Shown here piece by piece: positions 1 through 64,000 of a DNA stretch of 64,000 bases. The notes below the pieces were generated by a model. It had not been told where the DNA came from, ran no database searches, and saw only the letters and a program-made list of their open reading frames with translations. Every line of letters starts with the position of its first letter. Within the stretch, counting starts at the first letter, position 1. Made by a program: the position numbers and the translations under genes. Source of the DNA: Chryseobacterium indologenes (GTDB lineage Bacteria; Bacteroidota; Bacteroidia; Flavobacteriales; Weeksellaceae); contig NZ_CP074372.1 of the NCBI RefSeq assembly GCF_018362995.1, positions 868,001-932,000 of the forward strand. The letters are read 5' to 3'.

Positions 1-1
1 C

Positions 2-1744
2 ATTGGGATTGGAAAAGGAACGGTAAAGCTGGAAGATTTTTATGATACCGATCTCATTATGATCATAGGGCAAAATCCCGGTACCAATTCACCGAGAATG
101 CTTTCTGCCCTGACAAAAGGGAAAAAGAACGGGGCAAAAATTATGGCCATCAATCCGCTTCCTGAAGCTGGTTTAAAAGGTTTCAAAAATCCTCAGGAAG
201 TTCGTGCTTTGCTGAATAAGCCTTATGAATTGTCAGATTTATATCTTCCCGTCAGGATTAATGGAGATATGGCACTTTTAAAAGCCCTGCAGATTCTGGT
301 ATTGGAAGAAGAGACTAAAAATCCAGGAAAAGTTCTTGATCAGGATTTTATAATTAATAAAACGGCAGGGTTCAACGAATTGGTTGAAGAATTGAAACGC
401 TATGACCTTAATTTCCTATCAGAAGAATGTGGAATTTCGGTTGAAGATCTAAGAGACGCCGCACAGATGATTGCTTCAAAAAAACGTATTATTATTTGTT
501 GGGGCATGGGAATTACCCAGCAACATAATGGCGTGGAAATGATTTATAATATTGTGAATCTCCTGTTGATGAAAGGAAGCATAGGAATTCAGGGTGGAGG
601 AGCGTGTCCTGTTCGCGGCCACAGCAATGTGCAGGGGAACAGAACATTATTGATTAACCATCATCCTACGACTGAACAATTAGACAGATTAGAAGAATAT
701 TATGGCTTTAAAGTTCCCAGAGAAGGCGGTTATGATGTTGTAAACGCATTGAAAGCAATGCATCAGGAAAAGGTGAAGTTTATGTTCTGTATGGGTGGGA
801 ATTTCCTTTCGGCAGCACCGGATACAACCTTTACCGCAGAAGCCATGCGAAAACTGGAAATGTCTGTGATTGTCTCTGTAAAACTGAACAGAGGCCATCT
901 TATCCATGGAAAAGAAGCTTTGATCTTACCGGTAATTTCCCGAAGTGAAAAAGATATGATTAATGGAGAACTCCAGCATGTAAGTACAGAAAATTCAATG
1001 GGTGTTGTGGAATGGTCAAGAGGTGTTCTCGATCCTATTTCAAAGCACCTCATCAACGAAACGCATGTTGCCTGCAGAATGGCAAAAGCTGTTTTAGGTG
1101 AACGTTCTGTAGTAGATTGGGATCAATTTATTAATAGCTATGATGCCGTTCGTAATGATATTGAACAATGTATTCCGGGATTTGAAAACTATAACGAAAG
1201 AGTAGTGCAGAAAGGAGGCTTTTACCTTCCGAATGGGCCGAGGGATGGCATCTTCAACAGTGAGTTTTATCCGGGAAAAGCAGCTTTCAATATAACCGCT
1301 GTGCCTGACAATTCGCTTGCTGATGATGAATATCTGATGGGAACCACCAGAACACACGACCAGTTCAATACAGTTGTTTATGGCTTGAATGACCGTTACC
1401 GTGGGATTTTCAATGAAAGAAGAATTGTCATGATGAACGAAAAAGATATTGAGAAGGCCGGCCTTAAAGAAGGAGACCACGTAGACCTTTTCAATTATGA
1501 TGATGGAATCGAAAGAATAGCTCCTCTTTTTATTGTCGTAAAATATCCTATTCCACAGAAAAGTACCATGACCTATTTTCCGGAAACCAATGTTTTGGTA
1601 TCCATCAATAACGTAGTAAATGGCGCCAATATGCCTGCTTCAAAATATGTCCGTATCAAAATCCGGAAACACAGTCCTGATATTTTTAAAAAGATTGATG
1701 ATCACGTAATTGCAGCAGCCGGAACAGGTCTGGAACCATCTTAA
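2..1744 (+). CDS. FdhF/YdeP-family molybdopterin oxidoreductase, alpha subunit (5' truncated by window edge)
   Basis: The reading frame is open to the left edge, so the start codon lies outside; 580 residues are visible. The segments NPGTNSPRML, GGACPVRGHSNVQGNR (about residue 200) and CMGGNFLSAAPDTT are typical of the formate-dehydrogenase-like FdhF/YdeP group of bis-MGD enzymes. The last 130 residues form the molybdopterin dinucleotide-binding domain (GTTRTHDQFNTVVYGLNDRY). Such proteins are cytoplasmic; their true substrate is often unknown, and YdeP of E. coli is linked to acid resistance. The N-terminal cluster-binding part cannot be inspected. A small SUOX-like exported protein follows 18 bases later, and the cofactor biosynthesis operon converges from the right. 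The family call is firm; formate as substrate is not shown. Confidence 0.88.
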   Translation: MGIGKGTVKLEDFYDTDLIMIIGQNPGTNSPRMLSALTKGKKNGAKIMAINPLPEAGLKGFKNPQEVRALLNKPYELSDLYLPVRINGDMALLKALQILVLEEETKNPGKVLDQDFIINKTAGFNELVEELKRYDLNFLSEECGISVEDLRDAAQMIASKKRIIICWGMGITQQHNGVEMIYNIVNLLLMKGSIGIQGGGACPVRGHSNVQGNRTLLINHHPTTEQLDRLEEYYGFKVPREGGYDVVNALKAMHQEKVKFMFCMGGNFLSAAPDTTFTAEAMRKLEMSVIVSVKLNRGHLIHGKEALILPVISRSEKDMINGELQHVSTENSMGVVEWSRGVLDPISKHLINETHVACRMAKAVLGERSVVDWDQFINSYDAVRNDIEQCIPGFENYNERVVQKGGFYLPNGPRDGIFNSEFYPGKAAFNITAVPDNSLADDEYLMGTTRTHDQFNTVVYGLNDRYRGIFNERRIVMMNEKDIEKAGLKEGDHVDLFNYDDGIERIAPLFIVVKYPIPQKSTMTYFPETNVLVSINNVVNGANMPASKYVRIKIRKHSPDIFKKIDDHVIAAAGTGLEPS

Positions 1745-1762
1745 ATGCAATAAATTATAATC

Positions 1763-2248
1763 ATGAAGAAACTTTTTTTTGCGGTCATAATTTCTTTTTA
1801 TGGCATAGTATCAGCTCAAACTGGATTTAAATTAAAAATTTCCGGAGAAATTGTACAACCTTTGGAATTAAGTCTGTCCGATCTTTCACAAATGCCTCAA
1901 CAAGAAGCAATATTGAAGGATAAAGAAGGAAAAACACACGCTTATACAGGAGTTTCTATTCAGGATATTCTTACTTGGGCTAAAGTTCCTTCAGGGAAAG
2001 ATTTACATGGAGAAAATCTGTCGAAATATCTTCTTGTAAAATGTGCAGATGGATATCAGGTTTTATTTTCTCTGGCAGAACTTGATTCATCAATTGCTGA
2101 TAAGAAAGTAATTGTTGCGGATATGATGGATGGAAAACCTTTATTAAAGGAGAAAGGTCCGTTACGTATGATTGCCGAAGGAGAAAAGAAACCTGCGCGC
2201 AGCAGTTATCAGGTTACGGAATTGATCATAGGATCAGTGAAAAAATAA
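1763..2248 (+). CDS. Small exported molybdopterin-binding (SUOX-like) domain protein
   Basis: 161 residues. Residues 1-18 form a signal peptide (positive MKK, hydrophobic stretch, cleavage after IVSA), so the product should be periplasmic. The mature part (LKISGEIVQPLELSLSDL, then YTGVSIQDILTWAKV and a C-terminal GPLRMIAEGEKKPARS stretch) resembles the reduced sulfite-oxidase-like fold of PF00174. It has a single cysteine, Cys94 in VKCADGYQV, at about the place where true sulfite oxidases bind molybdenum. It is much shorter than sulfite oxidase and has no dimerisation domain, so cofactor binding is uncertain. It starts 18 bases after the molybdopterin oxidoreductase and is probably co-transcribed with it. 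Confidence 0.72.
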   Translation: MKKLFFAVIISFYGIVSAQTGFKLKISGEIVQPLELSLSDLSQMPQQEAILKDKEGKTHAYTGVSIQDILTWAKVPSGKDLHGENLSKYLLVKCADGYQVLFSLAELDSSIADKKVIVADMMDGKPLLKEKGPLRMIAEGEKKPARSSYQVTELIIGSVKK

Positions 2249-2277
2249 CTGTCGAAATAATATTTTAGAGTTTAATA

Positions 2278-3192
2278 ATGATCATAAGAAAAAAGGAACA
2301 CTGGTTCAGAATGCTTTTTGTATGGCACGGTTCTGTTTTGCCTGCATTGCTTCCCCGTTTGGGATTGCTTTTAATGCTTTCTTTATTGGTGACCTATTTC
2401 CATGGAACCATTCTTTCATTTAAGGTGCCGTTAAACCCTGCACCCCTTACACTTTTCGGTTTTGTATTGGCCTTATTTCTCGGATTCAGAAACAATGCCA
2501 GCTATGACCGCTTCTGGGAAGGACGTAAATTATGGGGAGCTTTGTTGAACACGGCCCGCGCATTGACCCGCCAGGCACTCACCTTGAAAAATTTTAATAA
2601 TCAGGTTTCAGTTCATCATTTTGTTCAGCTGCTGAGTGCTTTTGTCTTTGCGCTGAAACATCAGCTGAGAGGAACAGATGCCTATGAAGATTTACAGGTA
2701 AGGCTTAATGAAGACGAACTGAAAATTGTAGCAGCATCCAAATATAAACCGGCAGTTATTATGAGATTGCTTGCAGAATGGGTTCAGAAAGCAAAAGAGG
2801 AAGGCGGTATGGATTCTATTCAGCAGGCACGCTTTGATGAAAATTTTGATAAGCTTTCTGATATTTTGGGAGGATGCGAAAGAATTATTTCAACACCCAT
2901 TCCTTATAGCTATAGAGTTTTGCTGCATCGGACGGTGTATATCTATTGTTTCTTGCTGCCGTTTGGACTGGTAGATTCATTAGGATGGTTTACACCGCTT
3001 ATTGTGGTATTTGTAGCTTATACCTTTGTTGCTTTTGAAGCGATAGCGGATGAGATTGAGGAGCCATTTGGAACAGATGCCAACGATTTGGCTCTTAATA
3101 GTATGTGCATAATGATTGATGAAACAATTCATGAGATGGCCGGAGAACAGATTGCTGCTTCTCAAAAAATAACTCAGAATATTATTGATTGA
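2278..3192 (+). CDS. Bestrophin-family (UPF0187/YneE-type) membrane anion channel
   Basis: 304 residues with hydrophobic segments near 18-42, 52-72 and a paired block near 210-252. The motif FLGFRNNASYDRFWEGRKLWG (around 68-88; key residues are the RNN and the YDRFWEGR run) is the bacterial bestrophin signature, as is the late DEIEEPFGTDANDLALN segment. Bacterial homologues are pentameric inner-membrane channels. The gene follows the SUOX-like gene by 29 bases in the same direction, and its TGA lies 19 bases before the ATG chosen for the next gene. Family assignment is strong; the transported ion is not deducible. Confidence 0.88.
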   Translation: MIIRKKEHWFRMLFVWHGSVLPALLPRLGLLLMLSLLVTYFHGTILSFKVPLNPAPLTLFGFVLALFLGFRNNASYDRFWEGRKLWGALLNTARALTRQALTLKNFNNQVSVHHFVQLLSAFVFALKHQLRGTDAYEDLQVRLNEDELKIVAASKYKPAVIMRLLAEWVQKAKEEGGMDSIQQARFDENFDKLSDILGGCERIISTPIPYSYRVLLHRTVYIYCFLLPFGLVDSLGWFTPLIVVFVAYTFVAFEAIADEIEEPFGTDANDLALNSMCIMIDETIHEMAGEQIAASQKITQNIID

Positions 3193-3211
3193 CAGAGCTA
3201 AAGATAATTGT

Positions 3212-3757
3212 ATGAAGGTTTTAGAAAAAAATATGATTTATACAATTGGACATTCTGTTCATTCATTGGAGTATTTCATTGAAATGCTTAATTCGTTTAA
3301 CATTAAATTTTTAGCAGATATCCGGAGATTTCCGGGATCAAAAAAGTATCCGTGGTTCAATAAAGAAAATCTGGAAAAGATACTTCCTGAAAATACTATT
3401 GAATATATCCATCTTGAAGAATTAGGAGGGAGGAGAAAGGTACAACCCGGTTCAATAAATAGCCGATGGCGGAATGAATCTTTCCGGGGATATGCTGATT
3501 ATTTGCAAACCTCAGAATTTGTAACCTCAGTTGAAAAGCTGGAACACATTGCCAGGGAAAAGACAACAGCTTTTATGTGCTCTGAAGCGGTATGGTGGCG
3601 CTGTCACAGATCTATGGTTTCTGATTATCTTAAAGCAAGAGGCTGGAAGGTAGAACATATTATGAATATAGGAAAAATAGAAGAACATCCCTATACCTCA
3701 CCGGCAAGAGTATATGATGGAAAGGTTTTTTATTCAGATGAAAGTTTATTTGATTAA
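3212..3757 (+). CDS. DUF488 domain protein
   Basis: 181 residues from ATG 3212. A TTG at 3185 is in frame but overlaps the bestrophin stop, and an ATG at 3233 directly before IYTIGHS is also possible. The order IYTIGHS, LADIRRFPGSKKYPWFN, LGGRR and the C-terminal MCSEAVWWRCHRSMVSDYL is the DUF488 signature: an N-terminal TIGHS, an aspartate-arginine pair, and a late C-E-CHR cluster. No biochemical role is established for the family that I can name. It ends the rightward run of genes and converges on moeB, 47 bases away. Confidence 0.85.
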   Translation: MKVLEKNMIYTIGHSVHSLEYFIEMLNSFNIKFLADIRRFPGSKKYPWFNKENLEKILPENTIEYIHLEELGGRRKVQPGSINSRWRNESFRGYADYLQTSEFVTSVEKLEHIAREKTTAFMCSEAVWWRCHRSMVSDYLKARGWKVEHIMNIGKIEEHPYTSPARVYDGKVFYSDESLFD

Positions 3758-3804
3758 AAGATAAATGGAAAGAATCTGCGTTCACAAAAATTTAGTCTTT
3801 AATC

Positions 3805-4845
3805 CTAAGGCTGTATGGTATTAATACCGCCTTTTAATGAAAACACTTCTTTGTCAGGGAAAACCTTTTTTATCTTTCTTACAGCTTCTGCACTACGCTT
3901 CCCGGATTGGCAATACACCAAAAGAGGTTTTGACAAACTGAAAAAGGAATCTACATGATATTGTAGTTCTTCCACAGGAATATTGATTCCGCCGATATTG
4001 AAATGTTGGTGCTCTTCCACAGAACGTACATCTATAATTTCAAAATAATCCTTCTCCTGCATCAGCTGTTCAAACGTAATAACCTGAACAGTCTGGGGCA
4101 AAGCTGTAATTTGTACAGATGTTTTTCTTAATTTAATAACCTGGGTTTTGCCGTTCAGAACATTCATCAGCCATAATTTTCCTGCTAATACATCCTGTGG
4201 CTGCGTAAAATATTTTATAACTTCATTGGCCTGCATACATCCAATGATGCCTGCCAATGTAGGAATTACACCGCCTTCTCTGCAGTTAGGAACCTGAGAT
4301 TCTTCCGCATCAGGGAAAACATCCCGGTAATTGGGGGAGTAGGTGCCGTCTTGCTGTAAGACATTCCAGATGCTTACCTGGCCTTCATATTGATAAATAG
4401 CACCATAAACTAAAGGTTTTCCAGCCAGAACACAGGCATCATTCAACAGACATTTCGTTTCAAAATTATCTGTTCCTTCCACAATAAGATCGAATTCAGA
4501 AATCAAATCCATAACATTGGAGGAAGTTACTTTCAGACGATAAGGAATTATGGAAACAGCTGGGTTTTGCTGTTGAAGTTTTTTTGCAGCAGCATCTACT
4601 TTATACGTTCCGATATCCTGGGGAGTATATAGAATCTGGCGGTGCAGGTTGCTTTCCGAGACGAGATCATCATCCGCAATAGCAATTGTTCCTATTCCTG
4701 AAGAAACAAGATATTGTGCCGTGGGGCAGCCAAGACCTCCCATACCCACAATCAGAACTTTAGCATGATGAAGCAATTCCTGGGAAGAAATACCAAAACC
4801 CGGTAAAGCAATCTGGCAGTGATAGCGTTCAAAAGGATCACTCAT
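3805..4845 (-). CDS. moeB: MoeB/ThiF-family adenylyltransferase with C-terminal rhodanese domain
   Basis: 346 residues. Residues 25-245 form an E1-like domain: VGMGGLGCPTAQYL nucleotide loop, DDDLVSESNLHRQ, VEGTDNFETKCLLND and the presumed thioester cysteine in VPNCREGGV. Residues 250-346 form a rhodanese domain ending in the active loop VYCQSGKRS. Enzymes of this kind adenylate and thiolate the C-terminal glycine of MoaD or ThiS. The CxxC pairs that bind zinc in E. coli MoeB are absent; the first is replaced by YSPNYRDVFP. It is the last gene of the moaA-moeA-moaC-mobA operon, which favours the molybdopterin role. No MoaD/MoaE gene is visible. Confidence 0.85.
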   Translation of the reverse strand: MSDPFERYHCQIALPGFGISSQELLHHAKVLIVGMGGLGCPTAQYLVSSGIGTIAIADDDLVSESNLHRQILYTPQDIGTYKVDAAAKKLQQQNPAVSIIPYRLKVTSSNVMDLISEFDLIVEGTDNFETKCLLNDACVLAGKPLVYGAIYQYEGQVSIWNVLQQDGTYSPNYRDVFPDAEESQVPNCREGGVIPTLAGIIGCMQANEVIKYFTQPQDVLAGKLWLMNVLNGKTQVIKLRKTSVQITALPQTVQVITFEQLMQEKDYFEIIDVRSVEEHQHFNIGGINIPVEELQYHVDSFFSLSKPLLVYCQSGKRSAEAVRKIKKVFPDKEVFSLKGGINTIQP

Positions 4846-4855
4846 AGGTATGTTT

Positions 4856-5461
4856 TTATGATTTCTTTAAAATTTCCTTTGCTTTTGTCATTTCTTCCGG
4901 TGTATTCACATTCATTAAAGCATCAGGGTTATTGGGTTTCAGAATCAAAGTATCACTGTTTATCAGAACTTTTCTGGGACAGGTATTTCCTAAGCCTAAA
5001 AAATTAAGGAGTAAGGGGTAGCTTTTAGGTTCCCAAATGGTGATCAATGGTTCCGGTAAACCGTCAAAAGGACTTTCGTAAGTTGTTGCCGCCTTTTCAG
5101 CATCTCTGGACCGGATCAGAAATTCTAATGAGTTTTTATCCAGCAGAGGAAGGTCACAAGCTACCACCAGCCATGCTTTATCTCTTTGGGCACGCAATGC
5201 CGAAAGTATTCCACCGAAGGGGCCCATATTTAAAAAAGTATCGGTAAGGGCGTTATAATCCGTATCGAAATGTTCTAATTGATCCTGTCTGCAGGAAATA
5301 AAAACATTCTCACAAAACGGTGCTAAAAGATCAGCTGCATAATACCGCTGTTCTTTCCCGTGCCAATTGATTTTATCTTTAGGATTTCCCATCCGAAGAC
5401 TTTTTCCTCCTGCAAGTACCAGCCCGTTTAATTGAGGGAAATCAGTCTCTTTTGAAATCAT
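4856..5461 (-). CDS. mobA: Molybdenum cofactor guanylyltransferase
   Basis: 201 residues from ATG 5461; a GTG at 5470 is in frame but ATG is preferred. The N-terminus carries the nucleotidyltransferase signature LAGGKSLRMGNPKDK, followed by VVACDLPLL (metal-binding Asp) and DGLPEPLITIWEP. MobA joins GMP to molybdopterin to give the bis-MGD needed by enzymes such as the oxidoreductase at the left edge. Its start overlaps the 3' end of moaC by 20 bases, and moeB starts 10 bases after its stop, so the three are translationally and transcriptionally linked. Confidence 0.88.
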   Translation of the reverse strand: MISKETDFPQLNGLVLAGGKSLRMGNPKDKINWHGKEQRYYAADLLAPFCENVFISCRQDQLEHFDTDYNALTDTFLNMGPFGGILSALRAQRDKAWLVVACDLPLLDKNSLEFLIRSRDAEKAATTYESPFDGLPEPLITIWEPKSYPLLLNFLGLGNTCPRKVLINSDTLILKPNNPDALMNVNTPEEMTKAKEILKKS

Positions 5462-5918
5462 TTTTTCCACCTGATTTTTCGATTAGTTTTATCTCTTTGA
5501 TCACAATATCATGGCTCATCGCTTTGCACATATCATAAATGGTAAGGGCGGCAACAGATGCTCCCGTAAGAGCTTCCATTTCGATACCTGTTTTAGCTTC
5601 AATCTCAGCAGTGCAATAGATTTCAATCTCATTTTCAGCATTGATGTCAATATCTATTTCACAGTTATCCATGCCAATTGGATGACATAGTGGGATTAAT
5701 TCGCCTGTTTTTTTAGCGGCCATTATTCCGGCAATAATAGCGGTCTGAAATACCGAGCCTTTTTTTGTTTTGAAATCATCCTGTTGAAGTGCGGTAAGAA
5801 TATTTTCAGGAAGTATTACAACCGCTTTAGCCATCGCTTTTCGGTGCGTAATCTTTTTCTGCCCGACATTTACCATGCCCGGTTGTTCTTTTTTATTAAG
5901 ATGTGAAAAATTTGTCAT
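5442..5918 (-). CDS. moaC: Cyclic pyranopterin monophosphate synthase
   Basis: 158 residues, the normal MoaC length. Motifs seen in order are MVNVGQKKITHRKA, LIPLCHPIGMDNCEIDI, EAKTGIEMEALTGASVAA, TIYDMCKAMSH and the terminal IEKSGGK. MoaC converts the MoaA product, 3',8-cyclo-dihydro-GTP, to cyclic pyranopterin monophosphate in the cytoplasm. It starts 8 bases after moeA on the same strand and overlaps mobA, supporting a single cofactor operon. Usual moaD, moaE and moaB/mog partners are not in the window. Confidence 0.93.
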   Translation of the reverse strand: MTNFSHLNKKEQPGMVNVGQKKITHRKAMAKAVVILPENILTALQQDDFKTKKGSVFQTAIIAGIMAAKKTGELIPLCHPIGMDNCEIDIDINAENEIEIYCTAEIEAKTGIEMEALTGASVAALTIYDMCKAMSHDIVIKEIKLIEKSGGKNDFKRD

Positions 5919-5926
5919 GTGTAAGA

Positions 5927-7126
5927 TTAAAAATTATATTTCCAGATTTTGTAGACTTCGCCCTTCCTGAATTCAGTTTTTTCCATAGGAAGTTCTATAA
6001 ATGCATCGGTTTCCGCAAGGTGGGAAAAATCTCCGGAACCATTGGTATTGACAGATTCTGCAATGACCTGCCCTGATGGGTTCACATTGAGTTTTACCTG
6101 TGCAAAATACTGCAATGGAAAAGGGAAATCAAGATCATTCTGCAAAACCGCATATTGGGCTGTTTGCGGAATCTCTAAAGATCTTTCCAGCCAGGGAATA
6201 AAGTACCGGTGAAGACACATAAATACGGAAACAGGATTCCCGGGAAAGGCAAAAACAAGTTTTTCATTCCGGCTTTTTCCAAACCAAAAAGGTTTTCCGG
6301 GTCTTTGCTTTATTTTGTGAAAAAGTTTTTCTATTCCCGCTTCTTCGCAGGCTTTAGGCAGATAATCAAATTTTCCCATAGACACTCCGCCGCTCATCAG
6401 CAAGATGTCATATGTTTCAATACATCGCGAAAGCTCATTTTTTATTAATTGAAAATCATCATTCCAATGCAGCAGGTCTGCACTAATCTTATATTTTTCC
6501 AAAACGGATTTTATAGTGATTCCATTGGAACGTCTTAGCTGGAATGGAGTAGGGTGATCTTCAGGGGATACCATTTCGTCTCCGGTGGAAATAACAGCAA
6601 CTTTAGGAAGTTTTTTTACGGTTAACAAAGTTTTTCCGACTGATGCAGCAATTCCGAGAATGGAGGGGGTGATGAGCTGATTCGCTTTTACCAATATTTC
6701 TCCTACCTTTTTATCTTTTCCTTTAATATGGATATTCTGCCCTTTTTTTATCGGAATCGTAAAGCTCGCCAGATTATTATTAATCGAAATATCTTCATAA
6801 CGAACCACAGTATCTACAGAAGAATCTAAGGCGGCTCCGGTCATGATTTCAATGCATTCGTCTTCAGTATCAATAGAAACAGGAACTTCTCCGGCAGCTT
6901 GTACAGCTTTTATTTTATAGGTGTGACTTCCATTTTCATGTGAATTAAAATCTATTGCAATTCCATCTACCGTAGACCTGTTAAAGGGTGGCAAATCGGA
7001 ATCTGCTGTAATATTTTCAGCTAAAATTCTTCCTAAAGCATTTTCATAGAAAACCTCTTCCGTTCCAAAATTTTTGATTTGGGAAAGTATAATTTCTTCT
7101 GCCTGTTGTACACTGATCATTTCCAT
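5927..7126 (-). CDS. moeA: Molybdopterin molybdenumtransferase
   Basis: 399 residues, usual MoeA length. Early segment: PFNRSTVDGIAI. Central MoCF domain: VAVISTGDEMV, IKSVLEKY, LLMSGGVSMGKFDYLP, and the RPGKPFWFGK and VFAFPGNPVSVFMC stretches. The C-terminal MoeA domain IV follows. MoeA inserts molybdate into adenylated molybdopterin. It starts 2 bases after the moaA stop, so the two are tightly coupled. ATG 7126 is used; a second Met two codons later is possible. Position between moaA and moaC gives strong contextual support. Confidence 0.93.
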   Translation of the reverse strand: MEMISVQQAEEIILSQIKNFGTEEVFYENALGRILAENITADSDLPPFNRSTVDGIAIDFNSHENGSHTYKIKAVQAAGEVPVSIDTEDECIEIMTGAALDSSVDTVVRYEDISINNNLASFTIPIKKGQNIHIKGKDKKVGEILVKANQLITPSILGIAASVGKTLLTVKKLPKVAVISTGDEMVSPEDHPTPFQLRRSNGITIKSVLEKYKISADLLHWNDDFQLIKNELSRCIETYDILLMSGGVSMGKFDYLPKACEEAGIEKLFHKIKQRPGKPFWFGKSRNEKLVFAFPGNPVSVFMCLHRYFIPWLERSLEIPQTAQYAVLQNDLDFPFPLQYFAQVKLNVNPSGQVIAESVNTNGSGDFSHLAETDAFIELPMEKTEFRKGEVYKIWKYNF

Positions 7127-7128
7127 AA

Positions 7129-8115
7129 TTATCCTCCGATTGTTGCCATAGACTGATGAATTTGTGACGCGCTAAGACTCTCTTTTTGAGCTTCCCAGCC
7201 GTCCTTTGGTTTATTTTGTATGCTGTTGATTATGATATCTTTAAGCTCTTCATCTGTTTTTCCAAGTCGGATCTCATCTTTGAGATTTACGCCTGTACCT
7301 TCGTAAAGGCAGGTTCTGAGAATACCGGAAGGTGTGATTCTTATTCTGTTGCAATCTCCGCAAAATGAACGCGTATACGCTGCAATGATTCCTATATTTC
7401 CTGTAAAACCGGGAATATTATAATTATATGCCGTTGAATTTTTAGGATCTTGAATCTTTTGTATTTCAGGGAAATATTCTTTTATATAGCGGTAAATCTG
7501 TGAGAAATTCCATTTCAGAGAAATATCTGTATCACCGCCATTGAAAGGCATTTCTTCAATAAAACGCACATCAACGGGAAGGTTTTTCGTAAGTTCCACC
7601 AAAGGAATAATATCTTCAATATTTTCATTTTCCATCACTACCGTATTGATTTTTACTTTGATATGATGCTGAAGGAGACCCTCCAACGTTTTCATGACCT
7701 TATCAAAGCTGTTTCTTCTGGTGATTTTGAAAAACCGGTCTTTATCAAGGGTGTCAAGGCTTAGATTAACAGATTTTATCCCGAATTTTTTAAGTTCCGG
7801 AATATAAGGTTCGGTAAGAAGACCATTGGTTGTTAAACTGAGATCAGTCAGACCGTCTAATTCTGATATTTTCCGGATAAGTTCAATGCTGTTTTTTCGT
7901 ACAAACGGTTCTCCTCCGGTGATTCTGATTTTATCTACTCCCATTTTTGTGAAAACGGAACAGATTCTGAGCATTTCATCATCAGTCATTAACTCATTTT
8001 GCTTAATCCAGGGAAGACCATTTTCCGGCATGCAGTATGTACATCGGAGGTTACATCGGTCTACAATTGCAAGCCTGAGATAATTAATATTCCTTCCAAA
8101 TTTATCTGTCAACAT
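7129..8115 (-). CDS. moaA: GTP 3',8-cyclase (radical SAM)
   Basis: 328 residues from ATG 8115. An in-frame TTG further upstream adds 19 residues unlike the family and lies beyond the predicted promoter. The radical-SAM cluster is CNLRCTYC near residues 20-27, followed by TGGEPFVRK. The second cluster is CGDCNRIRITPSGILRTC near 260-277, and the protein ends in the conserved double glycine (ATIGG). MoaA performs the first step of molybdenum cofactor synthesis. It is the first gene of the leftward moaA-moeA-moaC-mobA-moeB operon, with a -7 box TATATTTG about 25 bases upstream of the start. Confidence 0.94.
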   Translation of the reverse strand: MLTDKFGRNINYLRLAIVDRCNLRCTYCMPENGLPWIKQNELMTDDEMLRICSVFTKMGVDKIRITGGEPFVRKNSIELIRKISELDGLTDLSLTTNGLLTEPYIPELKKFGIKSVNLSLDTLDKDRFFKITRRNSFDKVMKTLEGLLQHHIKVKINTVVMENENIEDIIPLVELTKNLPVDVRFIEEMPFNGGDTDISLKWNFSQIYRYIKEYFPEIQKIQDPKNSTAYNYNIPGFTGNIGIIAAYTRSFCGDCNRIRITPSGILRTCLYEGTGVNLKDEIRLGKTDEELKDIIINSIQNKPKDGWEAQKESLSASQIHQSMATIGG

Positions 8116-8137
8116 TTTAAATACGATGAGTCTATTA

Positions 8138-8145
8138 CAAATATA
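8138..8145 (-). promoter_or_regulatory. Probable moaA promoter -7 box
   Basis: On the minus strand the octamer TATATTTG matches the Bacteroidota -7 consensus TAnnTTTG, 22 bases upstream of the moaA ATG. A TTG trinucleotide lies 24 bases further upstream, slightly wider than usual spacing. The very short leader leaves no room for a molybdenum-cofactor riboswitch. Confidence 0.55.
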
Positions 8146-8198
8146 CTGAATGTTTTTCGTGGTAGTGATCAATTTTATATTTATTGCTTAAATAATAA

Positions 8199-8223
8199 AA
8201 GATGAGCCTCTAAGGCTCATCTT
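8199..8223 (-). terminator. Rho-independent terminator of the haloperoxidase/bicupin operon
   Basis: An 11-bp perfect stem (AAGATGAGCCT / AGGCTCATCTT) with a 3-base loop. On the minus strand it is followed by TTTTATTATT. It lies 26 bases past the stop of the hydrolase gene and before the moaA promoter, separating the two leftward operons. Confidence 0.85.
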
Positions 8224-8248
8224 GGTATAGGCGTAATAGAAAATCAGG

Positions 8249-9070
8249 TTAAGATCTGATAAACTCCAGAATATCTTTGTTAATTGTTTCGTGCTCTGTA
8301 GTAGGCATTCCGTGAGGAAAACCTGGGTAGGTAATCAGTTTTCCATTCTTTAATAATTTTGCTGATTTTATAGCAGCGTTTTCAATCGGAACGATTTGAT
8401 CATCTTCTCCGTGCAGGACTAAAACGGGAAGGTCAACGGCTTTTAGATCTTCGGTTAAATCTGTTTCAGAAAAAGCTTTTATACCGTCATAATGTGCTAC
8501 AATACCACCCATCATTCCTTGTCTCCACCAATTTCTCTGAATACCTTCTTTGATATTCGCTCCTTCTCTGTTGTAACCGTAGAAAGGAAATGTCAAATCA
8601 ATATAAAACTGGTTTCTGTTGTTGAGGGTCTGGTCTCTGATATTGTCAAAAACTTCAATCGGAACCCCATCAGGATTGCTTTCACTTTTTACCATTACCG
8701 GTGGAATGGCGCTGATCAGAACTGCTTTTTTAGCTCTTCCGTTAGAATATTTATTCACATAGCGGATTACTTCACCACCACCTGTAGAGTGTCCGATGTG
8801 AACTACGTCTTTCAAATCAAGAAATTCTACCAGTTCGGCTGCATCAGAAGCATATTGTTCAATGGTATGATTGTAAATATTCTGGCTGGAACGTCCGTGT
8901 CCTCTTCTGTCATGGGCAATGACTCTGTATCCTTTCTGTAAGAAAAAGATCACCTGCGCATCCCAGTCATCAGATGATAAAGGCCATCCGTGGTGAAACA
9001 TCAGTACTGGTCCTTCTCCCTGATCTTTGTAAAAAATTTCTGTTCCGTCTTTTAATGTTAATGTGCTCAT
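8249..9070 (-). CDS. Alpha/beta hydrolase, non-heme haloperoxidase/arylesterase type
   Basis: 273 residues, the usual length for cofactor-free chloroperoxidases. Motifs are MFHHGWPLSSDDWD (oxyanion region), AHDRRGHGRSSQ, the nucleophile elbow GHSTGGGEV with Ser95, an acid near LHGEDDQIVP (Asp224) and His253 in FPHGMPTTE. There is no signal peptide, so it is cytoplasmic. Haloperoxidase activity in this group is a perhydrolase side reaction; esterase activity is equally likely. It is the last gene of a five-gene leftward operon that also encodes a peroxiredoxin and a DsbA-like protein. Confidence 0.85.
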   Translation of the reverse strand: MSTLTLKDGTEIFYKDQGEGPVLMFHHGWPLSSDDWDAQVIFFLQKGYRVIAHDRRGHGRSSQNIYNHTIEQYASDAAELVEFLDLKDVVHIGHSTGGGEVIRYVNKYSNGRAKKAVLISAIPPVMVKSESNPDGVPIEVFDNIRDQTLNNRNQFYIDLTFPFYGYNREGANIKEGIQRNWWRQGMMGGIVAHYDGIKAFSETDLTEDLKAVDLPVLVLHGEDDQIVPIENAAIKSAKLLKNGKLITYPGFPHGMPTTEHETINKDILEFIRS

Positions 9071-9123
9071 TGTTGTTATGTTTTTAATGTTATGAATTGA
9101 TTTTATTTTAAAAATGATTTTGT

Positions 9124-9642
9124 TTAGCTAATGGTATTTTCACGTACCAGCTGAAAAAGATCTTCAGCGCTGCCATTGAATTTATTTCCGTTAATGAAAA
9201 AAGAAGGAGTTCCGTTCACTCCGCTGATAACACCGCTTTCAAAGTCGGTATCTATTTTTTCCGCCAATGCCTGTTTCTGAATATCTGCTTTAAATTGGGA
9301 GATATTTAAATCCAGGTTTTCTGCCAGGTTTAATAGCAGGTTTTCATTCAGAAATTGCTGATTTTCATAAATAGCATCATGCATTTCCCAGAATTTTCCT
9401 TGTAGTCCGGCCGCTTCTGCTGCCAATGCTGCAGGTCTTGCATACTGATGCATTTCTGACAGAGGAAAATTTCTGAAAACAAACCTGATCTGATCTCCGA
9501 ATTCTTTCATTAATTCTTTAAGAACTGGATAAGCAGCTCCACAATAAGGACACTGATAATCCCCGTATTCTACAATGACTAAACCGGCATCCAAATTGCC
9601 CTGGGTATGGTCAGCATTGCTGACTGATGGTTTTAATGACAT
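9124..9642 (-). CDS. DsbA-family thioredoxin-fold protein, cytoplasmic
   Basis: 172 residues without a signal peptide. The N-terminal VEYGDYQCPYCGAAYP carries the CPYC active site (Cys31, Cys34), followed by an inserted helical region (AAEAAGLQGKFWEMHDAIYE) and the cis-proline loop NGTPSFFING. This is the Thioredoxin_4/DSBA layout, shared with cytoplasmic disulfide oxidoreductases of stress operons. It starts 2 bases after the peroxiredoxin stop, so the two are probably coupled, and it could act as a thiol partner in redox stress. That role is inferred. Confidence 0.85.
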   Translation of the reverse strand: MSLKPSVSNADHTQGNLDAGLVIVEYGDYQCPYCGAAYPVLKELMKEFGDQIRFVFRNFPLSEMHQYARPAALAAEAAGLQGKFWEMHDAIYENQQFLNENLLLNLAENLDLNISQFKADIQKQALAEKIDTDFESGVISGVNGTPSFFINGNKFNGSAEDLFQLVRENTIS

Positions 9643-9644
9643 AA

Positions 9645-10106
9645 TTATTTTGTGTTAAAGGTTTCTAATGCTTCTAAAATTCCGTCCGCACCTGGGTTGA
9701 TCGCCGTGGGTGACAGATAACTCCATTGGATAATGCCGTCTTTATTAATGACAAAAAGAGCTCTGTTGCATTCACCTTCCTCATCGTTATAAACGCCATA
9801 TTTCTTTGCAATTTCTCCTTTCGCTTCAAAATCTGCCAGCAAAGGAAAGTGCAGGTTTCTGGATTGTGAAAATGCAAGGTGGCACCATTTACTGTCTACA
9901 GAAATTCCGAAGATCTCGGCATCATATTTTTTGAAATATTTCAGCATTTCGTTATACAATGCCATCTGATCACTACAAACCGGGCTCCAGTCTGCGGGGT
10001 AAAAGGCAAGGATGACATTTCTGCCTCTGAATTCGGATAAGGTGATTTTCTGATCCGGAGTTGCAAATAATGTAAAATCAGGAGCAACTGTATTTTTTTG
10101 TAACAT
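9645..10106 (-). CDS. Peroxiredoxin (AhpC/TSA family)
   Basis: 153 residues. The fold order is visible: APDFTLFATPDQKITLSEFRGRN, then AFYPADWSPVCSDQ with the peroxidatic Cys44, then ISVDSKWCHLAFS (Cys75) and ALFVINKDGIIQWSY. The usual PxxxTxxC motif appears as DWSPVCSDQ, with Ser replacing the first Thr-containing part, typical of the alkyl hydroperoxide reductase E-like branch. It reduces peroxides through a cysteine sulfenic acid. It sits between DUF1275 (4 bases upstream) and the DsbA-like gene (2 bases downstream) in a stress-type operon. Confidence 0.87.
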   Translation of the reverse strand: MLQKNTVAPDFTLFATPDQKITLSEFRGRNVILAFYPADWSPVCSDQMALYNEMLKYFKKYDAEIFGISVDSKWCHLAFSQSRNLHFPLLADFEAKGEIAKKYGVYNDEEGECNRALFVINKDGIIQWSYLSPTAINPGADGILEALETFNTK

Positions 10107-10110
10107 TGGA

Positions 10111-10803
10111 TTAGTTTTTAATAGTTGAAATTGGTATTGTTAATGCGCAAATCAGCAGTAAAGCTGCCGGGAAAATCAGAGCCCAGTTTCCTGAAAATGA
10201 GAGTAGGAAAGGAGCTGCCGAAGCACCCGAGAGAAAACCCAGCCATAAGAATAATAGATGAAAGATATTCGCCTTGTATTCATTGCGTTGGTCTTTATTA
10301 TCATTCATTACAAACAGAGCTGCTGCTCTTGCGAGGCTGTTTAAAGTTCCTGTAACAAAATCGGTATTGATCTTTTGACTGCCGACTGATGTTACAATCG
10401 TATTCATAAGGCCCATCGAAAAACCGATCACTGCGATAGATACCACATTCGGAATATGTTCATAATAATCAGCTATACTGTAAAAGATCATTATTCCTGA
10501 AACAATGTAGAAGGTAATATTTTTAATCCTGCATCTTTTCCATAATGATAAACAGGTACCCGTATAGATTCCGGTCAGAAAAAATAAGATAACTGTAACA
10601 GAAGTAATGATTATACCGGAATTTTCATTGAAAAAAGCGGCTCCCAGCTGCGTGGTATTCCCACTCATAAAAGAAACATAGGTTTTCCATTGAATCAGCC
10701 CTGTGGCATCGGTATATCCTGCGATAAAAGCCAGGAATATTGCAAGTTTTTCCTGTAATCTGACAGAGTTGTCAGAAATAAGGGATTGTGTTTCCGGAAG
10801 CAA
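10111..10803 (-). CDS. YoaK/DUF1275-family membrane protein
   Basis: 230 residues, about six hydrophobic segments. FLAFIAGYTDATGLIQW, SFMSGNTTQLG and VTGTLNSLAR are the DUF1275 hallmarks (G-Y-x-D near the N-terminus, MSGN-T, and T-G-x-L). The family is an inner-membrane protein of unknown function. The start is a TTG at 10803, five bases after the bicupin stop; no ATG lies nearby in frame, and the next Met is inside the conserved region. The non-ATG start and tight spacing suggest translational coupling to the bicupin gene. Confidence 0.82.
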   Translation of the reverse strand: MLPETQSLISDNSVRLQEKLAIFLAFIAGYTDATGLIQWKTYVSFMSGNTTQLGAAFFNENSGIIITSVTVILFFLTGIYTGTCLSLWKRCRIKNITFYIVSGIMIFYSIADYYEHIPNVVSIAVIGFSMGLMNTIVTSVGSQKINTDFVTGTLNSLARAAALFVMNDNKDQRNEYKANIFHLLFLWLGFLSGASAAPFLLSFSGNWALIFPAALLLICALTIPISTIKN

Positions 10804-10808
10804 AGTAT

Positions 10809-11855
10809 TTATTTTCCAGGTTTGATGAATACTTTCTTTTCAGGAAATTTTTCTATTTCTCCTTCTTTCAGTCCGAAATTAGTTGTGACTACATCCTTCG
10901 GGTTTCCTGCAAGCCATTCGCTGATATCAATAGATTCATAGGTACCGTTATTAAACCCGATCAGTACTTTACAGACCGTGTCACCTGTATTTTTGATGTA
11001 ATGTCCTGCTCCCATAGGCACGTAACCCACATCACCGGCATTGAACTGCTCTGTAACAGAAACACCTTCTGCCAAAAACACCGACATTTCTGCCTGTCCT
11101 GAAATGAAATACTGCCACTCGTCCGCATTGGGATGCCAGTGCATTTCTCTTAATGCTCCGGGCTGAAGTTCCAGTACAGATCCGGCCATTGTTGTGCTGA
11201 TGGGAAACTCTTTACGGGTAACCAGTCTCTGAAGACCTCCGCCGGGAATTATTCTTGGCTGCTGAGAATGCAAAGGGTAACGATGAAGACTTGTCAGTTC
11301 AATATCTGACTCTTCAGGGCGGGCTGCTGCATTAGCGGATAATTCGTCTGGAACAATTCCTGCAGCGAAGTACACCTCTTTCTGAGGAAGTGCTGCTACT
11401 TCTTCTAGACTCAAGCCTAAATTTTGTGCAACAATTTCAGGGGGCATACTTGAAACAAAATCTGTAACGCTGAACGTATGGTCTTCCGAAAAATTGCCAT
11501 TATCAAAAATCAGGATAAAATGACATTCTTCTGTTCCTGTAGCCTGGATAGAATGGCCATAACCTTTTGGAAAATACCATACATCGCCGGGCTCAAAATT
11601 ATCTGTATAACTGTGTCCGTCTGGATGAATGATCGTTGTACGTACCGTTCCTGAAACCACATAAGCCCATTCTGCTGCGTTGGCATGCCAGTGAAGTTCT
11701 CTCATGCTTCCAGGCTGTAGTCTCATGGAAACTCCGGCAATACCTATAGACGCAGGAAATTCTTTTACAGAAGCTCCTCTTGTTGTACCGCCATCATTGG
11801 TACGCGGTTCTTTTTTTTCTAATTCGTATCTGAAACTTAATGATGTTGAGTTCAT
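10809..11855 (-). CDS. Bicupin, oxalate decarboxylase-like
   Basis: 348 residues, two germin-like cupin domains. The first has H55, H57, E62 and H101 (MRELHWHANAAEW, YGHSIQ). The second has H239, H241, E246 and H285 (LREMHWHPNADEW, AGHYIK). Both are full HxHxxxxE...H manganese sites. The loop SEDHT (123-127), with Glu124, aligns with the SENST lid loop whose Glu is the catalytic acid of Bacillus OxdC; this favours decarboxylase over oxidase chemistry. There is no signal peptide. It is the first gene of the bicupin-DUF1275-peroxiredoxin-DsbA-hydrolase operon, driven by a promoter with the direct-repeat operator described at 11905-11973. The natural substrate is not proven. Confidence 0.85.
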   Translation of the reverse strand: MNSTSLSFRYELEKKEPRTNDGGTTRGASVKEFPASIGIAGVSMRLQPGSMRELHWHANAAEWAYVVSGTVRTTIIHPDGHSYTDNFEPGDVWYFPKGYGHSIQATGTEECHFILIFDNGNFSEDHTFSVTDFVSSMPPEIVAQNLGLSLEEVAALPQKEVYFAAGIVPDELSANAAARPEESDIELTSLHRYPLHSQQPRIIPGGGLQRLVTRKEFPISTTMAGSVLELQPGALREMHWHPNADEWQYFISGQAEMSVFLAEGVSVTEQFNAGDVGYVPMGAGHYIKNTGDTVCKVLIGFNNGTYESIDISEWLAGNPKDVVTTNFGLKEGEIEKFPEKKVFIKPGK

Positions 11856-11904
11856 ATTATTATTATTATTATTTTTAGTGATTAATTTTCTTTGTTTTTG
11901 CTAT

Positions 11905-11973
11905 TGTAAAGCTACCCAGAAACCCTATTTTTTTTAGGTGTCATTCGGTGAAAAGGCAAAAAGTGTCGTTGAA
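11905..11973 (-). promoter_or_regulatory. Promoter with direct-repeat operator, site A (bicupin operon)
   Basis: In plus-strand orientation: TGTAAAGCTA at 11905-11914 (minus-strand -7-like box TAGCTTTA), then TTCGGTGAA at 11944-11952 and GTCGTTGAA at 11965-11973. The two 9-mers are direct repeats 21 bases apart with AAGGCAAAAAGT between them. Sites at 12589 and 18842 have the same elements at exactly the same distances (39 and 21). The bicupin start lies 50 bases downstream. Confidence 0.75.
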
Positions 11974-11996
11974 AAAATATGGAGATGCCACCAGTG

Positions 11997-12554
11997 TTAA
12001 AAAGGCTGGTTATATTTACCTGTTAATGCTTTATTTTCAATGCTTTTTGAAAAATTTGGAGTTTCTTCATGATTGTGAGCGTCAGAAGCAGCTTGTCTTG
12101 ATGCAGCAGCATCTTTAAGGTTTATGCCGTGTTCTTTAAGATATTCAAACATTTCAGGAGTAGCTGTTGCATGAATTTCATTGGTATAAAGGCAGGTGCT
12201 TTCATCAATCTTTGTCACTTTCAGTTCCCATAAAACCTGAACTTTTGTACGTCCGTTTTTGGTAATGGAATCAGAGATGGAAAGCATTCGGCAATAATCA
12301 GGACGGTGAACATCTGCAACATAATGCTGAACCATTAGTGCATCTCCAATGGTTTCGACATTTAAAGATACTGGCTTACCATCAAAAGTAGTTGAAATTG
12401 CGGCGCCGATATGCTGGGTTGAGCAACGTTGATATTCGGCATCAGGCAGATTAAGCAGCCAGTCTGCGATATTCACTTTTTCAATGGGTGCATTGATGAT
12501 AGCACTTACGCTTGAATGAGATAGTGCATTTTCGGGTGTTTGTAAGATTTCCAT
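11997..12554 (-). CDS. Hypothetical protein, possible SRPBCC/START-like fold
   Basis: 185 residues, no signal peptide or membrane segment. The opening SAIINAPIEKVNIADWLLNLPDAEYQRC and the middle RTKVQVLWELKVTKIDESTCLYTNEIHATAT have the strand rhythm of SRPBCC lipid/polyketide-binding proteins, but I do not recognise a specific family. The C-terminal 35 residues are polar and probably disordered. It stands alone, with its own copy of the direct-repeat operator (12589-12657) upstream, so it is probably co-regulated with the bicupin and Dps operons. Function unknown. Confidence 0.7.
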   Translation of the reverse strand: MEILQTPENALSHSSVSAIINAPIEKVNIADWLLNLPDAEYQRCSTQHIGAAISTTFDGKPVSLNVETIGDALMVQHYVADVHRPDYCRMLSISDSITKNGRTKVQVLWELKVTKIDESTCLYTNEIHATATPEMFEYLKEHGINLKDAAASRQAASDAHNHEETPNFSKSIENKALTGKYNQPF

Positions 12555-12588
12555 AGCTGTTGGTTTTGATTGTTTATTTTATTGATGA

Positions 12589-12657
12589 TGTAAAGCTACA
12601 AACCGACTGTTTTAATTTTTACTGCTGTTCGGTAAACAGGCGAAAAGTATCGTTGAA
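12589..12657 (-). promoter_or_regulatory. Promoter with direct-repeat operator, site B (SRPBCC-like gene)
   Basis: Plus-strand elements: TGTAAAGCTA at 12589-12598, TTCGGTAAA at 12628-12636 and ATCGTTGAA at 12649-12657. Spacing of 39 and 21 bases is identical to sites A and C. The 12 bases between repeats read CAGGCGAAAAGT. The downstream start codon is 35 bases from the -7-like box. Confidence 0.75.
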
Positions 12658-12702
12658 TAAGCCGGGGAAGTTCAAATAGTAACAGGATGGATGGTATTGA
12701 AA

Positions 12703-12732
12703 ATAAAAAAATCACTGTGGGTTACAGTGATT
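12703..12732 (-). terminator. Terminator after the kinase-OYE-monooxygenase operon
   Basis: A 9-bp stem (AATCACTGT / ACAGTGATT) with a 5-base loop. On the minus strand it is followed by a run of seven T. It lies 26 bases past the stop of the ABM gene and before operator site B. Confidence 0.8.
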
Positions 12733-12757
12733 GATAATAAGTAATTTTAAAAATTGG

Positions 12758-13309
12758 TTATTTATACAGCCATTTTTTGATCAGTCTGGTATAATTAGGC
12801 ATGACTACGAATACCATCAGAAAAACGATGATCCCTGAAATGATAAATCCGTCAGAATAATGATTGGCCGGGATTGAAATTATTCTTAAAAAGGGTAGGA
12901 CGACAACAGGAATGAGAATTGATAACGGGTAAATGGCAGACCAGGTAACCAGAAACTGTTTCCAGCGGACAGGAACTTTATTACCTTCATTTTCTGAATT
13001 AAAAAGGAAATCCAGTCCGGATTTTATCTGGTAATTGTCATTTTTTGTGAATAATGGATTGGCTTGTTCAATGAGTTTTTTCCGATCATCTGATTCCATC
13101 CAGTTTCTAAGGTTTTTAATGGTATCAAAACGGATAATAACAGTATATACAAAAGTCAGATCAGGAATAGGACGTACAATCTGCAGATCAATAAACCCTT
13201 CTGAATGCTTTGTAACCGGAACAATTTCGTTCAGCCATTTTTCGTATTCCTGCTGTTTTCCATCCTGAATATGATGAGTAATAACAACGGAGGCGCCGTG
13301 ATTTTCCAT
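12758..13309 (-). CDS. Antibiotic biosynthesis monooxygenase (ABM) domain protein with two membrane helices
   Basis: 183 residues. Residues 5-95 form an ABM-type ferredoxin-like domain (VVITHHIQDGKQQEYEKWL, SEGFIDLQIVRP, FDTIKNLRNWMESDDRKKL). Two hydrophobic segments follow at about 123-143 and 150-173, anchoring it to the inner membrane. This ABM plus two-helix layout is a recognised subgroup, but its substrate is unknown. It starts 24 bases after the Old Yellow Enzyme stop and is probably co-transcribed with it. Confidence 0.82.
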   Translation of the reverse strand: MENHGASVVITHHIQDGKQQEYEKWLNEIVPVTKHSEGFIDLQIVRPIPDLTFVYTVIIRFDTIKNLRNWMESDDRKKLIEQANPLFTKNDNYQIKSGLDFLFNSENEGNKVPVRWKQFLVTWSAIYPLSILIPVVVLPFLRIISIPANHYSDGFIISGIIVFLMVFVVMPNYTRLIKKWLYK

Positions 13310-13333
13310 AACTGATATTTTTTTCTGTTTGAT

Positions 13334-14392
13334 TTAATACGCTCTTTTATACTGCCATGGGATCTCTGTTTCAATACCTAATGCTTTCGCAGAATGAATT
13401 GCAAAATAAGGATCCCGCAAATGCGCTCTGGCAATAATAACCAGATCTGCATTTCCACCGGCAATAATATCATTGGCCTGTTCTGCTTCTGTAATCATTC
13501 CAACAGCTCCGGTCATCACACCCGTCTGTTCTTTAATGGATTTTGCAAAAGGTACCTGATATCCGGGAAACACCTTGTCCTTGCTTACATTGGTAAATCC
13601 GCCGCCGGATGCAGTAATGAAGTCGACACCATTTTCTTTGAGTATTTTTGAAAGTCTGATACTGTCTTCCAGGGCCCATGCTTCATCTGATTCTATATAA
13701 TCAACTGAAGAGATTCTAACGAACAAAGGCATTTCAGCAGGAATAACTTTCCTGATTTCCTGAACTGTCTCTATCAGGAACCGGATTCTGTTCTCAAAAC
13801 TTCCGCCATATTGATCCTGCCTTTTATTGATCACGGCGGAATAAAACTGGTGAAATAAGTAACCATGGGCTGCATGAAGTTCTATGGTGTCAAAACCTGC
13901 TTCAACAGAGCGGAGTGCTGCTTTTACGAATTTAGCGGTAAGTTCCCTAATTTCATCTATAGTGAGCTCTTCAGCAAAAACGCCATTAAATTCTCTTGCA
14001 GAAGATGATTTTACAGTCCAGCCTCCGTCTTCCGGTTTGAGAGGCTTCATTCTTTCATTGGGATGTTTCAGGCTTCCTTTTCCTCCTGCATGCCAAAGCT
14101 GAATGCCTATTTTTGCATCTTGCTCGTGAACGAAATTCACAATGTTTTTCCATGCACTTTTCTGTTCTTCATTCCAGATTCCTACATCAGATAATGTGGC
14201 CAGCCCTTCTTCTGAAACAGCAGTACATTCTGTAAGGATTAGTCCGGCTCCGCCTACAGCCCGGCTTCCCAGATGAACGAGATGCCAGTTGCCTGGAATT
14301 CCGTTTTCAGCACTGTATTGCTGCATAGGAGATACTGCAATCCTGTTTTTTAGCGTAAGACTGCGGATGTGTATAGGTGAAAATAAGTTCAT
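13334..14392 (-). CDS. NADH:flavin oxidoreductase, Old Yellow Enzyme (YqjM-like)
   Basis: 352 residues, one FMN-binding TIM barrel. Seen are LKNRIAVSPMQQYSAENG at the N-terminus, LILTECTAVSEEG, the substrate-binding ELHAAHGYLFHQFYS motif with the His-x-x-His pair, QYGGSFENRIRFL and IARAHLRDPYF near the end. In YqjM a cysteine follows SPM to tune the flavin; here it is Gln. These enzymes reduce activated C=C bonds with NAD(P)H, often as electrophile detoxification. It lies between the hybrid kinase (11 bases upstream) and the ABM gene, an unusual partnership. Confidence 0.9.
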   Translation of the reverse strand: MNLFSPIHIRSLTLKNRIAVSPMQQYSAENGIPGNWHLVHLGSRAVGGAGLILTECTAVSEEGLATLSDVGIWNEEQKSAWKNIVNFVHEQDAKIGIQLWHAGGKGSLKHPNERMKPLKPEDGGWTVKSSSAREFNGVFAEELTIDEIRELTAKFVKAALRSVEAGFDTIELHAAHGYLFHQFYSAVINKRQDQYGGSFENRIRFLIETVQEIRKVIPAEMPLFVRISSVDYIESDEAWALEDSIRLSKILKENGVDFITASGGGFTNVSKDKVFPGYQVPFAKSIKEQTGVMTGAVGMITEAEQANDIIAGGNADLVIIARAHLRDPYFAIHSAKALGIETEIPWQYKRAY

Positions 14393-14403
14393 TTTTTAGG
14401 TTT

Positions 14404-16611
14404 TTAAAGTGATTTTGAAAATGATTCGGCTTCGGAAACAGCCTGTAGCAGAACTTCCTGTACCTCTGTCAATATTTTTTGCAATTCAGGATCTTCTGCC
14501 GAAGCTGTTTCCAGAATATCCAGTTTTTCTTTTAATAAGGGGTGTAATCCCATTATGGAAATACTTGATTTCAGGTCATGAGACCACAGTTTCATGGCTG
14601 CAAAATCCTGGTTTTTATATGCTGTTGCCAGCTGTTGTAAATGATTGGGAATATTCTCAATAAACTGTTGGGTAACCAGTTTTTCAAAGCTTTTGTCGCC
14701 ACCGCTTACAGTGTGCATATAAGTTAATTTGATGTACTGATAATCAGATGGTGTATCTTCGGTTTTCTTTTCGGATCTGTTGTTTTCTTTCAATCCTAAT
14801 TTTGAAATCAGCGTAAACAGTTCTTCTTCCTTCACAGGCTTCGGAATATATTCATTCATACCACGACTCAGGCATTTTTCTCTTTCGCCTGGCAGAGCGT
14901 GGGCGGTCATTGCGATGATTGGAATATTCAGTTTCAGTTCCTCTCTTATTTTTTGTGTGGCAGCATATCCGTCCATTTGTGGCATCTGTATATCCATTAA
15001 TATCAGGTCACATTCATTACTGCTGAGATAACTGACTGCTTCAAGACCGTTTGACACCACATGAAAATCAATATTCCATTGAGAAAGCAGATGTTTCATC
15101 AGGCTCTGGTTGATCGTATTATCGTCAACCACCAGAACTTTCAAAGGAGTATTGGATGTATCTTTAAAATAATCTGGATCCGTTGCAGGAACTATTGTGA
15201 GCTGTTCTTCAGCAATTCCATAAGGGATATAAAAATGAAACGTAGTGCCTTTGCCCTGTTCGCTGGTCACTTCAATGTCTCCATTCTGCAATACAATTAA
15301 ACTTTTCACGATAGATAGTCCTAATCCGGTTCCTCCGTAATTTCGGGTTGTAGAATCTTCTCCCTGATTGAATCTTTCGAAAATTTCACTGAGCTTTTCT
15401 TTGTCAATTCCGATGCCGGTATCTGAAATTCTGAATCCGACTACAGCTTCTTTTTCAGTTTGCTGTTTATTATAAATTTCAATGGTGATATTTCCCTGCT
15501 GGGTAAATTTTATAGCATTTCCGATTAAGTTGACCAAAATCTGGGTTAATCTTGTTGCATCTCCCACCAAAGTATCAGGAATCGAGGAATCAATTGTACT
15601 GGATAGGGTAAGACCTTTTTCTTTTGCCCGTTCTGTAAAGAATGTCTCAACGGAATTGACCAGTCCATTAATACTGAAAATTCCCGGTGTGATGCGCATC
15701 ATTCCTGCTTCTATTTTTGATAAATCAAGGATGTCATTAATGATGGTCATCAGATTTTCCCCGGAACGCTGTATAGAAGAGACAAACTCTGCTGAAGTTT
15801 CATCCAGCGGACGTTTTTGAAGCAGATTGGTGAATCCCAGAATTCCACTTAAAGGAGTTCTGATTTCATGGCTCATATTGGCCAGGAAATTTTCTTTGGT
15901 CTGTGCGGCAATCAACGCCTTTTTTTCAGCAATATCAAGTTCGCTGATCAATAATCTCTGGCGGTTGAACTGACGAAGAATATGATATCCTACAACAGAT
16001 CCGCTTAATATGAGCAAAACCAGTAAAGAAATATCATAGAACCTTGCTTTCTGTCCCATTTTTCCACTTCTCTGGCTGAGTTCAACCATATTCAGTCTTC
16101 GGCTTTCATAGATCTTGGCGGTAATCCTGGTGATTTCATTAGAAATATTTCTCGCACGTGGATTGGCGATTGAGGTATTGTCATCCATATTTCCTAAAGA
16201 CCTGTAACGCTGCATTAATTTGTCTTTGGTGGTCTTCTTTTCCATGGCAAGAACACTTAACCTGTGGATCAGCTTTTCTTCTTCGGCATTTACATTGTCT
16301 CTGGAGAGAGAGTCCAGGAAATTTTCAATCTGATTGATTTTTTGATCAATCCCTTCCAGATGCGATATGTCATTCGTGGCGATTGAAGCTCTGATTCTGC
16401 TTTCCACTCCCAGAATATCACGGTCAATCTCTCGTAAATGGTTGCTTGAACGTAATTCATTCAGAAGGGTATTGTTATTTTGAATAAGAGCTTTGGTATT
16501 TCTTGCCGAATTGATCTGAACAATGATCAATAGGAGCGAACCCGCGATAAATGCCAGGATAATGAAATAACTGAACCGTTTACTATTCATTATTGAAGAT
16601 GTTTTTTTCAT
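14404..16611 (-). CDS. Hybrid sensor histidine kinase (sensor-HisKA-HATPase-REC-HPt)
   Basis: 735 residues. A transmembrane helix at 15-32 and another at 194-211 enclose a helical extracytoplasmic sensor of about 160 residues, CHASE3-like in length and charge. Then HisKA with His248 (NFLANMSHEIRTPLSG), HATPase_c (NLIGNAIKFT, DTGIGI, GGTGLGLSIV), a receiver with Asp540 (DLILMDIQMPQMDGY) and a C-terminal HPt domain with His678 (LWSHDLKSS). All phosphorelay residues are present. The LytTR regulator gene lies 114 bases upstream on the same strand and is the obvious output partner; OYE and ABM genes follow. Confidence 0.92.
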   Translation of the reverse strand: MKKTSSIMNSKRFSYFIILAFIAGSLLLIIVQINSARNTKALIQNNNTLLNELRSSNHLREIDRDILGVESRIRASIATNDISHLEGIDQKINQIENFLDSLSRDNVNAEEEKLIHRLSVLAMEKKTTKDKLMQRYRSLGNMDDNTSIANPRARNISNEITRITAKIYESRRLNMVELSQRSGKMGQKARFYDISLLVLLILSGSVVGYHILRQFNRQRLLISELDIAEKKALIAAQTKENFLANMSHEIRTPLSGILGFTNLLQKRPLDETSAEFVSSIQRSGENLMTIINDILDLSKIEAGMMRITPGIFSINGLVNSVETFFTERAKEKGLTLSSTIDSSIPDTLVGDATRLTQILVNLIGNAIKFTQQGNITIEIYNKQQTEKEAVVGFRISDTGIGIDKEKLSEIFERFNQGEDSTTRNYGGTGLGLSIVKSLIVLQNGDIEVTSEQGKGTTFHFYIPYGIAEEQLTIVPATDPDYFKDTSNTPLKVLVVDDNTINQSLMKHLLSQWNIDFHVVSNGLEAVSYLSSNECDLILMDIQMPQMDGYAATQKIREELKLNIPIIAMTAHALPGEREKCLSRGMNEYIPKPVKEEELFTLISKLGLKENNRSEKKTEDTPSDYQYIKLTYMHTVSGGDKSFEKLVTQQFIENIPNHLQQLATAYKNQDFAAMKLWSHDLKSSISIMGLHPLLKEKLDILETASAEDPELQKILTEVQEVLLQAVSEAESFSKSL

Positions 16612-16725
16612 AAATAACGATCTGATTTAAGGTGGAAGTATCGGTAAAAGAAGAAGATAACCCTAATTTTATTGAGGGATTAAGATCAAAAATAGAGTAG
16701 GAGAAAGGTCAACGATCTCCGGCTG

Positions 16726-17421
16726 CTAAAAAACGTTCATTCTTGTATTGAGTGCTTTACGATAGGCATCCGCTACGGGAATGAATTTACCGTTGATCAT
16801 GATCCCGCCATCCTGAAGGGTATCAATCTTACTTACAGAAACAATATAAGAGCGGTGAACTCTTATAAAATGATCTTTAGGAAGACGTTCTTCAGCGGTT
16901 TTCATTTTACCGTGAATGGCAAACATTTTTTCCTTTGTATAAAACTTCACATAATCACCCATGGCTTCTGCGTAAAAAATATCATCCAGCTTTAAGCGTC
17001 TGGTAACATTGGAATCTCTTACAAAAAGGAACTCATCTCTGGTTACTTCCACATTTTCTTTTCTGCTTTCGAGAATGGTTTGTGCCTTGCTTACCGCCTG
17101 CAGGAATCTTGCCGGCATAATAGGTTTTAAAAGATAATCAGCAATATTGAGCTCAAAAGCTTCAAGTGCATACTCTTTTTTGGAAGTCGTGAAAATAATA
17201 ATAGTATCTTTACCTGAAAGTGTTTTCGTGAGTTCAATTCCTGTCATTTCAGGCATTTCTATATCCAGAAAAATTAAATCGACCGGATTGGACTGCAGGT
17301 AATTGTAAGCGTTAATCGCATTGGGAAATTCATCAATAACCGTGAGATTAGGTATCTGTTTTGCCAGATGTGCTAAAGTTGTCCTTGCAATGTCGTTATC
17401 ATCCACGATTAAAGCTTTCAT
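16726..17421 (-). CDS. LytTR-family response regulator
   Basis: 231 residues. Receiver domain 1-118 has the acidic pair VDDND, phospho-acceptor Asp53 in DLIFLDIEMPEMTG, and the switch/Lys region FTTSKKEY and ADYLLKPI. The LytTR DNA-binding domain covers about 130-228 (LKLDDIFYAEAMGDYVKFYT, RVHRSYIVSVSKID). Regulators of this type bind pairs of 9-bp direct repeats spaced 12-13 bp. The operators at 11.9, 12.6 and 18.9 kb have that geometry, so it is a candidate for controlling them, though no such pair lies before its own gene. Probable partner of the downstream hybrid kinase. Confidence 0.92.
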   Translation of the reverse strand: MKALIVDDNDIARTTLAHLAKQIPNLTVIDEFPNAINAYNYLQSNPVDLIFLDIEMPEMTGIELTKTLSGKDTIIIFTTSKKEYALEAFELNIADYLLKPIMPARFLQAVSKAQTILESRKENVEVTRDEFLFVRDSNVTRRLKLDDIFYAEAMGDYVKFYTKEKMFAIHGKMKTAEERLPKDHFIRVHRSYIVSVSKIDTLQDGGIMINGKFIPVADAYRKALNTRMNVF

Positions 17422-17444
17422 AGGTATAATTCTTTCTGTTTACA

Positions 17445-17452
17445 CAAATATA
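17445..17452 (-). promoter_or_regulatory. Possible -7 box of the LytTR regulator gene
   Basis: TATATTTG on the minus strand, 23 bases before the ATG at 17421, matching TAnnTTTG. No convincing -33 TTG is placed 17-23 bases upstream. Confidence 0.45.
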
Positions 17453-17527
17453 CTACTTAATTATTTTCTGACATTCTTTCATTATGCTTGAATTTGTAAA
17501 CTAATATGATATTATGTGTATCAAATT

Positions 17528-18295
17528 TTATTTACTTCCATGAGCAGCTTCAATAATCAGTTCAGCAGCTTCTTTAGGATAGGTCATGAAGACACAATGG
17601 CTTGCACCTGCTATTTCTATTATTCTTTTACTATTGGCCCGTTTTGCATAGAAACGTTCCAAATCTGGATTTATAATTTTATCTGCTTTAGCAACCATGT
17701 ACCACACTGGTTTTGATTTCCAGGCCGGGTTATGAATAATGGCGTGAAAAACTGAGTCTTGTGTAGGCGTTTGTGAGACGGCCATAAAATCAGCTTTTTC
17801 TTTAGCTATGCCTCCGGCAAAATCCGTCGGAAAGTTGGATGGGTTTATATAATCAAATCCGTCATTTCCTTTAATCAGAGATTGATATTCTGACGGATAT
17901 TTTTTTCCGTTGTCAGCCTCAGATTCTCCTTCATCAGGAGCGTGGGCAGCAAGATATACTAGTCCGGCAACTTTTGGATTGTTTCCTGCGGTGGTTATAA
18001 TGGCTCCGCCGTAACTGTGACCCACCAATATGCAGGGACCATCCTGCTGGTCAATAATTCTGTTTACCTGCTTCACATCATCCTCATAAGAAAGTAAAGT
18101 CTGTTGAGTTACAGAAACATGATAGCCCTTTTTGACAAGTTCTTTATAGATTCCTTCCCAGCCGGAGCCGTCTACAAAAGCTCCATGAACCAAAATAATG
18201 TTTTTGATGGGTGCTTTTTGCCCATACATAAAATTTCCAAAGATTCCTGTAATGGTAAACAGGATGGCTATAAGTTGCTTCAATCCGGTTTTCAT
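17528..18295 (-). CDS. Exported alpha/beta hydrolase
   Basis: 255 residues. Residues 1-25 form a signal peptide (MKTGLKQLIAILFTITGIFG followed by a short polar region). The mature enzyme has ILVHGAFVDGSGWEGI (oxyanion region), the nucleophile elbow LVGHSYGGAIIT, a central lid region and a terminal ASHCVFMTYPKEAAE carrying the catalytic His. It resembles the pyrethroid-hydrolase/EstC-like salicylate-esterase group of small hydrolases. It follows dps by 30 bases and is probably transcribed from the same operator-bearing promoter (site C). Substrate unknown. Confidence 0.85.
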   Translation of the reverse strand: MKTGLKQLIAILFTITGIFGNFMYGQKAPIKNIILVHGAFVDGSGWEGIYKELVKKGYHVSVTQQTLLSYEDDVKQVNRIIDQQDGPCILVGHSYGGAIITTAGNNPKVAGLVYLAAHAPDEGESEADNGKKYPSEYQSLIKGNDGFDYINPSNFPTDFAGGIAKEKADFMAVSQTPTQDSVFHAIIHNPAWKSKPVWYMVAKADKIINPDLERFYAKRANSKRIIEIAGASHCVFMTYPKEAAELIIEAAHGSK

Positions 18296-18325
18296 AACTA
18301 ACTTTTTAAAATTAAATATCTTGTT

Positions 18326-18799
18326 TTATCTGAAATATGAACGGATCATCCATGCCATTTCTTCATGGGTTTCCATTAGACCTGTTATAAAGTCACTGGT
18401 TCCGTAATCTTTATATTTTTCTGCAAAAGGAGTGATGTTTCCACGGAGAAACTCGATGATGCTTTCGTGGTCGCTCAAAAGGTCTTTCATAAAGCCGGGT
18501 CCGTCATTGGTTCTTTCACTATCTTCAGTTAAATGAGTCAGTTCCAGAAAAATTTTCATGGTTGCCGGAGCATAATGTCCTATTTTTCGCATACGTTCTG
18601 CAACGCTGTCCATCATTTCATCCAGTTGTTTGTACTGTTCTTCAAAGAAAATGTGGTTAGCGTGGAAGTTGTCTCCGGTAACATTCCAGTGTGCATTTCT
18701 TGTTTTGATGTAAAGCAGTGTCTCATCAGCTAATAATTTTGCCAGTTGTTCTGCAACAGCTTCTGTGTTTTTTTCTGTAATTCCGATTTTTGTTTTCAT
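18326..18799 (-). CDS. dps: Dps-family DNA-protecting ferritin-like protein
   Basis: 157 residues, standard Dps length. The ferroxidase signature is present: TRNAHWNVTGDNFHANHIFFEEQYKQLDEMMD contains the conserved W-N-x-x-G, H-x-x-F-E-E and D-E-x-x-D-x-x-A-E pattern spread over residues 34-70. Dps forms dodecamers that oxidise iron with hydrogen peroxide and shield DNA in stress. Its promoter carries the direct-repeat operator (site C) shared with the bicupin operon, which fits oxidative-stress control. A signal-peptide hydrolase gene follows 30 bases later. Confidence 0.92.
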   Translation of the reverse strand: MKTKIGITEKNTEAVAEQLAKLLADETLLYIKTRNAHWNVTGDNFHANHIFFEEQYKQLDEMMDSVAERMRKIGHYAPATMKIFLELTHLTEDSERTNDGPGFMKDLLSDHESIIEFLRGNITPFAEKYKDYGTSDFITGLMETHEEMAWMIRSYFR

Positions 18800-18841
18800 A
18801 ATAATGGTATTTATAGTTGAGTATTATTGCTCTTTTGCTGA

Positions 18842-18910
18842 TGTAAAGTTCATTCATAATACCGTAAAACAGTCTTGATTTTCGACAAACAGGCAAAAAC
18901 AATCGTTGAA
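18842..18910 (-). promoter_or_regulatory. Promoter with direct-repeat operator, site C (dps operon)
   Basis: Plus-strand elements: TGTAAAGTT at 18842-18850, TTCGACAAA at 18881-18889 and ATCGTTGAA at 18902-18910, with CAGGCAAAAACA between the repeats. The 39- and 21-base spacings equal those of sites A and B. The dps ATG is 43 bases from the -7-like box. Confidence 0.75.
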
Positions 18911-19064
18911 AAGCTCCGTTTCTCAAATGATGATCAATAGCTGTAAATTCAGCTGCTTATAATGATGCTGTTATCAGGAGATATTAAATAATTTGAGTCA
19001 ATTTCCGACCAGCTTTTTTGTATTTTGTATAAATTTGCTTACTGACATAATTAAAAAATACAAA

Positions 19065-19808
19065 ATGGAATTTTCACCTTTTAAGAACGTTATCAAGCTT
19101 TGCCTTCAGGGGATGAATATGGAGGATAAGAACATGCCTGAGGAGGCGAAAAGGCTGTTTTTGCAAGCCTGGGAAGAAGCGTCAGACGATCATGAAAAAT
19201 TTCTGGCAGCTCATTATGTATCACGTCATCAAAAAACACCTGCCGATCGTTTGAAATGGCTTGAAACTTCTTTAAGTTTTGCTTTAAAAATAAATGATAA
19301 TACGGTTAAAAGTGCACTGCCTTCTCTTTATTTGAATATTTCCAAATGCTATGAGGAGTTAGGGGATATTGAAATGTCAAAAAAGAATGCCGAGCTGGCA
19401 TTGTTATTACAAAATCATCCTTCTGATAAAGGACCTTTTTACCATGGAACAAAAGCCGATTTACAGATAGGAGACCTGTTGACGGCTGGTGGAACGTCAA
19501 ATTACAAGTCAGAATTAAAAATGAATCATATTTATTTTACAGCTTTGATGAACGGGGCAGGGCTGGCTGCTGCTTTAGCAAAAGGCGATGGAACAGAGCG
19601 TGTATATATTGTGGAACCCACAGGTATTTTTGAAAATGATCCCAATGTAACAGATAAGAAATTTCCGGGAAACCCGACCCGTTCTTATCGTTCCGAAATA
19701 CCTTTAAAAATTGTCGGAGAGGCTAAAGAATGGACAAAACCTAACCCTGAAGATCTTCAGAAGTTTCGTGAGAAATTAGATGACAACAAGGGAGAGATCA
19801 TCAATTAG
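19065..19808 (+). CDS. arr: NAD+-rifampin ADP-ribosyltransferase (Arr) with N-terminal TPR-like domain
   Basis: 247 residues from ATG 19065; an in-frame TTG at 18993 adds an unlikely 24-residue hydrophobic stretch. Residues 1-118 are helical with TPR-like spacing (PEEAKRLFLQAWEEA, PSLYLNISKCYEELGDIEMSKKNAELAL). Residues 123-247 are Arr: FYHGTKADLQIGDLL with His127, SNYKSELKMNHIYFTA, ERVYIVEPTG, FENDPNVTDKKFPGNPTRSY. Arr inactivates rifamycins by ADP-ribosylating the ansa-chain hydroxyl. Stand-alone Arr is about 140 residues, so the front half is an added domain. It stands alone between the divergent dps operon and a two-component locus. Confidence 0.88.
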   Translation: MEFSPFKNVIKLCLQGMNMEDKNMPEEAKRLFLQAWEEASDDHEKFLAAHYVSRHQKTPADRLKWLETSLSFALKINDNTVKSALPSLYLNISKCYEELGDIEMSKKNAELALLLQNHPSDKGPFYHGTKADLQIGDLLTAGGTSNYKSELKMNHIYFTALMNGAGLAAALAKGDGTERVYIVEPTGIFENDPNVTDKKFPGNPTRSYRSEIPLKIVGEAKEWTKPNPEDLQKFREKLDDNKGEIIN

Positions 19809-19962
19809 TCTCCTTATTTGTTTTTAATTATTTAGTTTATAATCCCTTGCGACTTTTATTAAAAGAGAAAAATATACATACTCATGCTTTTGCTATGAGT
19901 TAAATATTAACAGCAATAGAAAATATTTGACTTTAAAACCCCAATGACCCATATTTTAGCAA

Positions 19963-19984
19963 ATAATTTATTTAAATAAATTAT
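19963..19984. promoter_or_regulatory. 22-bp perfect AT palindrome before the Reg_prop kinase
   Basis: ATAATTTATTT followed by its exact reverse complement, ending 19 bases before the kinase ATG and overlapping a -7-like TATCTTTA (19982-19989). It could be an operator for autoregulation; being composed only of A and T, chance is not excluded. Confidence 0.4.
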
Positions 19985-20003
19985 CTTTACACTATTGGTA
20001 AAA

Positions 20004-23000
20004 ATGATTGGTTTGTGTAGAAATATTCTTACAGTTGGTTTTCTGTTTGCTTTTCTTTTGATTTACTCTCAGCAATATACTGTGCAACTGTTCAATACAG
20101 ATAACGGACTTCCTCAGAATAGTGTAAAAGATATTATAAAAGATAAATACGGCTTTATCTGGCTAACGACAGAAAATGGAATCGTAAGATATGACGGGCT
20201 TAATTTTTTTGTTCATAAAAATCTCCCATTGAATAGCCAGCGGTTTACTTATTTTTACGGTGATTCTAAAAAAGACAGCATTTTTACAGCAGGAGATTAC
20301 GGAAAAACAGTTTTAATACACCAGAAAGTTCCCAAAGTAATTAACAATATAAAAAAATATCCAACAATTATTGTTAAAGATAATATCAATTATCATTTGT
20401 GCATTTCAAACTACACGTACAGTCCGTCTCCGGGAGTCTGTTTCTTTATGGATTTCAAGAAAGGAAAGTATTTAATAACACAAAATTCTTTTGTTTATGA
20501 AGACTATCATTCTAAATCCCGGATCAAAGTAAATGTAAAACCGCTTTATAAAAATAATCCCAATGCCTTTACAATAGGAGATATTTTGTTTTATATTGAC
20601 AGAAATGCTAAAAAAGTAAGAAAAATAGAGGAAGGAAAAATTACAGATTCTTATGATCTGCCCATTGTAGCGGATCCCATGAGCAAAATATTCTGGAACA
20701 GAATAAATGGGCAGGGATTTGTATTGAACAATGATATTCTTTACAGGTGCATCTACAAGGATGGAACACTCAAGCTATTAAAACTGGCTCAGCTGGATCA
20801 TATAAGCGAAAGCAACCTGATGAGCGTTTATTATGATGAAAAATATAAAAAGCTTTATATTGGGAGCAGCACAGACGGACTCAAAATAGTGAGTTTAACA
20901 GATTTTATTTCTTCAAAAAGGGGTACTCCAAAATCATCAGTTGTTTTTTATGCGATCCAGCCTTATAATGATTCGTGTGTAATTAATCCGGCAGGAGAAA
21001 TCTACAACCGGAACGGACTGGTTAAAAGCAAAAACTTCGAAAAAAATATATCCTATTTTTTAAATTTTGACAAGCAGGGAAATATTGTAACCCGAAGAGA
21101 ACAAACTCTTTTTGTATACAATAAAAATTCTGATTTTACTGATTTTCAAAGTATTTCCACGGGAGAAGATACTGTAAAAGATTTTTTCTTTGCCGATGGA
21201 AAATACTATGTACTGGCAGTGAAACAAAAAAAAGGAAATACAGAGTTCACAGGTACACTAAGCATTTATAAAGATTTACCCTATAAGTCTCTAAAGAAAA
21301 AATATCTGTTTGCAAATGAGCCTACCAAGGTTATATTAACAGAAAATGGTGATATTTTGGTGGGTACAATAAAAGGATTGTACAAAATATCTGTTAAGCA
21401 TAATAAAATCTATGATTTAACCGGGAAAAATGAATTGTCAATTCGTGATATTGTGCATACTGCAGATGGAAATTTATGGGTAACCACTCTGGGAAGAGGC
21501 TTTTATCTTATAAAAAATAATCAGCTTATAAAAATGCCCGGTGATCCGGAAGGGAATCTTCTATCTCCACACACACTGCTGGAAGATCAGAATGGTTATT
21601 TCTGGATTCCAACAAACAATGGTTTGTACAAGATAAGAGAAAACATGCTGTTGAAATATGCGCAAAACCGGAATTTCAAACTGAACTATTACAGATATTC
21701 AAAAGAAGCAGGCTTTAACACCAACGAATTTAATGGCGGAAGTAATGTAAACGGCAACAAATTGAAAAATGGCGATTTTGTTTTACCCTCATTAAATGGA
21801 CTGGTATTTTTTAATCCTTTGAAAGTTAAAAGTTATTATCCCACAGAGATGTATATAGAAAGGGCTTTGGTTGATGACAAGGAAAAATTGTTTACAAATA
21901 CCTTAACGCTGAGCCAGGAAAACAGAAGGGTTGAGTTGTTTATTGATGTTCCTTACTACGCAAACCCTGATAATATTCTCATTGAAACAAAATTGGATGA
22001 TGATGGAACCGGTAAATGGATGTCAGTAGGGAAAGACCGGAAGTTTTTACTCAATAATCTTGGTCATGGTACGCATTTTCTTATCGTCAGGATGCTTGTT
22101 TCTGATAAGCATGAATATTTTTATAAAAAAATTAAAATTATCATTCCTGCTTTTTTTTATCAGACGTTATGGTTTAAAGTCTTTATCATTTTCCTGTTAC
22201 TTTTTTTACTTTATTTATCCGTAAGATGGCGGACGAGTGTTCATAAAAAGAAAAACCGCGAATTGGAAGCTATCATCATGTTAAGAACCAAAACGCTGTC
22301 AGAAACTGTAGAAAATCTGGAAATTACTCAAGCCAAGCTGGGAAGGGAAATTGAACAGCAGAAAAAGCTGATCGGGACCATTACTCATGATATTACCACA
22401 CCATTGAAATTTATTGCTTTAACCAGCAAAGAAGCGTTGGATTATGATGAAATGAATGCATACCGTACAGAAAGAATTCTTAATTCTATTTATAAATCAT
22501 CCAATCAGTTATACAATTTTACGAAAACACTGAAAGAATATGCTGATATATACAATGAATACAGAACTGATGAAACAGAATTGTATTCCTTCTATGATCT
22601 GGTGGAGGAAAAGAAAGTCCTTTTTGACGAGATTGCAGCCAATCATAATACGACAATTATTAATAATATAGACAAAGAGCTGATGATCCAGATCAGTAAA
22701 AATATCCTGGCTGTTATTATTCATAACCTGATGGATAATTCCGTAAAATATACAAGAGACGGGATTATTACCATTACCGGATCATATGAGGAGGAAGGTA
22801 TTATTCTGCAAATTACAGATACAGGAATAGGCATGGATGAGCACAAGATTGAATACTATACCAAGCTTCAGGAGAATATTGAAAATGAAAAGCTCTTATT
22901 ACAAAAATATGGCATGGGACTTCATCTGATTCTTCAGCTGCTCCAAATGTTAGAAAGTAAAATTATAATCAGAAGAAACGAAACAAAAGGGACTTCTTTC

Positions 23001-23030
23001 CAATTAATTCTTAAAAAATCTAAAAAATGA
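20004..23030 (+). CDS. Reg_prop/Y_Y_Y two-component sensor histidine kinase
   Basis: 1008 residues from ATG 20004, preferred over TTG 19995. Signal peptide 1-22 (LLIYSQ), then a long periplasmic region with propeller repeats (TDNGLPQNSVKDIIKDKYGFIWLTT, GDILVGTIKGLYKI, DQNGYFWIPTNNGLYKI), a Y_Y_Y-like immunoglobulin domain, a membrane helix near 722-745, HisKA with His795 (GTITHDITTPLKF) and HATPase_c (NLMDNSVKYT, DTGIGM). It differs from hybrid two-component systems in having no receiver or HTH; these are supplied by the next gene, whose ATG overlaps this stop. Reg_prop sensors usually detect extracytoplasmic ligands such as glycans, unknown here. Confidence 0.92.
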   Translation: MIGLCRNILTVGFLFAFLLIYSQQYTVQLFNTDNGLPQNSVKDIIKDKYGFIWLTTENGIVRYDGLNFFVHKNLPLNSQRFTYFYGDSKKDSIFTAGDYGKTVLIHQKVPKVINNIKKYPTIIVKDNINYHLCISNYTYSPSPGVCFFMDFKKGKYLITQNSFVYEDYHSKSRIKVNVKPLYKNNPNAFTIGDILFYIDRNAKKVRKIEEGKITDSYDLPIVADPMSKIFWNRINGQGFVLNNDILYRCIYKDGTLKLLKLAQLDHISESNLMSVYYDEKYKKLYIGSSTDGLKIVSLTDFISSKRGTPKSSVVFYAIQPYNDSCVINPAGEIYNRNGLVKSKNFEKNISYFLNFDKQGNIVTRREQTLFVYNKNSDFTDFQSISTGEDTVKDFFFADGKYYVLAVKQKKGNTEFTGTLSIYKDLPYKSLKKKYLFANEPTKVILTENGDILVGTIKGLYKISVKHNKIYDLTGKNELSIRDIVHTADGNLWVTTLGRGFYLIKNNQLIKMPGDPEGNLLSPHTLLEDQNGYFWIPTNNGLYKIRENMLLKYAQNRNFKLNYYRYSKEAGFNTNEFNGGSNVNGNKLKNGDFVLPSLNGLVFFNPLKVKSYYPTEMYIERALVDDKEKLFTNTLTLSQENRRVELFIDVPYYANPDNILIETKLDDDGTGKWMSVGKDRKFLLNNLGHGTHFLIVRMLVSDKHEYFYKKIKIIIPAFFYQTLWFKVFIIFLLLFLLYLSVRWRTSVHKKKNRELEAIIMLRTKTLSETVENLEITQAKLGREIEQQKKLIGTITHDITTPLKFIALTSKEALDYDEMNAYRTERILNSIYKSSNQLYNFTKTLKEYADIYNEYRTDETELYSFYDLVEEKKVLFDEIAANHNTTIINNIDKELMIQISKNILAVIIHNLMDNSVKYTRDGIITITGSYEEEGIILQITDTGIGMDEHKIEYYTKLQENIENEKLLLQKYGMGLHLILQLLQMLESKIIIRRNETKGTSFQLILKKSKK

Positions 23031-23641
23031 TTAAAAAGATCCTTATAGCAGATGATCATGATATTGTATTAACAGGAACCGCCATCATTTTAGAATCACG
23101 CATTCCTGATGTACTGATAGATACGGCTTCAGATTATCCTGAAGCTTTCGATAAAATTTCAATGCAAAAATTTGATCTGCTTATTCTGGATATTAATATG
23201 CCTGAAAGCAGAAATAAGAAAATGATCTCAGAAATCAAACTGCTTGATCCTGACTTAAAAATACTTGTTTTTTCAGCTTATGAAGAAGAGATTGCCATAC
23301 AGTATATCAAGGAAGGGGCAGATGGATATATTAATAAACTAAGTAAGGTAGATATCATTTCTGAAGCTGTGATGAAAATGTTTTCAGAAGGAAATTATTA
23401 TCCAAACGGTATTGTCAGTAAACTTTTACAGCCTTCCACCCTTGATGCTATAAAGAGTTTATCAGAAAGAGAGTATGAAATTTTTATGCTCATGGTAAAA
23501 GGGAACGGTAATCTGGAAATTTCAAATGAGATGGATATTCAGATGTCCACAATCAGTACTTATAAAAAAAGAATCCATAAAAAACTAAAAACAAGTAACC
23601 TGGCAGATCTTATTAAATTATATGAAGCTTATATGTCATAA
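23027..23641 (+). CDS. NarL/FixJ-type response regulator (REC-LuxR HTH)
   Basis: 204 residues. Receiver with IADDHD, Asp55 in DLLILDINMPES and VFSAYEEE; LuxR-type HTH near 145-200 (LSEREYEIFMLMVKG, TISTYKKRIHKKLKTSNLADLI). Its ATG overlaps the TGA of the upstream Reg_prop kinase (ATGA), so the pair is co-translated and almost certainly cognate. A strong palindrome built on GTAGAA/TTCTAC lies just downstream, before the exported protein gene at 23805, making that gene a possible target. Confidence 0.93.
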   Translation: MIKKILIADDHDIVLTGTAIILESRIPDVLIDTASDYPEAFDKISMQKFDLLILDINMPESRNKKMISEIKLLDPDLKILVFSAYEEEIAIQYIKEGADGYINKLSKVDIISEAVMKMFSEGNYYPNGIVSKLLQPSTLDAIKSLSEREYEIFMLMVKGNGNLEISNEMDIQMSTISTYKKRIHKKLKTSNLADLIKLYEAYMS

Positions 23642-23676
23642 TACTTATTTCAGACAATAAAAACACTCTTTTTGAA

Positions 23677-23738
23677 TGTAGAAAATTTTCTACAATTTGC
23701 TTAGTTTTTTTCTACGCATGGTGATGTTTTCTGTAGAA
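23677..23738. promoter_or_regulatory. Candidate operator cluster, GTAGAA/TTCTAC inverted repeats
   Basis: An 18-bp perfect palindrome TGTAGAAAATTTTCTACA at 23677-23694, followed by TTCTAC at 23710-23715 and GTAGAA at 23733-23738, also inverted with a 17-base gap. It lies between the response regulator stop (23641) and the start of the exported protein (23805). The inverted-repeat form suits a dimeric LuxR-type regulator. Confidence 0.5.
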
Positions 23739-23804
23739 TTTATTCTGATATTTTTACATTATGTTAAACAATCGGGTTTCTTAATGTAAATAAATTAATG
23801 ATAA

Positions 23805-25391
23805 ATGGTTAAAATTTCTACAAAACTAATCTTTGCAATAATAGCTCTAAGTCCGGCTATTGCTTTTGCCCAGGCAGGAAATGTTGGGGTCAACACAGTG
23901 AATCCCGGTTCTACGATGGATATTAACGGATCATTGGCGGCTAATTATAAAGCGGTTACTACAGCCACTTATAATTTAGCATTATCAGATTTCCACGTTT
24001 CATACAATGGAAGTTCAGATGCTGTATTCAGTTTACCGCCTTCCATCAGTGGGGTTGGAAACTTCAAAGGGAGGATTTACAGAATTAAAAACAATACAAA
24101 CTTTAAGATCACCGTGAATACCGTGGCTCCGGAAACAATTAACGGAAATGCCAGTATTTCAGTACCAGCCAATCAGAGTGTAGAGCTGGTGAGTACGGGA
24201 CTTACCGGAACGAATTCTACATGGGAACTTCTTTCAACGGGAACATCTGCTACAGGGGATTATATTATTGTGAAGCCAAACGCAGCCCAATCCGTATCTA
24301 CAGGATCAGATGTGACATTCGGATCTGTTATTGCCTCCAATAATATTACTTATAACGCAGGTGTTTTCAATCTGAAAGCAGGTAAAACCTATGTGCTCCG
24401 TTGTCAGCTGCATGCTACTGATTTTTCGCTGGCAGGAGGATTTTTCGTGTATGAGTGGGTAGACGCTTCCAATAACTCTGTTCTTCCTTCCAGTACAACA
24501 GGAGTTGTGGATGCCATCAATAATTATCCGGCAACATCTATTGGCGGCCAGCCGGAAGCCTATGCTATTTACAGGCCTACGGTTGATACCTCTGTAAAAG
24601 TAAGGCTGGGAGGTGCCGGAACTGCACAGCTGAACCCGGGAATAGGATTTATGACGGTTACCGAGCTTGCCGGAGGTAATGGAAATGGAGGTACAACAAT
24701 CATTAATAATAATATCACAGCAAGTAACGGTCTGACATTATCCGGTACAGATGTAAAATTGGGCGGAACCCTTTCACAGGCAACGGATATTGCAACGGCA
24801 GGTAATAATTTAAGTATCAATGGCACAGGAAAAGTTCTGGTAGGAACCAATACAGTACCGGCAGGAGCAGCCAGTGCAAAGATTGTTATTGATAACGGAA
24901 CTACCAATGGGGCTCTTCAGATCAAAGATGGTACCCAGCAGCTGGGCTATGTACTGACCAGTGATGCAAACGGCTTGGCAACATGGTCATCCACTGTTAC
25001 TACTGCTTTTGCCAACAACTGGACATCTTATACCGGAACATTGGTAAATCCTTTTACCGGAAATTCAGGTGGAGATAATTTACCAACTGGAATCTCTGTG
25101 AATATTCCTGCCAAAGGATGGTATTTTTTCCGTTCAGGAATCACCATAACTTCTACCTGTAATGATTACTGGTTTTATATTCCTGGAGTAGGGGAAGTAT
25201 GGAAAGCATATTGTGGAACGGCAAGTCCTGATCCTATTAATTTTGTGCCTAGAGATCAAACCAGAGTATTATATTTTGCAGCCCCTGGAGTTTACCCTAT
25301 AGTTGCTCATAAGACCAATCTTGTAGTTCCGACTGGATTTAATGGAGGAAATCCTCCTTTTTATCTGGATTTTGTAAAGTTCCAAAACTAA
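23805..25391 (+). CDS. Large exported protein with tail-fibre-like N-terminal motif
   Basis: 528 residues; signal peptide 1-22 (IALSPAIAFA). The mature start NVGVNTVNPGSTMDINGS has the VGxNTxxPxxTxDxNG motif common in flavobacterial surface proteins and reminiscent of trimeric fibre stalks; the gene at 26132 has it too. Composition is rich in Thr, Ser, Asn and Gly, with NNNITASNGLTLSGTDVKLGG stalk-like repeats near 305-330 and a compact C-terminal domain with paired cysteines (TCNDYWFYIPGVGEVWKAYCG). No type IX sorting domain is apparent. It lies downstream of a sensor/regulator pair and of their candidate operator. Function unrecognised. Confidence 0.78.
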   Translation: MVKISTKLIFAIIALSPAIAFAQAGNVGVNTVNPGSTMDINGSLAANYKAVTTATYNLALSDFHVSYNGSSDAVFSLPPSISGVGNFKGRIYRIKNNTNFKITVNTVAPETINGNASISVPANQSVELVSTGLTGTNSTWELLSTGTSATGDYIIVKPNAAQSVSTGSDVTFGSVIASNNITYNAGVFNLKAGKTYVLRCQLHATDFSLAGGFFVYEWVDASNNSVLPSSTTGVVDAINNYPATSIGGQPEAYAIYRPTVDTSVKVRLGGAGTAQLNPGIGFMTVTELAGGNGNGGTTIINNNITASNGLTLSGTDVKLGGTLSQATDIATAGNNLSINGTGKVLVGTNTVPAGAASAKIVIDNGTTNGALQIKDGTQQLGYVLTSDANGLATWSSTVTTAFANNWTSYTGTLVNPFTGNSGGDNLPTGISVNIPAKGWYFFRSGITITSTCNDYWFYIPGVGEVWKAYCGTASPDPINFVPRDQTRVLYFAAPGVYPIVAHKTNLVVPTGFNGGNPPFYLDFVKFQN

Positions 25392-25446
25392 TTCCGGATA
25401 GTTATCAGACTATAAAAAAGATTCTAAAAACATACTATGAAAATGG

Positions 25447-25478
25447 AGCTGTAAAGTTGATTCTTTACAGCTTTTTTA
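25447..25478 (+). terminator. Terminator of the exported fibre-like protein gene
   Basis: A 10-bp perfect stem (AGCTGTAAAG / CTTTACAGCT) with a 6-base loop, followed by TTTTTT, 56 bases after the stop codon at 25391. Confidence 0.85.
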
Positions 25479-25624
25479 TTGAAAGGATATATTAATGATA
25501 TCATTCATTTCAAAGATTTTATAATTTGTTTCATTCACTAATCTCTGATTATGATTGTACGCATAAATGGCAGAATGAATATTCCATACATTTGGGATAA
25601 GTTTTTCGTTTAACCAATAGTTTT

Positions 25625-25646
25625 AGGCTCCAATGGGAGCTTTTTT
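25625..25646 (+). terminator. Orphan terminator-like hairpin
   Basis: GCTCC AATG GGAGC followed by TTTTTT on the plus strand. No plus-strand gene lies between it and the terminator at 25447-25478. A -7-like TACATTTG at 25587-25594 precedes it, so a very short transcript is conceivable. Confidence 0.5.
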
Positions 25647-25655
25647 ATTTCATTC

Positions 25656-25916
25656 TTACTCATCAATCGAGTCGAATGTTACATGAGCATAGAGAATGTT
25701 TTCATTATTTTCTCTGGTCCAGGTTCTGCCATTAATCATTCCAAAAGCCAGCTTATTGATTGAATATAAATACTTTTCTATTTCCTGCCACAGGATTTCA
25801 TCTACATAAGATTCTATATTAACCCAGTCACCCACAACGGGTAATATTTCAAATTCAACCGCAGGAATAGTGATATCAATTTCCTTTAAATCATCTGATA
25901 TAAAAGCTACTTTCAT
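25656..25916 (-). CDS. Hypothetical protein, 86 residues
   Basis: A short acidic protein without signal peptide or membrane segment; no family recognised. The start MKVAFISDDLKEIDITIPAVEFEI, the central PVVGDWVNIESYVDE and the terminal TRENNENILYAHVTF read as a real small beta-rich fold, with normal codon use for the region. It stands alone between an orphan hairpin and an exported protein gene on the same strand. It might be a small immunity-like or accessory protein, but nothing in the neighbourhood supports a specific role. Confidence 0.55.
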   Translation of the reverse strand: MKVAFISDDLKEIDITIPAVEFEILPVVGDWVNIESYVDEILWQEIEKYLYSINKLAFGMINGRTWTRENNENILYAHVTFDSIDE

Positions 25917-26075
25917 ATTTTAATATTTAAACCAAATATAATTAATCTGAATATCATTTACACCCATTTCAGATTGTTTTTAGGAAGAAAATACAAGATA
26001 TCTATCATTGTTCATGTAAATATATTTCCATAAAAAATAAACTCTAATCCCTCTGAAAAAGAGGTCTTATTTTAG

Positions 26076-26105
26076 CAAAAAACAGCCACAATTCAATTGT
26101 GGCTG
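26076..26105 (-). terminator. Terminator of the exported protein gene at 26132
   Basis: An 11-bp perfect stem (CAGCCACAATT / AATTGTGGCTG) with a 1-base centre; on the minus strand a TTTTTTG tract follows. It lies 26 bases past the stop codon. Confidence 0.85.
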
Positions 26106-26131
26106 CCTCTTTTGAAATCAAATATCGACTA

Positions 26132-26815
26132 TTATAAAGATCTGGAACGGGCGATGTTGATAAGATACACAAGATGTGCAAACATGCTTCGTTTTACAGA
26201 CTCTACTTTTATATCTCCGGTGGCCTGGTTGATGGTAGTGACCAGATCCGTATTACATTGACCCGCAAAGTTTCCACTTCCTAAATAGTTCACTGTATTG
26301 GTACTTGGGTAAGAAATTCTGGGATAGTCAGGCGCTGTCTGGTTAGCAACAGGAGTTGTGTTTGCAAATCCTTTATTATCAACATATCGGGCTGTCCATG
26401 TTCCTAGAAACTGTCCATTTCCTGTGTTAATTCCTTGCCCTACTATAATTTGAGTATCTACGGGATTACTGAACCCCGCACAAGAGGAGTAATGGTTGAC
26501 AGAAACGGTACAGGAAGAAGCATTATCGCCAGGTTGGAAACATTTTCCTTCGTAAACTGTGAGTCTTTGTTCACTGGAAGAGGTTGAAGTGTTCAATAAA
26601 GCTTTCGGTGCGAAGATTTCTTCAGGAGATATAAGGGTTAAAACTCCTTGTGCATCTGCCGCAACAATTTTTTTTTCAGCATTTGAAAGTCCTCTTACTC
26701 TCACCAGACCATTAACATCTAATGTATGGGAAGGAGTAGAAGTATTAATCCCAACCTGTGCTAATAGAGTCCCACCCATAGCAAGTGCTGCCAAAAAGAA
26801 TGTTTTTGTTTTCAT
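26132..26815 (-). CDS. Exported protein with VGINT-P-TLDVNG motif
   Basis: 227 residues from ATG 26815; an upstream in-frame non-ATG start would add 27 residues that spoil the signal peptide. Signal peptide 1-20 (AALAMGGTLLA). The mature N-terminus QVGINTSTPSHTLDVNGLVRVRG is the motif also seen in the exported protein at 23805, followed by AQGVLTLISPEE. The C-terminal 150 residues hold five cysteines (KCFQPGD, SSCTVS, SSCAGFS, GQCNTD and related), likely disulfide-bonded, and end in an apparent short helix. No function recognised; presumably surface-exposed. Own terminator downstream. Confidence 0.72.
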   Translation of the reverse strand: MKTKTFFLAALAMGGTLLAQVGINTSTPSHTLDVNGLVRVRGLSNAEKKIVAADAQGVLTLISPEEIFAPKALLNTSTSSSEQRLTVYEGKCFQPGDNASSCTVSVNHYSSCAGFSNPVDTQIIVGQGINTGNGQFLGTWTARYVDNKGFANTTPVANQTAPDYPRISYPSTNTVNYLGSGNFAGQCNTDLVTTINQATGDIKVESVKRSMFAHLVYLINIARSRSL

Positions 26816-27202
26816 GTTATTTTTGAAAAAGGTTAAATTTTTCACTAAGATAGGAAATAACTTTAAAATGGATGTGAAATTCGCCTGAAAAATCATATAA
26901 ACTAATTGTAAACGGATATTGAAGAGAGTAATATCAGATTTCAGGGATCAATTTTTTAAATAACTCAAAAATTATACACCTTGTATTTGTTTGAAAAATA
27001 TTTGTATTTTAGCCGAAATATGTTGTTTTTTAATAAACATATCGGGTACTAATTAAAATTCAGATAATTTGAATGAAAAAATTAGTAGATTTGCACGGAA
27101 CAAAAAAATAATAAATATTAAGCACTATTCTCTGTGACTGAATTTTTAGAAGAGAAGTACATTGAGAATAACAGGATTTTAGGTTATAAAACTACTGAAA
27201 CT
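26816..27202. other. Divergent intergenic region
   Basis: 387 bases between two divergent exported-protein genes. It holds a -7-like TAGATTTG at 27086-27093 for the rightward lipoprotein gene and an inverted repeat ATATGTT (27018-27024) / AACATAT (27036-27042), extended by a bulged CCG/CGG pair. Otherwise AT-rich, with no coding signal seen. Confidence 0.5.
27086..27093 (+). promoter_or_regulatory. Possible -7 box of the small lipoprotein gene
   Basis: TAGATTTG, matching TAnnTTTG, 110 bases before the lipoprotein ATG. A TTG lies 14 bases upstream, closer than normal. Confidence 0.4.
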
Positions 27203-27571
27203 ATGAAGAAACTTTTTTTACTTTTATTTACGGCGTTTTTATTTATCGGCTGCAGCTCTGATGATGATACTATCTATGATTATGTAGGAACATGGTCAGG
27301 TTCTTACGAAGGAAATGATAAAGGAGTTTGGAACTTCGTGGTAGATGAGAGTGGTAAAGTGGTAGGAACAATGCATTCCGATGTTAATAATGAAAACTAC
27401 AGCATTACCGGGAATTTAAGTGAATCAGGAGATCTTAACGCAAGAGTAGGACTTCCTTCACAAGGAGATTTCAAGGGAACGTTAACAACGGAAAAAAAAG
27501 GAAACGGAAACTGGTCCAACTCACTTCCAACACCTGCAACATCAGGAAGCTGGAAAGGAGAAAAGAAATAA
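27203..27571 (+). CDS. Small lipoprotein, hypothetical
   Basis: 122 residues from ATG 27203 (an in-frame upstream extension lacks signal-peptide character). The signal LLLFTAFLFIGCSSDDD is a lipobox with Cys17 followed by the Ser-Ser-Asp-Asp run typical of Bacteroidota surface-exported lipoproteins. The mature part (YVGTWSGSYEGNDKGVWNFVVDESG, then GTMHSDVNNENYSITG) looks like a small beta-barrel of the kind seen in many short lipoproteins with a GTW-G-Y core. Function unknown. It converges on the gene at 27608 with a shared terminator between them. Confidence 0.75.
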   Translation: MKKLFLLLFTAFLFIGCSSDDDTIYDYVGTWSGSYEGNDKGVWNFVVDESGKVVGTMHSDVNNENYSITGNLSESGDLNARVGLPSQGDFKGTLTTEKKGNGNWSNSLPTPATSGSWKGEKK

Positions 27572-27578
27572 AACAAGA

Positions 27579-27606
27579 AAGTCTGCAGAATCTGCAGACT
27601 TTTTTA
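27579..27606. terminator. Bidirectional terminator between convergent genes
   Basis: A 10-bp perfect stem (AAGTCTGCAG / CTGCAGACTT) with a 3-base loop, TTTTT on the plus strand and a T-rich tract on the minus strand. It serves the lipoprotein gene and probably the gene at 27608. Confidence 0.8.
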
Positions 27607-27607
27607 T

Positions 27608-28243
27608 TTAAACAAATCCCATGTGGGTAATCTCATTATGATCATTCTTCAGGACTATAAAATAAAGAAGAAGATCATTTTCTGAAAAATACTTTTTAAA
27701 AGGCTTTTGATGCTGATCCCAACTGATTATTTCCTCAGTATATTCTGTGCTGTAATTTTCAGAATCTAATTTTATAGTTAAAATTACGGTTTTATCAGCG
27801 ACACAATCACCATTTTTATAGAGGATCTGATCCTTAATTCTGATACAATCCATAATATTAGGAAGCGTACCCAGCTGAAATTCTCTCATAAGCTTTCTTC
27901 CTTCTTCAGTCTTTAAACCATTTTCAACCGTTCGTTTTCCTCTTTCGGAAATCATATCCAGGTCTTTGATCATTGTCATAACCTTTGCAAACTTCTGGTA
28001 GAGGAGGGGATCGCCTGCTTCTTTGATATAGAGATTCAGAGTATTCCTGATAACTTTCCCAATTTTAGAGCAATGCCCGAATTCCGAACTGTTCTGCCGG
28101 ACTTTCTCATACGAAGGATTTTTTTTAAAAGCAGCTTTATTGAACCCGCTTTTCTTCCGAACCACATTCTTACCGTTCAGATTATAAAATACCAGGTCAC
28201 CTACAGCTCCCGTGATCTTGATGAGACTTTCATATGTTGCCAT
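27608..28243 (-). CDS. Hypothetical protein, 211 residues
   Basis: From ATG 28243; an upstream in-frame start adds 19 hydrophobic residues that do not fit. The N-terminus ATYESLIKITGAVGDLVFYNLNGKNVVRKKSGFNK has the layout G-x-V-G-x-x-x-x-Y-x-x-x-G-K-x-V-x-R, which loosely recalls Bacteroidota DUF6266-type proteins, a weak resemblance. The middle is helical and basic (KIGKVIRNTLNLYIKEAGD), the C-terminus a beta-rich domain (VILTIKLDSENYSTEYTEE). No signal peptide. Function unknown. Upstream is an AT-rich region shared with the divergent NlpC lipoprotein gene. Confidence 0.65.
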   Translation of the reverse strand: MATYESLIKITGAVGDLVFYNLNGKNVVRKKSGFNKAAFKKNPSYEKVRQNSSEFGHCSKIGKVIRNTLNLYIKEAGDPLLYQKFAKVMTMIKDLDMISERGKRTVENGLKTEEGRKLMREFQLGTLPNIMDCIRIKDQILYKNGDCVADKTVILTIKLDSENYSTEYTEEIISWDQHQKPFKKYFSENDLLLYFIVLKNDHNEITHMGFV

Positions 28244-28331
28244 ATATTCAAAATAGAAATCAAATATACCAATAAATAAATGAAAACAAAATTTTAACAT
28301 ATATTTATCATATAGTTGTAGTATAGTTATA

Positions 28332-28360
28332 TTGTAATTAAAATATAAAATGTATATTTG
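28332..28360 (+). promoter_or_regulatory. Promoter of the NlpC/P60 lipoprotein gene
   Basis: TTG at 28332-28334, an 18-base spacer and TATATTTG at 28353-28360: a textbook Bacteroidota -33/-7 pair. Transcription would start near 28367. Confidence 0.7.
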
Positions 28361-28424
28361 TTGGATAATTACTTAACCGAGTAAAAATCAGACGAATATG
28401 GGATTGGGATTATTTGAACAGAAA

Positions 28425-28970
28425 ATGAGAATAAAGCAGTGGTCTGTTTTACTGATTGCATCTGCTTTTGTAGTGTCCTGTGGATCATCAAAAAGTGTTT
28501 CCGGCAGTAAGAAATCAAATACAAAAACAGTTGCAAAATCTGAGAACCTCAGAAAACTGGATTCAAAATTTAACGGAAGTGTATCCAGATCAATTAATGA
28601 TATTCTGAAGGATGCTGAAAAATACATCGGAACACCCTATAAATTCGGAGGAAATACATCATCAGGCTTTGACTGTTCCGGATTTACTGTAAAAGTGTTT
28701 GAAGAAAATGACTTTAACCTTCCAAGAAGATCTTCTGATCAGGCTGAAGCCGGAAAAAATATTGATATCAGAGATGTAAAACCCGGTGACCTTTTGTTTT
28801 TTGCAACAGCAGGAGGAAGCAGAGTATCTCATGTTGGAATTGTTCATGATATTGGCCCTGACGGAGAAGTGAAGTTCATCCATGCTTCTACCTCAAAAGG
28901 AGTAATGATTTCATCCCTGAACGAAAAATACTGGAACAAAGCCTATCTTCATGCCCAAAGAGTTCTGTAA
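28425..28970 (+). CDS. NlpC/P60 (C40) peptidoglycan hydrolase lipoprotein
   Basis: 181 residues from ATG 28425, giving a compact lipoprotein signal (LLIASAFVVSCGSS, Cys19); an ATG at 28398 would add nine residues and cannot be excluded. After a Ser/Lys-rich linker comes the NlpC/P60 domain (55-178) with the triad Cys84 (SGFDCSGFTV), His136 (SRVSHVGIVH) and His153 (FIHAST). Such enzymes cleave D-gamma-Glu-diaminopimelate bonds in stem peptides. It is probably anchored in the outer membrane. It stands alone with a clear promoter upstream and interspersed repeats downstream. Confidence 0.9.
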   Translation: MRIKQWSVLLIASAFVVSCGSSKSVSGSKKSNTKTVAKSENLRKLDSKFNGSVSRSINDILKDAEKYIGTPYKFGGNTSSGFDCSGFTVKVFEENDFNLPRRSSDQAEAGKNIDIRDVKPGDLLFFATAGGSRVSHVGIVHDIGPDGEVKFIHASTSKGVMISSLNEKYWNKAYLHAQRVL

Positions 28971-29020
28971 ATCTTTAAAACGCATTAAATTAATATTTTG
29001 TCTGCAGGGAAGAGTTGAAA

Positions 29021-29049
29021 TTCAATAGGAACGGGCTTTAGCCCGTTCA
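29021..29049. repeat. Interspersed hairpin element (GAACGGGC/GCCCGTTC)
   Basis: GAACGGGC TTTA GCCCGTTC, flanked by TTCAATAG and CAAT, followed by eight A. I recognise the core as an abundant intergenic hairpin of Chryseobacterium-like genomes; that is memory, not a search. It could also act as a terminator for the NlpC gene in the reverse sense of its A-tract. Confidence 0.6.
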
Positions 29050-29107
29050 ATAAAAAAAAGAAACAATCAACTGACTTTAGCCAAAACTTATATAACAATA
29101 TTCTTTA

Positions 29108-29163
29108 ACCACCCCGTCAAAAATTCTTTGAATTTTCGCCACCCCTCCGGTGGAGGGGAATTC
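29108..29163. repeat. Interspersed element with CCCCTCC/GGAGGGG hairpin
   Basis: It contains ACCCCGTCAAAAATTCTTTG, a small inverted repeat AAAATTC/GAATTTT, and the stem CCCCTCC (29142-29148) / GGAGGGG (29152-29158). The G+C-rich hairpin stands out against the AT-rich surroundings. The layout matches a repeat type common in Flavobacteriia intergenic regions. Confidence 0.55.
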
Positions 29164-29263
29164 TAGGTTTCTAATTGAAAATTTCTGAAATCCCAATAAA
29201 GGGCGTGTCATTGCAATAGGATTGCATTGCAAAACTGCGGTAATTTGCTCAAAACTATTATCA

Positions 29264-29875
29264 ATGACAGACTTTATCAGATTTTTTATTCCCTCGTATT
29301 TTATAATATTCTTTGCAGTTTCCTTTGTAGGAATCAGTTATAAAGTGGCAAAACAAATTGGTAAAAACCCTAATGTCCTTCCTAAGGATGATTCTGCTTA
29401 TGGACTTGTAGGATTCTATTTTAAGATTGTGCTGTCTGCACTTTTTATCTATACAATGCTTCTTTTGTTTTTTCCGGAAAACGTCTTTAATGTGTTTAAA
29501 ATTACCATTCTGGAATATAATTTTGTTCAGTACGCAGGATTTGCTTTAATGATTTTTGCTCTGATTTGGGTCATCACAGCCCAGCTGCAAATGAAAAACT
29601 CCTGGCGGATCGGGATTGATAATACAACAAAAACAGAATTGGTGACCCATCGATTGTTCAAAATTTCCAGAAATCCTATATTCCTGGGAATGACGATAAG
29701 TCTTGTTGGTTTTTTTCTTGTTGTCCCAACGGTAATTGCTCTGACATTCCTTTTGATGGGAAGTATTTTGATGCAGATTCAGATTCGGCTTGAAGAGGAA
29801 TATTTGATGAAAGAACACGGACAAATTTACCTTGCCTATAAAAATAGGGTTAAGCGTATGCTGAGCCTTTATTAA
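29264..29875 (+). CDS. Isoprenylcysteine carboxyl methyltransferase-like (ICMT/PEMT) membrane protein
   Basis: 203 residues from ATG 29264, with about five hydrophobic segments. The C-terminal half has the family signature: THRLFKISRNPIFLGM (R-N-P-x-F/Y-x-G), a GFFLVVPT helix, and IRLEEEYLMKEHGQIYLAYKNRVKR (E-E-x-L then Y-x-x-Y and R). This is the SAM-binding part of bacterial ICMT/phospholipid methyltransferase-like proteins, whose substrates are mostly unknown. The gene stands alone after two interspersed repeats and before dapD. Confidence 0.82.
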   Translation: MTDFIRFFIPSYFIIFFAVSFVGISYKVAKQIGKNPNVLPKDDSAYGLVGFYFKIVLSALFIYTMLLLFFPENVFNVFKITILEYNFVQYAGFALMIFALIWVITAQLQMKNSWRIGIDNTTKTELVTHRLFKISRNPIFLGMTISLVGFFLVVPTVIALTFLLMGSILMQIQIRLEEEYLMKEHGQIYLAYKNRVKRMLSLY

Positions 29876-29913
29876 AAGCATAACGTTAAAAACCGTTTTG
29901 CTGAACTTTTTTG

Positions 29914-29921
29914 TATCTTTG
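29914..29921 (+). promoter_or_regulatory. Probable dapD -7 box
   Basis: TATCTTTG, matching TAnnTTTG, 25 bases before the dapD ATG. A TTG lies only 13 bases upstream, so the -33 element is not convincing. Confidence 0.45.
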
Positions 29922-29946
29922 GCCGGTATAATTTTAAATAAGAAAC

Positions 29947-30759
29947 ATGTCGTTACAACAAACTATTGAAAATATCTGGGACAACAGAGATTTATTGCAG
30001 AATGAAGACAGCCAGAAGGCGATTAGAGAGGTTATTTCTTTGGTTGATAAAGGTGAACTTCGTACAGCAGAGCCTACTGAAAACGGATGGCAGGTAAATG
30101 AATGGGTGAAAAAAGCAGTAGTAATGTATTTTCCGATCCAGAAAATGGAAACTATTGAAGTAGGTCCGTTTGAATTTCATGACAAAATGCCTTTAAAGAG
30201 AAATTATGCTGAAAAAGGGGTGAGAGTTGTACCACATGCAGTGGCAAGAGAAGGAGCTTATATTGCTCCGGGAGTAATTTTGATGCCATCTTATGTAAAT
30301 ATTGGGGCTTATGTAGATTCAGGAACAATGGTAGATACATGGGCAACTGTAGGAAGCTGTGCACAGATCGGTAAAAATGTTCACCTGAGTGGTGGTGTAG
30401 GTATTGGTGGAGTATTGGAGCCGTTACAGGCAGCTCCGGTAATCATTGAAGATGACTGCTTCATCGGTTCAAGATGTATCGTTGTAGAAGGAGTTCACGT
30501 AGAAAAAGAAGCCGTATTAGGTGCAAACGTAGTATTGACAGCTTCAACAAAAATTATCGATGTAACAGGAGATACACCTATCGAAATCAAAGGAAGAGTT
30601 CCTGCGCGTTCAGTAGTAATCCCTGGAAGCTATACAAAACAGTATCCGGCTGGAGAATATCAGGTTCCTTGTGCATTGATCATTGGTCAGAGAAAAGAAT
30701 CTACAGACAAGAAAACATCTCTGAATGATGCATTGAGAGATAATAATGTAGCGGTTTAA
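29947..30759 (+). CDS. dapD: 2,3,4,5-tetrahydropyridine-2,6-dicarboxylate N-succinyltransferase
   Basis: 270 residues, standard DapD length. The N-terminal helical domain (IENIWDNRDLL, NGWQVNEWVKKAV) is followed by the left-handed beta-helix with hexapeptide repeats and the family blocks GAYVDSGTMVDTWATVGSCAQIG, VHLSGGVGIGGVLEPLQ and EDDCFIGSRCIVVEGV. DapD carries out the succinylase step of meso-diaminopimelate and lysine synthesis in the cytoplasm. The start MSLQQTIENIWDNRD is well placed. A glycosyltransferase run starts 29 bases later and may be partly read from the same promoter. Confidence 0.95.
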   Translation: MSLQQTIENIWDNRDLLQNEDSQKAIREVISLVDKGELRTAEPTENGWQVNEWVKKAVVMYFPIQKMETIEVGPFEFHDKMPLKRNYAEKGVRVVPHAVAREGAYIAPGVILMPSYVNIGAYVDSGTMVDTWATVGSCAQIGKNVHLSGGVGIGGVLEPLQAAPVIIEDDCFIGSRCIVVEGVHVEKEAVLGANVVLTASTKIIDVTGDTPIEIKGRVPARSVVIPGSYTKQYPAGEYQVPCALIIGQRKESTDKKTSLNDALRDNNVAV

Positions 30760-30788
30760 AATTAATATTGTAAGCTAATACCACAATC

Positions 30789-31958
30789 TTGAAAGAAAAA
30801 TTTCTTAAAATACTATTAAACCCTAAATATATATTTGGGGTTTATCTTATTATATCCGTTGTTACAGCAATTTCCAAATACCTGAGAGGAGATTATGCGA
30901 TCAATAATTATCTGATTTTTAAAAATGTATTCTTTAATACCATTCATCAGAAAAACTTATTTATCCATTATCCTGATCTTTATTTTGATTTAAACCATTA
31001 TGGCGTGTTTTTCAGTGCATTGATTGCTCCGTTTGCCATGATGCCGGATTGGCTGGGAATTTCACTCTGGAATATTGCCAATACTTTTATCTTCATTTAT
31101 GGTATTTACAAACTGCCGTTTTCAGACAGTAAGAAAGCAATTTTCGGACTGCTTTGCCTTCAGGAGTACATTACCGCTGCTTTAAGTTTACAGTTTAATG
31201 TAGCACTGACAGGCCTTTTACTGTTATCTGCAGTCTACATTTACGAAAGAAAAGAAGTAAAATCTGTAACCGCAATTTTAATAGGAATATTTGTGAAAAT
31301 CTACGGAATTGTGGGGTTGACACAGTTTTTCTTCATTAAAAATAAAACGAAATTTATTCTTTCAGGAATTGCTATTGCAATATTATTTTTCGTTCTTCCA
31401 ATGGCGTATTCAAGCCCGCAGTTTGTGATTCAGTGTTACTCAGACTGGTTTCAGTCTATTGTAGAAAAAAACAGTGAAAATCAGGTGTTGGGAAATATGC
31501 AGGACATTTCTTTAATGGGATTTGTAAGAAGAATCTTAGGAGATGCCTCCATTTCGAATCTTGTGTTTTTAGCAGGCGGATTGCCACTTTTTGCTTTGCC
31601 TTACATCAGAATTAAGCAATATAAGCATTATGCTTTCCAACTGATGATTCTGGCTTCAACATTACTGTTTTTGGTATTGTTCAGCTCAAGTTCAGAATCT
31701 CCAACTTATATTATTGCGGTTGTAGGAGTGCTGATATGGTTTTTCCTTCAGAAAGAAAGAACACCGCTTATCATAGGATTGCTAGTTTTTGTTATTATTT
31801 TCACGTGTTTTTCTACTTCGGATCTATTTCCGAAATTTGTAAAAGAAAACTATATTATCAAATATTCATTAAAAGCTGTACCTTGTATTGTAATCTGGTT
31901 GAGAGTAATTTACGAGCTTCTGACTAAAGATTTTGAGAAAAATTACAGCCTGAATTAA
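30789..31958 (+). CDS. Glycosyltransferase family 87 (DUF2029)-like membrane protein
   Basis: 389 residues with around nine hydrophobic segments. The early loop YLRGDYAINNYLIFKNVFFN and the following FIHYPDLYFDLNHYGVFF resemble the acidic extracytoplasmic loop of GT-C-fold mannosyltransferases of the GT87/DUF2029 type, which use polyprenyl-phosphate sugars. The best start is a TTG at 30789; the next ATG is at codon 83, inside the conserved region. A GT2 dolichol-phosphate-sugar synthase-like gene follows by 5 bases, a natural partner that could supply its lipid-linked donor. Confidence 0.75.
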   Translation: MKEKFLKILLNPKYIFGVYLIISVVTAISKYLRGDYAINNYLIFKNVFFNTIHQKNLFIHYPDLYFDLNHYGVFFSALIAPFAMMPDWLGISLWNIANTFIFIYGIYKLPFSDSKKAIFGLLCLQEYITAALSLQFNVALTGLLLLSAVYIYERKEVKSVTAILIGIFVKIYGIVGLTQFFFIKNKTKFILSGIAIAILFFVLPMAYSSPQFVIQCYSDWFQSIVEKNSENQVLGNMQDISLMGFVRRILGDASISNLVFLAGGLPLFALPYIRIKQYKHYAFQLMILASTLLFLVLFSSSSESPTYIIAVVGVLIWFFLQKERTPLIIGLLVFVIIFTCFSTSDLFPKFVKENYIIKYSLKAVPCIVIWLRVIYELLTKDFEKNYSLN

Positions 31959-31963
31959 TAAAT

Positions 31964-32893
31964 ATGAAGAAAATTTCAATTGTAATTCCTGCCTATAACG
32001 AAGAAGGAAATGTCGCAATGATCCATCAGAAAATTAAAGAAGTTTTTGATGGCTTACCTAATTACGACTTTGAAATCATATTTGTAAATGATGGAAGCAG
32101 AGACAATACACAACAAAAATTAGAAGAGCTTTCCAACCAGTATGATGAAGTGAAATTCATTGAGTTTTCGAGGAATTTTGGACATCAGCCTGCGGTAAAA
32201 GCAGGAATGGACAGCGCTCTGGGAAATGCAGTTATTTCGATGGATGGAGACCTTCAGCATCCGCCGGAGATTATCCCTGAAATGATTCAGAAATGGGAGG
32301 AAGGCTATGATGTGGTTTTTACTTTCAGAACTTATCCTAAGGAGATTTCCTTCTTTAAAAGAAAAACATCAGACTTATTTTATAAGCTTTTATCAAGTCT
32401 GTCAGACGTTAACCTAACAAAAGGAGGCGGCTCAGATTTCAGATTACTGGATGCCAGAGCAGTGGATGTAATGAGAAACTTTAATGAAGATGACTTATTC
32501 CTCAGAGGACTGACAAGCTGGATGGGGTTTAAACAGATTGGAATTGACTTTACCGCTGCAGAAAGACTTTCAGGAAAAAGCAGCTACAATCTTAAAAAAA
32601 TGTTCACCTTTGCCTTTACGGGAATCACTGCTTTCAGTGTGAAACCATTGTATTTGGCAGCTTATCTGGGCTTTTTATTCTCAGCACTTTCAGTAATCGG
32701 ATATGGTGCATATGTGGTTCATTCCTTCATTGCAAAAACAGAGATCTCTGGTTGGGCATCATTGATTATGACTATTGTTTTCTTCGGAGGGCTTCAGCTG
32801 ATCATCCTCGGAATCATGGGGATTTATTTAGGTAAAATATTTAAACAGGTGAAAGACAGACCTAATTATATTATTAAAAACAAAAATTTTTAG
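31964..32893 (+). CDS. Glycosyltransferase family 2, polyprenyl-phosphate sugar synthase-like
   Basis: 309 residues. GT2 core at 1-225: IVIPAYNEEGNVAMI, VNDGSRDNT, MDGDLQHPPEIIPEMI (the DxD-type metal site), GGGSDFRLLDARAVD and the SSYNLKKM segment. Two membrane helices at about 230-260 and 266-295 end the protein. This is the DPM1/GtrB layout that charges undecaprenyl phosphate with a hexose. It sits between the GT87 gene and a polysaccharide deacetylase gene that begins one base after its stop, so a coordinated glycan pathway is likely. Confidence 0.88.
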   Translation: MKKISIVIPAYNEEGNVAMIHQKIKEVFDGLPNYDFEIIFVNDGSRDNTQQKLEELSNQYDEVKFIEFSRNFGHQPAVKAGMDSALGNAVISMDGDLQHPPEIIPEMIQKWEEGYDVVFTFRTYPKEISFFKRKTSDLFYKLLSSLSDVNLTKGGGSDFRLLDARAVDVMRNFNEDDLFLRGLTSWMGFKQIGIDFTAAERLSGKSSYNLKKMFTFAFTGITAFSVKPLYLAAYLGFLFSALSVIGYGAYVVHSFIAKTEISGWASLIMTIVFFGGLQLIILGIMGIYLGKIFKQVKDRPNYIIKNKNF

Positions 32894-32894
32894 A

Positions 32895-33671
32895 ATGGTT
32901 TTATTGAGTTTTGATATTGAAGAATTTGATATGCCATTAGAATATAAGGGTGAAATTCCCTTTGAAAAGCAGATTTCAATTTCACAGACAGGATTAGAGA
33001 GAATACTCGATATCCTTAAAAAACATAATGCAAAAGCTACTTTCTTTTCTACCGTAGTTTTTGCAGAAAACAGCAAACATCTTATTGAAAGATTATTGAG
33101 CGAAGGTCATGAACTGGCTTCTCACACGTGGTTTCACTCAGAATTTGAAGACAAACATCTCAAAGAATCAAGAGAAAAACTGGAAGAATTATTTTCTACC
33201 AGGGTAACCGGATTAAGAATGCCGAGAATGATGCCCGTAGACGAAAAAGAAGTTGAAAGGGCAGGATATTCATACAATTCATCCATTAATCCAACGTTTT
33301 TACCGGGAAGATATAACAATTTAAAAGTTTCCAGAACCTATTTCAAAGAAGGAAATGTAACACAGGTTCCGGCCTCTGTGTCACCGAACTTCAGAATTCC
33401 ACTGTTTTGGTTAAGTTTCCATAATTTTCCGTTGTTTTTGTACAAGAAACTGGCTTCGGACACCTTGAAAAAGGATAATTATCTTAATATTTATTTTCAT
33501 CCGTGGGAATTTGCAGAGATTAAAGATGAAGCCTTTAAACTTCCTGGATTTACAGTAAAAAACTCAGGAAAAGAGATGGTGGAAAGATTTGATTCGTTCG
33601 TAGGCTGGCTGAAAGCGAAAGGGCATACATTCGGTACATTTCAGGAATTTCAAAAACAGATACAACGATGA
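32895..33671 (+). CDS. Polysaccharide deacetylase (NodB-type)
   Basis: 258 residues, no signal peptide. Seen are LLSFDIEEFDMP with the catalytic and metal aspartates, AKATFFSTVVFAENSKHLI, the metal-binding ELASHTWFHSEFED, SRVTGLRMPR and IYFHPWEFAEI near the C-terminus. These match NodB-homology deacetylases of the DUF3473-linked, PIG-L-independent branch that act on glycan intermediates. The ATG is one base after the GT2 stop; the downstream GT4 gene overlaps its stop by 4 bases, so the three are translationally linked. Confidence 0.86.
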   Translation: MVLLSFDIEEFDMPLEYKGEIPFEKQISISQTGLERILDILKKHNAKATFFSTVVFAENSKHLIERLLSEGHELASHTWFHSEFEDKHLKESREKLEELFSTRVTGLRMPRMMPVDEKEVERAGYSYNSSINPTFLPGRYNNLKVSRTYFKEGNVTQVPASVSPNFRIPLFWLSFHNFPLFLYKKLASDTLKKDNYLNIYFHPWEFAEIKDEAFKLPGFTVKNSGKEMVERFDSFVGWLKAKGHTFGTFQEFQKQIQR

Positions 33672-34765
33672 AGATTGCCTTTGATGCAAAACGGTTTTTC
33701 CACAACACATCCGGATTGGGAAATTACTCAAGAGATCTGGTAAGAATACTTTCTGAGTATGAACCGGGTAACGAGTATCTGCTGCTTAATAAAAACAAAT
33801 CAGAGCGCGGAAAAGAGATCCTTGAGCGCCCGAATGTTCATTTTATCGAAAACTCAAAAGGAAACTTTTCACGCCAGCTGAAAATGGGTAAAGATGCCCA
33901 AAAGCAAGGAGCTGATATTTTCCATGGTTTATCCGGTGAACTTCCTTTAAAATGGGATTCAAAACCTATTAAAAAGGTGGTTACCATTCATGATCTAATC
34001 TTTGTGAGATATCCACAGTATTATTCTTTTTTTGACAGGAGAATACATTTCTGGAAATTTAAAAAAGCTGCTAATATTGCCGATAAAATCATTGCTATTT
34101 CAGAACAGACCAAAAGAGATATTATCCGGTATTTAAAAGTTCCTGAGACTAAGATTGAAGTCATTTATCAGGGATGTCATCACGCTTTTAAAGAACAGCA
34201 GTCTCCTGAACTGATGGAGGCTGTAAAGGACAAATATAACCTTCCTGAAAGATTTATCCTCAACGTAGGAACCATTGAAGAACGTAAAAACCTTTTGAAT
34301 GTCGTAAAAGCAATCAAGGGTACAGAAATTCCTCTTGTAGTAGTGGGAAGGAAGACCAAGTATTACCAGAAAATAGAAAACTTCCTGAAAAAAAACAAAA
34401 TGGAAAAGCAGGTATTGTTCCTGGAAGGAGTTTCTATGGATGAACTTGCCTGTCTTTATAAACAGGCAGATATTTTTGTCTATCCGAGTTTCTTTGAAGG
34501 CTTCGGAATCCCTGTCATTGAGGCACTTTTCTCCAAAACTGTTGTGGTTACAAGCAATACAAGCTGTCTGCCGGAAGCAGGAGGAAAAGACTCTGTCTAC
34601 ATCAATCCGGATAGTGATCTTGATATTAGGGCCAAACTCAAATTTCTCTGGGAAAATGCATCTGAGAGAAAACGCCGTGAGGAAAAGGGTTACGAGTTTG
34701 TTCAGAAGTTTAATGACGAACCCATTGCAAAACAGTTGATGAATTTTTATCAAAAAATTATCTGA
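33668..34765 (+). CDS. Glycosyltransferase family 4
   Basis: 365 residues, GT-B fold. The N-terminal domain has FDAKRFFHNTSGLGNYSRDLV, HGLSGELPLKW and VTIHDLIFVRYPQYYS; the C-terminal domain has NVGTIEERKNLLNVVKAI, VVVGRKTKYY, LFLEGVSMDEL and VYPSFFEGFGIPVIEA with the nucleotide-sugar Glu residues. ATG overlaps the deacetylase stop (ATGA). It closes the four-gene glycan cluster; the his promoter begins about 8 bases after its stop. Sugar and acceptor unknown. Confidence 0.9.
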   Translation: MKIAFDAKRFFHNTSGLGNYSRDLVRILSEYEPGNEYLLLNKNKSERGKEILERPNVHFIENSKGNFSRQLKMGKDAQKQGADIFHGLSGELPLKWDSKPIKKVVTIHDLIFVRYPQYYSFFDRRIHFWKFKKAANIADKIIAISEQTKRDIIRYLKVPETKIEVIYQGCHHAFKEQQSPELMEAVKDKYNLPERFILNVGTIEERKNLLNVVKAIKGTEIPLVVVGRKTKYYQKIENFLKKNKMEKQVLFLEGVSMDELACLYKQADIFVYPSFFEGFGIPVIEALFSKTVVVTSNTSCLPEAGGKDSVYINPDSDLDIRAKLKFLWENASERKRREEKGYEFVQKFNDEPIAKQLMNFYQKII

Positions 34766-34772
34766 AAAAAGT

Positions 34773-34801
34773 TTGCATTTTAAAAATAAATCCTACATTT
34801 G
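34773..34801 (+). promoter_or_regulatory. his operon promoter
   Basis: TTG at 34773-34775, an 18-base spacer and TACATTTG at 34794-34801: a strong Bacteroidota promoter. Transcription would start near 34808, only about 11 bases before the leader peptide ATG. Confidence 0.78.
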
Positions 34802-34818
34802 CATCATAATTCTATACA

Positions 34819-34869
34819 ATGAAACCAACTTTTTTAGCATTACATCATTATCATCATCATCTCTGTTAG
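34819..34869 (+). CDS. hisL: His operon leader peptide (MKPTFLALHHYHHHLC)
   Basis: A 16-codon ORF with His at codons 9, 10, 12, 13 and 14, all CAT, ending in TAG. It starts about 11 bases after the predicted transcription start and precedes a terminator and hisG. Five histidines in six codons is the hallmark of a histidine attenuator. On charged tRNA-His shortage a ribosome would stall at these codons. The stop codon itself begins the sequence TAGGCGG, a copy of the 3' arm of the downstream terminator, which makes ribosome position decide which hairpin forms. No similar protein function is expected; the peptide is a sensor. Confidence 0.85.
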   Translation: MKPTFLALHHYHHHLC

Positions 34870-34944
34870 GCGGAATTGATTGATATAAGTATGTGCTAAA
34901 ATCAAAAATAATTAAAACCGTCTGAGTAAATAGGCGGTTTTTTT
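34867..34944 (+). promoter_or_regulatory. his transcription attenuator (antiterminator plus terminator)
   Basis: Terminator: AAAACCGTCT (34914-34923), 8-base loop, AGGCGGTTTT (34932-34941) and a U tract. TAGGCGG occurs both at 34867-34873, on the leader stop codon, and at 34931-34937. The first copy can pair with the same CCGTCT and so displace the terminator. Ribosome stalled on His codons leaves it free; ribosome at the stop covers it. Confidence 0.8.
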
Positions 34945-35012
34945 GTTTCCTGAATTCTCCTCAGAAATCTCAACAGATCAGTTTTTATTTGCTCGGACCC
35001 AAAAAAGGCAAA

Positions 35013-35870
35013 ATGAGTAAATTAAAAATTGCAATCCAAAAAAGCGGCCGGCTTTATGAAGAATCTTTACAGCTTCTCAAAGACTGCGGAATCTTCGTCA
35101 ACAACGGGAAAGACCAGCTCAAAGTTTCAGTAGATAACTTTCCGATGGAAATCATGTACCTTCGCAATTCAGACATCCCGCAATATCTGGAAGATGGAGT
35201 GGTGGATGTTGCTATTCTAGGTGAAAATCTCCTGATAGAAAAAGGTAAAAATATAAAAACAATCCAGAAGCTTGGATTTTCAAAATGCCGTGTGTCACTG
35301 GCTGTTCCCAAAGAAGTGGAAACCGATGAACTCTCTTATTTTCAAGGTAAAAAAATTGCCACTTCTTATCCAAATACCCTTAAAAACTTTCTAGAAAAAG
35401 AAGGAATCACTTCAGACATTCACGTCATTTCAGGTTCCGTAGAAATAGCACCGAATATTGGTCTGGCAGACGGGATATGTGATATTGTAAGCTCCGGAAG
35501 CACATTATTCAAAAACGGGTTGCGTGAAACGGTTACTTTACTGAAATCAGAAGCTGTTTTGGCTCAAACACCTCAATTATCCCCAGAAAAAGAAGCAATT
35601 CTGGAAAAATTCGTATTCAGGATCAAAGCTGTTTTAAAAGCAAAAAACTCAAAATATATTCTGATGAATGTTCCCAATGAAAAGATTCAGAAAGTATCAG
35701 AAGTTCTTCCGGTATTGAAAAGCCCTACAGTTATTCCTCTTGCAGAAGAAGGCTGGAGCAGTATTCATTCTGTTATTGATGAAGAACGCTTTTGGGAAGT
35801 CATTGATGAACTGAAAGATAACGGTGCGCAGGATATTTTAATCATTCCAATTGATAAAATGGTTATTTAA
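35013..35870 (+). CDS. hisG: ATP phosphoribosyltransferase (long form)
   Basis: 285 residues from ATG 35013 (MSKLKIAIQKSGRLYEES); an upstream in-frame non-ATG start adds eight residues lying in the leader. Motifs are VDVAILGENLLIEKGK, the PRPP-binding DGICDIVSSGSTLFKNGLRE and a C-terminal ACT-like regulatory domain (MNVPNEKIQKVSEVLPVL, to the end). Length and C-terminal domain mark the long, histidine-inhibited HisG that needs no HisZ. First committed step of histidine synthesis. It is the first structural gene after the attenuator. Confidence 0.95.
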   Translation: MSKLKIAIQKSGRLYEESLQLLKDCGIFVNNGKDQLKVSVDNFPMEIMYLRNSDIPQYLEDGVVDVAILGENLLIEKGKNIKTIQKLGFSKCRVSLAVPKEVETDELSYFQGKKIATSYPNTLKNFLEKEGITSDIHVISGSVEIAPNIGLADGICDIVSSGSTLFKNGLRETVTLLKSEAVLAQTPQLSPEKEAILEKFVFRIKAVLKAKNSKYILMNVPNEKIQKVSEVLPVLKSPTVIPLAEEGWSSIHSVIDEERFWEVIDELKDNGAQDILIIPIDKMVI

Positions 35871-35872
35871 AA

Positions 35873-36040
35873 TGTTGGTCAACGCAAAGACGCAAAAGAA
35901 TAAAAATTAAGACTGTTGTAAGGCGCAAAAATTTTATCTGCGATAAAATTGAATACTCAAACACTTGCTGAAAATCTTTGATTTTCTTGCGCCTTAAAAG
36001 CGATATAGGAATTAAAAACTTTGCGTCTTTGCGTCAAAAA
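35873..36040. repeat. Palindromic interspersed repeat, copy 1 (hisG-hisD gap)
   Basis: Left end ATGTTGGTCAACGCAAAGAC begins 3 bases after the hisG stop; right end ACTTTGCGTCTTTGCGT (36019-36034) is its inverted match. A nested pair AAGGCGCAA (35920-35928) / TTGCGCCTT (35987-35995) lies inside. The same ends recur in the hisD-hisC gap. Fills most of a 219-base gap in an otherwise tight operon. Confidence 0.75.
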
Positions 36041-36089
36041 CAATTGTAAATCAATAGCTTAATAGTTTGTTAAAATTAAAAATACTACA

Positions 36090-37364
36090 ATGAATATATA
36101 TAGATTTCCCACAAAAGACAACTGGAAAGACCTGGTAAAACGTCCTGTTCTGGAGCAGCAGGAAATTTCAGGACTTATCTCAGAAATTTTTACAGAAGTT
36201 GAAAAAAACGGAGACAAAGCTTTAATACAGTTCAATAAAAAATTCGATAAAGCAAATACTCAACGTATTTCGGTTTCCAAAGAAGAAATTGAAGATGCAC
36301 AAAAGCAGGTAAAAGATGAACTGAAACAGGCAATTCAACAGGCAAAAGAGAATATTTCAGTATTTCACGCTTCGCAAAAACAGGAAATTCAGAAAACAGA
36401 AACTACTCAGGGAGTTGTTTGCTGGCGTGAAAACCGTGCAGTAGAGAAAGTTGGAATCTATATTCCGGGAGGAACAGCACCTTTGTTTTCTACTGTATTA
36501 ATGCTTGCGGTTCCTGCCAATCTTGCCGGCTGTAAAGAAATTATATTGTGTACACCTCCGGATAAAAACGGAAATATTAATCCTGCGATTCTTTATGCAG
36601 CAAAGCTCTGCGGAGTTTCTGAAATTTTTAAAACAGGCGGTGCCCAGGCTATAGCGGCTATGACTTTAGGGACAGAGAGTATTCCTCAGGTTAATAAAAT
36701 TTTCGGACCGGGAAATCAGTTTGTCGTAGCAGCTAAAGAATACGCCCAGCGTTTTGGGGTTGCGATTGATATGCCTGCCGGTCCGAGCGAAGTTCTCGTC
36801 ATAGCAGATGAACAGGCTGTTCCTGAATTTTGTGCCGCAGATCTTCTTTCACAGGCAGAACACGGGAGTGACAGTCAGGTTGTTTTTATTACTACTGATC
36901 TTAAAGTTTTCAATGAAACAATCAGTGCTGTTGATCAACAAATCAAAGAATTACCAAGAAATGAATTTGCCGCCCAAGCCTTGGAAAACAGTTCTTTTAT
37001 TTTGGTGAATTCTCTGGAAGAAGCTCTTGAATTCAGTAATCTTTACGCTCCTGAACACCTTATTCTGGCTATCAATGATTTTGAAAAATATATTCCGGAA
37101 ATTCAGAATGCGGGCTCGGTTTTCCTTGGAAATTATTCCTGTGAAAGTGCCGGAGACTATGCAAGCGGGACCAACCACACGCTTCCTACCAATGCATATG
37201 CAAAAAACTATAGCGGAGTCTCATTGGATAGTTTTGTAAAGAAAATAACCTTCCAGCATCTTTCAAAAGAAGGTCTTCAGAATTTAGGGAAAGCCATAGA
37301 GCTTATGGCTGAAGCAGAAGGTCTCTTGGCCCACAAAAATGCAGTATCCATAAGATTAAAATAA
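36090..37364 (+). CDS. hisD: Histidinol dehydrogenase
   Basis: 424 residues, standard length. Blocks seen: VEKVGIYIPGGTAPLFSTVLM, EIILCTPP, GGAQAIAAMTLGTESI, KIFGPGNQFVVAAK, DMPAGPSEVLVIAD, DLLSQAEHGSDSQ with the zinc-site Gln-His pair, and NYSCESAGDYASGTNHTLPT. It oxidises L-histidinol to L-histidine in two NAD-dependent steps. Palindromic repeats flank it on both sides, yet no promoter is evident in either gap, so read-through from the his promoter is presumed. Confidence 0.95.
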   Translation: MNIYRFPTKDNWKDLVKRPVLEQQEISGLISEIFTEVEKNGDKALIQFNKKFDKANTQRISVSKEEIEDAQKQVKDELKQAIQQAKENISVFHASQKQEIQKTETTQGVVCWRENRAVEKVGIYIPGGTAPLFSTVLMLAVPANLAGCKEIILCTPPDKNGNINPAILYAAKLCGVSEIFKTGGAQAIAAMTLGTESIPQVNKIFGPGNQFVVAAKEYAQRFGVAIDMPAGPSEVLVIADEQAVPEFCAADLLSQAEHGSDSQVVFITTDLKVFNETISAVDQQIKELPRNEFAAQALENSSFILVNSLEEALEFSNLYAPEHLILAINDFEKYIPEIQNAGSVFLGNYSCESAGDYASGTNHTLPTNAYAKNYSGVSLDSFVKKITFQHLSKEGLQNLGKAIELMAEAEGLLAHKNAVSIRLK

Positions 37365-37366
37365 TA

Positions 37367-37445
37367 AATGTTGGAAAACGCAAAGACGCAAAATAATATT
37401 GAAAAAAGCAAAAGGATTAAAAAACTTTGCGCCTTTGCGTTTAAC
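37367..37445. repeat. Palindromic interspersed repeat, copy 2 (hisD-hisC gap)
   Basis: Left end ATGTTGGAAAACGCAAAGAC (37368-37387) begins 3-4 bases after the hisD stop; right end AACTTTGCGCCTTTGCGTTT (37423-37442) is the inverted match. A shorter version (about 78 bases) of the element at 35873-36040, with the same ends and the same position just past a stop codon. Confidence 0.75.
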
Positions 37446-37457
37446 AAAAAAGAATTG

Positions 37458-37586
37458 AACCATTAAGAAAATGAAGTTTTTAAGTAGAGTTAAGATTCCA
37501 ATAGATTGGAATTCAGCCCATAGCTTAATAAAGATCTGAAGATATTTTCTTCAATATCCTTAATTACTCGCTTCATCTTAATGGTT
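37458..37586. repeat. Second palindromic element (AACCATTAAG/CTTAATGGTT)
   Basis: Ends AACCATTAAG (37458-37467) and CTTAATGGTT (37577-37586) are exact inverted repeats; inner ATGAAG (37471-37476) / CTTCAT (37571-37576) extend the pairing. A further palindrome ATTCCAATAGATTGGAAT sits at 37495-37512. A different repeat family placed directly behind copy 2, 28 bases before hisC. Confidence 0.65.
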
Positions 37587-37613
37587 TAAAAATACTTTTA
37601 AATAAACAATACA

Positions 37614-38639
37614 ATGAAAAATAACAGTATCAAGACTCTGGTAAGAGAAAATATATTACAATTACAGCCCTACATCAGTTTCAGGGATCATAATGAATTT
37701 AATGCACCCGTTATGCTGGATGCGAATGAAAGTCCTTTTGGGGAATGTAACCGCTACCCGGATTCCACTCAGAAAAAGCTTAAAAACAGGCTTGCAGGAC
37801 TTAAAAATATTTCACCTTCACAGATCGCCATAGGAAACGGAAGTGATGAGCTGATAGATCTTATCATTAAAATTTTCTGTGAGCCTAAAAAAGATGCCAT
37901 TCTGATGATGAATCCGTCCTTTGCGATGTATGGTTTTTATGCAACAATCAATGAAAATAAAGTATTGAAGCTGGATCTTGATGAAAGCTTTGAAATTGTA
38001 AAAGAGAAATTTTTAAAAGTTGCGGATGATTCATCTCTTAAAATTTTCTTTTTATGCTCTCCTAATAATCCTACCGGAAACAGCGTTGATGATATTGAAT
38101 TTTACCTTCAGAACTTCAACGGTATCGTAGTAGTAGATGAAGCTTACATAGAATTCTCTGGAAAAAAATCAAGTATTGAGCTTTTGGATCAATATTCGAA
38201 CTTAATTGTACTGCAAACGTTTTCCAAAGCATGGGGAATCGCCGGAGCAAGAGTAGGAATGGCTTATGCATCCGAGGAAATTATCAGCCTGATCAATACG
38301 GTAAAAGCTCCTTATAATGTAAATGTATTGAGCCAGGAACTGATTTTAAAAACATTGGATGATGAAAGCAGTCTTCAGGAAAATGTAAATCGCATTTTGG
38401 AAGAAAGAACATGGCTGAAGCAGCAGTTTGAAGGAATTACATGCATTTTAGAAGTATTTTCCACAGATGCGAACTTCTTTCTGATCAGAATGGAAAACAT
38501 AGATAATGTATATGGAAAAATGCTTGAAGAAGAGATTTTGACCAGCAGAAGAGATCCTGCCATTCCAGGATGTATCAGGATCAATGTAGGAAACCGTGAA
38601 GAAAATGAAAAATTAATTAATCTTTTAAAACGTATCTAA
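37614..38639 (+). CDS. hisC: Histidinol-phosphate aminotransferase
   Basis: 341 residues, class I/II PLP fold. Seen are [82 protein letters not shown] with the PLP lysine, and [13 protein letters not shown]. It converts imidazole acetol phosphate to histidinol phosphate. hisB begins 2 bases after its stop; from here on the operon is compact. Start ATG 37614 follows the repeat elements by 28 bases. Confidence 0.93.
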
Positions 38640-38641
38640 AA

Positions 38642-39736
38642 ATGAAAAAAGTACTCTTTATAGACCGTGACGGAACATTGATTATTGAACCGCCTACGGA
38701 TTTTCAGGTAGATTCTCTGGAAAAGCTTGAGTTTTATCCGGGAGTCTTCCAATACCTGTCAAAAATTGCCAATGAACTGGATTATGAACTGGTAATGGTA
38801 ACCAATCAGGATGGGCTGGGAACGGAGAGTTTTCCCGAAGAAAATTTTATAAAACCACAGGAAAAAATGCTGCAGGCATTTGAAAATGAAGGAATTGTTT
38901 TTAGTGATATTTTAATTGATAAAAGCTTTGAATCCGAAAATCTTCCTACCAGAAAACCAGGAATCGGAATGCTGGGAAAATACATCTATGGCAACTATGA
39001 TCTTGAAAATTCTTATGTAATTGGTGATCGAAGTACTGATGTTCAATTAGCTGTAAATTTGGGTGCTAAAGCTATTTATCTTAATAAAAACTTTAATGAG
39101 GAGGCACAGCTGTCTACAACGAGATGGGAAGAGATTTATCAGTTCTTAAAATCAGGAATGAGGAAGGCTAAGGTATCCCGGAAAACCAATGAAACCGATA
39201 TAGAAATTGAAGTCAATCTCGATGGAAACGGAAAATCAGATATTTCAACCGGACTTCATTTTTTTGATCATATGCTTGACCAGATTGCAAGACACGGAAA
39301 TATGGATCTTAAAATTAAAGTTAATGGAGATATTGCCGTAGATGAGCACCACACTATAGAAGATACCGGAATTGTGCTGGGAGAGGCTATTGTAAAAGCT
39401 TTGGGAAAGAAAAAAGGGATTGAAAGATATGGATTCCTGCTTCCAATGGATGACTGCCTTTCTCAGGTGGCTATTGATTTCGGTGGAAGACCATGGCTGG
39501 TTTGGGATGCTGAATTTAAAAGAGAGAAAATAGGGGATGTCCCAACAGAAATGTTCTTTCATTTCTTTAAATCGTTTACAGACTCCTCAAAATCCAATCT
39601 GAATATCAAAGCAGAAGGAGATAATGAACACCACAAAATTGAATCTATCTTTAAAGCCTTTGCGAAAGCTATTAAAATGGCAGTAAACCAATCAGATACT
39701 AATTACAGTTTGCCTTCTACAAAAGGAAGTTTATAA
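38642..39736 (+). CDS. hisB: Bifunctional histidinol-phosphatase/imidazoleglycerol-phosphate dehydratase
   Basis: 364 residues. Residues 1-165 form the HAD phosphatase: [13 protein letters not shown] with the nucleophile Asp, [13 protein letters not shown], and [12 protein letters not shown]. Residues 170-364 form [64 protein letters not shown] and [12 protein letters not shown] with the manganese-site histidines. The fused form is found in enterobacteria and in many Bacteroidota. It catalyses steps 6 and 8 of the pathway. Tightly packed with hisC and hisH. Confidence 0.95.
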
Positions 39737-39738
39737 AT

Positions 39739-40317
39739 ATGATTGCTATAATAAAATACAACGGAGGAAACGTTAATTCTGTTCAGAATGCGCTCAACAG
39801 GCTGAATGTTGATTCTGTGATCACAGATGATCCTGAACAGATTTTAAAAGCAGATAAAGTGATCTTTCCAGGTGTTGGAGAAGCTTCTTCAACGATGAAA
39901 CTGTTAAAGGAAAAAGAACTTGATCTCTTGATTCCTGGCCTTACACAGCCTGTTTTAGGAATATGCTTAGGTATGCAGCTGATGTGCAAAGCTAATGAAG
40001 AAGGAAATACCGAGGGAATGGGGATTTTTGATATCAATGTCAGAAAATTTCCATCAAGGGATATTGTTCCGCATATGGGTTGGAATACGCTTTCAGGGAA
40101 GACTTCACCATTGTTTTCAGGGATAAATGAGGACAGAGATGTTTATTTTGTTCACAGCTATTATTGTGAATTGTCAGACTTTACAACGTCTGTTTGTGAT
40201 TACATCCTGCCATTCAGTGCTTCATTGCAGAAAGATAATTTCTATGCAGTGCAGTTTCACCCTGAAAAATCAGGAATGGTGGGGAATCAGATTGTCAGAA
40301 ACTTTATAAATTTATAA
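39739..40317 (+). CDS. hisH: Imidazole glycerol phosphate synthase, glutamine amidotransferase subunit
   Basis: 192 residues. Class I amidotransferase: [25 protein letters not shown] with the catalytic cysteine, [15 protein letters not shown] and [12 protein letters not shown] with the His-Glu pair. It supplies ammonia to HisF to form IGP and AICAR. Its TAA overlaps the hisA ATG by one base (TAATG), consistent with translational coupling. Confidence 0.94.
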
Positions 40318-41042
40318 TGATGAAAATAATTCCGGCTATTGATATTATTGACGGGAAATGTGTCCGTCTGTCAAAAGGTGATTACAGCACAAAAAAAATA
40401 TACAACGAAGATCCTGTAGAAGTGGCAAAAGAATTTGAAAGCTTTGGAATTCAATATCTTCATTTAGTGGATCTTGACGGGGCGAAATCGAAACACATTG
40501 TCAATCAAAAGGTTTTGGAAAATATCGCTGCTTCAACTTCACTGCATATTGATTTTGGAGGAGGGTTAAAAACTCAGGAAGATATTGAAACGGCCTTTAA
40601 TTCCGGGGCAAAACAGATTACTTTGGGCAGTATTGCTGTTCAGGATCCTGAGTTCTGTTTCCAAATGCTGGAAAAATACGGTTCCGAAAAAATTATTCTG
40701 GGGGCAGACTGCGAAAACAGGAAGATTAAAACCTCCGGCTGGCTGGAAGAAAGTAATCATGATATTGTTGATTTTATTCTTCAGTATCAGGAAAAAGGAA
40801 TGCAAACCGCAATATGTACCGATATTTCAAAGGATGGGATGCTGCAAGGTCCGTCCACAGGACTGTATATTGAGATTTTATACAAAACATCCGTTCAGCT
40901 CGTAGCAAGCGGAGGCATTTCAGGCATCGCTGATGTCTATAAAATGAAAGATATCGGCTGTGCCGGGACAATTATCGGAAAAGCAATTTATGAGGGCAAA
41001 ATAAGCCTGCAACAACTTCAAAACTTTATTGAAAATGCTTAA
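40317..41042 (+). CDS. hisA: ProFAR isomerase
   Basis: 241 residues, (beta-alpha)8 barrel. Seen are [20 protein letters not shown], the [10 protein letters not shown] strand with the catalytic Asp, [38 protein letters not shown] and [13 protein letters not shown] with the phosphate-binding glycines. It performs the Amadori rearrangement of ProFAR. Its end overlaps the HisF start by 8 bases. Confidence 0.94.
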
Positions 41043-41787
41043 GAAAAGAATTATTCCATGTCTGGATATAAAAGATGGATCTACAGTGAAAGGAGTCAAT
41101 TTTGAAGACCTTAAAAATGCAGGTGATCCGGTTGAATTGGCCAAAAAGTATGAACAGGAAGGTGCTGATGAACTTGTTTTTCTGGATATTACGGCAACCA
41201 TTGAAGATAGGAAAACATTTGCAGAGCTGGTAAAAGATATTGCGAAAGAACTTAGTATTCCTTTTACAGTAGGAGGTGGTATTTCATCTGTAGAAGACGT
41301 CAGAAAGCTTTTGGAAGCGGGTGCAGACAAGATCAGCATCAACTCTTCGGCAGTAAAAAATCCAGGCCTTATTTCTGATCTGGCCAAAGAATTCGGAAGC
41401 CAATGTGTTGTGGTAGCTATTGATACAAAGCAGGTTGGTGATCTTGATCTTGTGCATATCAAAGGTGGAAGAGAAGCCACTGAGCTTACTACTATAGAAT
41501 GGGCACAGGAAGCGGCGCGTTTGGGAGCAGGAGAAATTCTGCTGACTTCTATGGATGGTGATGGCACTAAAAACGGGTTTGATCTCAGGATCACAAAGCT
41601 GGTTTCTGAAGCGATCAGTATTCCGGTGATTTCTTCAGGAGGTGCTGGTGCTGTAAATGATTTTGTTAAAGTATTTAATGAAACAAAGGCTACAGGAGCG
41701 TTGGCAGCCAGTATTTTCCATTTTAATGAAATAGGAATTCAGGATTTAAAACAACAGTTAAAAACGCAAAAAATTGAAGTACGATGA
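41035..41787 (+). CDS. hisF: Imidazole glycerol phosphate synthase, cyclase subunit
   Basis: 250 residues from ATG 41035, inside the 3' end of hisA; an in-frame TTG six bases earlier is less likely. Motifs: [20 protein letters not shown] (catalytic Asp), [61 protein letters not shown] and [14 protein letters not shown]. Forms the IGP synthase complex with HisH. hisIE begins 4 bases before its stop (ATGA). Confidence 0.95.
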
Positions 41788-42371
41788 AAATAGATTTTAA
41801 TAAAGATAACGGCCTTGTTCCAGTGGTCATTCAGGACAGCAGAACATTGCAGGTGCTAATGCTGGGCTATATGAATGAAGAAGCTTTTGAAAAAACAAAA
41901 AAAGAAGGTATTGTTACCTTTTTCAGCCGTTCTAAAAACAGACTCTGGACAAAAGGGGAAGAATCAGGTAATTTTTTAACGGTAAAAAGTATTGATATAG
42001 ATTGCGATCAGGATACGATATTAATCAAGGTTGTTCCTAAAAATGTGGTTTGTCACACAGGAAGTTTTAGTTGTTTTGGAGAGAAAAAAGCCAAAGGATT
42101 TCTTTATGAGCTGGAAGAGAAAATATCTCAGAGAATAGATACCAAGGCAGAAGACTCTTATACGTACTCACTCTATCAGAGAGGAATCAATAAAATGGCT
42201 CAAAAAGTAGGTGAGGAAGCCGTAGAACTGGTAATAGAAGCAAAAGATAATAATGATGACCTCTTTAAAAACGAATCTGCAGATTTGCTGTATCACTTCT
42301 TGATTTTATTAAAAGCGAAAGGGTTTTCAATGGAAGAGATAGAGGAGATCCTTCAAAACAGAAATAAATGA
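41784..42371 (+). CDS. hisIE: Bifunctional phosphoribosyl-AMP cyclohydrolase/phosphoribosyl-ATP diphosphatase
   Basis: 195 residues. HisI part (1-100): [51 protein letters not shown] and CHTGSFSCF with zinc cysteines. HisE part (105-195): [32 protein letters not shown] with the MazG-like acidic pairs, and [11 protein letters not shown]. It carries out steps 2 and 3. Last gene of the operon, followed 15 bases later by a strong terminator. Confidence 0.95.
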
Positions 42372-42385
42372 AACCTTTGAAATAG

Positions 42386-42416
42386 AAAACAGCAGGAGAC
42401 TCCTCCTGCTGTTTTT
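42386..42416 (+). terminator. his operon terminator
   Basis: Stem AACAGCAGGAG / CTCCTGCTGTT with a 4-base loop (ACTC) and a TTTTTT tract, starting 15 bases after the hisIE stop. The convergent peptidase gene ends 22 bases beyond; the minus-strand T-run is weaker. Confidence 0.88.
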
Positions 42417-42437
42417 TATTCTGGAAATGAAGATATG

Positions 42438-43607
42438 TTATCTTTCAATCATGATATTTTTAACAAGAGTCTGATCTCCTACTTTTAAAACTCCAATATA
42501 CACTCCGTTCTGAAGGCTGGAAACATCAATCTTTCTTTCATTAGTTGTTTTCAGTATTGATCTTCCCATAGAATTACTGAGTTCAAAACTGAAGTTTGTT
42601 TCTTTGGAATCCGGCAATTCAATGTTGAGAACATTGCTGGCAGGATTGGGATAGATTTTTGCTGTTTCTAGAGCGTTTTTAGATGCTGGTTTGCTCAGTG
42701 TAGTGGAAGCTGTTGCAAAGTGCTGTAAAGCTCCCACAGTGGCCTTTCCAATATTATATACATAGACAGGATCCATGTTGGTGAAAGTATCTTTGGAGCT
42801 GTGAGGATAAGTGCTTCTGATTCTTTCAAAAAATCCCGTAATCACTTCACCTTTCTGTTCAAAAGGAATATAATCTGTGTCTTCAGCCGGATCTACGGCA
42901 GTTTGAAGAGGAGAGTAGAGTGCTGTACAGTTTCTCAGCTGTTGAGTTACTGCTGCAGAAGCTGCATTATTACTGGAAAGACCTCCCTGATCTTCATCAC
43001 AATACACCGTATTATTATTGTTTCCTTTTACTCCGCCTACTTGGTCCAGATTAAAGACCAGCTTTATATCTAATTTTCGTACACCTCCCTGGTATACAAC
43101 ATTATTTACATAGTGGCTGCTTCCTTTTAATCCCTGTTCTTCACCGGAAAAATGGATGAATTTAATAGAATATTCAGTTGGTACATTTTTCAGAATCCTT
43201 GCCGCTTCAAGAATAATAGAAGTTCCGCTTCCGTTATCATTCACTCCAGGGCCATAAATGGTGTCAAAATGCCCGCAGATAATAACATATTTGTTGGGAT
43301 AAAGTGTTCCTGTTTTAGTTATAATCAGGTTTTTAGAACTAGTGCTTCCAAAAGTAAACGGACTTTCTACGATCTGACTGGCAGTATAGCCGTAGGAAAG
43401 ATACTTGTTTTTAATCCAGTTCAATGTATTGGTGTTGGCTGCCGAACCCGTAGTTTTCACTCCTAAATTGCTGAATTCCTGAAGATTTGTAGTGATGTTG
43501 GCCTGGGTAACCATATCCGCTCTGTCTTTATAAGCCTGGATAAAACTTTGAGCCCCTATACTCTGCATCATCAGTGCAGTGCATAAAACTGTTGTAAATT
43601 TTTTCAT
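42438..43607 (-). CDS. Secreted M28 metallopeptidase with type IX sorting domain, paralogue 1
   Basis: 389 residues. Signal peptide 1-19 (MMQSIGAQ). M28 domain 85-300 with the binuclear zinc ligands His113 and Asp124 (GHFDTIYGPGVNDNGSG), catalytic Glu156 with Glu157 (FSGEEQGLKGS), Asp188 (FNLDQVGG) and His269 (STYPHSSKDTF). Residues 315-389 form a type A T9SS sorting domain (KIYPNPASNVLNIE ... VYIGVLKVGDQTLVKNIMI), so it is secreted through the outer membrane. Aminopeptidase activity is likely. Separated from paralogue 2 by 214 bases and a terminator, so it probably has its own promoter. Confidence 0.92.
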   Translation of the reverse strand: MKKFTTVLCTALMMQSIGAQSFIQAYKDRADMVTQANITTNLQEFSNLGVKTTGSAANTNTLNWIKNKYLSYGYTASQIVESPFTFGSTSSKNLIITKTGTLYPNKYVIICGHFDTIYGPGVNDNGSGTSIILEAARILKNVPTEYSIKFIHFSGEEQGLKGSSHYVNNVVYQGGVRKLDIKLVFNLDQVGGVKGNNNNTVYCDEDQGGLSSNNAASAAVTQQLRNCTALYSPLQTAVDPAEDTDYIPFEQKGEVITGFFERIRSTYPHSSKDTFTNMDPVYVYNIGKATVGALQHFATASTTLSKPASKNALETAKIYPNPASNVLNIELPDSKETNFSFELSNSMGRSILKTTNERKIDVSSLQNGVYIGVLKVGDQTLVKNIMIER

Positions 43608-43767
43608 ATATGATATTATTTTGGTAACACGAATGTAGTAAATAAATCACAACGAAGTGTTTAATGTTTTAAAATAAAATGAAATTTTTACTATGTTATC
43701 AATAGATTTCGCATTGAAAGGTAATAATGTGTTGCAGATGCTTAATATGTGCAGTTGTCTGAAAAGT

Positions 43768-43797
43768 AAAAACCTTTGAACAGCTTCAAAGGTTTTA
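43768..43797 (-). terminator. Terminator after M28 paralogue 2
   Basis: Stem AAACCTTTGAA / TTCAAAGGTTT with a 4-base centre; TTTTTACTTTT follows on the minus strand. It lies 25 bases past the stop of the gene at 43822. Confidence 0.82.
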
Positions 43798-43821
43798 TAA
43801 TTTAATGATAGGTAATACGAA

Positions 43822-44997
43822 CTATCTTTCAATCATCACTTTTCTTACGACAGTCTGATCTCCGGCTTTTAAGATCCCAAGATAAGCGCCATTTTCCAAT
43901 CCTGAAGCATTGATTTTGGTTTCATTGGTTCTCTTGAAAATAGATCTTCCCTGGAAATCAGTCACTTCAAAAGTAAAATTCTTAATTCCTGAATCAGGAA
44001 GTTCAATATTGATGATATCCTTTACTGGATTTGGATAAATTTTTACAGTTTCCAATGTATTTTTTAATACAGCTTCATGCGTTCCCAATGTACCTGTAGC
44101 AACAGCGAAATGCTGAAGTGCCCCCACAGATGCCTTTCCTATATTATAAATGTAAACGGGATCAGTATTGGCAAAAGTGTCATTTACCGTATGCGGATAC
44201 GTACTTCTGATTCTTTCAAAAAATCCTGTGATCACTTCACCTTTCTGCTCAAAAGGAATATAATCTGTGTCTTCAGCCGGATCTACAGCAGTCAGAAGAG
44301 GAGAATAAAGTGCTGTACAGTTTCTTAATTCCTGAGTTACAACAGCAGAAGCAGCATTATTAGAGGTAAGCCCTCCGAGATCCTGGTCACAGTAAACTGT
44401 ATTGTTGTTGTTTCCCATCACACCGCCCACCTGATCCAGGTTAAAGACGAGTTTGATATCCAAAACACGGTTATTTCCTTGATAGGCAACTGTGTTAGCG
44501 TAATGTGTGCTTCCTAAAAGACCTTGCTCTTCCCCGGAAAAATGAATGAATTTTATAGAATATTCCGTCGGTACATCTTTCAGGATTCTGGCTGCTTCAA
44601 GAATAATAGAAGTTCCGCTTCCGTTATCATTAACTCCCAGACCGGTAATACTGTCGAAATGCCCGCAGATAATAACATATTTATTAGGATATACCGTTCC
44701 TGTTTTCGTAATTACCAGGTTTTTAGAATTATAACTTCCTGCAGTAAAAGGATCTTCAGCTATTTGGTTGGCAGTATATCCATAGGAAAGATATTTGGTT
44801 TTAAGCCATTCAAGAGCATTATTGTTTGCTGCTGTACCCGTTTTTTTTACTCCTAAATTGGCAAACTCCTGAAGGTAAGTGGTAATATTGGTCTGGGTTA
44901 CCATATTCGCCCTGTCCTGATAAGCCTGAATGAAACTTTGAGCCCCAAGACTTTGCATGGCGATGGAAGCCAATAAAAAGGTAGCGATTTTCTTCAT
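43822..44997 (-). CDS. Secreted M28 metallopeptidase with type IX sorting domain, paralogue 2
   Basis: 391 residues from ATG 44997; an upstream in-frame start adds 21 residues before the clear signal peptide (MKKIATFLLASIAMQSLGAQ). The same zinc set as paralogue 1 is present: GHFDSITGLGVNDNGSG, FSGEEQGLLGS, FNLDQVGG and STYPHTVNDTF. The C-terminal sorting domain starts at KIYPNPVKDIINIE and ends VVRKVMIER. Very close to paralogue 1 throughout, including long stretches of near-identical DNA. Its start is 62 bases after the stop of paralogue 3, so the two are probably co-transcribed. Confidence 0.92.
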   Translation of the reverse strand: MKKIATFLLASIAMQSLGAQSFIQAYQDRANMVTQTNITTYLQEFANLGVKKTGTAANNNALEWLKTKYLSYGYTANQIAEDPFTAGSYNSKNLVITKTGTVYPNKYVIICGHFDSITGLGVNDNGSGTSIILEAARILKDVPTEYSIKFIHFSGEEQGLLGSTHYANTVAYQGNNRVLDIKLVFNLDQVGGVMGNNNNTVYCDQDLGGLTSNNAASAVVTQELRNCTALYSPLLTAVDPAEDTDYIPFEQKGEVITGFFERIRSTYPHTVNDTFANTDPVYIYNIGKASVGALQHFAVATGTLGTHEAVLKNTLETVKIYPNPVKDIINIELPDSGIKNFTFEVTDFQGRSIFKRTNETKINASGLENGAYLGILKAGDQTVVRKVMIER

Positions 44998-45059
44998 TTT
45001 ATGATTGTAATACTGAAGTACAGATAAATCTAACATCCATCCGTATTTCAAGCCTGACA

Positions 45060-46241
45060 TTATTTATTGATGATTATTTTCTTTGTTGTATTTCCTTTAT
45101 CGGTCTTGATAGTAACCATATAAACTCCGTTTTTAAGACCGGATGTGTTTATTTTTTTCTCATTTTCAGCATTTAAGACTATATTTCCTACCATGTCATT
45201 AATCTCAACTTTGAATGGTGTTACTTCTTGCTGAAACTCTACCGTTATAAGGTCTTTTGCAGGATTAGGATAAATTCTGATTTCTTCTGCTGATTTCTGT
45301 GCTGTGTTCTCATGGGTGCTTAAAAGATTACTTGATGTTGTGGCAACGGCAAAATGCTGTAATGCTCCCACAGCCGCTTTTCCTACATTGAGAATATATA
45401 CAGGATCCAGATTCGCAAAAGTATCGCTTACTGTATGTTCGTTTTCACTTCTCAGATATTCGTAGAATCCTGTAATCGTGTATCCCTTAGCTTCAAAAGG
45501 CATATAATCTGAGCTGTAAGCATAAGAAAGATTCGTTTGTAGAGGAGAGTAAAGGGTTGTACATGTCATCAATTCCTGAGTCACAGTGTTGGATGCTGCG
45601 TTATTGGAAGACATTCCTCCTGTATCTCTTTCGCAGGTAATGGTATTGTTATTATTTCCTATAAGACCTCCAACCTGGTCAATATTTAAAACCAGCTTTA
45701 TATCCAGAACTTTTGTGCCTCCCTGATATGCTACATTGTTTACATAATGATTACTTCCTACCAAACCTTGTTCTTCCCCGGAAAAATGAATAAACTTGAT
45801 AGAATACTCTGTTGGAATATCTTTCAGAATTCTTGCCGCTTCAAGGATAATAGAAGTTCCACTGCCATTGTCACTTACCCCAGGTCCTACGATGGTGTCG
45901 TAATGTCCGCAGATAATGACATATTGGTTAGGGTATAAAGTACCGGTTTTGGTAATGATCAGGTTTTTTGACGTGTTACCTCCGTAGGTGAAAGCATCTT
46001 CAGAAAAATCATTGGCTGTATATCCATAAGACAGGTATTTGTTTTTGAGCCAGTCCAGTGCATTATTGTTAGCTGTTGTACCTGTTTTTTTTATTCCAAA
46101 GCCTGCAAATTCCTGAAGGTTTGTGTTGATATTGGCTTGCGTGACCATATCAGCCCGGTTTTTATAAGCCTGAATAAAACTTTGTGCACCCATATTTTGC
46201 AGTGCAATGGAAGTCAGCAAAAAAACTGCAGCTTTTTTCAT
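45060..46241 (-). CDS. Secreted M28 metallopeptidase with type IX sorting domain, paralogue 3
   Basis: 393 residues from ATG 46241 (signal peptide MKKAAVFLLTSIALQNMGAQ). Ligands are kept: GHYDTIVGPGVSDNGSG, FSGEEQGLVGS, LNIDQVGG and SENEHTVSDTF. It is the most divergent copy. The substrate-side segment between the Asp and His ligands is changed (AYSSDYMPFEAKGYTITGF in place of AEDTDYIPFEQKGEVITGF), and the sorting domain (RIYPNPAKDLITVE to TTKKIIINK) differs most. This suggests a different substrate preference. First of the tandem set in transcription order. Confidence 0.92.
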   Translation of the reverse strand: MKKAAVFLLTSIALQNMGAQSFIQAYKNRADMVTQANINTNLQEFAGFGIKKTGTTANNNALDWLKNKYLSYGYTANDFSEDAFTYGGNTSKNLIITKTGTLYPNQYVIICGHYDTIVGPGVSDNGSGTSIILEAARILKDIPTEYSIKFIHFSGEEQGLVGSNHYVNNVAYQGGTKVLDIKLVLNIDQVGGLIGNNNNTITCERDTGGMSSNNAASNTVTQELMTCTTLYSPLQTNLSYAYSSDYMPFEAKGYTITGFYEYLRSENEHTVSDTFANLDPVYILNVGKAAVGALQHFAVATTSSNLLSTHENTAQKSAEEIRIYPNPAKDLITVEFQQEVTPFKVEINDMVGNIVLNAENEKKINTSGLKNGVYMVTIKTDKGNTTKKIIINK

Positions 46242-46566
46242 TTTCGATATTTTATTTAGAGATTGTAAATATAGCAATAAATCGTAATTTATTATTAATA
46301 ATTAAATCTGTTTTGGTGTAATTGCTTGTTTTTTTAATAATAATATAACTTTTTATGCAGTTTATTGTTACGCTAGGCTTATATTCATTTAAAGAACTGG
46401 TTTTGATGTATATTTTTCTGTTATTTAAAGTATTTTATGTGGGAAATTCAGCATTATAAATTGTGATTTGATGAATTTTATTAATGATATTTCAAATGCC
46501 CCTGAAGTCTGAAGATGTTGAAACTGAATTTTACCTTGAAAACACACAAAACAGAAAAGTATAAAA
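46242..46566. other. AT-rich intergenic region
   Basis: About 325 bases between the M28 paralogue 3 start and the rplT terminator. It contains the upstream region of the peptidase pair (a -7-like TATATTTA on the minus strand about 30 bases before the ATG). No coding, RNA or repeat signal was seen. Confidence 0.5.
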
Positions 46567-46592
46567 CAAAAAATCCCGGGAAAAACCCGGGA
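46567..46592 (-). terminator. rpmI-rplT operon terminator
   Basis: G+C-rich stem TCCCGGG / CCCGGGA with a 5-base A loop; on the minus strand TTTTTTGTTTT follows. It lies 29 bases after the rplT stop. Confidence 0.88.
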
Positions 46593-46621
46593 CTTATATT
46601 GATAACAAAATCTATTCTACA

Positions 46622-46966
46622 TTATTTTACTTGATCTACAACAGCTTTGAAAGCTTCAGGGTGATTCATTGCTAAATCTGCTAAAACTTTTCTGTTAAGT
46701 TCGATGTTGTTCTTTTTAAGAGCTCCCATAAATTGAGAGTAAGACATTCCGTGCTCTCTGGTTCCCGCGTTGATACGAGTGATCCAAAGTGCTCTGAAGT
46801 TTCTCTTTTTCTCTTTTCTACCACGGTAAGCATATTGCATTGCTTTTTCTACCGCGTTTTTAGCTACAGTCCAAACGTTCTTTCTTCTACCGAAAAAACC
46901 TTTAGCTTGCTTAAAAATTTTCTTTCTGCGAGCTCTTGAAGCTACGGCATTTACTGATCTTGGCAT
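46622..46966 (-). CDS. rplT: 50S ribosomal protein L20
   Basis: 114 residues, basic, usual L20 length. Typical stretches: [66 protein letters not shown] and [17 protein letters not shown]. It binds 23S rRNA early in assembly. It follows rpmI by 119 bases and is the end of the translation operon, whose infC and thrS members are unusually distant. Confidence 0.96.
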
Positions 46967-47085
46967 AATTTAAATTGTTTTTTTGAAAAGGGCGGCAACT
47001 GATGTTACTCTTATTTGCACCGTTTCAGGGTTAAAATGTTGAATTTGTTTTGAATTCTTATAAACCGAATATAGATTTATAAAAA

Positions 47086-47283
47086 CTACTTAATTGCTAA
47101 TTGACGTTGTACGCTTTTCTCGTCCACTTTAGCTACGTAAGAAGTAGTAGTAAGATTTCTCTTCTGCTTAGTTTCTTTCTTAGTTAAGATGTGGCTTTTG
47201 TAAGCGTTTTTTCTTTTGATCTTACCAGATCCGGTAAGAGCAAAACGTTTCTTAGCACCTGATTTCGTTTTTAATTTTGGCAT
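47086..47283 (-). CDS. rpmI: 50S ribosomal protein L35
   Basis: 65 residues. The L35 signature is complete: [36 protein letters not shown] in one block, then [22 protein letters not shown]. It precedes rplT as in most bacteria. A -7 box TAATTTTG lies about 75 bases upstream, so in this genome the rpmI-rplT pair has its own promoter rather than reading on from infC. Confidence 0.95.
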
Positions 47284-47358
47284 TGTTCTGCTTTTTTATT
47301 GTTTTTGTTATCAATATCTGTTTTGGTTACTCCTAAAGACATTAGGAATAATAGTGTG

Positions 47359-47366
47359 CAAAATTA
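47359..47366 (-). promoter_or_regulatory. Probable rpmI-rplT promoter -7 box
   Basis: TAATTTTG on the minus strand, matching TAnnTTTG. The roughly 70-base leader to the rpmI ATG can form a short CCTAA/TTAGG hairpin, which may or may not be regulatory. No clear -33 TTG. Confidence 0.5.
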
Positions 47367-47425
47367 GGAAAAAAAAGTGAGATGTGAAAGTAATTTTTAA
47401 TCTAACCGAATAGGACTGTCTTTTT

Positions 47426-47584
47426 CTATAACCTCTTTCTATCAGTTCTTACTATACTATGATTTGAAAAAGGACAAAAAATCTCTGTTGATGGCTGCAG
47501 CTTCTTTAAATATAGCTGATAATCGGGATTGCAGTGTTCTTCAATTCTCTCTAATATTGCTGAATACGATGAATAAGATTTCAT
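47426..47584 (-). CDS. Possible small ORF or gene remnant, 52 residues
   Basis: ATG 47584 to TAG 47426-47428. It opens MKSYSSYSAILERIEEHCNP and goes on DYQLYLKKLQPSTEIF, amphipathic and plausible as coding, then loses quality toward the end. The start loosely recalls the N-terminus of DNA alkylation-repair (AlkD-like) proteins, too weak to name. It may be the stump of a longer gene. It lies in the segment that separates infC from rpmI. Confidence 0.3.
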   Translation of the reverse strand: MKSYSSYSAILERIEEHCNPDYQLYLKKLQPSTEIFCPFSNHSIVRTDRKRL

Positions 47585-47601
47585 TATAAACTAATTATAT
47601 T

Positions 47602-47844
47602 ATGCTTTCATCTGCAGATTTACACCTGGAAAGAGCGTTGTTTCTTGCTGTTTTGATTCTGTTTTTCGGAACAGGATTTTTATATACGCTCATCATTTTT
47701 ATTATCAATTCTATACTAAAGAAAAATAAAACGGGACGATATTATATCTTCGGATTTCTTATTTCCGGGCTTATTGGAGTAGTCTTAACCGCGTTTTATT
47801 GTTACATGATATTATTTGAACAGGCTGAAGTCTACAGGCCTTAA
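47602..47844 (+). CDS. Small two-helix membrane protein, hypothetical
   Basis: 80 residues with hydrophobic segments at about 12-36 (FLAVLILFFGTGFLYTLIIFII) and 47-72 (YIFGFLISGLIGVVLTAFYCYMILF), separated by a short basic loop (LKKNKTGR), giving a two-helix hairpin in the inner membrane. No family recognised. It sits between the possible remnant on the other strand and a frameshifted Sel1-like remnant. ATG start, without an obvious promoter. Confidence 0.55.
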   Translation: MLSSADLHLERALFLAVLILFFGTGFLYTLIIFIINSILKKNKTGRYYIFGFLISGLIGVVLTAFYCYMILFEQAEVYRP

Positions 47845-48081
47845 AAAATGTGATGGAGTATATTCTAAATAAATAAACTAAAAACCACTGTTATCAGGGA
47901 TATTTTCATGCAATCCCTTTTATTACCTTTAATCCGGAAAAATATTAAACTAATCCGATGAAAAGCCTCGTGATTTAAAGTCATTTTCACATCACTTATA
48001 ATATTTTTATAACTTTTATAGCTTTCTTTTTCACGCCCAATTAACAAATAAATTCTTATTTCGAGCAAACACTAAAAACGA

Positions 48082-48353
48082 ATGGGTAAAAACACTAGCC
48101 AAATAAAATTGAGTGAAAAAGAAGCTGTAAAAGTTAATAGGGCTGAGTATCTTTTGGTAACGTACACCAGGGAGTAAAAACAGATGTAAAGAAAGCCATT
48201 AAGTATTTTGAACAGGCCAATGCCTACAGTGTTTACGAATATGCTACTCACTGTTTACTGCATTACTATGGTGAAGATCCGGCCTTTAAAAACGAAAAGA
48301 AATTTCAGAAATGGAGATCTTTCGCTGAAAAGCATGGTTTCGAAATAGATTAG
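48082..48353 (+). pseudogene. Frameshifted small Sel1/TPR-like protein
   Basis: Frame one opens at ATG 48082 (MGKNTSQIKLSEKEAVKVNR, AEYLLV) and stops at TAA 48175. Frame two, one base back, is open from 48147 to TAG 48351-48353 and reads FGNVHQGVKTDVKKAIKYFE, QANAYSVYEYATHCLLHYYG and onward, with no start codon of its own. Adding one G at CTTTTGG (48151-48157) joins them as AEYLLGNVHQGVKTDVKKAI, which fits the Sel1 repeat pattern LGxxYxxGxxVxxDxxKAxxYFxxA. A one-base deletion or a sequencing error in the T/G run explains this. Confidence 0.6.
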
Positions 48354-48414
48354 AGGGGATTTGCCTATATTTACGCTCCTTAATGGAATGCAATTTAATA
48401 AAGATAAGGATTTG

Positions 48415-50616
48415 ATGCACAGGTTATTATTTATATTTACTTTACTTATTTGTCCGTTTTTTGTTCAGGCGCAGGATGTTTTAAGCAAATTAGAAAGAGA
48501 ATACAGCCATGCATCAAACAATACTGCAGAACAGCTCAATCTGGCTCCTAAATATGCGACTGCCTTATTTTTTCATGACCTTAAACCTAAATCTTATCAG
48601 ATTTTAGAAACCAATATTTCCATTGCTGCAAGACAGGCAGATGGAAAATATGCCACAATTTTATACGCGGTGCAAGCCATGAACTATCGGCTGGATAACA
48701 AAACAGCAGAGTCTTCAAAAAGTCTTGACATGGCAAAGGCATTTAGCTTAAAAACGAATAGTAATGAAGCAAAAGGTTATGTACAATATGCAAAAGGCTG
48801 GATTCTGACCCGTAATAATAAAACGACTGATGCTGTTGCCGCTTACCTGAAAGCTATCGAATATTATGAAAACTCACCAACCACTTCCACACTATATGGA
48901 AGATTGGGTAATGCAGCCAAAGAATTATCTGCCATTTATTCTGACCTGAATGAATATCAGCTGGAAGAAAAATACAGCAAACAATTTCTATTGCTGGCTT
49001 CCAAACAAAATGATCCCAATCTTATCTTTGATGCTTACATGCGGATGGGGTACGTATATGAACAGAAATATACACAGGATCCATCCAATACAATGTTTCG
49101 AAATAAAACAGAACAGTATTATTTACAGGCTATTGCTACTTTCAATAAAAACAAAGATGCTATGCTTAGCGGAAACAGCCTTTCATATGCTGCCATCAAT
49201 TTAGCGAATTTATATACTGGGTTTGACAGTAATAAGGCAATGCAATATGCCCAGCTGGCTAATAAGGTGAGTATTGAAGTCGGTGATGCTATTCACATTG
49301 CTTCCTCATTTGGGATTTTAGCAGAATTGGCATTACAGGATAAAAATTATGATTTAGCTAAATCTTATTTTCTGAAAGCTTCTATGGAAATTGGGAAAAG
49401 CCCGGTAAGAAATCATATGATAGAATTGTCTATCCTTGAGTCTCTATCCAGAATTAGCGAAGAGCAGGGCAATTATAAAGAAGCACTGACTTATTATAAA
49501 AGCTATGTAGATCAATACAAAAGTATTTACGATCAGGAAAAACTGGATATTACCAAAAGATTAGAATCGCAGTTTGATAAAGAACGGCAGGAACAGAAAT
49601 ACATCAAATTACAGCTGGAAAGCGACAAAAAAGCACAGGAAATTAAGTTGATTAATATTTTGCGTGAACAGCGTGAACAGGTCTATAACAACTTAAAACT
49701 GGTAGAAGAAAACCAGCGTGAGCGACTGAAATTTTCAGAACTTGAATCAGAGAAAAAAGAACAGCAGCTTCGTTTGGCAAAACTGGAAACCCGGCAGAAA
49801 AATAATGATATCAACAACTTTAAAAAGCTGTTGGCATTTAAGGAAAAGATCAATACATACTACATCTTTTTTATTATCTTTTTCATTGTTCTGATCCTCT
49901 TATTGCTTTATGCTTATAAACAGCGTGCGAAGTCTATTAAACGAAGAGACGAGCTGCATGCTTTGGCCATGGAACAAGAAAAACAAAACTCAAAAATATC
50001 CACACTTACCGCATTGCTTGAAGGGCAGGAGCAGGAGCGTGGCCGTCTTGCCCGTGATCTTCATGACGGATTGGGAGGATTGCTTTCAGGAACGAAACAT
50101 CAATTATCTTACTTAAATCAGTCCGAGAACATAGAAGAAGGAATTTCAAAATCGATTGACCAGATTGATGGAGCGGTAGAAGAGTTAAGAAGGGTAGCGC
50201 ATAATTTAATGCCTGATTTATTAATGAAATACGGATTGGAAATAGCCATTCAGGAATTTGCTTCCCGAATATCCAATAACGCATTAGAGATCCATACAGA
50301 ATTTATCAACTACAGCAATTCCATATCAAAGGAAAAGCAGCTGATTATTTACAGAATCATTCAGGAATTGGTCAATAACGCGATAAAACATGCCGAGACT
50401 TCAGAGATTATTGTTCAGGTAAGCGAAGAAGAAAATCTGTTGAACCTTACGGTAGAAGATAATGGTAAAGGTTTCGATCATACCAACCTGCACGTTAGAA
50501 AAACAGCAGGTTTTCACAATATAGAATTAAGAGTCCAATTTTTAAAAGGAACAATGAATATCACCTCCGAATTGAATATTGGTACCAGTATAGAACTTCA
50601 AATTCCTATTCATTAA
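48415..50616 (+). CDS. TPR sensor histidine kinase (NarX-like HisKA_3)
   Basis: 733 residues from ATG 48415, which gives an ideal signal peptide (LLFIFTLLICPFFVQAQ); in-frame ATG 48388 is an alternative. Six or so TPR-like helical pairs fill residues 20-380 (AKGWILTRNNKTTDAVAAYL, EEQGNYKEALTYYKSY), then a long coiled coil (385-480), a membrane helix near 482-505, HisKA_3 with His550 (RGRLARDLHDGLGGLL) and HATPase_c (QELVNNAIKHA, VEDNGKGFD). The LuxR-type regulator gene starts 2 bases after its stop and is its partner. Signal unknown. Confidence 0.92.
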   Translation: MHRLLFIFTLLICPFFVQAQDVLSKLEREYSHASNNTAEQLNLAPKYATALFFHDLKPKSYQILETNISIAARQADGKYATILYAVQAMNYRLDNKTAESSKSLDMAKAFSLKTNSNEAKGYVQYAKGWILTRNNKTTDAVAAYLKAIEYYENSPTTSTLYGRLGNAAKELSAIYSDLNEYQLEEKYSKQFLLLASKQNDPNLIFDAYMRMGYVYEQKYTQDPSNTMFRNKTEQYYLQAIATFNKNKDAMLSGNSLSYAAINLANLYTGFDSNKAMQYAQLANKVSIEVGDAIHIASSFGILAELALQDKNYDLAKSYFLKASMEIGKSPVRNHMIELSILESLSRISEEQGNYKEALTYYKSYVDQYKSIYDQEKLDITKRLESQFDKERQEQKYIKLQLESDKKAQEIKLINILREQREQVYNNLKLVEENQRERLKFSELESEKKEQQLRLAKLETRQKNNDINNFKKLLAFKEKINTYYIFFIIFFIVLILLLLYAYKQRAKSIKRRDELHALAMEQEKQNSKISTLTALLEGQEQERGRLARDLHDGLGGLLSGTKHQLSYLNQSENIEEGISKSIDQIDGAVEELRRVAHNLMPDLLMKYGLEIAIQEFASRISNNALEIHTEFINYSNSISKEKQLIIYRIIQELVNNAIKHAETSEIIVQVSEEENLLNLTVEDNGKGFDHTNLHVRKTAGFHNIELRVQFLKGTMNITSELNIGTSIELQIPIH

Positions 50617-50618
50617 AC

Positions 50619-51248
50619 ATGATAAAAGTAGCCATAACAGATGATCATCCACTTCTCTTAGAAGGACTGAAAAATATTTTAGGAAACAGCGATACAATAG
50701 ATGTTGTAGATTGTTTCAAAAATGTTTCAGAAATGAATGCAGGCCTGGCAAAACAAGCGGTTGATATATTACTGCTGGACATCAATCTGGCAGATATCAA
50801 CAGCATCGAGCTGATAAAACCTTTAAAGAAAAAGTACAGCAACCTTCAGATTGTTATCCTAAGTGTTCACAATGAGCTGCCTGTCATTAACAGTACTCTG
50901 GCAGAAGGTGCCTTGGGATATATTCAGAAAAATGCTTCAGTTTCCGAAATTCTTGAAGGCATCACAGCCGTAAATGCAGGCAATCGGTTTTTATGCTCAC
51001 AAACCAGGTCTGTTCTGGAGAAAAAATCCGCAGATGGATTAAACCATGTCCCGAAACTGACCCGAAGAGAAAAGGAAATTTTAGCCGAAGCAGCAAAAGG
51101 ACTTACCACTAATCAAATGGCAGAAAAGCTCTTTATCAGCCCGCACACAGTAGAAAGTCACAGAAAAAATCTTATTGAAAAATTTCAAACCTCTAATCTT
51201 AGTTCTGCCATTAAACTGGCTATAGAATATGGTTTGGTAATCGAATAA
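50619..51248 (+). CDS. NarL/FixJ-type response regulator (REC-LuxR HTH)
   Basis: 209 residues. Receiver with ITDDHPLLLEGL, Asp54 in DILLLDINLADIN and VILSVHNE; LuxR HTH at 142-205 (LTRREKEILAEAAKGLTTNQMAEKLFISPHTVESH in successive blocks). Paired with the TPR kinase immediately upstream (2-base gap). A terminator follows at 51263-51302. The pair lies inside the segment that separates infC from rpmI; targets are not evident from sequence. Confidence 0.93.
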   Translation: MIKVAITDDHPLLLEGLKNILGNSDTIDVVDCFKNVSEMNAGLAKQAVDILLLDINLADINSIELIKPLKKKYSNLQIVILSVHNELPVINSTLAEGALGYIQKNASVSEILEGITAVNAGNRFLCSQTRSVLEKKSADGLNHVPKLTRREKEILAEAAKGLTTNQMAEKLFISPHTVESHRKNLIEKFQTSNLSSAIKLAIEYGLVIE

Positions 51249-51262
51249 CATATTCATCCAAC

Positions 51263-51302
51263 AAAAAGGCCTGCTTACATCGTAAAAGCAGACCTTTTTT
51301 TA
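51263..51302 (+). terminator. Terminator of the kinase-regulator operon
   Basis: AAAAAGGCCTGCTT / AAGCAGACCTTTTT with one mismatch and an 8-base loop, followed by a T tract; 14 bases past the regulator stop. Confidence 0.82.
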
Positions 51303-51329
51303 TATAATCAAATAATCGGGTGTGTTCTC

Positions 51330-51896
51330 TTAATCTTTGAATTTCAACGCTGCCTGAAACAGGTTTTTCTTTCCTATTAAATCATATTCATCATTATATT
51401 CAGGCTGATACATCAACATATAAACGCTGCCGTTAAAATCTTTCAGGTTGATAGGCTGATCTATCATAATATCATAAAACCTTGTAATTGTACGGGTAGC
51501 TGTCCATTGCTTGGCGTTACCTTTAGGGTTTTTATCAAATCTATGATCCTTTGCATCTGTATAGTACCAGTATGAAGGCGCAGAATCCATCAGAAACATC
51601 TCTTTATCCTTATTATATAGTTCTTCCGCCATACCTGTATTCTGAAACCATGGCACTTCCGTATTCAAAACGCCTAAAGCTCCTGCATAAATGTCTTTAT
51701 TCGTAGTGGCTCCTACTAAAAATCCTTCCAGGTTGGTAGATGTAATCTCAAATTGGAAAGTAGATTTCTTCAGTTCATACACATCATTCACAGGCTGAAT
51801 CACTTTCCCATCCTGTTTAATAACGACTTTCAGCGATTGTGCGAAAGTCATAAAACTTAGTAAACAAAAAAGGAAGGTCAAACTTAATTTTTTCAT
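51330..51896 (-). CDS. Exported hypothetical protein, 188 residues
   Basis: Signal peptide 1-19 (LTFLFCLLSFMTFAQ). The mature part begins SLKVVIKQDGKVIQPVNDVYELKKSTFQFE, a small beta domain, followed by aromatic-rich stretches (NTEVPWFQNTGMAEELY, PSYWYYTDAKDHRFD) and ends GKKNLFQAALKFKD. I do not recognise the family. Presumably periplasmic. It follows the lipoprotein gene at 51980 in the same direction by 83 bases; both lie between infC and rpmI. Nothing in context fixes a role. Confidence 0.68.
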   Translation of the reverse strand: MKKLSLTFLFCLLSFMTFAQSLKVVIKQDGKVIQPVNDVYELKKSTFQFEITSTNLEGFLVGATTNKDIYAGALGVLNTEVPWFQNTGMAEELYNKDKEMFLMDSAPSYWYYTDAKDHRFDKNPKGNAKQWTATRTITRFYDIMIDQPINLKDFNGSVYMLMYQPEYNDEYDLIGKKNLFQAALKFKD

Positions 51897-51979
51897 TGTA
51901 TCTCTTTAAATATTGCAGCAAAGATATTGGACTTTATCCCCATAAACACTGGCTGATTTCAGGGGTTTTTTAATTTATC

Positions 51980-53053
51980 CTAAAACAGATCAGCCTTCAA
52001 CTGTATTTTTATATAAGCCGTTTTCTGCTTTTTACCATTAACAGAAGCAGAATTGAGCGGATAGACTTCTGCATAAAAAGTATCATGATCTGTCCAGAAT
52101 GCCTTTTTATCATCTGCTATTTTGAAGTTGGTGAAATTCACGTACAAAAGATTGTCCTGTTTTTTGGTTTGTGGAAAATATTTGTAAATCACAAAATTAC
52201 TCCCCACATCATTATTGGATGAGACAAAGGTAACCCAGCCTTTGGAAGGAAGGATTTGCGGATAGCCTTCTGTACTCAGCTCAAATATAACTGCATTTTT
52301 TAAGCTGAAAAAGGAATAATAGGAATCTACAACTTCATCAGAATTTTCTTTGAATACCTCAAGGTTTAAATAAGGTGACCTTCCTATATATTCATTGGCA
52401 AGCGGCCCGGTCTCTGTAGAAACACTTTCATGTTGTGTAATCACGTCTTCTCTGCCATTTTCTTTGTATACCCAGTTATCTGCCTGCAGTTGTATATTCG
52501 GGTTTTTGACGAGTGCTTCCCCGATTTGTTTTTTAGAATTTGCTTTAAATTCCTGTTCTGAAATCTCAGCAATAGTTCCGAATTTTTTAAAAGATTTATT
52601 CTTAAAATCACTCGCTTCCTTAAATGTGCTGCTTCTGATCTCATAAAGATCCACACCTTTTAAAGTAAGTTCATATGCCGGAGTGAATTCTGACTTCAGG
52701 ACAAACGCTTCAATACTGTTCGAAATATTGTTATTAATGCTGTAATGGATAGAATAGAAGTCCTCAAACTCTTCAAATCCGTAATAGTTATCAAGCTTAT
52801 TATATGCCATTTTCAAATGAGCGGCATCTTTATTCGGTGTTACAAAAAACTGTATAGAATCCAGCTTGGTAAATAATTGAAACGGTACTTCCTGAACGTT
52901 ATCCACACCTTTTATTTTTTTGAAATTGGATAAGGTTATTGTTTTTTGCTTAACTTCAGTTTCTGGTTTGTTTCTCTCTGATGTTTTATTCTTTTCATTA
53001 CATCCTGCAAGAACTACTATTGACGATATAAAGATTTGATTAATGATTTTCAT
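51980..53053 (-). CDS. Lipoprotein, hypothetical, 357 residues
   Basis: From ATG 53053; an upstream in-frame start adds 38 residues that spoil the signal. The lipobox IVVLAGCNEKN places Cys18 at the mature end, followed by a charged linker. The rest is a mixed alpha/beta protein with conserved-looking hydrophobic blocks (FYSIHYSINNNISNSIEAFV, FSLKNAVIFELSTEGYP, WTDHDTFYAEVYPLN). No family recognised. The downstream exported gene may be co-transcribed. A second lipoprotein gene (53212) diverges from it. Confidence 0.68.
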   Translation of the reverse strand: MKIINQIFISSIVVLAGCNEKNKTSERNKPETEVKQKTITLSNFKKIKGVDNVQEVPFQLFTKLDSIQFFVTPNKDAAHLKMAYNKLDNYYGFEEFEDFYSIHYSINNNISNSIEAFVLKSEFTPAYELTLKGVDLYEIRSSTFKEASDFKNKSFKKFGTIAEISEQEFKANSKKQIGEALVKNPNIQLQADNWVYKENGREDVITQHESVSTETGPLANEYIGRSPYLNLEVFKENSDEVVDSYYSFFSLKNAVIFELSTEGYPQILPSKGWVTFVSSNNDVGSNFVIYKYFPQTKKQDNLLYVNFTNFKIADDKKAFWTDHDTFYAEVYPLNSASVNGKKQKTAYIKIQLKADLF

Positions 53054-53211
53054 TTTTATATTTTTGGGCAAATGTATCGGTATTCGGACCAGCAGCCAAC
53101 AAAACGCCTGAATATGGGCAATAAATGGCTGAAAACAGGGATAGATGAAGTGGCAGAATTTGGACAATTTTACAAAATGATAACCTCAATATTGTAATTT
53201 ACTTTATAAAC

Positions 53212-53775
53212 ATGAAAAACTTAATAATCAGCCTTTCAGTGGTGGCTGCTTTACTGGCATCCTGTTCACCCGCTACAGACAAAAAAGTGGAAAAAAATAC
53301 TTCTCCGGAAGCCTCCAAAAAAGTTGTTACATCTAAATCAGAACCAGTGAAGATTGATCCGGCAACATTAGAAATACCAGATGTTTTTTCCACGCTAGTT
53401 CCTATTGATTTGTTGAATAGTAAAAGCACCAATGTACATGATAAATATGGTATAGAATTCTCCGGAAACTGTTATTCATGCGATCTGACAAGCCTGTCTA
53501 TAACAAAGAAGCAAATCAGATGGACGAATGTCTGTGATGAAAAAGATACTTTTGAAATTGATGATTTTTCATACTCTAATGAAGGAAACAAAACTATCTT
53601 TAAAACAGCGGAAAGAATCTATATTTTAACCCAAATAGATAAAGCACCTGTTTATGAACTCGTGATAGAAGGCAAAAAACTGGAGCTAAAAAACAAAAGA
53701 ATATCCAAATATTTTACCACCAAAAAAACTTTGCCTCTTTTCACAGAGCATGATTGCGGAGATTTTGAGGGATAG
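53212..53775 (+). CDS. Lipoprotein, hypothetical, 187 residues
   Basis: Lipoprotein signal LSVVAALLASCSPATD with Cys18, then a Lys/Ser/Glu linker to about 48. The mature domain has CYSCDLTSLSITKKQIRWTN with a CxxC pair, NVCDEKDTFEIDDFSYS and a terminal HDCGDFEG, so four cysteines are available for disulfides or metal binding. No family recognised. It converges on infC with a shared terminator. Codon use matches its neighbours. Confidence 0.68.
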   Translation: MKNLIISLSVVAALLASCSPATDKKVEKNTSPEASKKVVTSKSEPVKIDPATLEIPDVFSTLVPIDLLNSKSTNVHDKYGIEFSGNCYSCDLTSLSITKKQIRWTNVCDEKDTFEIDDFSYSNEGNKTIFKTAERIYILTQIDKAPVYELVIEGKKLELKNKRISKYFTTKKTLPLFTEHDCGDFEG

Positions 53776-53818
53776 AAGGTAGAGTAGTACGGAACAACCT
53801 CTTCTTAAAATTAAGCAT

Positions 53819-53850
53819 AAAAAAACCTCAAAGTAATTTGAGGTTTTTTT
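53819..53850. terminator. Bidirectional terminator between the lipoprotein gene and infC
   Basis: AAAAAAACCTCAAA / TTTGAGGTTTTTTT with a 4-base loop: T tract on both strands. It would end thrS-infC transcription, so rpmI-rplT cannot depend on read-through from it. Confidence 0.85.
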
Positions 53851-53870
53851 ATATTAAAATAATGACTTAA

Positions 53871-54431
53871 TTATTTTGCTGGTTTTTTAGGACTCATCAT
53901 CATAATCATCCTTTTTCCTTCAAGTTTAGGAAGCTGGTCTACTTTCCCTACGTGCTCTAGTTCCTGAGCAAGTTTTAAAAGCAAAATTTCTCCCTGGTCC
54001 TTAAAGATAATCGAACGTCCTTTAAAAAATACGTAGGTCTTTAATTTAGAACCTTCTTCAAGGAATTTTTCAGCATGCTTCTTTTTGAATTCGTAATCAT
54101 GGTCGTCAGTCTGAGGTCCGAAACGGATCTCTTTTACTACCACTTTTACTTGCTTAGCCTTAAGTTCCTTTTGTTTTTTCTTTTGCTCGTATAAGAATTT
54201 CTTGTATTCTAATACTCTTGCAATAAAAGGTTCTGCTTTATCAGAAATTACTACTAAATCCAATTCCTGATCTGCAGCAATCTGTCTTGCCTTGTCAATT
54301 GGATAAATTCCTGGCTCTACGTTATCGCCCACCAAACGAAGCTCTCTCACACGAATTTTATCGTTGATCAAGTGTAAGTCCTCCTGTACAGGACGTCTTT
54401 GTGGGCCCCTGTTGTTAAATCTTTGTGCTAT
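53871..54431 (-). CDS. infC: Translation initiation factor IF-3
   Basis: The core [20 protein letters not shown], then [38 protein letters not shown] and [26 protein letters not shown] is IF-3. No ATG or GTG exists at the front. A TTG at 54371 gives 166 residues. Upstream codons stay open and read an arginine-rich extension ([20 protein letters not shown]) typical of Bacteroidota IF-3, led by ATA at 54431 (186 residues). Many bacteria start infC with a poor codon such as AUU for autoregulation, so ATA is proposed. It follows thrS by 110 bases. Codon identity is inference; the gene is certain. Confidence 0.85.
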
Positions 54432-54541
54432 TGTATTATAATTTTATTGGTTAATTACTTAATTTAATTCATTCAAATATTTAAAAATTGAAAGATTCTG
54501 TTATTGCATTAACTTTTGAATCCTTCAATCTTTAATTAAAT

Positions 54542-56461
54542 TTATATGGCTGCTTCTTTTTTAAAGTAAGCAACGAAATCCTCCATTTTCATGACTCCAA
54601 GATCTCCTTCTCCACGTCTTCTTACAGAAATCGTGCCTTCATTTTCTTCATTTTCTCCTACAACAAGCATGAAAGGAATCTTATTCAATTCAGCATCACG
54701 GATTTTTTTACCCGTCTTCTCGTTTCTGTCATCAATCTGACCGCTAATATCGTGATTTTCCAAAAATTGTGAAACTTTTTTTGAATAATCTACATATTTT
54801 TCACTGATCGGTAGAATAATAAACTGATCCGGGCTTAGCCATAATGGGAAATCACCTGCTGTGTTTTCCAGCAAAATAGCAATGAAACGTTCCATAGAAC
54901 CAAATGGTGCTCTGTGGATCATTACCGGTCTGTGCTTTTCATTATCATTTCCGATATAGTGCAGATCAAATCTTTCAGGAAGGTTATAATCTACCTGGAT
55001 AGTTCCCAACTGCCATTTTCTTCCTAAAGCATCTTTCACCATGAAGTCAAGCTTAGGACCGTAGAATGCTGCTTCACCGTATTCCACAACTGTTTTTAAT
55101 CCTTTCTTCTGAGCTGCATTGATGATGGCACTTTCTGCTTTCTCCCAGTTTTCATCAGAACCGATATACTTCTGTTTGTTTTCAGGATCTCTCAAAGAAA
55201 CCTGAGTTACAAAATCTTCAAACCCTAAAGATTTGAAAACATAAAGTGTAAGGTCTATTACCTTTTCAAATTCTTCAGAAAGCTGATCCGGAGTACAGAA
55301 AAGGTGAGCGTCATCCTGAGTAAATCCACGAACTCTCGTTAAACCATGAAGTTCTCCACTTTGCTCATATCTGTATACCGTACCGAATTCTGCATATCTT
55401 TTTGGTAAATCCCTGTAGCTCCATTGTGAAGTTTTGTAAATTTCACAGTGGTGAGGGCAGTTCATTGGCTTCAGCAAAAATTCTTCCCCTTCATTCGGAG
55501 TTTTAATCGGCTGGAAGCTGTCTTCTCCATATTTATCCCAGTGTCCTGAAGTTACATACAGTTCTTTTGCCCCGATGTGTGGAGACATTACAAATTCGTA
55601 ACCTCCTTTTTTCTGAGCATCAGAAAGGAAATTCTCTAGCTTTCTTCTTAAAGCAGTTCCTTTTGGTAACCAAAGTGGCAACCCGGCACCTACTTTTTCA
55701 GAGAATGCAAAAATTCCAAGTTCTTTACCTAATTTTCTGTGGTCTCTTCTTTTAGCTTCTTCCAATCTTTCAAGATATTCAGTAAGATCCTTCTGTTTAG
55801 GGAAAGAAATACCATATACTCTTGTCAATTGAGGGTTCTTTTCATTACCTCTCCAATAAGCTCCGGCTGCATTTAAAATCTTAACCGCTTTTACGATTCC
55901 AGTATTTGGAATGTGACCACCACGACATAAATCTGTGAAGTTATCGTGTGTTACAAAAGTGATTTCTCCATCATTAAGATTAGAAATAAGTTCCACTTTG
56001 TACGGATTGTCTGCATAGGTTTTCAAAGCATCTTCTTTAGAAACCGGATAAAGAGAGAAGGTAGAACCTTTCTTCGCGTTTTCCAGGATCTTTTTCTCAA
56101 TCTTTTCAAAATCTTTTTCAGATAAGCTTTCATCCCCGAAATCTACGTCATAGTAGAATCCACTTTCGATAGCAGGACCAATGGTCAACTTAGCATTAGG
56201 ATAAAACTCAAGGATAGCCTGCGCCAAAAGGTGGGCAGAAGAGTGCCAGAAAGCCTTCTTTCCAAGATCATCATTCCAGGTCAAAAGCTGTACCGTAGAA
56301 TCCGTGGTTATAGGTGTGGTCGTTTCTACTTGTTTGTCATTAACAATTGCGGAAATGGTGTTTCTAGCCAATCCCTCGCTTATAGATTTTGCCACATCTA
56401 GAGGAGTCACTGCTCCCTCGAATTCTTTGACACTATTGTCTGGAAGTGTAATTTTTATCAT
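54542..56461 (-). CDS. thrS: Threonyl-tRNA synthetase
   Basis: 639 residues, full length. TGS domain (1-60, [20 protein letters not shown]), editing domain with [11 protein letters not shown] and the [12 protein letters not shown] zinc-like motif, class II catalytic core ([64 protein letters not shown]) and the anticodon-binding domain to the end. ATG 56461. A -7 box TATTTTTG lies 25 bases upstream. Followed by infC on the same strand. Confidence 0.96.
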
Positions 56462-56876
56462 TGTTTACTAAGAAATTTTAAGATGCAAAAATACGCATTT
56501 TTTAGATAAAATACTATATCCATATGTATTTAGAATGAGAATTAATATCGAAAATAGAAAGATTTTTAACGTTTGGGAGTTGTATACTTTATATTACAGT
56601 GTTCTCAGAAAATTATTCTGTTACTTTTATTGCCTTAATGGAGCTGGAATTCATCACTTTTCCGGCCTTTTTTTAAGTAGATTACAGAAAAAGCAATAGA
56701 TATTTTAAATCTCACAAAAAGATTAAAAAATACAAGTTTTAAAAATTAAAATTAATACCTTAATACAATGAATACAGGATATTGATACCATAATAAAAGT
56801 TTGAATAATTGAAAATATGAAATCCCTATTCAATCAGAATCCAATAAAATATTAAATTTCAAAAATTAGAATCCCT
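56462..56876. other. Divergent intergenic region, thrS and M19 dipeptidase
   Basis: 415 AT-rich bases. TATTTTTG on the minus strand (56486-56493) is the likely thrS -7 box. A CCGG/GGCC-containing T-rich patch near 56660-56680 is the only other notable run. No coding signal, RNA gene or repeat was found. Confidence 0.5.
56486..56493 (-). promoter_or_regulatory. Probable thrS -7 box
   Basis: TATTTTTG on the minus strand followed by CATC, matching TAnnTTTG, 25 bases before the thrS ATG. The leader is too short for a T-box or the long leaders known for thrS in other phyla. Confidence 0.55.
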
Positions 56877-57851
56877 ATGAGCAGGATAAACATTGATTTA
56901 CATTGTGATCTTCTATATTATCTTCTAAGATCAGATTCAGCGCTTGATGATAAAGAACTAGGTTGTTCACTGCCTTATTTACAGGATGGAAATGTAAAAC
57001 TTCAGGTGATGGCGATGTATGCGGGAACAGGAGCTAACAGCACAGCTCACGGACTGGAACAAAGCAAATTGTTTTCAAAACTGATCAAAAACGAGAATTT
57101 CTTCCTTTTTAATCATGATAATTTCAACGCTCCGGAAAATAAAAACCGGGTAGGAGTCATTGCTTCTATTGAAAATACATCCTCTTTCTGCGATGAAAAC
57201 CAAAGTCTGGAGTCCGGATTCAAAAATCTGGAGACCATTATTGAAAACACTGAAAAAGTCTTTTATATTGGGATTACCCATCACCTGGAAAACCGTTTTG
57301 GAGGCGGAAATAATGCTACAGTGGGATTAAAAGATGATGGAAAAGTGCTGATCGACTATATTTCTGACCGGAAAATCGCTATTGATTTAGCCCACACAAG
57401 TGATCAGCTTGCTTATGATATTTTCACTTATATCGATCAAAGAAATTATTCAATTCCTATTCTGGCAAGCCATTCCAACTACAGAACTGTTTACAAAAAT
57501 AATAGAAACCTTCCTGATGAACTGGCGAAAGAAGTTATTCGCAGAAAAGGATTGATTGGCCTGAATTTTATCAAAGATTATGTTGATATTGAACATCCGG
57601 AAAGACTCTATGAACATATTCAATATGGGCTGGATCTTGGTGGAGAAGACAGCATAGCCTATGGTGCAGATTATTTTTACTGGAAGGATCACCCGGACAA
57701 ATCCCGTCATCCTTTTTTCTTTCCCGAGCATTCTAACGCTGCAGTATATCCGGCAGTCAATAAAGAAATTGAGGAACGGTTTTCATCTGAGCTAGTAGAA
57801 AAGATCAGTCACAGAAATGCCTTGAATTTTATAGAAAATATGTATAAATAA
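56877..57851 (+). CDS. Membrane dipeptidase (peptidase M19 family)
   Basis: 324 residues, no signal peptide. M19 signature: NIDLHCDLLYYLL with the His-x-Asp zinc ligands, IASIENTSSFCDENQ with the bridging Glu, IGITHHLENRFGGGNNA, IDLAHTSDQLAYDIF, ILASHSNYRTVYKNNRNLPDE with a zinc His and the substrate Arg, and GADYFYWKD near the C-terminus. Renal-dipeptidase-type enzymes hydrolyse L-D and L-L dipeptides. Stands alone between divergent thrS and a repeat element. Confidence 0.88.
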   Translation: MSRINIDLHCDLLYYLLRSDSALDDKELGCSLPYLQDGNVKLQVMAMYAGTGANSTAHGLEQSKLFSKLIKNENFFLFNHDNFNAPENKNRVGVIASIENTSSFCDENQSLESGFKNLETIIENTEKVFYIGITHHLENRFGGGNNATVGLKDDGKVLIDYISDRKIAIDLAHTSDQLAYDIFTYIDQRNYSIPILASHSNYRTVYKNNRNLPDELAKEVIRRKGLIGLNFIKDYVDIEHPERLYEHIQYGLDLGGEDSIAYGADYFYWKDHPDKSRHPFFFPEHSNAAVYPAVNKEIEERFSSELVEKISHRNALNFIENMYK

Positions 57852-57880
57852 ACCTCGCGTTTTAAGTTAATTTTATTCTG

Positions 57881-57940
57881 TCGCAGATGAGCAGATCAAG
57901 CAGAACTTTTATGTTATCTGCGAAATCGGTTAATCTGCGA
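57881..57940. repeat. Interspersed palindromic element (TCGCAGAT/ATCTGCGA)
   Basis: TCGCAGAT (57881-57888) with GCAGAT and GCAGA repeats after it, mirrored by TATCTGCGA and ATCTGCGA (57933-57940). The CGCAGAT-type hairpin is, from memory, a frequent intergenic repeat in Bacteroidota. It lies in the 3' gap of the dipeptidase gene, 30 bases after its stop. Confidence 0.6.
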
Positions 57941-58041
57941 GAGATTATTTTCTATAGTAAGCAAACTTATTTTTAATGTTTAATTTTAGTTTAAGTATTA
58001 AATATTAACTCATTAAATTGTAATGTTTTAAATATTTTTAT

Positions 58042-59586
58042 TTAATGTTTTCTTTTATATCTGACTTTCTGCTTGATAATCTCGATCACATCTACATTCT
58101 GAACTTTAGATTTGATCCATCCATGAATGTCAATATAGAATAATGACCGCCTGTAATATTCATTTTTAGAATAGGCTTCCAGCTTTTTATCAAAACTTTC
58201 AAATGCTTTCTGCCTTTGATCCAATACCTGATTATTAAGATTTTTAAAAAACTGAATACTTTCAAAATGGAACTCTTCCGGCTTTTTCATTTTTTTAGCA
58301 AACTTTAAAGTAGAAGCAATAAACTCATCATAATCTTCATCATTCCCGGACTCATATTTTGCCATTAAGATCAGAATTCTGGTATGAAACAGCAAATCTT
58401 CCTGTACATTTCCTTTAGATTCTATGACCCTCATAGAATACTCAATAGATTTGTCAAACATCTTACTACCGAAGAACATGGCTGCCATTTTCAGATAGAG
58501 AATCATAAAATGGTGTTCATCTATTCTTTCTCTGAGTTTTTCCATTTTTAATTCCACTTCAGGAATAAGCTTGGTTCCTGTGAAAAATTCCCCTTTCACA
58601 AAGTGAATATTCATCAATGTATTGTAATGGGTAAGAAAAATAAGAGACTGAAGGTTTTCATTCTGCACAAAATTCTCTGCATGTACCATTTTATTAAAAT
58701 TTGCGAAATGCTCCTCCAGAATATCAATATTTCCGTACAAAAACAGGATCTTCAAGAGATAAGTATTCCCTTTGATATACCAAACCGGGTGGCTGTAGAT
58801 CATTTCAGGCTTTTTATGGAAAAGATCTACCCACTGATAAGCATATTTCAAGGTGTATTTATAGTCCTGTAAAAGCTGATTTTTCCAGACATGAGCCTTA
58901 TAGTACCATAGTTTTTCTGTGAAGTTTAGCTTCTCAGGGTTTATATTTTTAATCTGGGCATTAAAAACATCCATCACTTCCTGTCGGTCTGCATCATTTT
59001 TCACATAGCCATGAGTAAGCATTTCACTGTATAATTTCAAAGAAAGATTAGACAGTTTTGTGGTATATCGGTTCTGTTTACTGATTTCCTGCGATTGCTT
59101 GATCAGCTCTTCGGCACGGCCTTCAATACTTCGGGTAATGAATTGTGATTCAATTACTTTTTCAAGGTCAATAATTTCTGAAGCAATACTTTTTTCATCC
59201 AGTTCCAGTGCAGATTGCTTGGTTTTGTCCAGTATCTTCAGAGCCTGTTTGTAAAGACCTTTCTGATACAGAATATTAGCAAAATCCAATTGTTCACGAA
59301 GCTGAATTCTATAGTTCTGATGACTCGGGTTCATACGAAGGCTTACCAGGATCTGTTTGTAAAGATGGGCTTTAAGATTGGAAAGCTGCTGTTTGGTGGA
59401 AATTTTTTTCTCAATAATCACAGTTTCATCATATTCCTTCATTTTATCCATTTCGGAAAAGAGCAGCAAAAATTTGGCATCTACGTTAATTCCCAGACGG
59501 TTCACATATAACTTAAACTGTCGTTTTTCAGAGGTGGTCAATGACTTTACCAATACAAACAAAAAATCTTTCTGCAATTCTGCCAT
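58042..59586 (-). CDS. Helical repeat protein, hypothetical, 514 residues
   Basis: No signal peptide or membrane segment. It is almost wholly alpha-helical with TPR-like pairs (DFANILYQKGLYKQALKILD, TYLLKILFLYGNIDILEEHF, FDKSIEYSMRVIESKG). The start MAELQKDFLFVLVKSLTTSEKRQFKLYVN, and the phrase LTTSEKRQFK in particular, is a motif I associate with conserved Flavobacteriia proteins of unknown function. Basic C-terminus (VRYKRKH). Divergent from leuA across 148 bases. Role unknown; possibly a protein-interaction scaffold. Confidence 0.72.
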   Translation of the reverse strand: MAELQKDFLFVLVKSLTTSEKRQFKLYVNRLGINVDAKFLLLFSEMDKMKEYDETVIIEKKISTKQQLSNLKAHLYKQILVSLRMNPSHQNYRIQLREQLDFANILYQKGLYKQALKILDKTKQSALELDEKSIASEIIDLEKVIESQFITRSIEGRAEELIKQSQEISKQNRYTTKLSNLSLKLYSEMLTHGYVKNDADRQEVMDVFNAQIKNINPEKLNFTEKLWYYKAHVWKNQLLQDYKYTLKYAYQWVDLFHKKPEMIYSHPVWYIKGNTYLLKILFLYGNIDILEEHFANFNKMVHAENFVQNENLQSLIFLTHYNTLMNIHFVKGEFFTGTKLIPEVELKMEKLRERIDEHHFMILYLKMAAMFFGSKMFDKSIEYSMRVIESKGNVQEDLLFHTRILILMAKYESGNDEDYDEFIASTLKFAKKMKKPEEFHFESIQFFKNLNNQVLDQRQKAFESFDKKLEAYSKNEYYRRSLFYIDIHGWIKSKVQNVDVIEIIKQKVRYKRKH

Positions 59587-59698
59587 TGTAAATTTTTATA
59601 AATTAAAATACTGATTAATAAACGAATACGATTGTTTTTTCAACTGTTGAATATTGTAATTTTCAGAAAAAGTGAAAATGGAAAAATATTGCAACCCG

Positions 59699-59706
59699 TA
59701 GTTTTG
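59699..59706 (+). promoter_or_regulatory. Possible leu operon -7 box
   Basis: TAGTTTTG, matching TAnnTTTG, 28 bases before the leuA ATG. No -33 TTG at usual spacing. The leader is too short for a leucine leader peptide, in contrast to the his operon. Confidence 0.4.
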
Positions 59707-59734
59707 AACCAAAATTAAGTAAAAATCTTCACTT

Positions 59735-60898
59735 ATGAATTCCGAAAAAATTGAAATTTTTGATACAACACTAAGAGATGGGGAGCAGGTTCCGGGATGT
59801 AAACTGAATACGGAACAAAAACTGATTATTGCAGAAAGGCTTGATGAGCTGGGGATTGATATCATTGAAGCGGGATTCCCGATTTCCAGTCCGGGAGATT
59901 TTGAATCTGTTTCAGAAATTTCAAAACTGGTAAGAAAAGCTAAAGTATGCGGGCTGACAAGAGCTAATAAAAAAGATATTGATGTAGCCGCAGAAGCACT
60001 GAAGTTTGCAAAGAGACCAAGAATACACACCGGAATCGGAACTTCTGATTCTCACATTAAATATAAATTCAACTCAACAAGAGAAGATATTATTGAAAGA
60101 GCAGCCGAAGCAGTAAAATATGCTAAAACTTATGTAGAAGATGTAGAATTTTATGCTGAAGATGCCGGACGAACGGATAATGAATATCTGGCAAGAGTCT
60201 GTGAGGCTGTTATCAAAGCCGGAGCAACTGTTCTTAATATTCCTGATACCACAGGCTATTGTCTGCCGGAAGAGTATGGCCAGAAAATAAAGTATCTGAG
60301 AGAAAACGTAAAAGGTATTGAGAAAGCGGTGCTGTCATGTCATTGCCATAATGATCTGGGGCTGGCTACAGCCAATTCTATTGCCGGAGCTATCAATGGA
60401 GCACGCCAGATTGAATGTACCATCAACGGATTGGGAGAAAGAGCTGGTAATACGGCTTTGGAGGAAGTTGTCATGATTTTAAAACAGCATAAAGATTTGA
60501 ATCTGCATACGGATGTCAATTCAAGAATGCTGAATGAAATGAGTGCGATGGTATCTGATCTGATGGGAATGTCTGTACAGCCCAATAAAGCTATTGTAGG
60601 AGCCAACGCTTTTGCTCACAGCTCAGGAATTCATCAGGATGGAGTGATCAAAAACAGAGAAACCTATGAAATCATAGATCCTGCAGAAGTAGGGGTGAAT
60701 GCTTCTTCCATTATTCTTACTGCCAGAAGCGGACGTTCAGCACTAGCTTACCGTTTCAAACATATTGGCTATGAGGTTACCAAAAATGAACTTGATTATT
60801 TATATCAGGAATTTTTGAAAATCGCTGATCTTAAAAAGGAAATAGGAAACGATGATCTGAGTATGATGATGGATTCTTTCAACAGAAAAATAGGATAG
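59735..60898 (+). CDS. leuA: 2-isopropylmalate synthase, short form without regulatory domain
   Basis: 387 residues. HMGL-like TIM barrel with [74 protein letters not shown] with the metal histidines and [20 protein letters not shown], then a subdomain with [15 protein letters not shown]. It stops after about 35 further residues (the full-length regulatory LeuA_dimer domain, adding roughly 120 residues, is absent). Short LeuA is known in Bacteroidota and is not obviously broken: the stop is followed directly by leuC. It makes 2-isopropylmalate from acetyl-CoA and 2-oxoisovalerate. Confidence 0.9.
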
Positions 60899-60927
60899 GT
60901 TTGATTTTAAATCAACATAAAAGTAAA

Positions 60928-62316
60928 ATGAACAACAGTAAAAAGACACTTTTTGATAAAGTATGGGACGCTCACGTGGTAGAAACCATTCCTGACGGAC
61001 CTCAGATTATTTATATAGACAAACATCTTATCCATGAGGTAACCAGTCCTCAGGCTTTTGCAGAACTTGAATCCAGAAATCTGGAAATTTTCAGACCGGA
61101 ACAGATTGTAGCAACAGCTGATCATAATGTGCCCACTCTGAACCAGGAACAGCCTATCAGGGATGAACTTTCAAGAAACCAAGTAGAACAGCTAACGGAA
61201 AACTGTAAGAAAAACAATATCGAACTTTTCGGATTGGGACACCAATATCAGGGAATCGTTCATATCATCGCTCCTGAATTAGGAATTACCCAGCCGGGAA
61301 TGAGTATTGTTTGTGGAGACAGTCATACGTCTACCCATGGCGCATTTGGATCTATTGCTTTTGGAATCGGAACCAGTCAGGTGGCACAGGTATTTGCCAG
61401 CCAATGTCTGTTATTGAATAAACCAAAATCAATGAGAATTACAGTCAATGGTACACTGAACGAAAATGTTCAGCCCAAAGATGTGATTCTTTATATCATT
61501 TCAAAAATAGGAACTGATGGAGGAACAGGATATTTCTGTGAGTATGCAGGCAATGTATTTGAAGAAATGTCTATGGAAGGAAGAATGACAGTCTGCAATA
61601 TGAGCATTGAAATGGGTGCCAGAGGCGGAATGATTGCTCCCGATGAAACGACTTTTGAATATGTTCAGGGAAGAAAATTTGCCCCGCAAGGAGAAGAATG
61701 GGAAGAGAAAGTAGAGTATTGGAAGACTTTGAAAACAGATGAAGGAGCTGTTTTTGATAAAGAACTCAGTTTTGATGCTTCTGATATCTACCCAATGATT
61801 ACTTACGGTACCAACCCTGGAATGGGTATTTCAATCCGTGAGGTGATTCCGGCTCCGCAGAACGAATCGGAGGAGAAAGCATTACAATATATGGGATTGG
61901 AAGCCGGACAGACCGTTAACAGCATCAAAGTTAATTATGTTTTCATAGGAAGCTGTACCAATGCAAGAATAGAGGATTTCCGTTCTGCAGCTCAGTATAT
62001 TAAAGGGAAAAGCAAATCCGAAGCTGTAAAAGCTCTGATTGTTCCCGGATCTCAACAGGTAGTTAAACAGATTTATGAGGAAGGTCTGGATAAAATATTC
62101 AATGATGCAGGATTTCAGATCCGTCAGCCGGGATGCTCAGCGTGTCTGGCGATGAATGATGATAAAATTCCTGAAGGTGAATATTGTGTTTCCACTTCCA
62201 ACAGAAACTTTGAAGGCAGACAGGGACAAGGTTCAAGAACGATTCTTGCCAGCCCGCTTACAGCAGCAAAAGCAGCAATAGAAGGCAAAATTTCAGCCCT
62301 TGAAAGTTTAAACTAA
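60928..62316 (+). CDS. leuC: 3-isopropylmalate dehydratase large subunit
   Basis: 462 residues from ATG 60928; an in-frame TTG at 60901 adds nine residues unlike the family. Aconitase fold with [55 protein letters not shown], the iron-sulfur cysteines in [16 protein letters not shown] and [15 protein letters not shown], and [16 protein letters not shown]. It isomerises 2- to 3-isopropylmalate with LeuD. 29 bases after leuA, 15 before leuD. Confidence 0.95.
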
Positions 62317-62331
62317 ACAGATTAACAGTAC

Positions 62332-62940
62332 ATGCAAAAATTAGTAGTTTTAAAATCCCGTGCAGTTCCATTGCCGGCAGAAAATATAGATACAGACCAG
62401 ATTATTCCGGCAAGATTCCTGAAAAGTATAGACAGAAAAGGCTTTGGGGAAAACCTGTTCAGAGACTGGAGATTCAATATTCATACAGGAGAACCCAATC
62501 CTGATTTTGTTTTAAATAATCCTAAATTCAGTGGTGAAATTTTGGTTGCAGGAAACAATTTCGGTTGTGGAAGTAGCCGTGAACACGCAGCCTGGTCACT
62601 GACAGATTATGGATTTAAAGTAATTATTTCCAGTTATTTCGCTGATATTTTCAAAGGAAATGCATTAAATAACGGACTTCTTCCGGTAAAAGTTTCTGAA
62701 GAATTTTTAAAAGAAATTTTAGAAGGAATTAATGAAAATCCAGACAATGAGATCGCGATTGATGTTGAATTACAATCCGTAAGCTTTAAAGATACAACGG
62801 AGACTTTTGAGATTGATTCCTATAAAAAGATATGTCTGTTGAATGGTTATGATGACATTGATTTTTTAATCAGCAGAAAACAGACGATCACAAATTTTGA
62901 ACTAAAGACACAAAAAACAAATGAGCAACAATTATTTTAA
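62332..62940 (+). CDS. leuD: 3-isopropylmalate dehydratase small subunit
   Basis: 202 residues, normal LeuD length. Seen are [66 protein letters not shown] in consecutive parts, and a terminal subdomain. It forms the swivelling domain that completes the LeuC active site. Its 3' end overlaps the leuB start by 20 bases, a different reading frame, suggesting coupled translation. Confidence 0.94.
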
Positions 62941-64000
62941 AATCGCGGTTCTTCCCGGAGACGGGATTGGCCCGGAAATCATCAGTGAAAGCATTAAGAT
63001 ATTAGATGTTATTGCTGAAGCTTTTCAATGCAAATTCCATTTTGACTATGGATTAATCGGGGCAGAAGCTATTTTCAAGACAGGAAATCCTTTGCCTGAA
63101 GAAACATTAAAGATCTGTAAAGAATCTGATGCCGTACTTTTCGGAGCCATTGGTGATCCGGTTTTTGATAATAATCCTGAGGCGAAAGTAAGACCGGAAC
63201 AAGGCTTACTGAAACTCCGCAAAGAACTGGGTTTATTCGCCAATATCCGTCCTTTGAAAACATATCCGTCCCTGATTGACAAGAGTCCGCTTAAAAGAGA
63301 AATTATTGATGGGGCTGATATTCAGATTTTCAGAGAGTTGGTAAGCGGAATATATTTTGGCGAAAAATTTACAGATTCCGAAGGAGAGTATGCTTATGAT
63401 GTCTGCAAATACAGCCGTGAAGATATTATTCCAATTGCGCATATGGCATTTCAGGAAGCTCAGAAAAGAAAGAAAAAGCTTACCCTTATTGATAAAGCCA
63501 ATGTTCTTGACACTTCAAGATTATGGAGAAAAACATGTCAGGAAATTGCACCGGAATATCCTGATGTACAGCTTGATTATATGTTTGTAGACAATGCCGC
63601 CATGCAGCTGATCCTTAATCCTAAACATTTTGATGTTATTTTGACGGAAAATATGTTTGGAGATATTATTTCAGATGAAGCCAGTGTGATTGGTGGTTCC
63701 ATCGGACTGCTTCCGTCTGCTTCGGTAGGAGAGAAGAATGCTTTATTTGAGCCTATCCATGGATCTTACCCGCAGGCCAAAGGAAAAGGTATTGCAAATC
63801 CTGTGGCTTCTATTTTAAGTGTTGCTATGATGCTGGATCATCTTAATTTACATGCTGCTGCTGAGAAATTAAGACAATCTGTAGAACATGCTATTGAGAA
63901 CAAATATGTTACTATTGATCTTAATACCAAGCAATATTACTCAACAAGTGAAGTGGGAAGCTTTATTGCAGACCATATCAGATATTCCGAAAAATTGTAT
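62921..64000 (+). CDS. leuB: 3-isopropylmalate dehydrogenase (3' end cut by the window edge)
   Basis: ATG 62921 to the right edge without a stop, 360 codons visible, which is close to the full length. Motifs are [63 protein letters not shown]-type [24 protein letters not shown] and [19 protein letters not shown] for NAD binding. It oxidatively decarboxylates 3-isopropylmalate. Overlaps leuD by 20 bases. Last of the four leu genes seen; ilv genes might follow beyond the window. Confidence 0.95.

Follow-up and report, generated by a model that had tools for sequence, protein, structure and literature searches.

Three direct-repeat sites in a dps and redox gene cluster of Chryseobacterium indologenes are predicted operators of a LytTR response regulator

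Gene content of the cluster

The analysed DNA, referred to as the window, is a stretch of 64,000 nucleotides from the genome of Chryseobacterium indologenes. It contains a cluster of leftward genes: the dps unit, which includes the genes of a LytTR response regulator and a hybrid histidine kinase, a gene for a 185-residue protein, and a bicupin operon. The features of the cluster are, in the direction of the genes:

18326..18799, minus strand: dps, ferritin-like DNA-protection protein (PF00210, E 4.5e-24; Dps model E 4.1e-20, under its cut-off)
17528..18295, minus strand: alpha/beta hydrolase (Pfam), between dps and lytTR
16726..17421, minus strand: LytTR response regulator, proposed operator binder (PF00072, E 5.7e-22; PF04397, E 7.8e-20)
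14404..16611, minus strand: hybrid histidine kinase, proposed LytTR partner (Pfam HisKA, HATPase, receiver and Hpt; CHASE3 only at E 0.024)
13334..14392, minus strand: old yellow enzyme, FMN oxidoreductase (PF00724)
12758..13309, minus strand: ABM-domain protein, last gene of the dps-lytTR unit (PF03992, E 3.4e-6)
12710..12732, minus strand: terminator-like hairpin past the ABM gene (consensus match; hairpin count not above shuffles)
11997..12554, minus strand: 185-residue protein, a predicted target
10809..11855, minus strand: bicupin, oxalate decarboxylase family (TIGR03404, 359.6 bits against a cut-off of 254.2)
10111..10803, minus strand: DUF1275 protein (PF06912)
9645..10106, minus strand: peroxiredoxin, AhpC/TSA (PF00578)
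9124..9642, minus strand: DsbA-like thioredoxin-fold protein (PF13462, PF01323)
8249..9070, minus strand: alpha/beta hydrolase, end of the bicupin operon (PF00561)
8199-8223: terminator-like hairpin past this hydrolase gene (same search; hairpin count not above shuffles)

The 185-residue protein was described as SRPBCC-like in the initial annotation. Pfam assigns it to no family and gives that label no support, and its fold model has a pLDDT of 41, too poor for comparison. Residues D7, D8, D53 and K99 of the LytTR protein are invariant across eight aligned homologues. Its best NCBIfam model is BtsR, at 120 bits against a cut-off of 246, and the matches listed in a search of solved structures (60 of 94) cover receiver domains only. 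The genome is rich in LytTR regulators, with seven matches to the window protein at E ≤1e-30, itself included.

The regions around lytTR were compared in 53 genomes of the same genus that encode an orthologue of the regulator. Of the window genes, LytTR, the kinase and dps alone are present in all 53 fetched regions, and the kinase gene adjoins lytTR in every genome. The 185-residue protein is encoded near LytTR in 44 regions, the old yellow enzyme in 29, and the hydrolase situated between dps and lytTR in only 3.

Three promoters with a direct repeat in fixed register

Each gene unit of the cluster is preceded by one copy of a composite element, placed just above the expected -33 region. The elements comprise:

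18881..18910, minus strand: predicted operator of the dps unit, including lytTR and the hybrid kinase (from sequence; matrix score 39)
18843..18851, minus strand: -7 box GAACTTTAC of the dps promoter, predicted start 18839
12628..12657, minus strand: predicted operator of the 185-residue protein gene (from sequence; matrix score 41)
12590..12598, minus strand: -7 box TAGCTTTAC of its promoter, predicted start 12586
11944..11973, minus strand: predicted operator of the bicupin operon (distal 9-mer 11965-11973, proximal 9-mer 11944-11952, 12-bp spacer with GCC core; matrix score 47)
11906..11914, minus strand: -7 box TAGCTTTAC of the bicupin promoter, in fixed register, predicted start 11902

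The geometry that the initial annotation had read on the plus strand is present in the window sequence. TGTAAAG begins at 11905, 12589 and 18842, and TTCGnnnAA follows 39 bases later, at 11944, 12628 and 18881. The element nTCGTTGAA begins 21 bases beyond it at all three sites, with an AGGC(A/G)AAAA core between the repeats, and leftward genes lie downstream in each case (bicupin operon, 185-residue protein gene and dps unit). The two-repeat arrangement thus stands, and the form of one repeat is refined: TTCGnnnAA is this genome's version, written on the other strand, of a proximal repeat that reads mostly TTCA(C/T)CGAA in the direction of the gene in the genus-wide matrix. In that direction, the layout is a direct repeat of 9-mers with the consensus TTCANCGAN-N12-TTCANCGAA, followed by 29 bases, the -7 box and the predicted start.

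The pattern TTCGNNNAA-N13-TCGTTGAA is matched perfectly at three places in the window and nowhere else in it. When up to three mismatches are allowed, the window contains 23 matches, and 100 shuffles gave 11.4 on average and at most 22. Once the core was added to the pattern, the genome-wide search proposed earlier returned only these three sites in the 5.0-Mb genome at up to three mismatches, and the reversed control pattern one match. A looser consensus added a single distant match with three mismatches, and none in its control. The scatter at chance frequency that had been named as a ground for rejecting the pattern is not seen.

The repeat character of the operator is also seen in the profile of the genus sites. 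Among 152 sites, agreement of the profile with itself peaks at a shift of 21 bp (0.697; next best 0.396 among shifts of 10-29), and the best inverted-repeat agreement is 0.493. Within genomes, paired sites agree in 77% of operator positions, 83% of -7 box positions and 34% of spacer positions (148 pairs); the spacer holds a strongly conserved GCC and a T-rich core. The distance from the operator end to the -7 box is 29 bases in each of the 152 sites of the genus with a score of 30 or more, all of which keep the TTTA of the -7 box. Such constancy might also be expected of an extended promoter for an alternative sigma factor that needs no activator. We regard this as extremely unlikely, since the -7 box is a variant of TAnnTTTG, described in PMC9723704 as the housekeeping -7 box of a flavobacterium, the repeat ends 29 bases above the box, beyond the usual sigma region, and repeat triplets in 21-bp steps exist.

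Co-occurrence of the sites and the LytTR regulator

The composite promoter is present in every one of the 53 same-genus genomes that encode the LytTR orthologue, compared to 3 of the 120 that do not (n=173). In all 53 genomes with the regulator, dps is preceded by a site identified with the matrix. The repeats are therefore retained in related species that encode the regulator, a check put forward with the initial annotation. In a second genus (23 genomes), the same 11 genomes carry both LytTR and the sites. Because the cluster is passed on as a whole, part of this co-occurrence within the genus reflects linkage.

The choice of pattern affects these counts. The strict consensus underestimates the occurrence of the sites, as it finds them in 13 of 59 genomes, including that of the window. 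A loose pattern misses five LytTR genomes, all of which have sites according to the matrix and the composite pattern, and reports five genomes with a site only, equal to the number of matches to its reversed control (5); G173, described below, is one of these five.

Genomes without LytTR were searched for counterparts of the target genes. No dps orthologue was found at E ≤1e-25 in 37 of 41 such genomes (38 of the same genus, 3 of the second genus). The remaining four contain dps relatives that are 49-60% identical, and no site at score 14 was found in the three regions fetched for them. Relatives of the bicupin-operon hydrolase (E ≤1e-110) are present in 157 of 173 genomes. The LytTR-less genomes among them number 104, many with a relative of no more than 73-76% identity, and two of these 104 have a composite match anywhere: G183, on another contig, and G173, where a partly decayed, real-looking promoter precedes an 84%-identical hydrolase gene. 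Bicupins at the level of 62-66% identity are encoded in 15 LytTR-less genomes, of which only G173 has a composite match, at its hydrolase gene.

Direct repeats with a period of 21 bp are also compatible with AraC proteins, and an AraC-type activator encoded elsewhere could bind them through two helix-turn-helix units. We consider this distinctly improbable. Because 117 of the 120 same-genus genomes without LytTR, which lack the cluster, have no composite match, the sites are hard to reconcile with a shared core regulator, AraC-type or other. Moreover, they follow one LytTR subfamily across orders, and Pfam finds no AraC domain among the proteins scanned, which were those of the cluster.

Sites at distant LytTR loci

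We compared the best 80 named loci of a scan for LytTR genes, using a site threshold of score 6. Sites identified with the matrix are present at 20 of 26 loci with a LytTR at least 45% identical to that of the window, and at none of the 54 loci with more distant LytTRs. The reversed matrix gave one match on the same 26 loci, and six column-shuffled matrices gave none. Six of the 26 loci (L135, L140, L142, L145, L147 and L148) have no site at the threshold; by a half-site-plus-box score, only L145 (11.6) exceeds the best control locus with a distant LytTR (6.8). Among nine further distant LytTR loci, seven have no site at score 8. These loci were fetched around LytTR, so the comparison covers the neighborhood of the regulator gene in each genome.

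The distant sites are located just past lytTR, past the kinase gene, or before genes that mostly have no counterpart in the window. In several matches (L138, L144 and L196, all after lytTR, and L146), the -7 box is either absent or shifted out of register. Arrays of three repeats in 21-bp steps were also found. In distant orders the cargo genes differ, yet the sites persist beside the LytTR and kinase genes. It seems fairly probable that the regulator, the hybrid kinase and the operator form a portable cassette that has spread to at least four Bacteroidota orders (Flavobacteriales, Sphingobacteriales, Cytophagales and Chitinophagales), in which the DNA code is kept, sometimes as three-repeat arrays, and the controlled genes are exchanged.

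A different regulator travelling with the cluster might produce the same pattern, for example the 185-residue protein or the LuxR-type regulator encoded at 23027-23641. The whole cluster does travel together, the 185-residue protein has no assigned family, and the annotation of extra genes in the clusters of other genomes is partial. However, the LuxR-type gene is near LytTR in one of the 53 fetched regions, that of the window, and the 185-residue protein gene in fewer regions than LytTR, the kinase and dps, and the most distant loci with sites retain only LytTR and the kinase of the window genes. Such a regulator is thus very unlikely.

Since the sites track the LytTR orthologue across genomes and close LytTR relatives across loci, the protein encoded at 16726-17421 is the candidate binder. 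The three sites are very likely operators of this response regulator. The comparative evidence favors the small regulon anticipated in the initial annotation, in which the nearby LytTR protein binds an activator site located some 30 bases above the -7 box.

Proposed mechanism of regulation

We infer that the LytTR protein binds the repeats and activates transcription. Phosphate would travel from the hybrid kinase, by way of the kinase's receiver and Hpt domains, to Asp53 in the receiver of the regulator. The repeats would then be occupied by two LytTR molecules, which would bring RNA polymerase to promoters lacking a good -33 element. The genes activated in this way would be dps, the 185-residue protein gene and the bicupin-DUF1275-peroxiredoxin-DsbA-hydrolase operon. 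Autoregulation is probable, because lytTR and the hybrid kinase gene belong to the dps unit; their own activation would constitute positive feedback. The gene content suggests a theme of oxidative or electrophile stress. One predicted phosphorelay would link dps, peroxiredoxin, bicupin and old yellow enzyme. The site, its placement with respect to the -7 box and the list of targets are defined precisely enough for direct testing, and the operator code could be used to read the regulons of other genera.

Comparison with known LytTR systems

In a literature search of titles and abstract openings, we found no DNA site defined for a Bacteroidota LytTR regulator. Here, the repeats are 9-mers with a 12-nt spacer, within the range given for LytTR sites in PMC4847170, where the repeats measure 9-11 nt and the gap between them 11-13 nt; according to that paper, LytTR sites have no consensus in common. 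According to PMC6193735, LytTR repeats are mostly 12 bp apart and biased to 10 bp above the -35 element. The HdrRM and BrsRM systems of Streptococcus mutans resemble the one described here in that 9-mer direct repeats with a 12-bp spacing lie just above the promoter of the operon encoding the regulator, and their positive autoregulation has been shown (PMC6193735). In those LytTR Regulatory Systems, the LytTR regulator is paired with a membrane inhibitor. The window system does not show this pairing: its regulator contains a receiver domain, and the neighboring gene encodes a hybrid kinase of the phosphorelay type.

Regulators of the AgrA, YpdB and BtsR type share with the window protein the combination of a receiver and a LytTR domain, and likewise use a pair of roughly 9-nt repeats with 12 nt between them, above the promoter (PMC4847170, PMC4227749). 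The window system differs from them in its partner, a hybrid kinase that contains receiver and Hpt domains, in its cargo of dps and redox enzymes, in its Bacteroidota-type -7 box, and in its spacer with the strongly conserved GCC and T-rich core. The classical LytTR half-site consensus is approximately [TA][AC][CA]GTTN[AG][TG]. By eye, ATCGTTGAA on the antisense strand matches six of its eight fixed positions, an incomplete fit. We know of no LytTR feature comparable to the conserved spacer GCC. The YpdB site GGCATTTCAT resembles, by eye, the GCCTGTTCAC stretch of the consensus described here.

Operator architecture in the window and the genus

Three promoters of the window share an operator composed of two 9-mers in direct repeat, separated by 12 bases and placed 29 bases before a -7 box. 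Inspection of the sequence finds the three sites, with their fixed spacing, just as the initial annotation had described them. The genes concerned, with promoters written in gene direction, are:

18326-18799, minus strand, dps; promoter TTCAACGAT-TGTTTTTGCCTG-TTTGTCGAA, 29 bases, GAACTTTAC
17528-18295, minus strand, alpha/beta hydrolase of the dps unit
16726-17421, minus strand, LytTR response regulator (lytTR), the proposed operator binder
14404-16611, minus strand, hybrid kinase
11997-12554, minus strand, 185-aa gene; promoter TTCAACGAT-ACTTTTCGCCTG-TTTACCGAA, 29 bases, TAGCTTTAC
10809-11855, minus strand, bicupin gene heading its operon; promoter TTCAACGAC-ACTTTTTGCCTT-TTCACCGAA, 29 bases, TAGCTTTAC
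8249-9070, minus strand, alpha/beta hydrolase, last gene of the bicupin operon

The sites had also been taken to define a small regulon, which agrees with the genome-wide count: the 30-bp pattern with at most 3 mismatches has 3 matches in 5,008,467 bp, and its reversed control 1. Loosening the consensus brings in one more site, with 3 mismatches, far from the cluster. The hydrolase of the bicupin operon has a 95%-identical second copy about 104 kb away (G000:C1:771236-772054); the genome scan with the 30-bp pattern found no operator match near it.

Within a set of 59 genomes, the strict pattern (at most 2 mismatches) occurs in 13, including the window's own, all of one genus. We built an operator matrix from the 12-19 kb regions around the LytTR orthologue in all 52 other same-genus genomes in which it was found and from part of the window. 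These 53 regions hold 156 matches, 153 of them on the lytTR strand; the other 3 are all in genome G145, where the target genes and their sites are inverted together. The first gene downstream is dps for 53 matches, bicupin for 48, the 185-aa gene for 45 (counting the array of genome G170 twice), the hydrolase for 3 and peroxiredoxin for 1, and 6 have no window gene assigned. At a score of 30 or more there are 152 sites; every one carries TTTA in its -7 box at a constant distance, and the predicted start position is A in 151 of them. Sites paired within one genome (148 pairs) are alike in the operator (77% identity) and the -7 box (83%), much less so in the spacer (34%) and the upstream sequence (32%), so recent duplication alone does not account for them. 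A 21-bp shift gives the best agreement between the two half-site profiles (0.697; runner-up among shifts of 10-29, 0.396), and the best inverted arrangement scores 0.493.

In genomes G170 and G187, overlapping matrix matches form three repeats in 21-bp steps. Such three-half-site arrays also occur in three fetched loci (L126:7272-7322, L127:4184-4234 and L099:12426-12476). They precede the 185-aa gene or the hydrolase gene, and their proximal repeat is degenerate, with the -7 box at its usual place.

The operator accompanies the LytTR regulator

A LytTR orthologue (E up to 1e-75, identity 80-100%) is encoded in 53 of 173 same-genus genomes. The composite pattern of operator and -7 box (20 fixed bases, at most 2 mismatches) matches 69 of 320 family genomes. 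Relatives with the regulator retain the repeats, as the regulon reading had anticipated: the composite promoter is present in 53/53 same-genus LytTR genomes, and a match occurs in 3 of the 120 lacking the regulator (G159, G173 and G183). Matches outside the genus are in 11 genomes of a second genus of the family (g30), in G197 and in G297. The reversed pattern gave 12 matches in the 320 genomes, so lone 2-mismatch matches are at chance level. A LytTR search of all 23 g30 genomes finds the orthologue (87-92%) in the same 11 that have the composite match. Among 16 of the other 124 out-of-genus family genomes, a fairly close LytTR was found only in G197 (53%).

A core regulator having older targets of its own could also lie behind the sites; this is unlikely, since 117 of the 120 regulator-less genomes have no match. 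For the LytTR protein, an earlier loose pattern gave 53 LytTR genomes and 53 site genomes with 48 in common (Fisher p 4e-31), a value that overstates independence because these related species inherit the cluster as a block. Linkage is for this reason the main caution. Three results reach past it: the regulator-less genomes with no match, sites away from the cluster, and sites beside distant LytTR homologues. Among the composite matches listed, two good sites lie off the cluster, both in LytTR genomes: one about 510 kb away, preceding a protein with an M17-peptidase N-terminal domain (G090), and one on a different contig, preceding the 185-aa gene (G185). Off-cluster 2-mismatch matches in G026, G059 and G023 do not rise above control level. 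G173 has no orthologue, and its sole composite match (L087:7924-7953) precedes an 84%-identical hydrolase gene. Its -7 box and proximal repeat are intact, and its distal repeat is damaged, missing an otherwise invariant C; this promoter looks like a relic.

Sites beside distant LytTR homologues

Among the best 80 of 550 candidate loci from named genomes, the genus matrix (score at least 6) finds sites in 20 of 26 loci whose LytTR is at least 45% identical, or in 17 of 23 when L124, L125 and L130, which appear to duplicate matrix-building genomes, are omitted. None of the 54 loci with more distant LytTRs (949 kb) has a site at this score. On the 26 loci (464 kb), the reversed matrix gave 1 match and six column-shuffled matrices 0. 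The sites of L126 and L127 are identical to each other, and two loci seem to come from contigs already in the set, L141 from that of G197 and L147 from one of G718. The L146 match, which shows no -7 box in register, is doubtful. Records with matches include Sphingobacterium, Flavobacterium, Pedobacter, Mucilaginibacter, Dyadobacter, Chitinophaga and Paraflavitalea; Chryseobacterium, Mucilaginibacter, Dyadobacter and Chitinophaga represent four separate orders.

Cargo genes differ in the more distant loci. Some sites follow lytTR by no more than about 35 bases (L132, L133, L138, L141, L143, L144 and L196; those of L138, L144 and L196 have no -7 box in register), and others come after the kinase gene or ahead of other genes. 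These other genes encode an outer-membrane efflux protein, an Abhydrolase_3 enzyme, a DUF1275 protein and small secreted proteins. The weak sites at L134:208, L137:9895 and L196:13380 each stand before a gene for a secreted protein of about 180-200 aa. These proteins look alike and may be a shared target; the one scanned, from L137, matched no Pfam family. Two of nine further loci from a class search agree: G514 (LytTR 81%), with sites preceding dps and the hydrolase gene, and G568 (50%), with a weak site at most 30 bases after lytTR. The remaining seven have no site at a score of at least 8.

Proposed mechanism and comparison with known systems

The genes for dps, hydrolase, lytTR, hybrid kinase, old yellow enzyme and ABM protein are co-directional, with gaps of 11-114 bases. 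From dps to the next unit on that strand, the sole terminator-like hairpin follows the ABM gene, such hairpins being no commoner than in shuffled sequence (9 versus 9.1). Therefore, lytTR is probably transcribed from a promoter bearing its own operator. The bicupin operon has a hairpin after its last gene and three short ones inside genes.

The kinase contains HisKA, HATPase, receiver and Hpt domains (Pfam), and Asp53 is kept in the aligned LytTR receiver. On the natural reading of these sequences, a phosphorelay from the kinase would end in LytTR binding and activation. The genus promoters in the matrix regions lack a conserved -33 element, and the operator lies above the -33 region, from which we infer activation rather than repression. 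Signal and physiological role, read from gene content, are guesses. The 185-aa second target, earlier called SRPBCC-like, is without a Pfam family, and its low-confidence predicted model (pLDDT 41) speaks neither for nor against SRPBCC.

Published LytTR sites consist of two repeats, direct or inverse, each 9-11 nt long and 11-13 nt apart, and share no common consensus (PMC4847170). In autoregulated operons they are described as 9-mers mostly 12 bp apart that tend to lie 10 bp above -35 (PMC6193735). The promoter-proximal AgrA repeats are placed near -60 (PMC4227749), and the flavobacterial -7 box is given as TAnnTTTG (PMC9723704). The geometry seen here fits these descriptions. The system differs in that its spacer has a conserved GCC core, its kinase is of the phosphorelay type and its promoter is a Bacteroidota one. 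Judged by title and the beginning of the abstract, none of the papers listed in our literature searches defines a LytTR DNA site in Bacteroidota.

Neighboring genes

A large sensor kinase and a LuxR-type response regulator (19995-23641) occur near LytTR in just 3/53 and 1/53 fetched regions, where a gene located elsewhere scores as absent; thus, the pair does not belong to the module. Downstream of the bicupin operon, 4856-8172 holds what we take from the sequence to be molybdenum-cofactor synthesis genes. Adjoining dps and divergent from it, the gene at 18993-19808 encodes an Arr-type rifampin ADP-ribosyltransferase domain (PF12120, E 2.2e-46), preceded by a weak TPR match.
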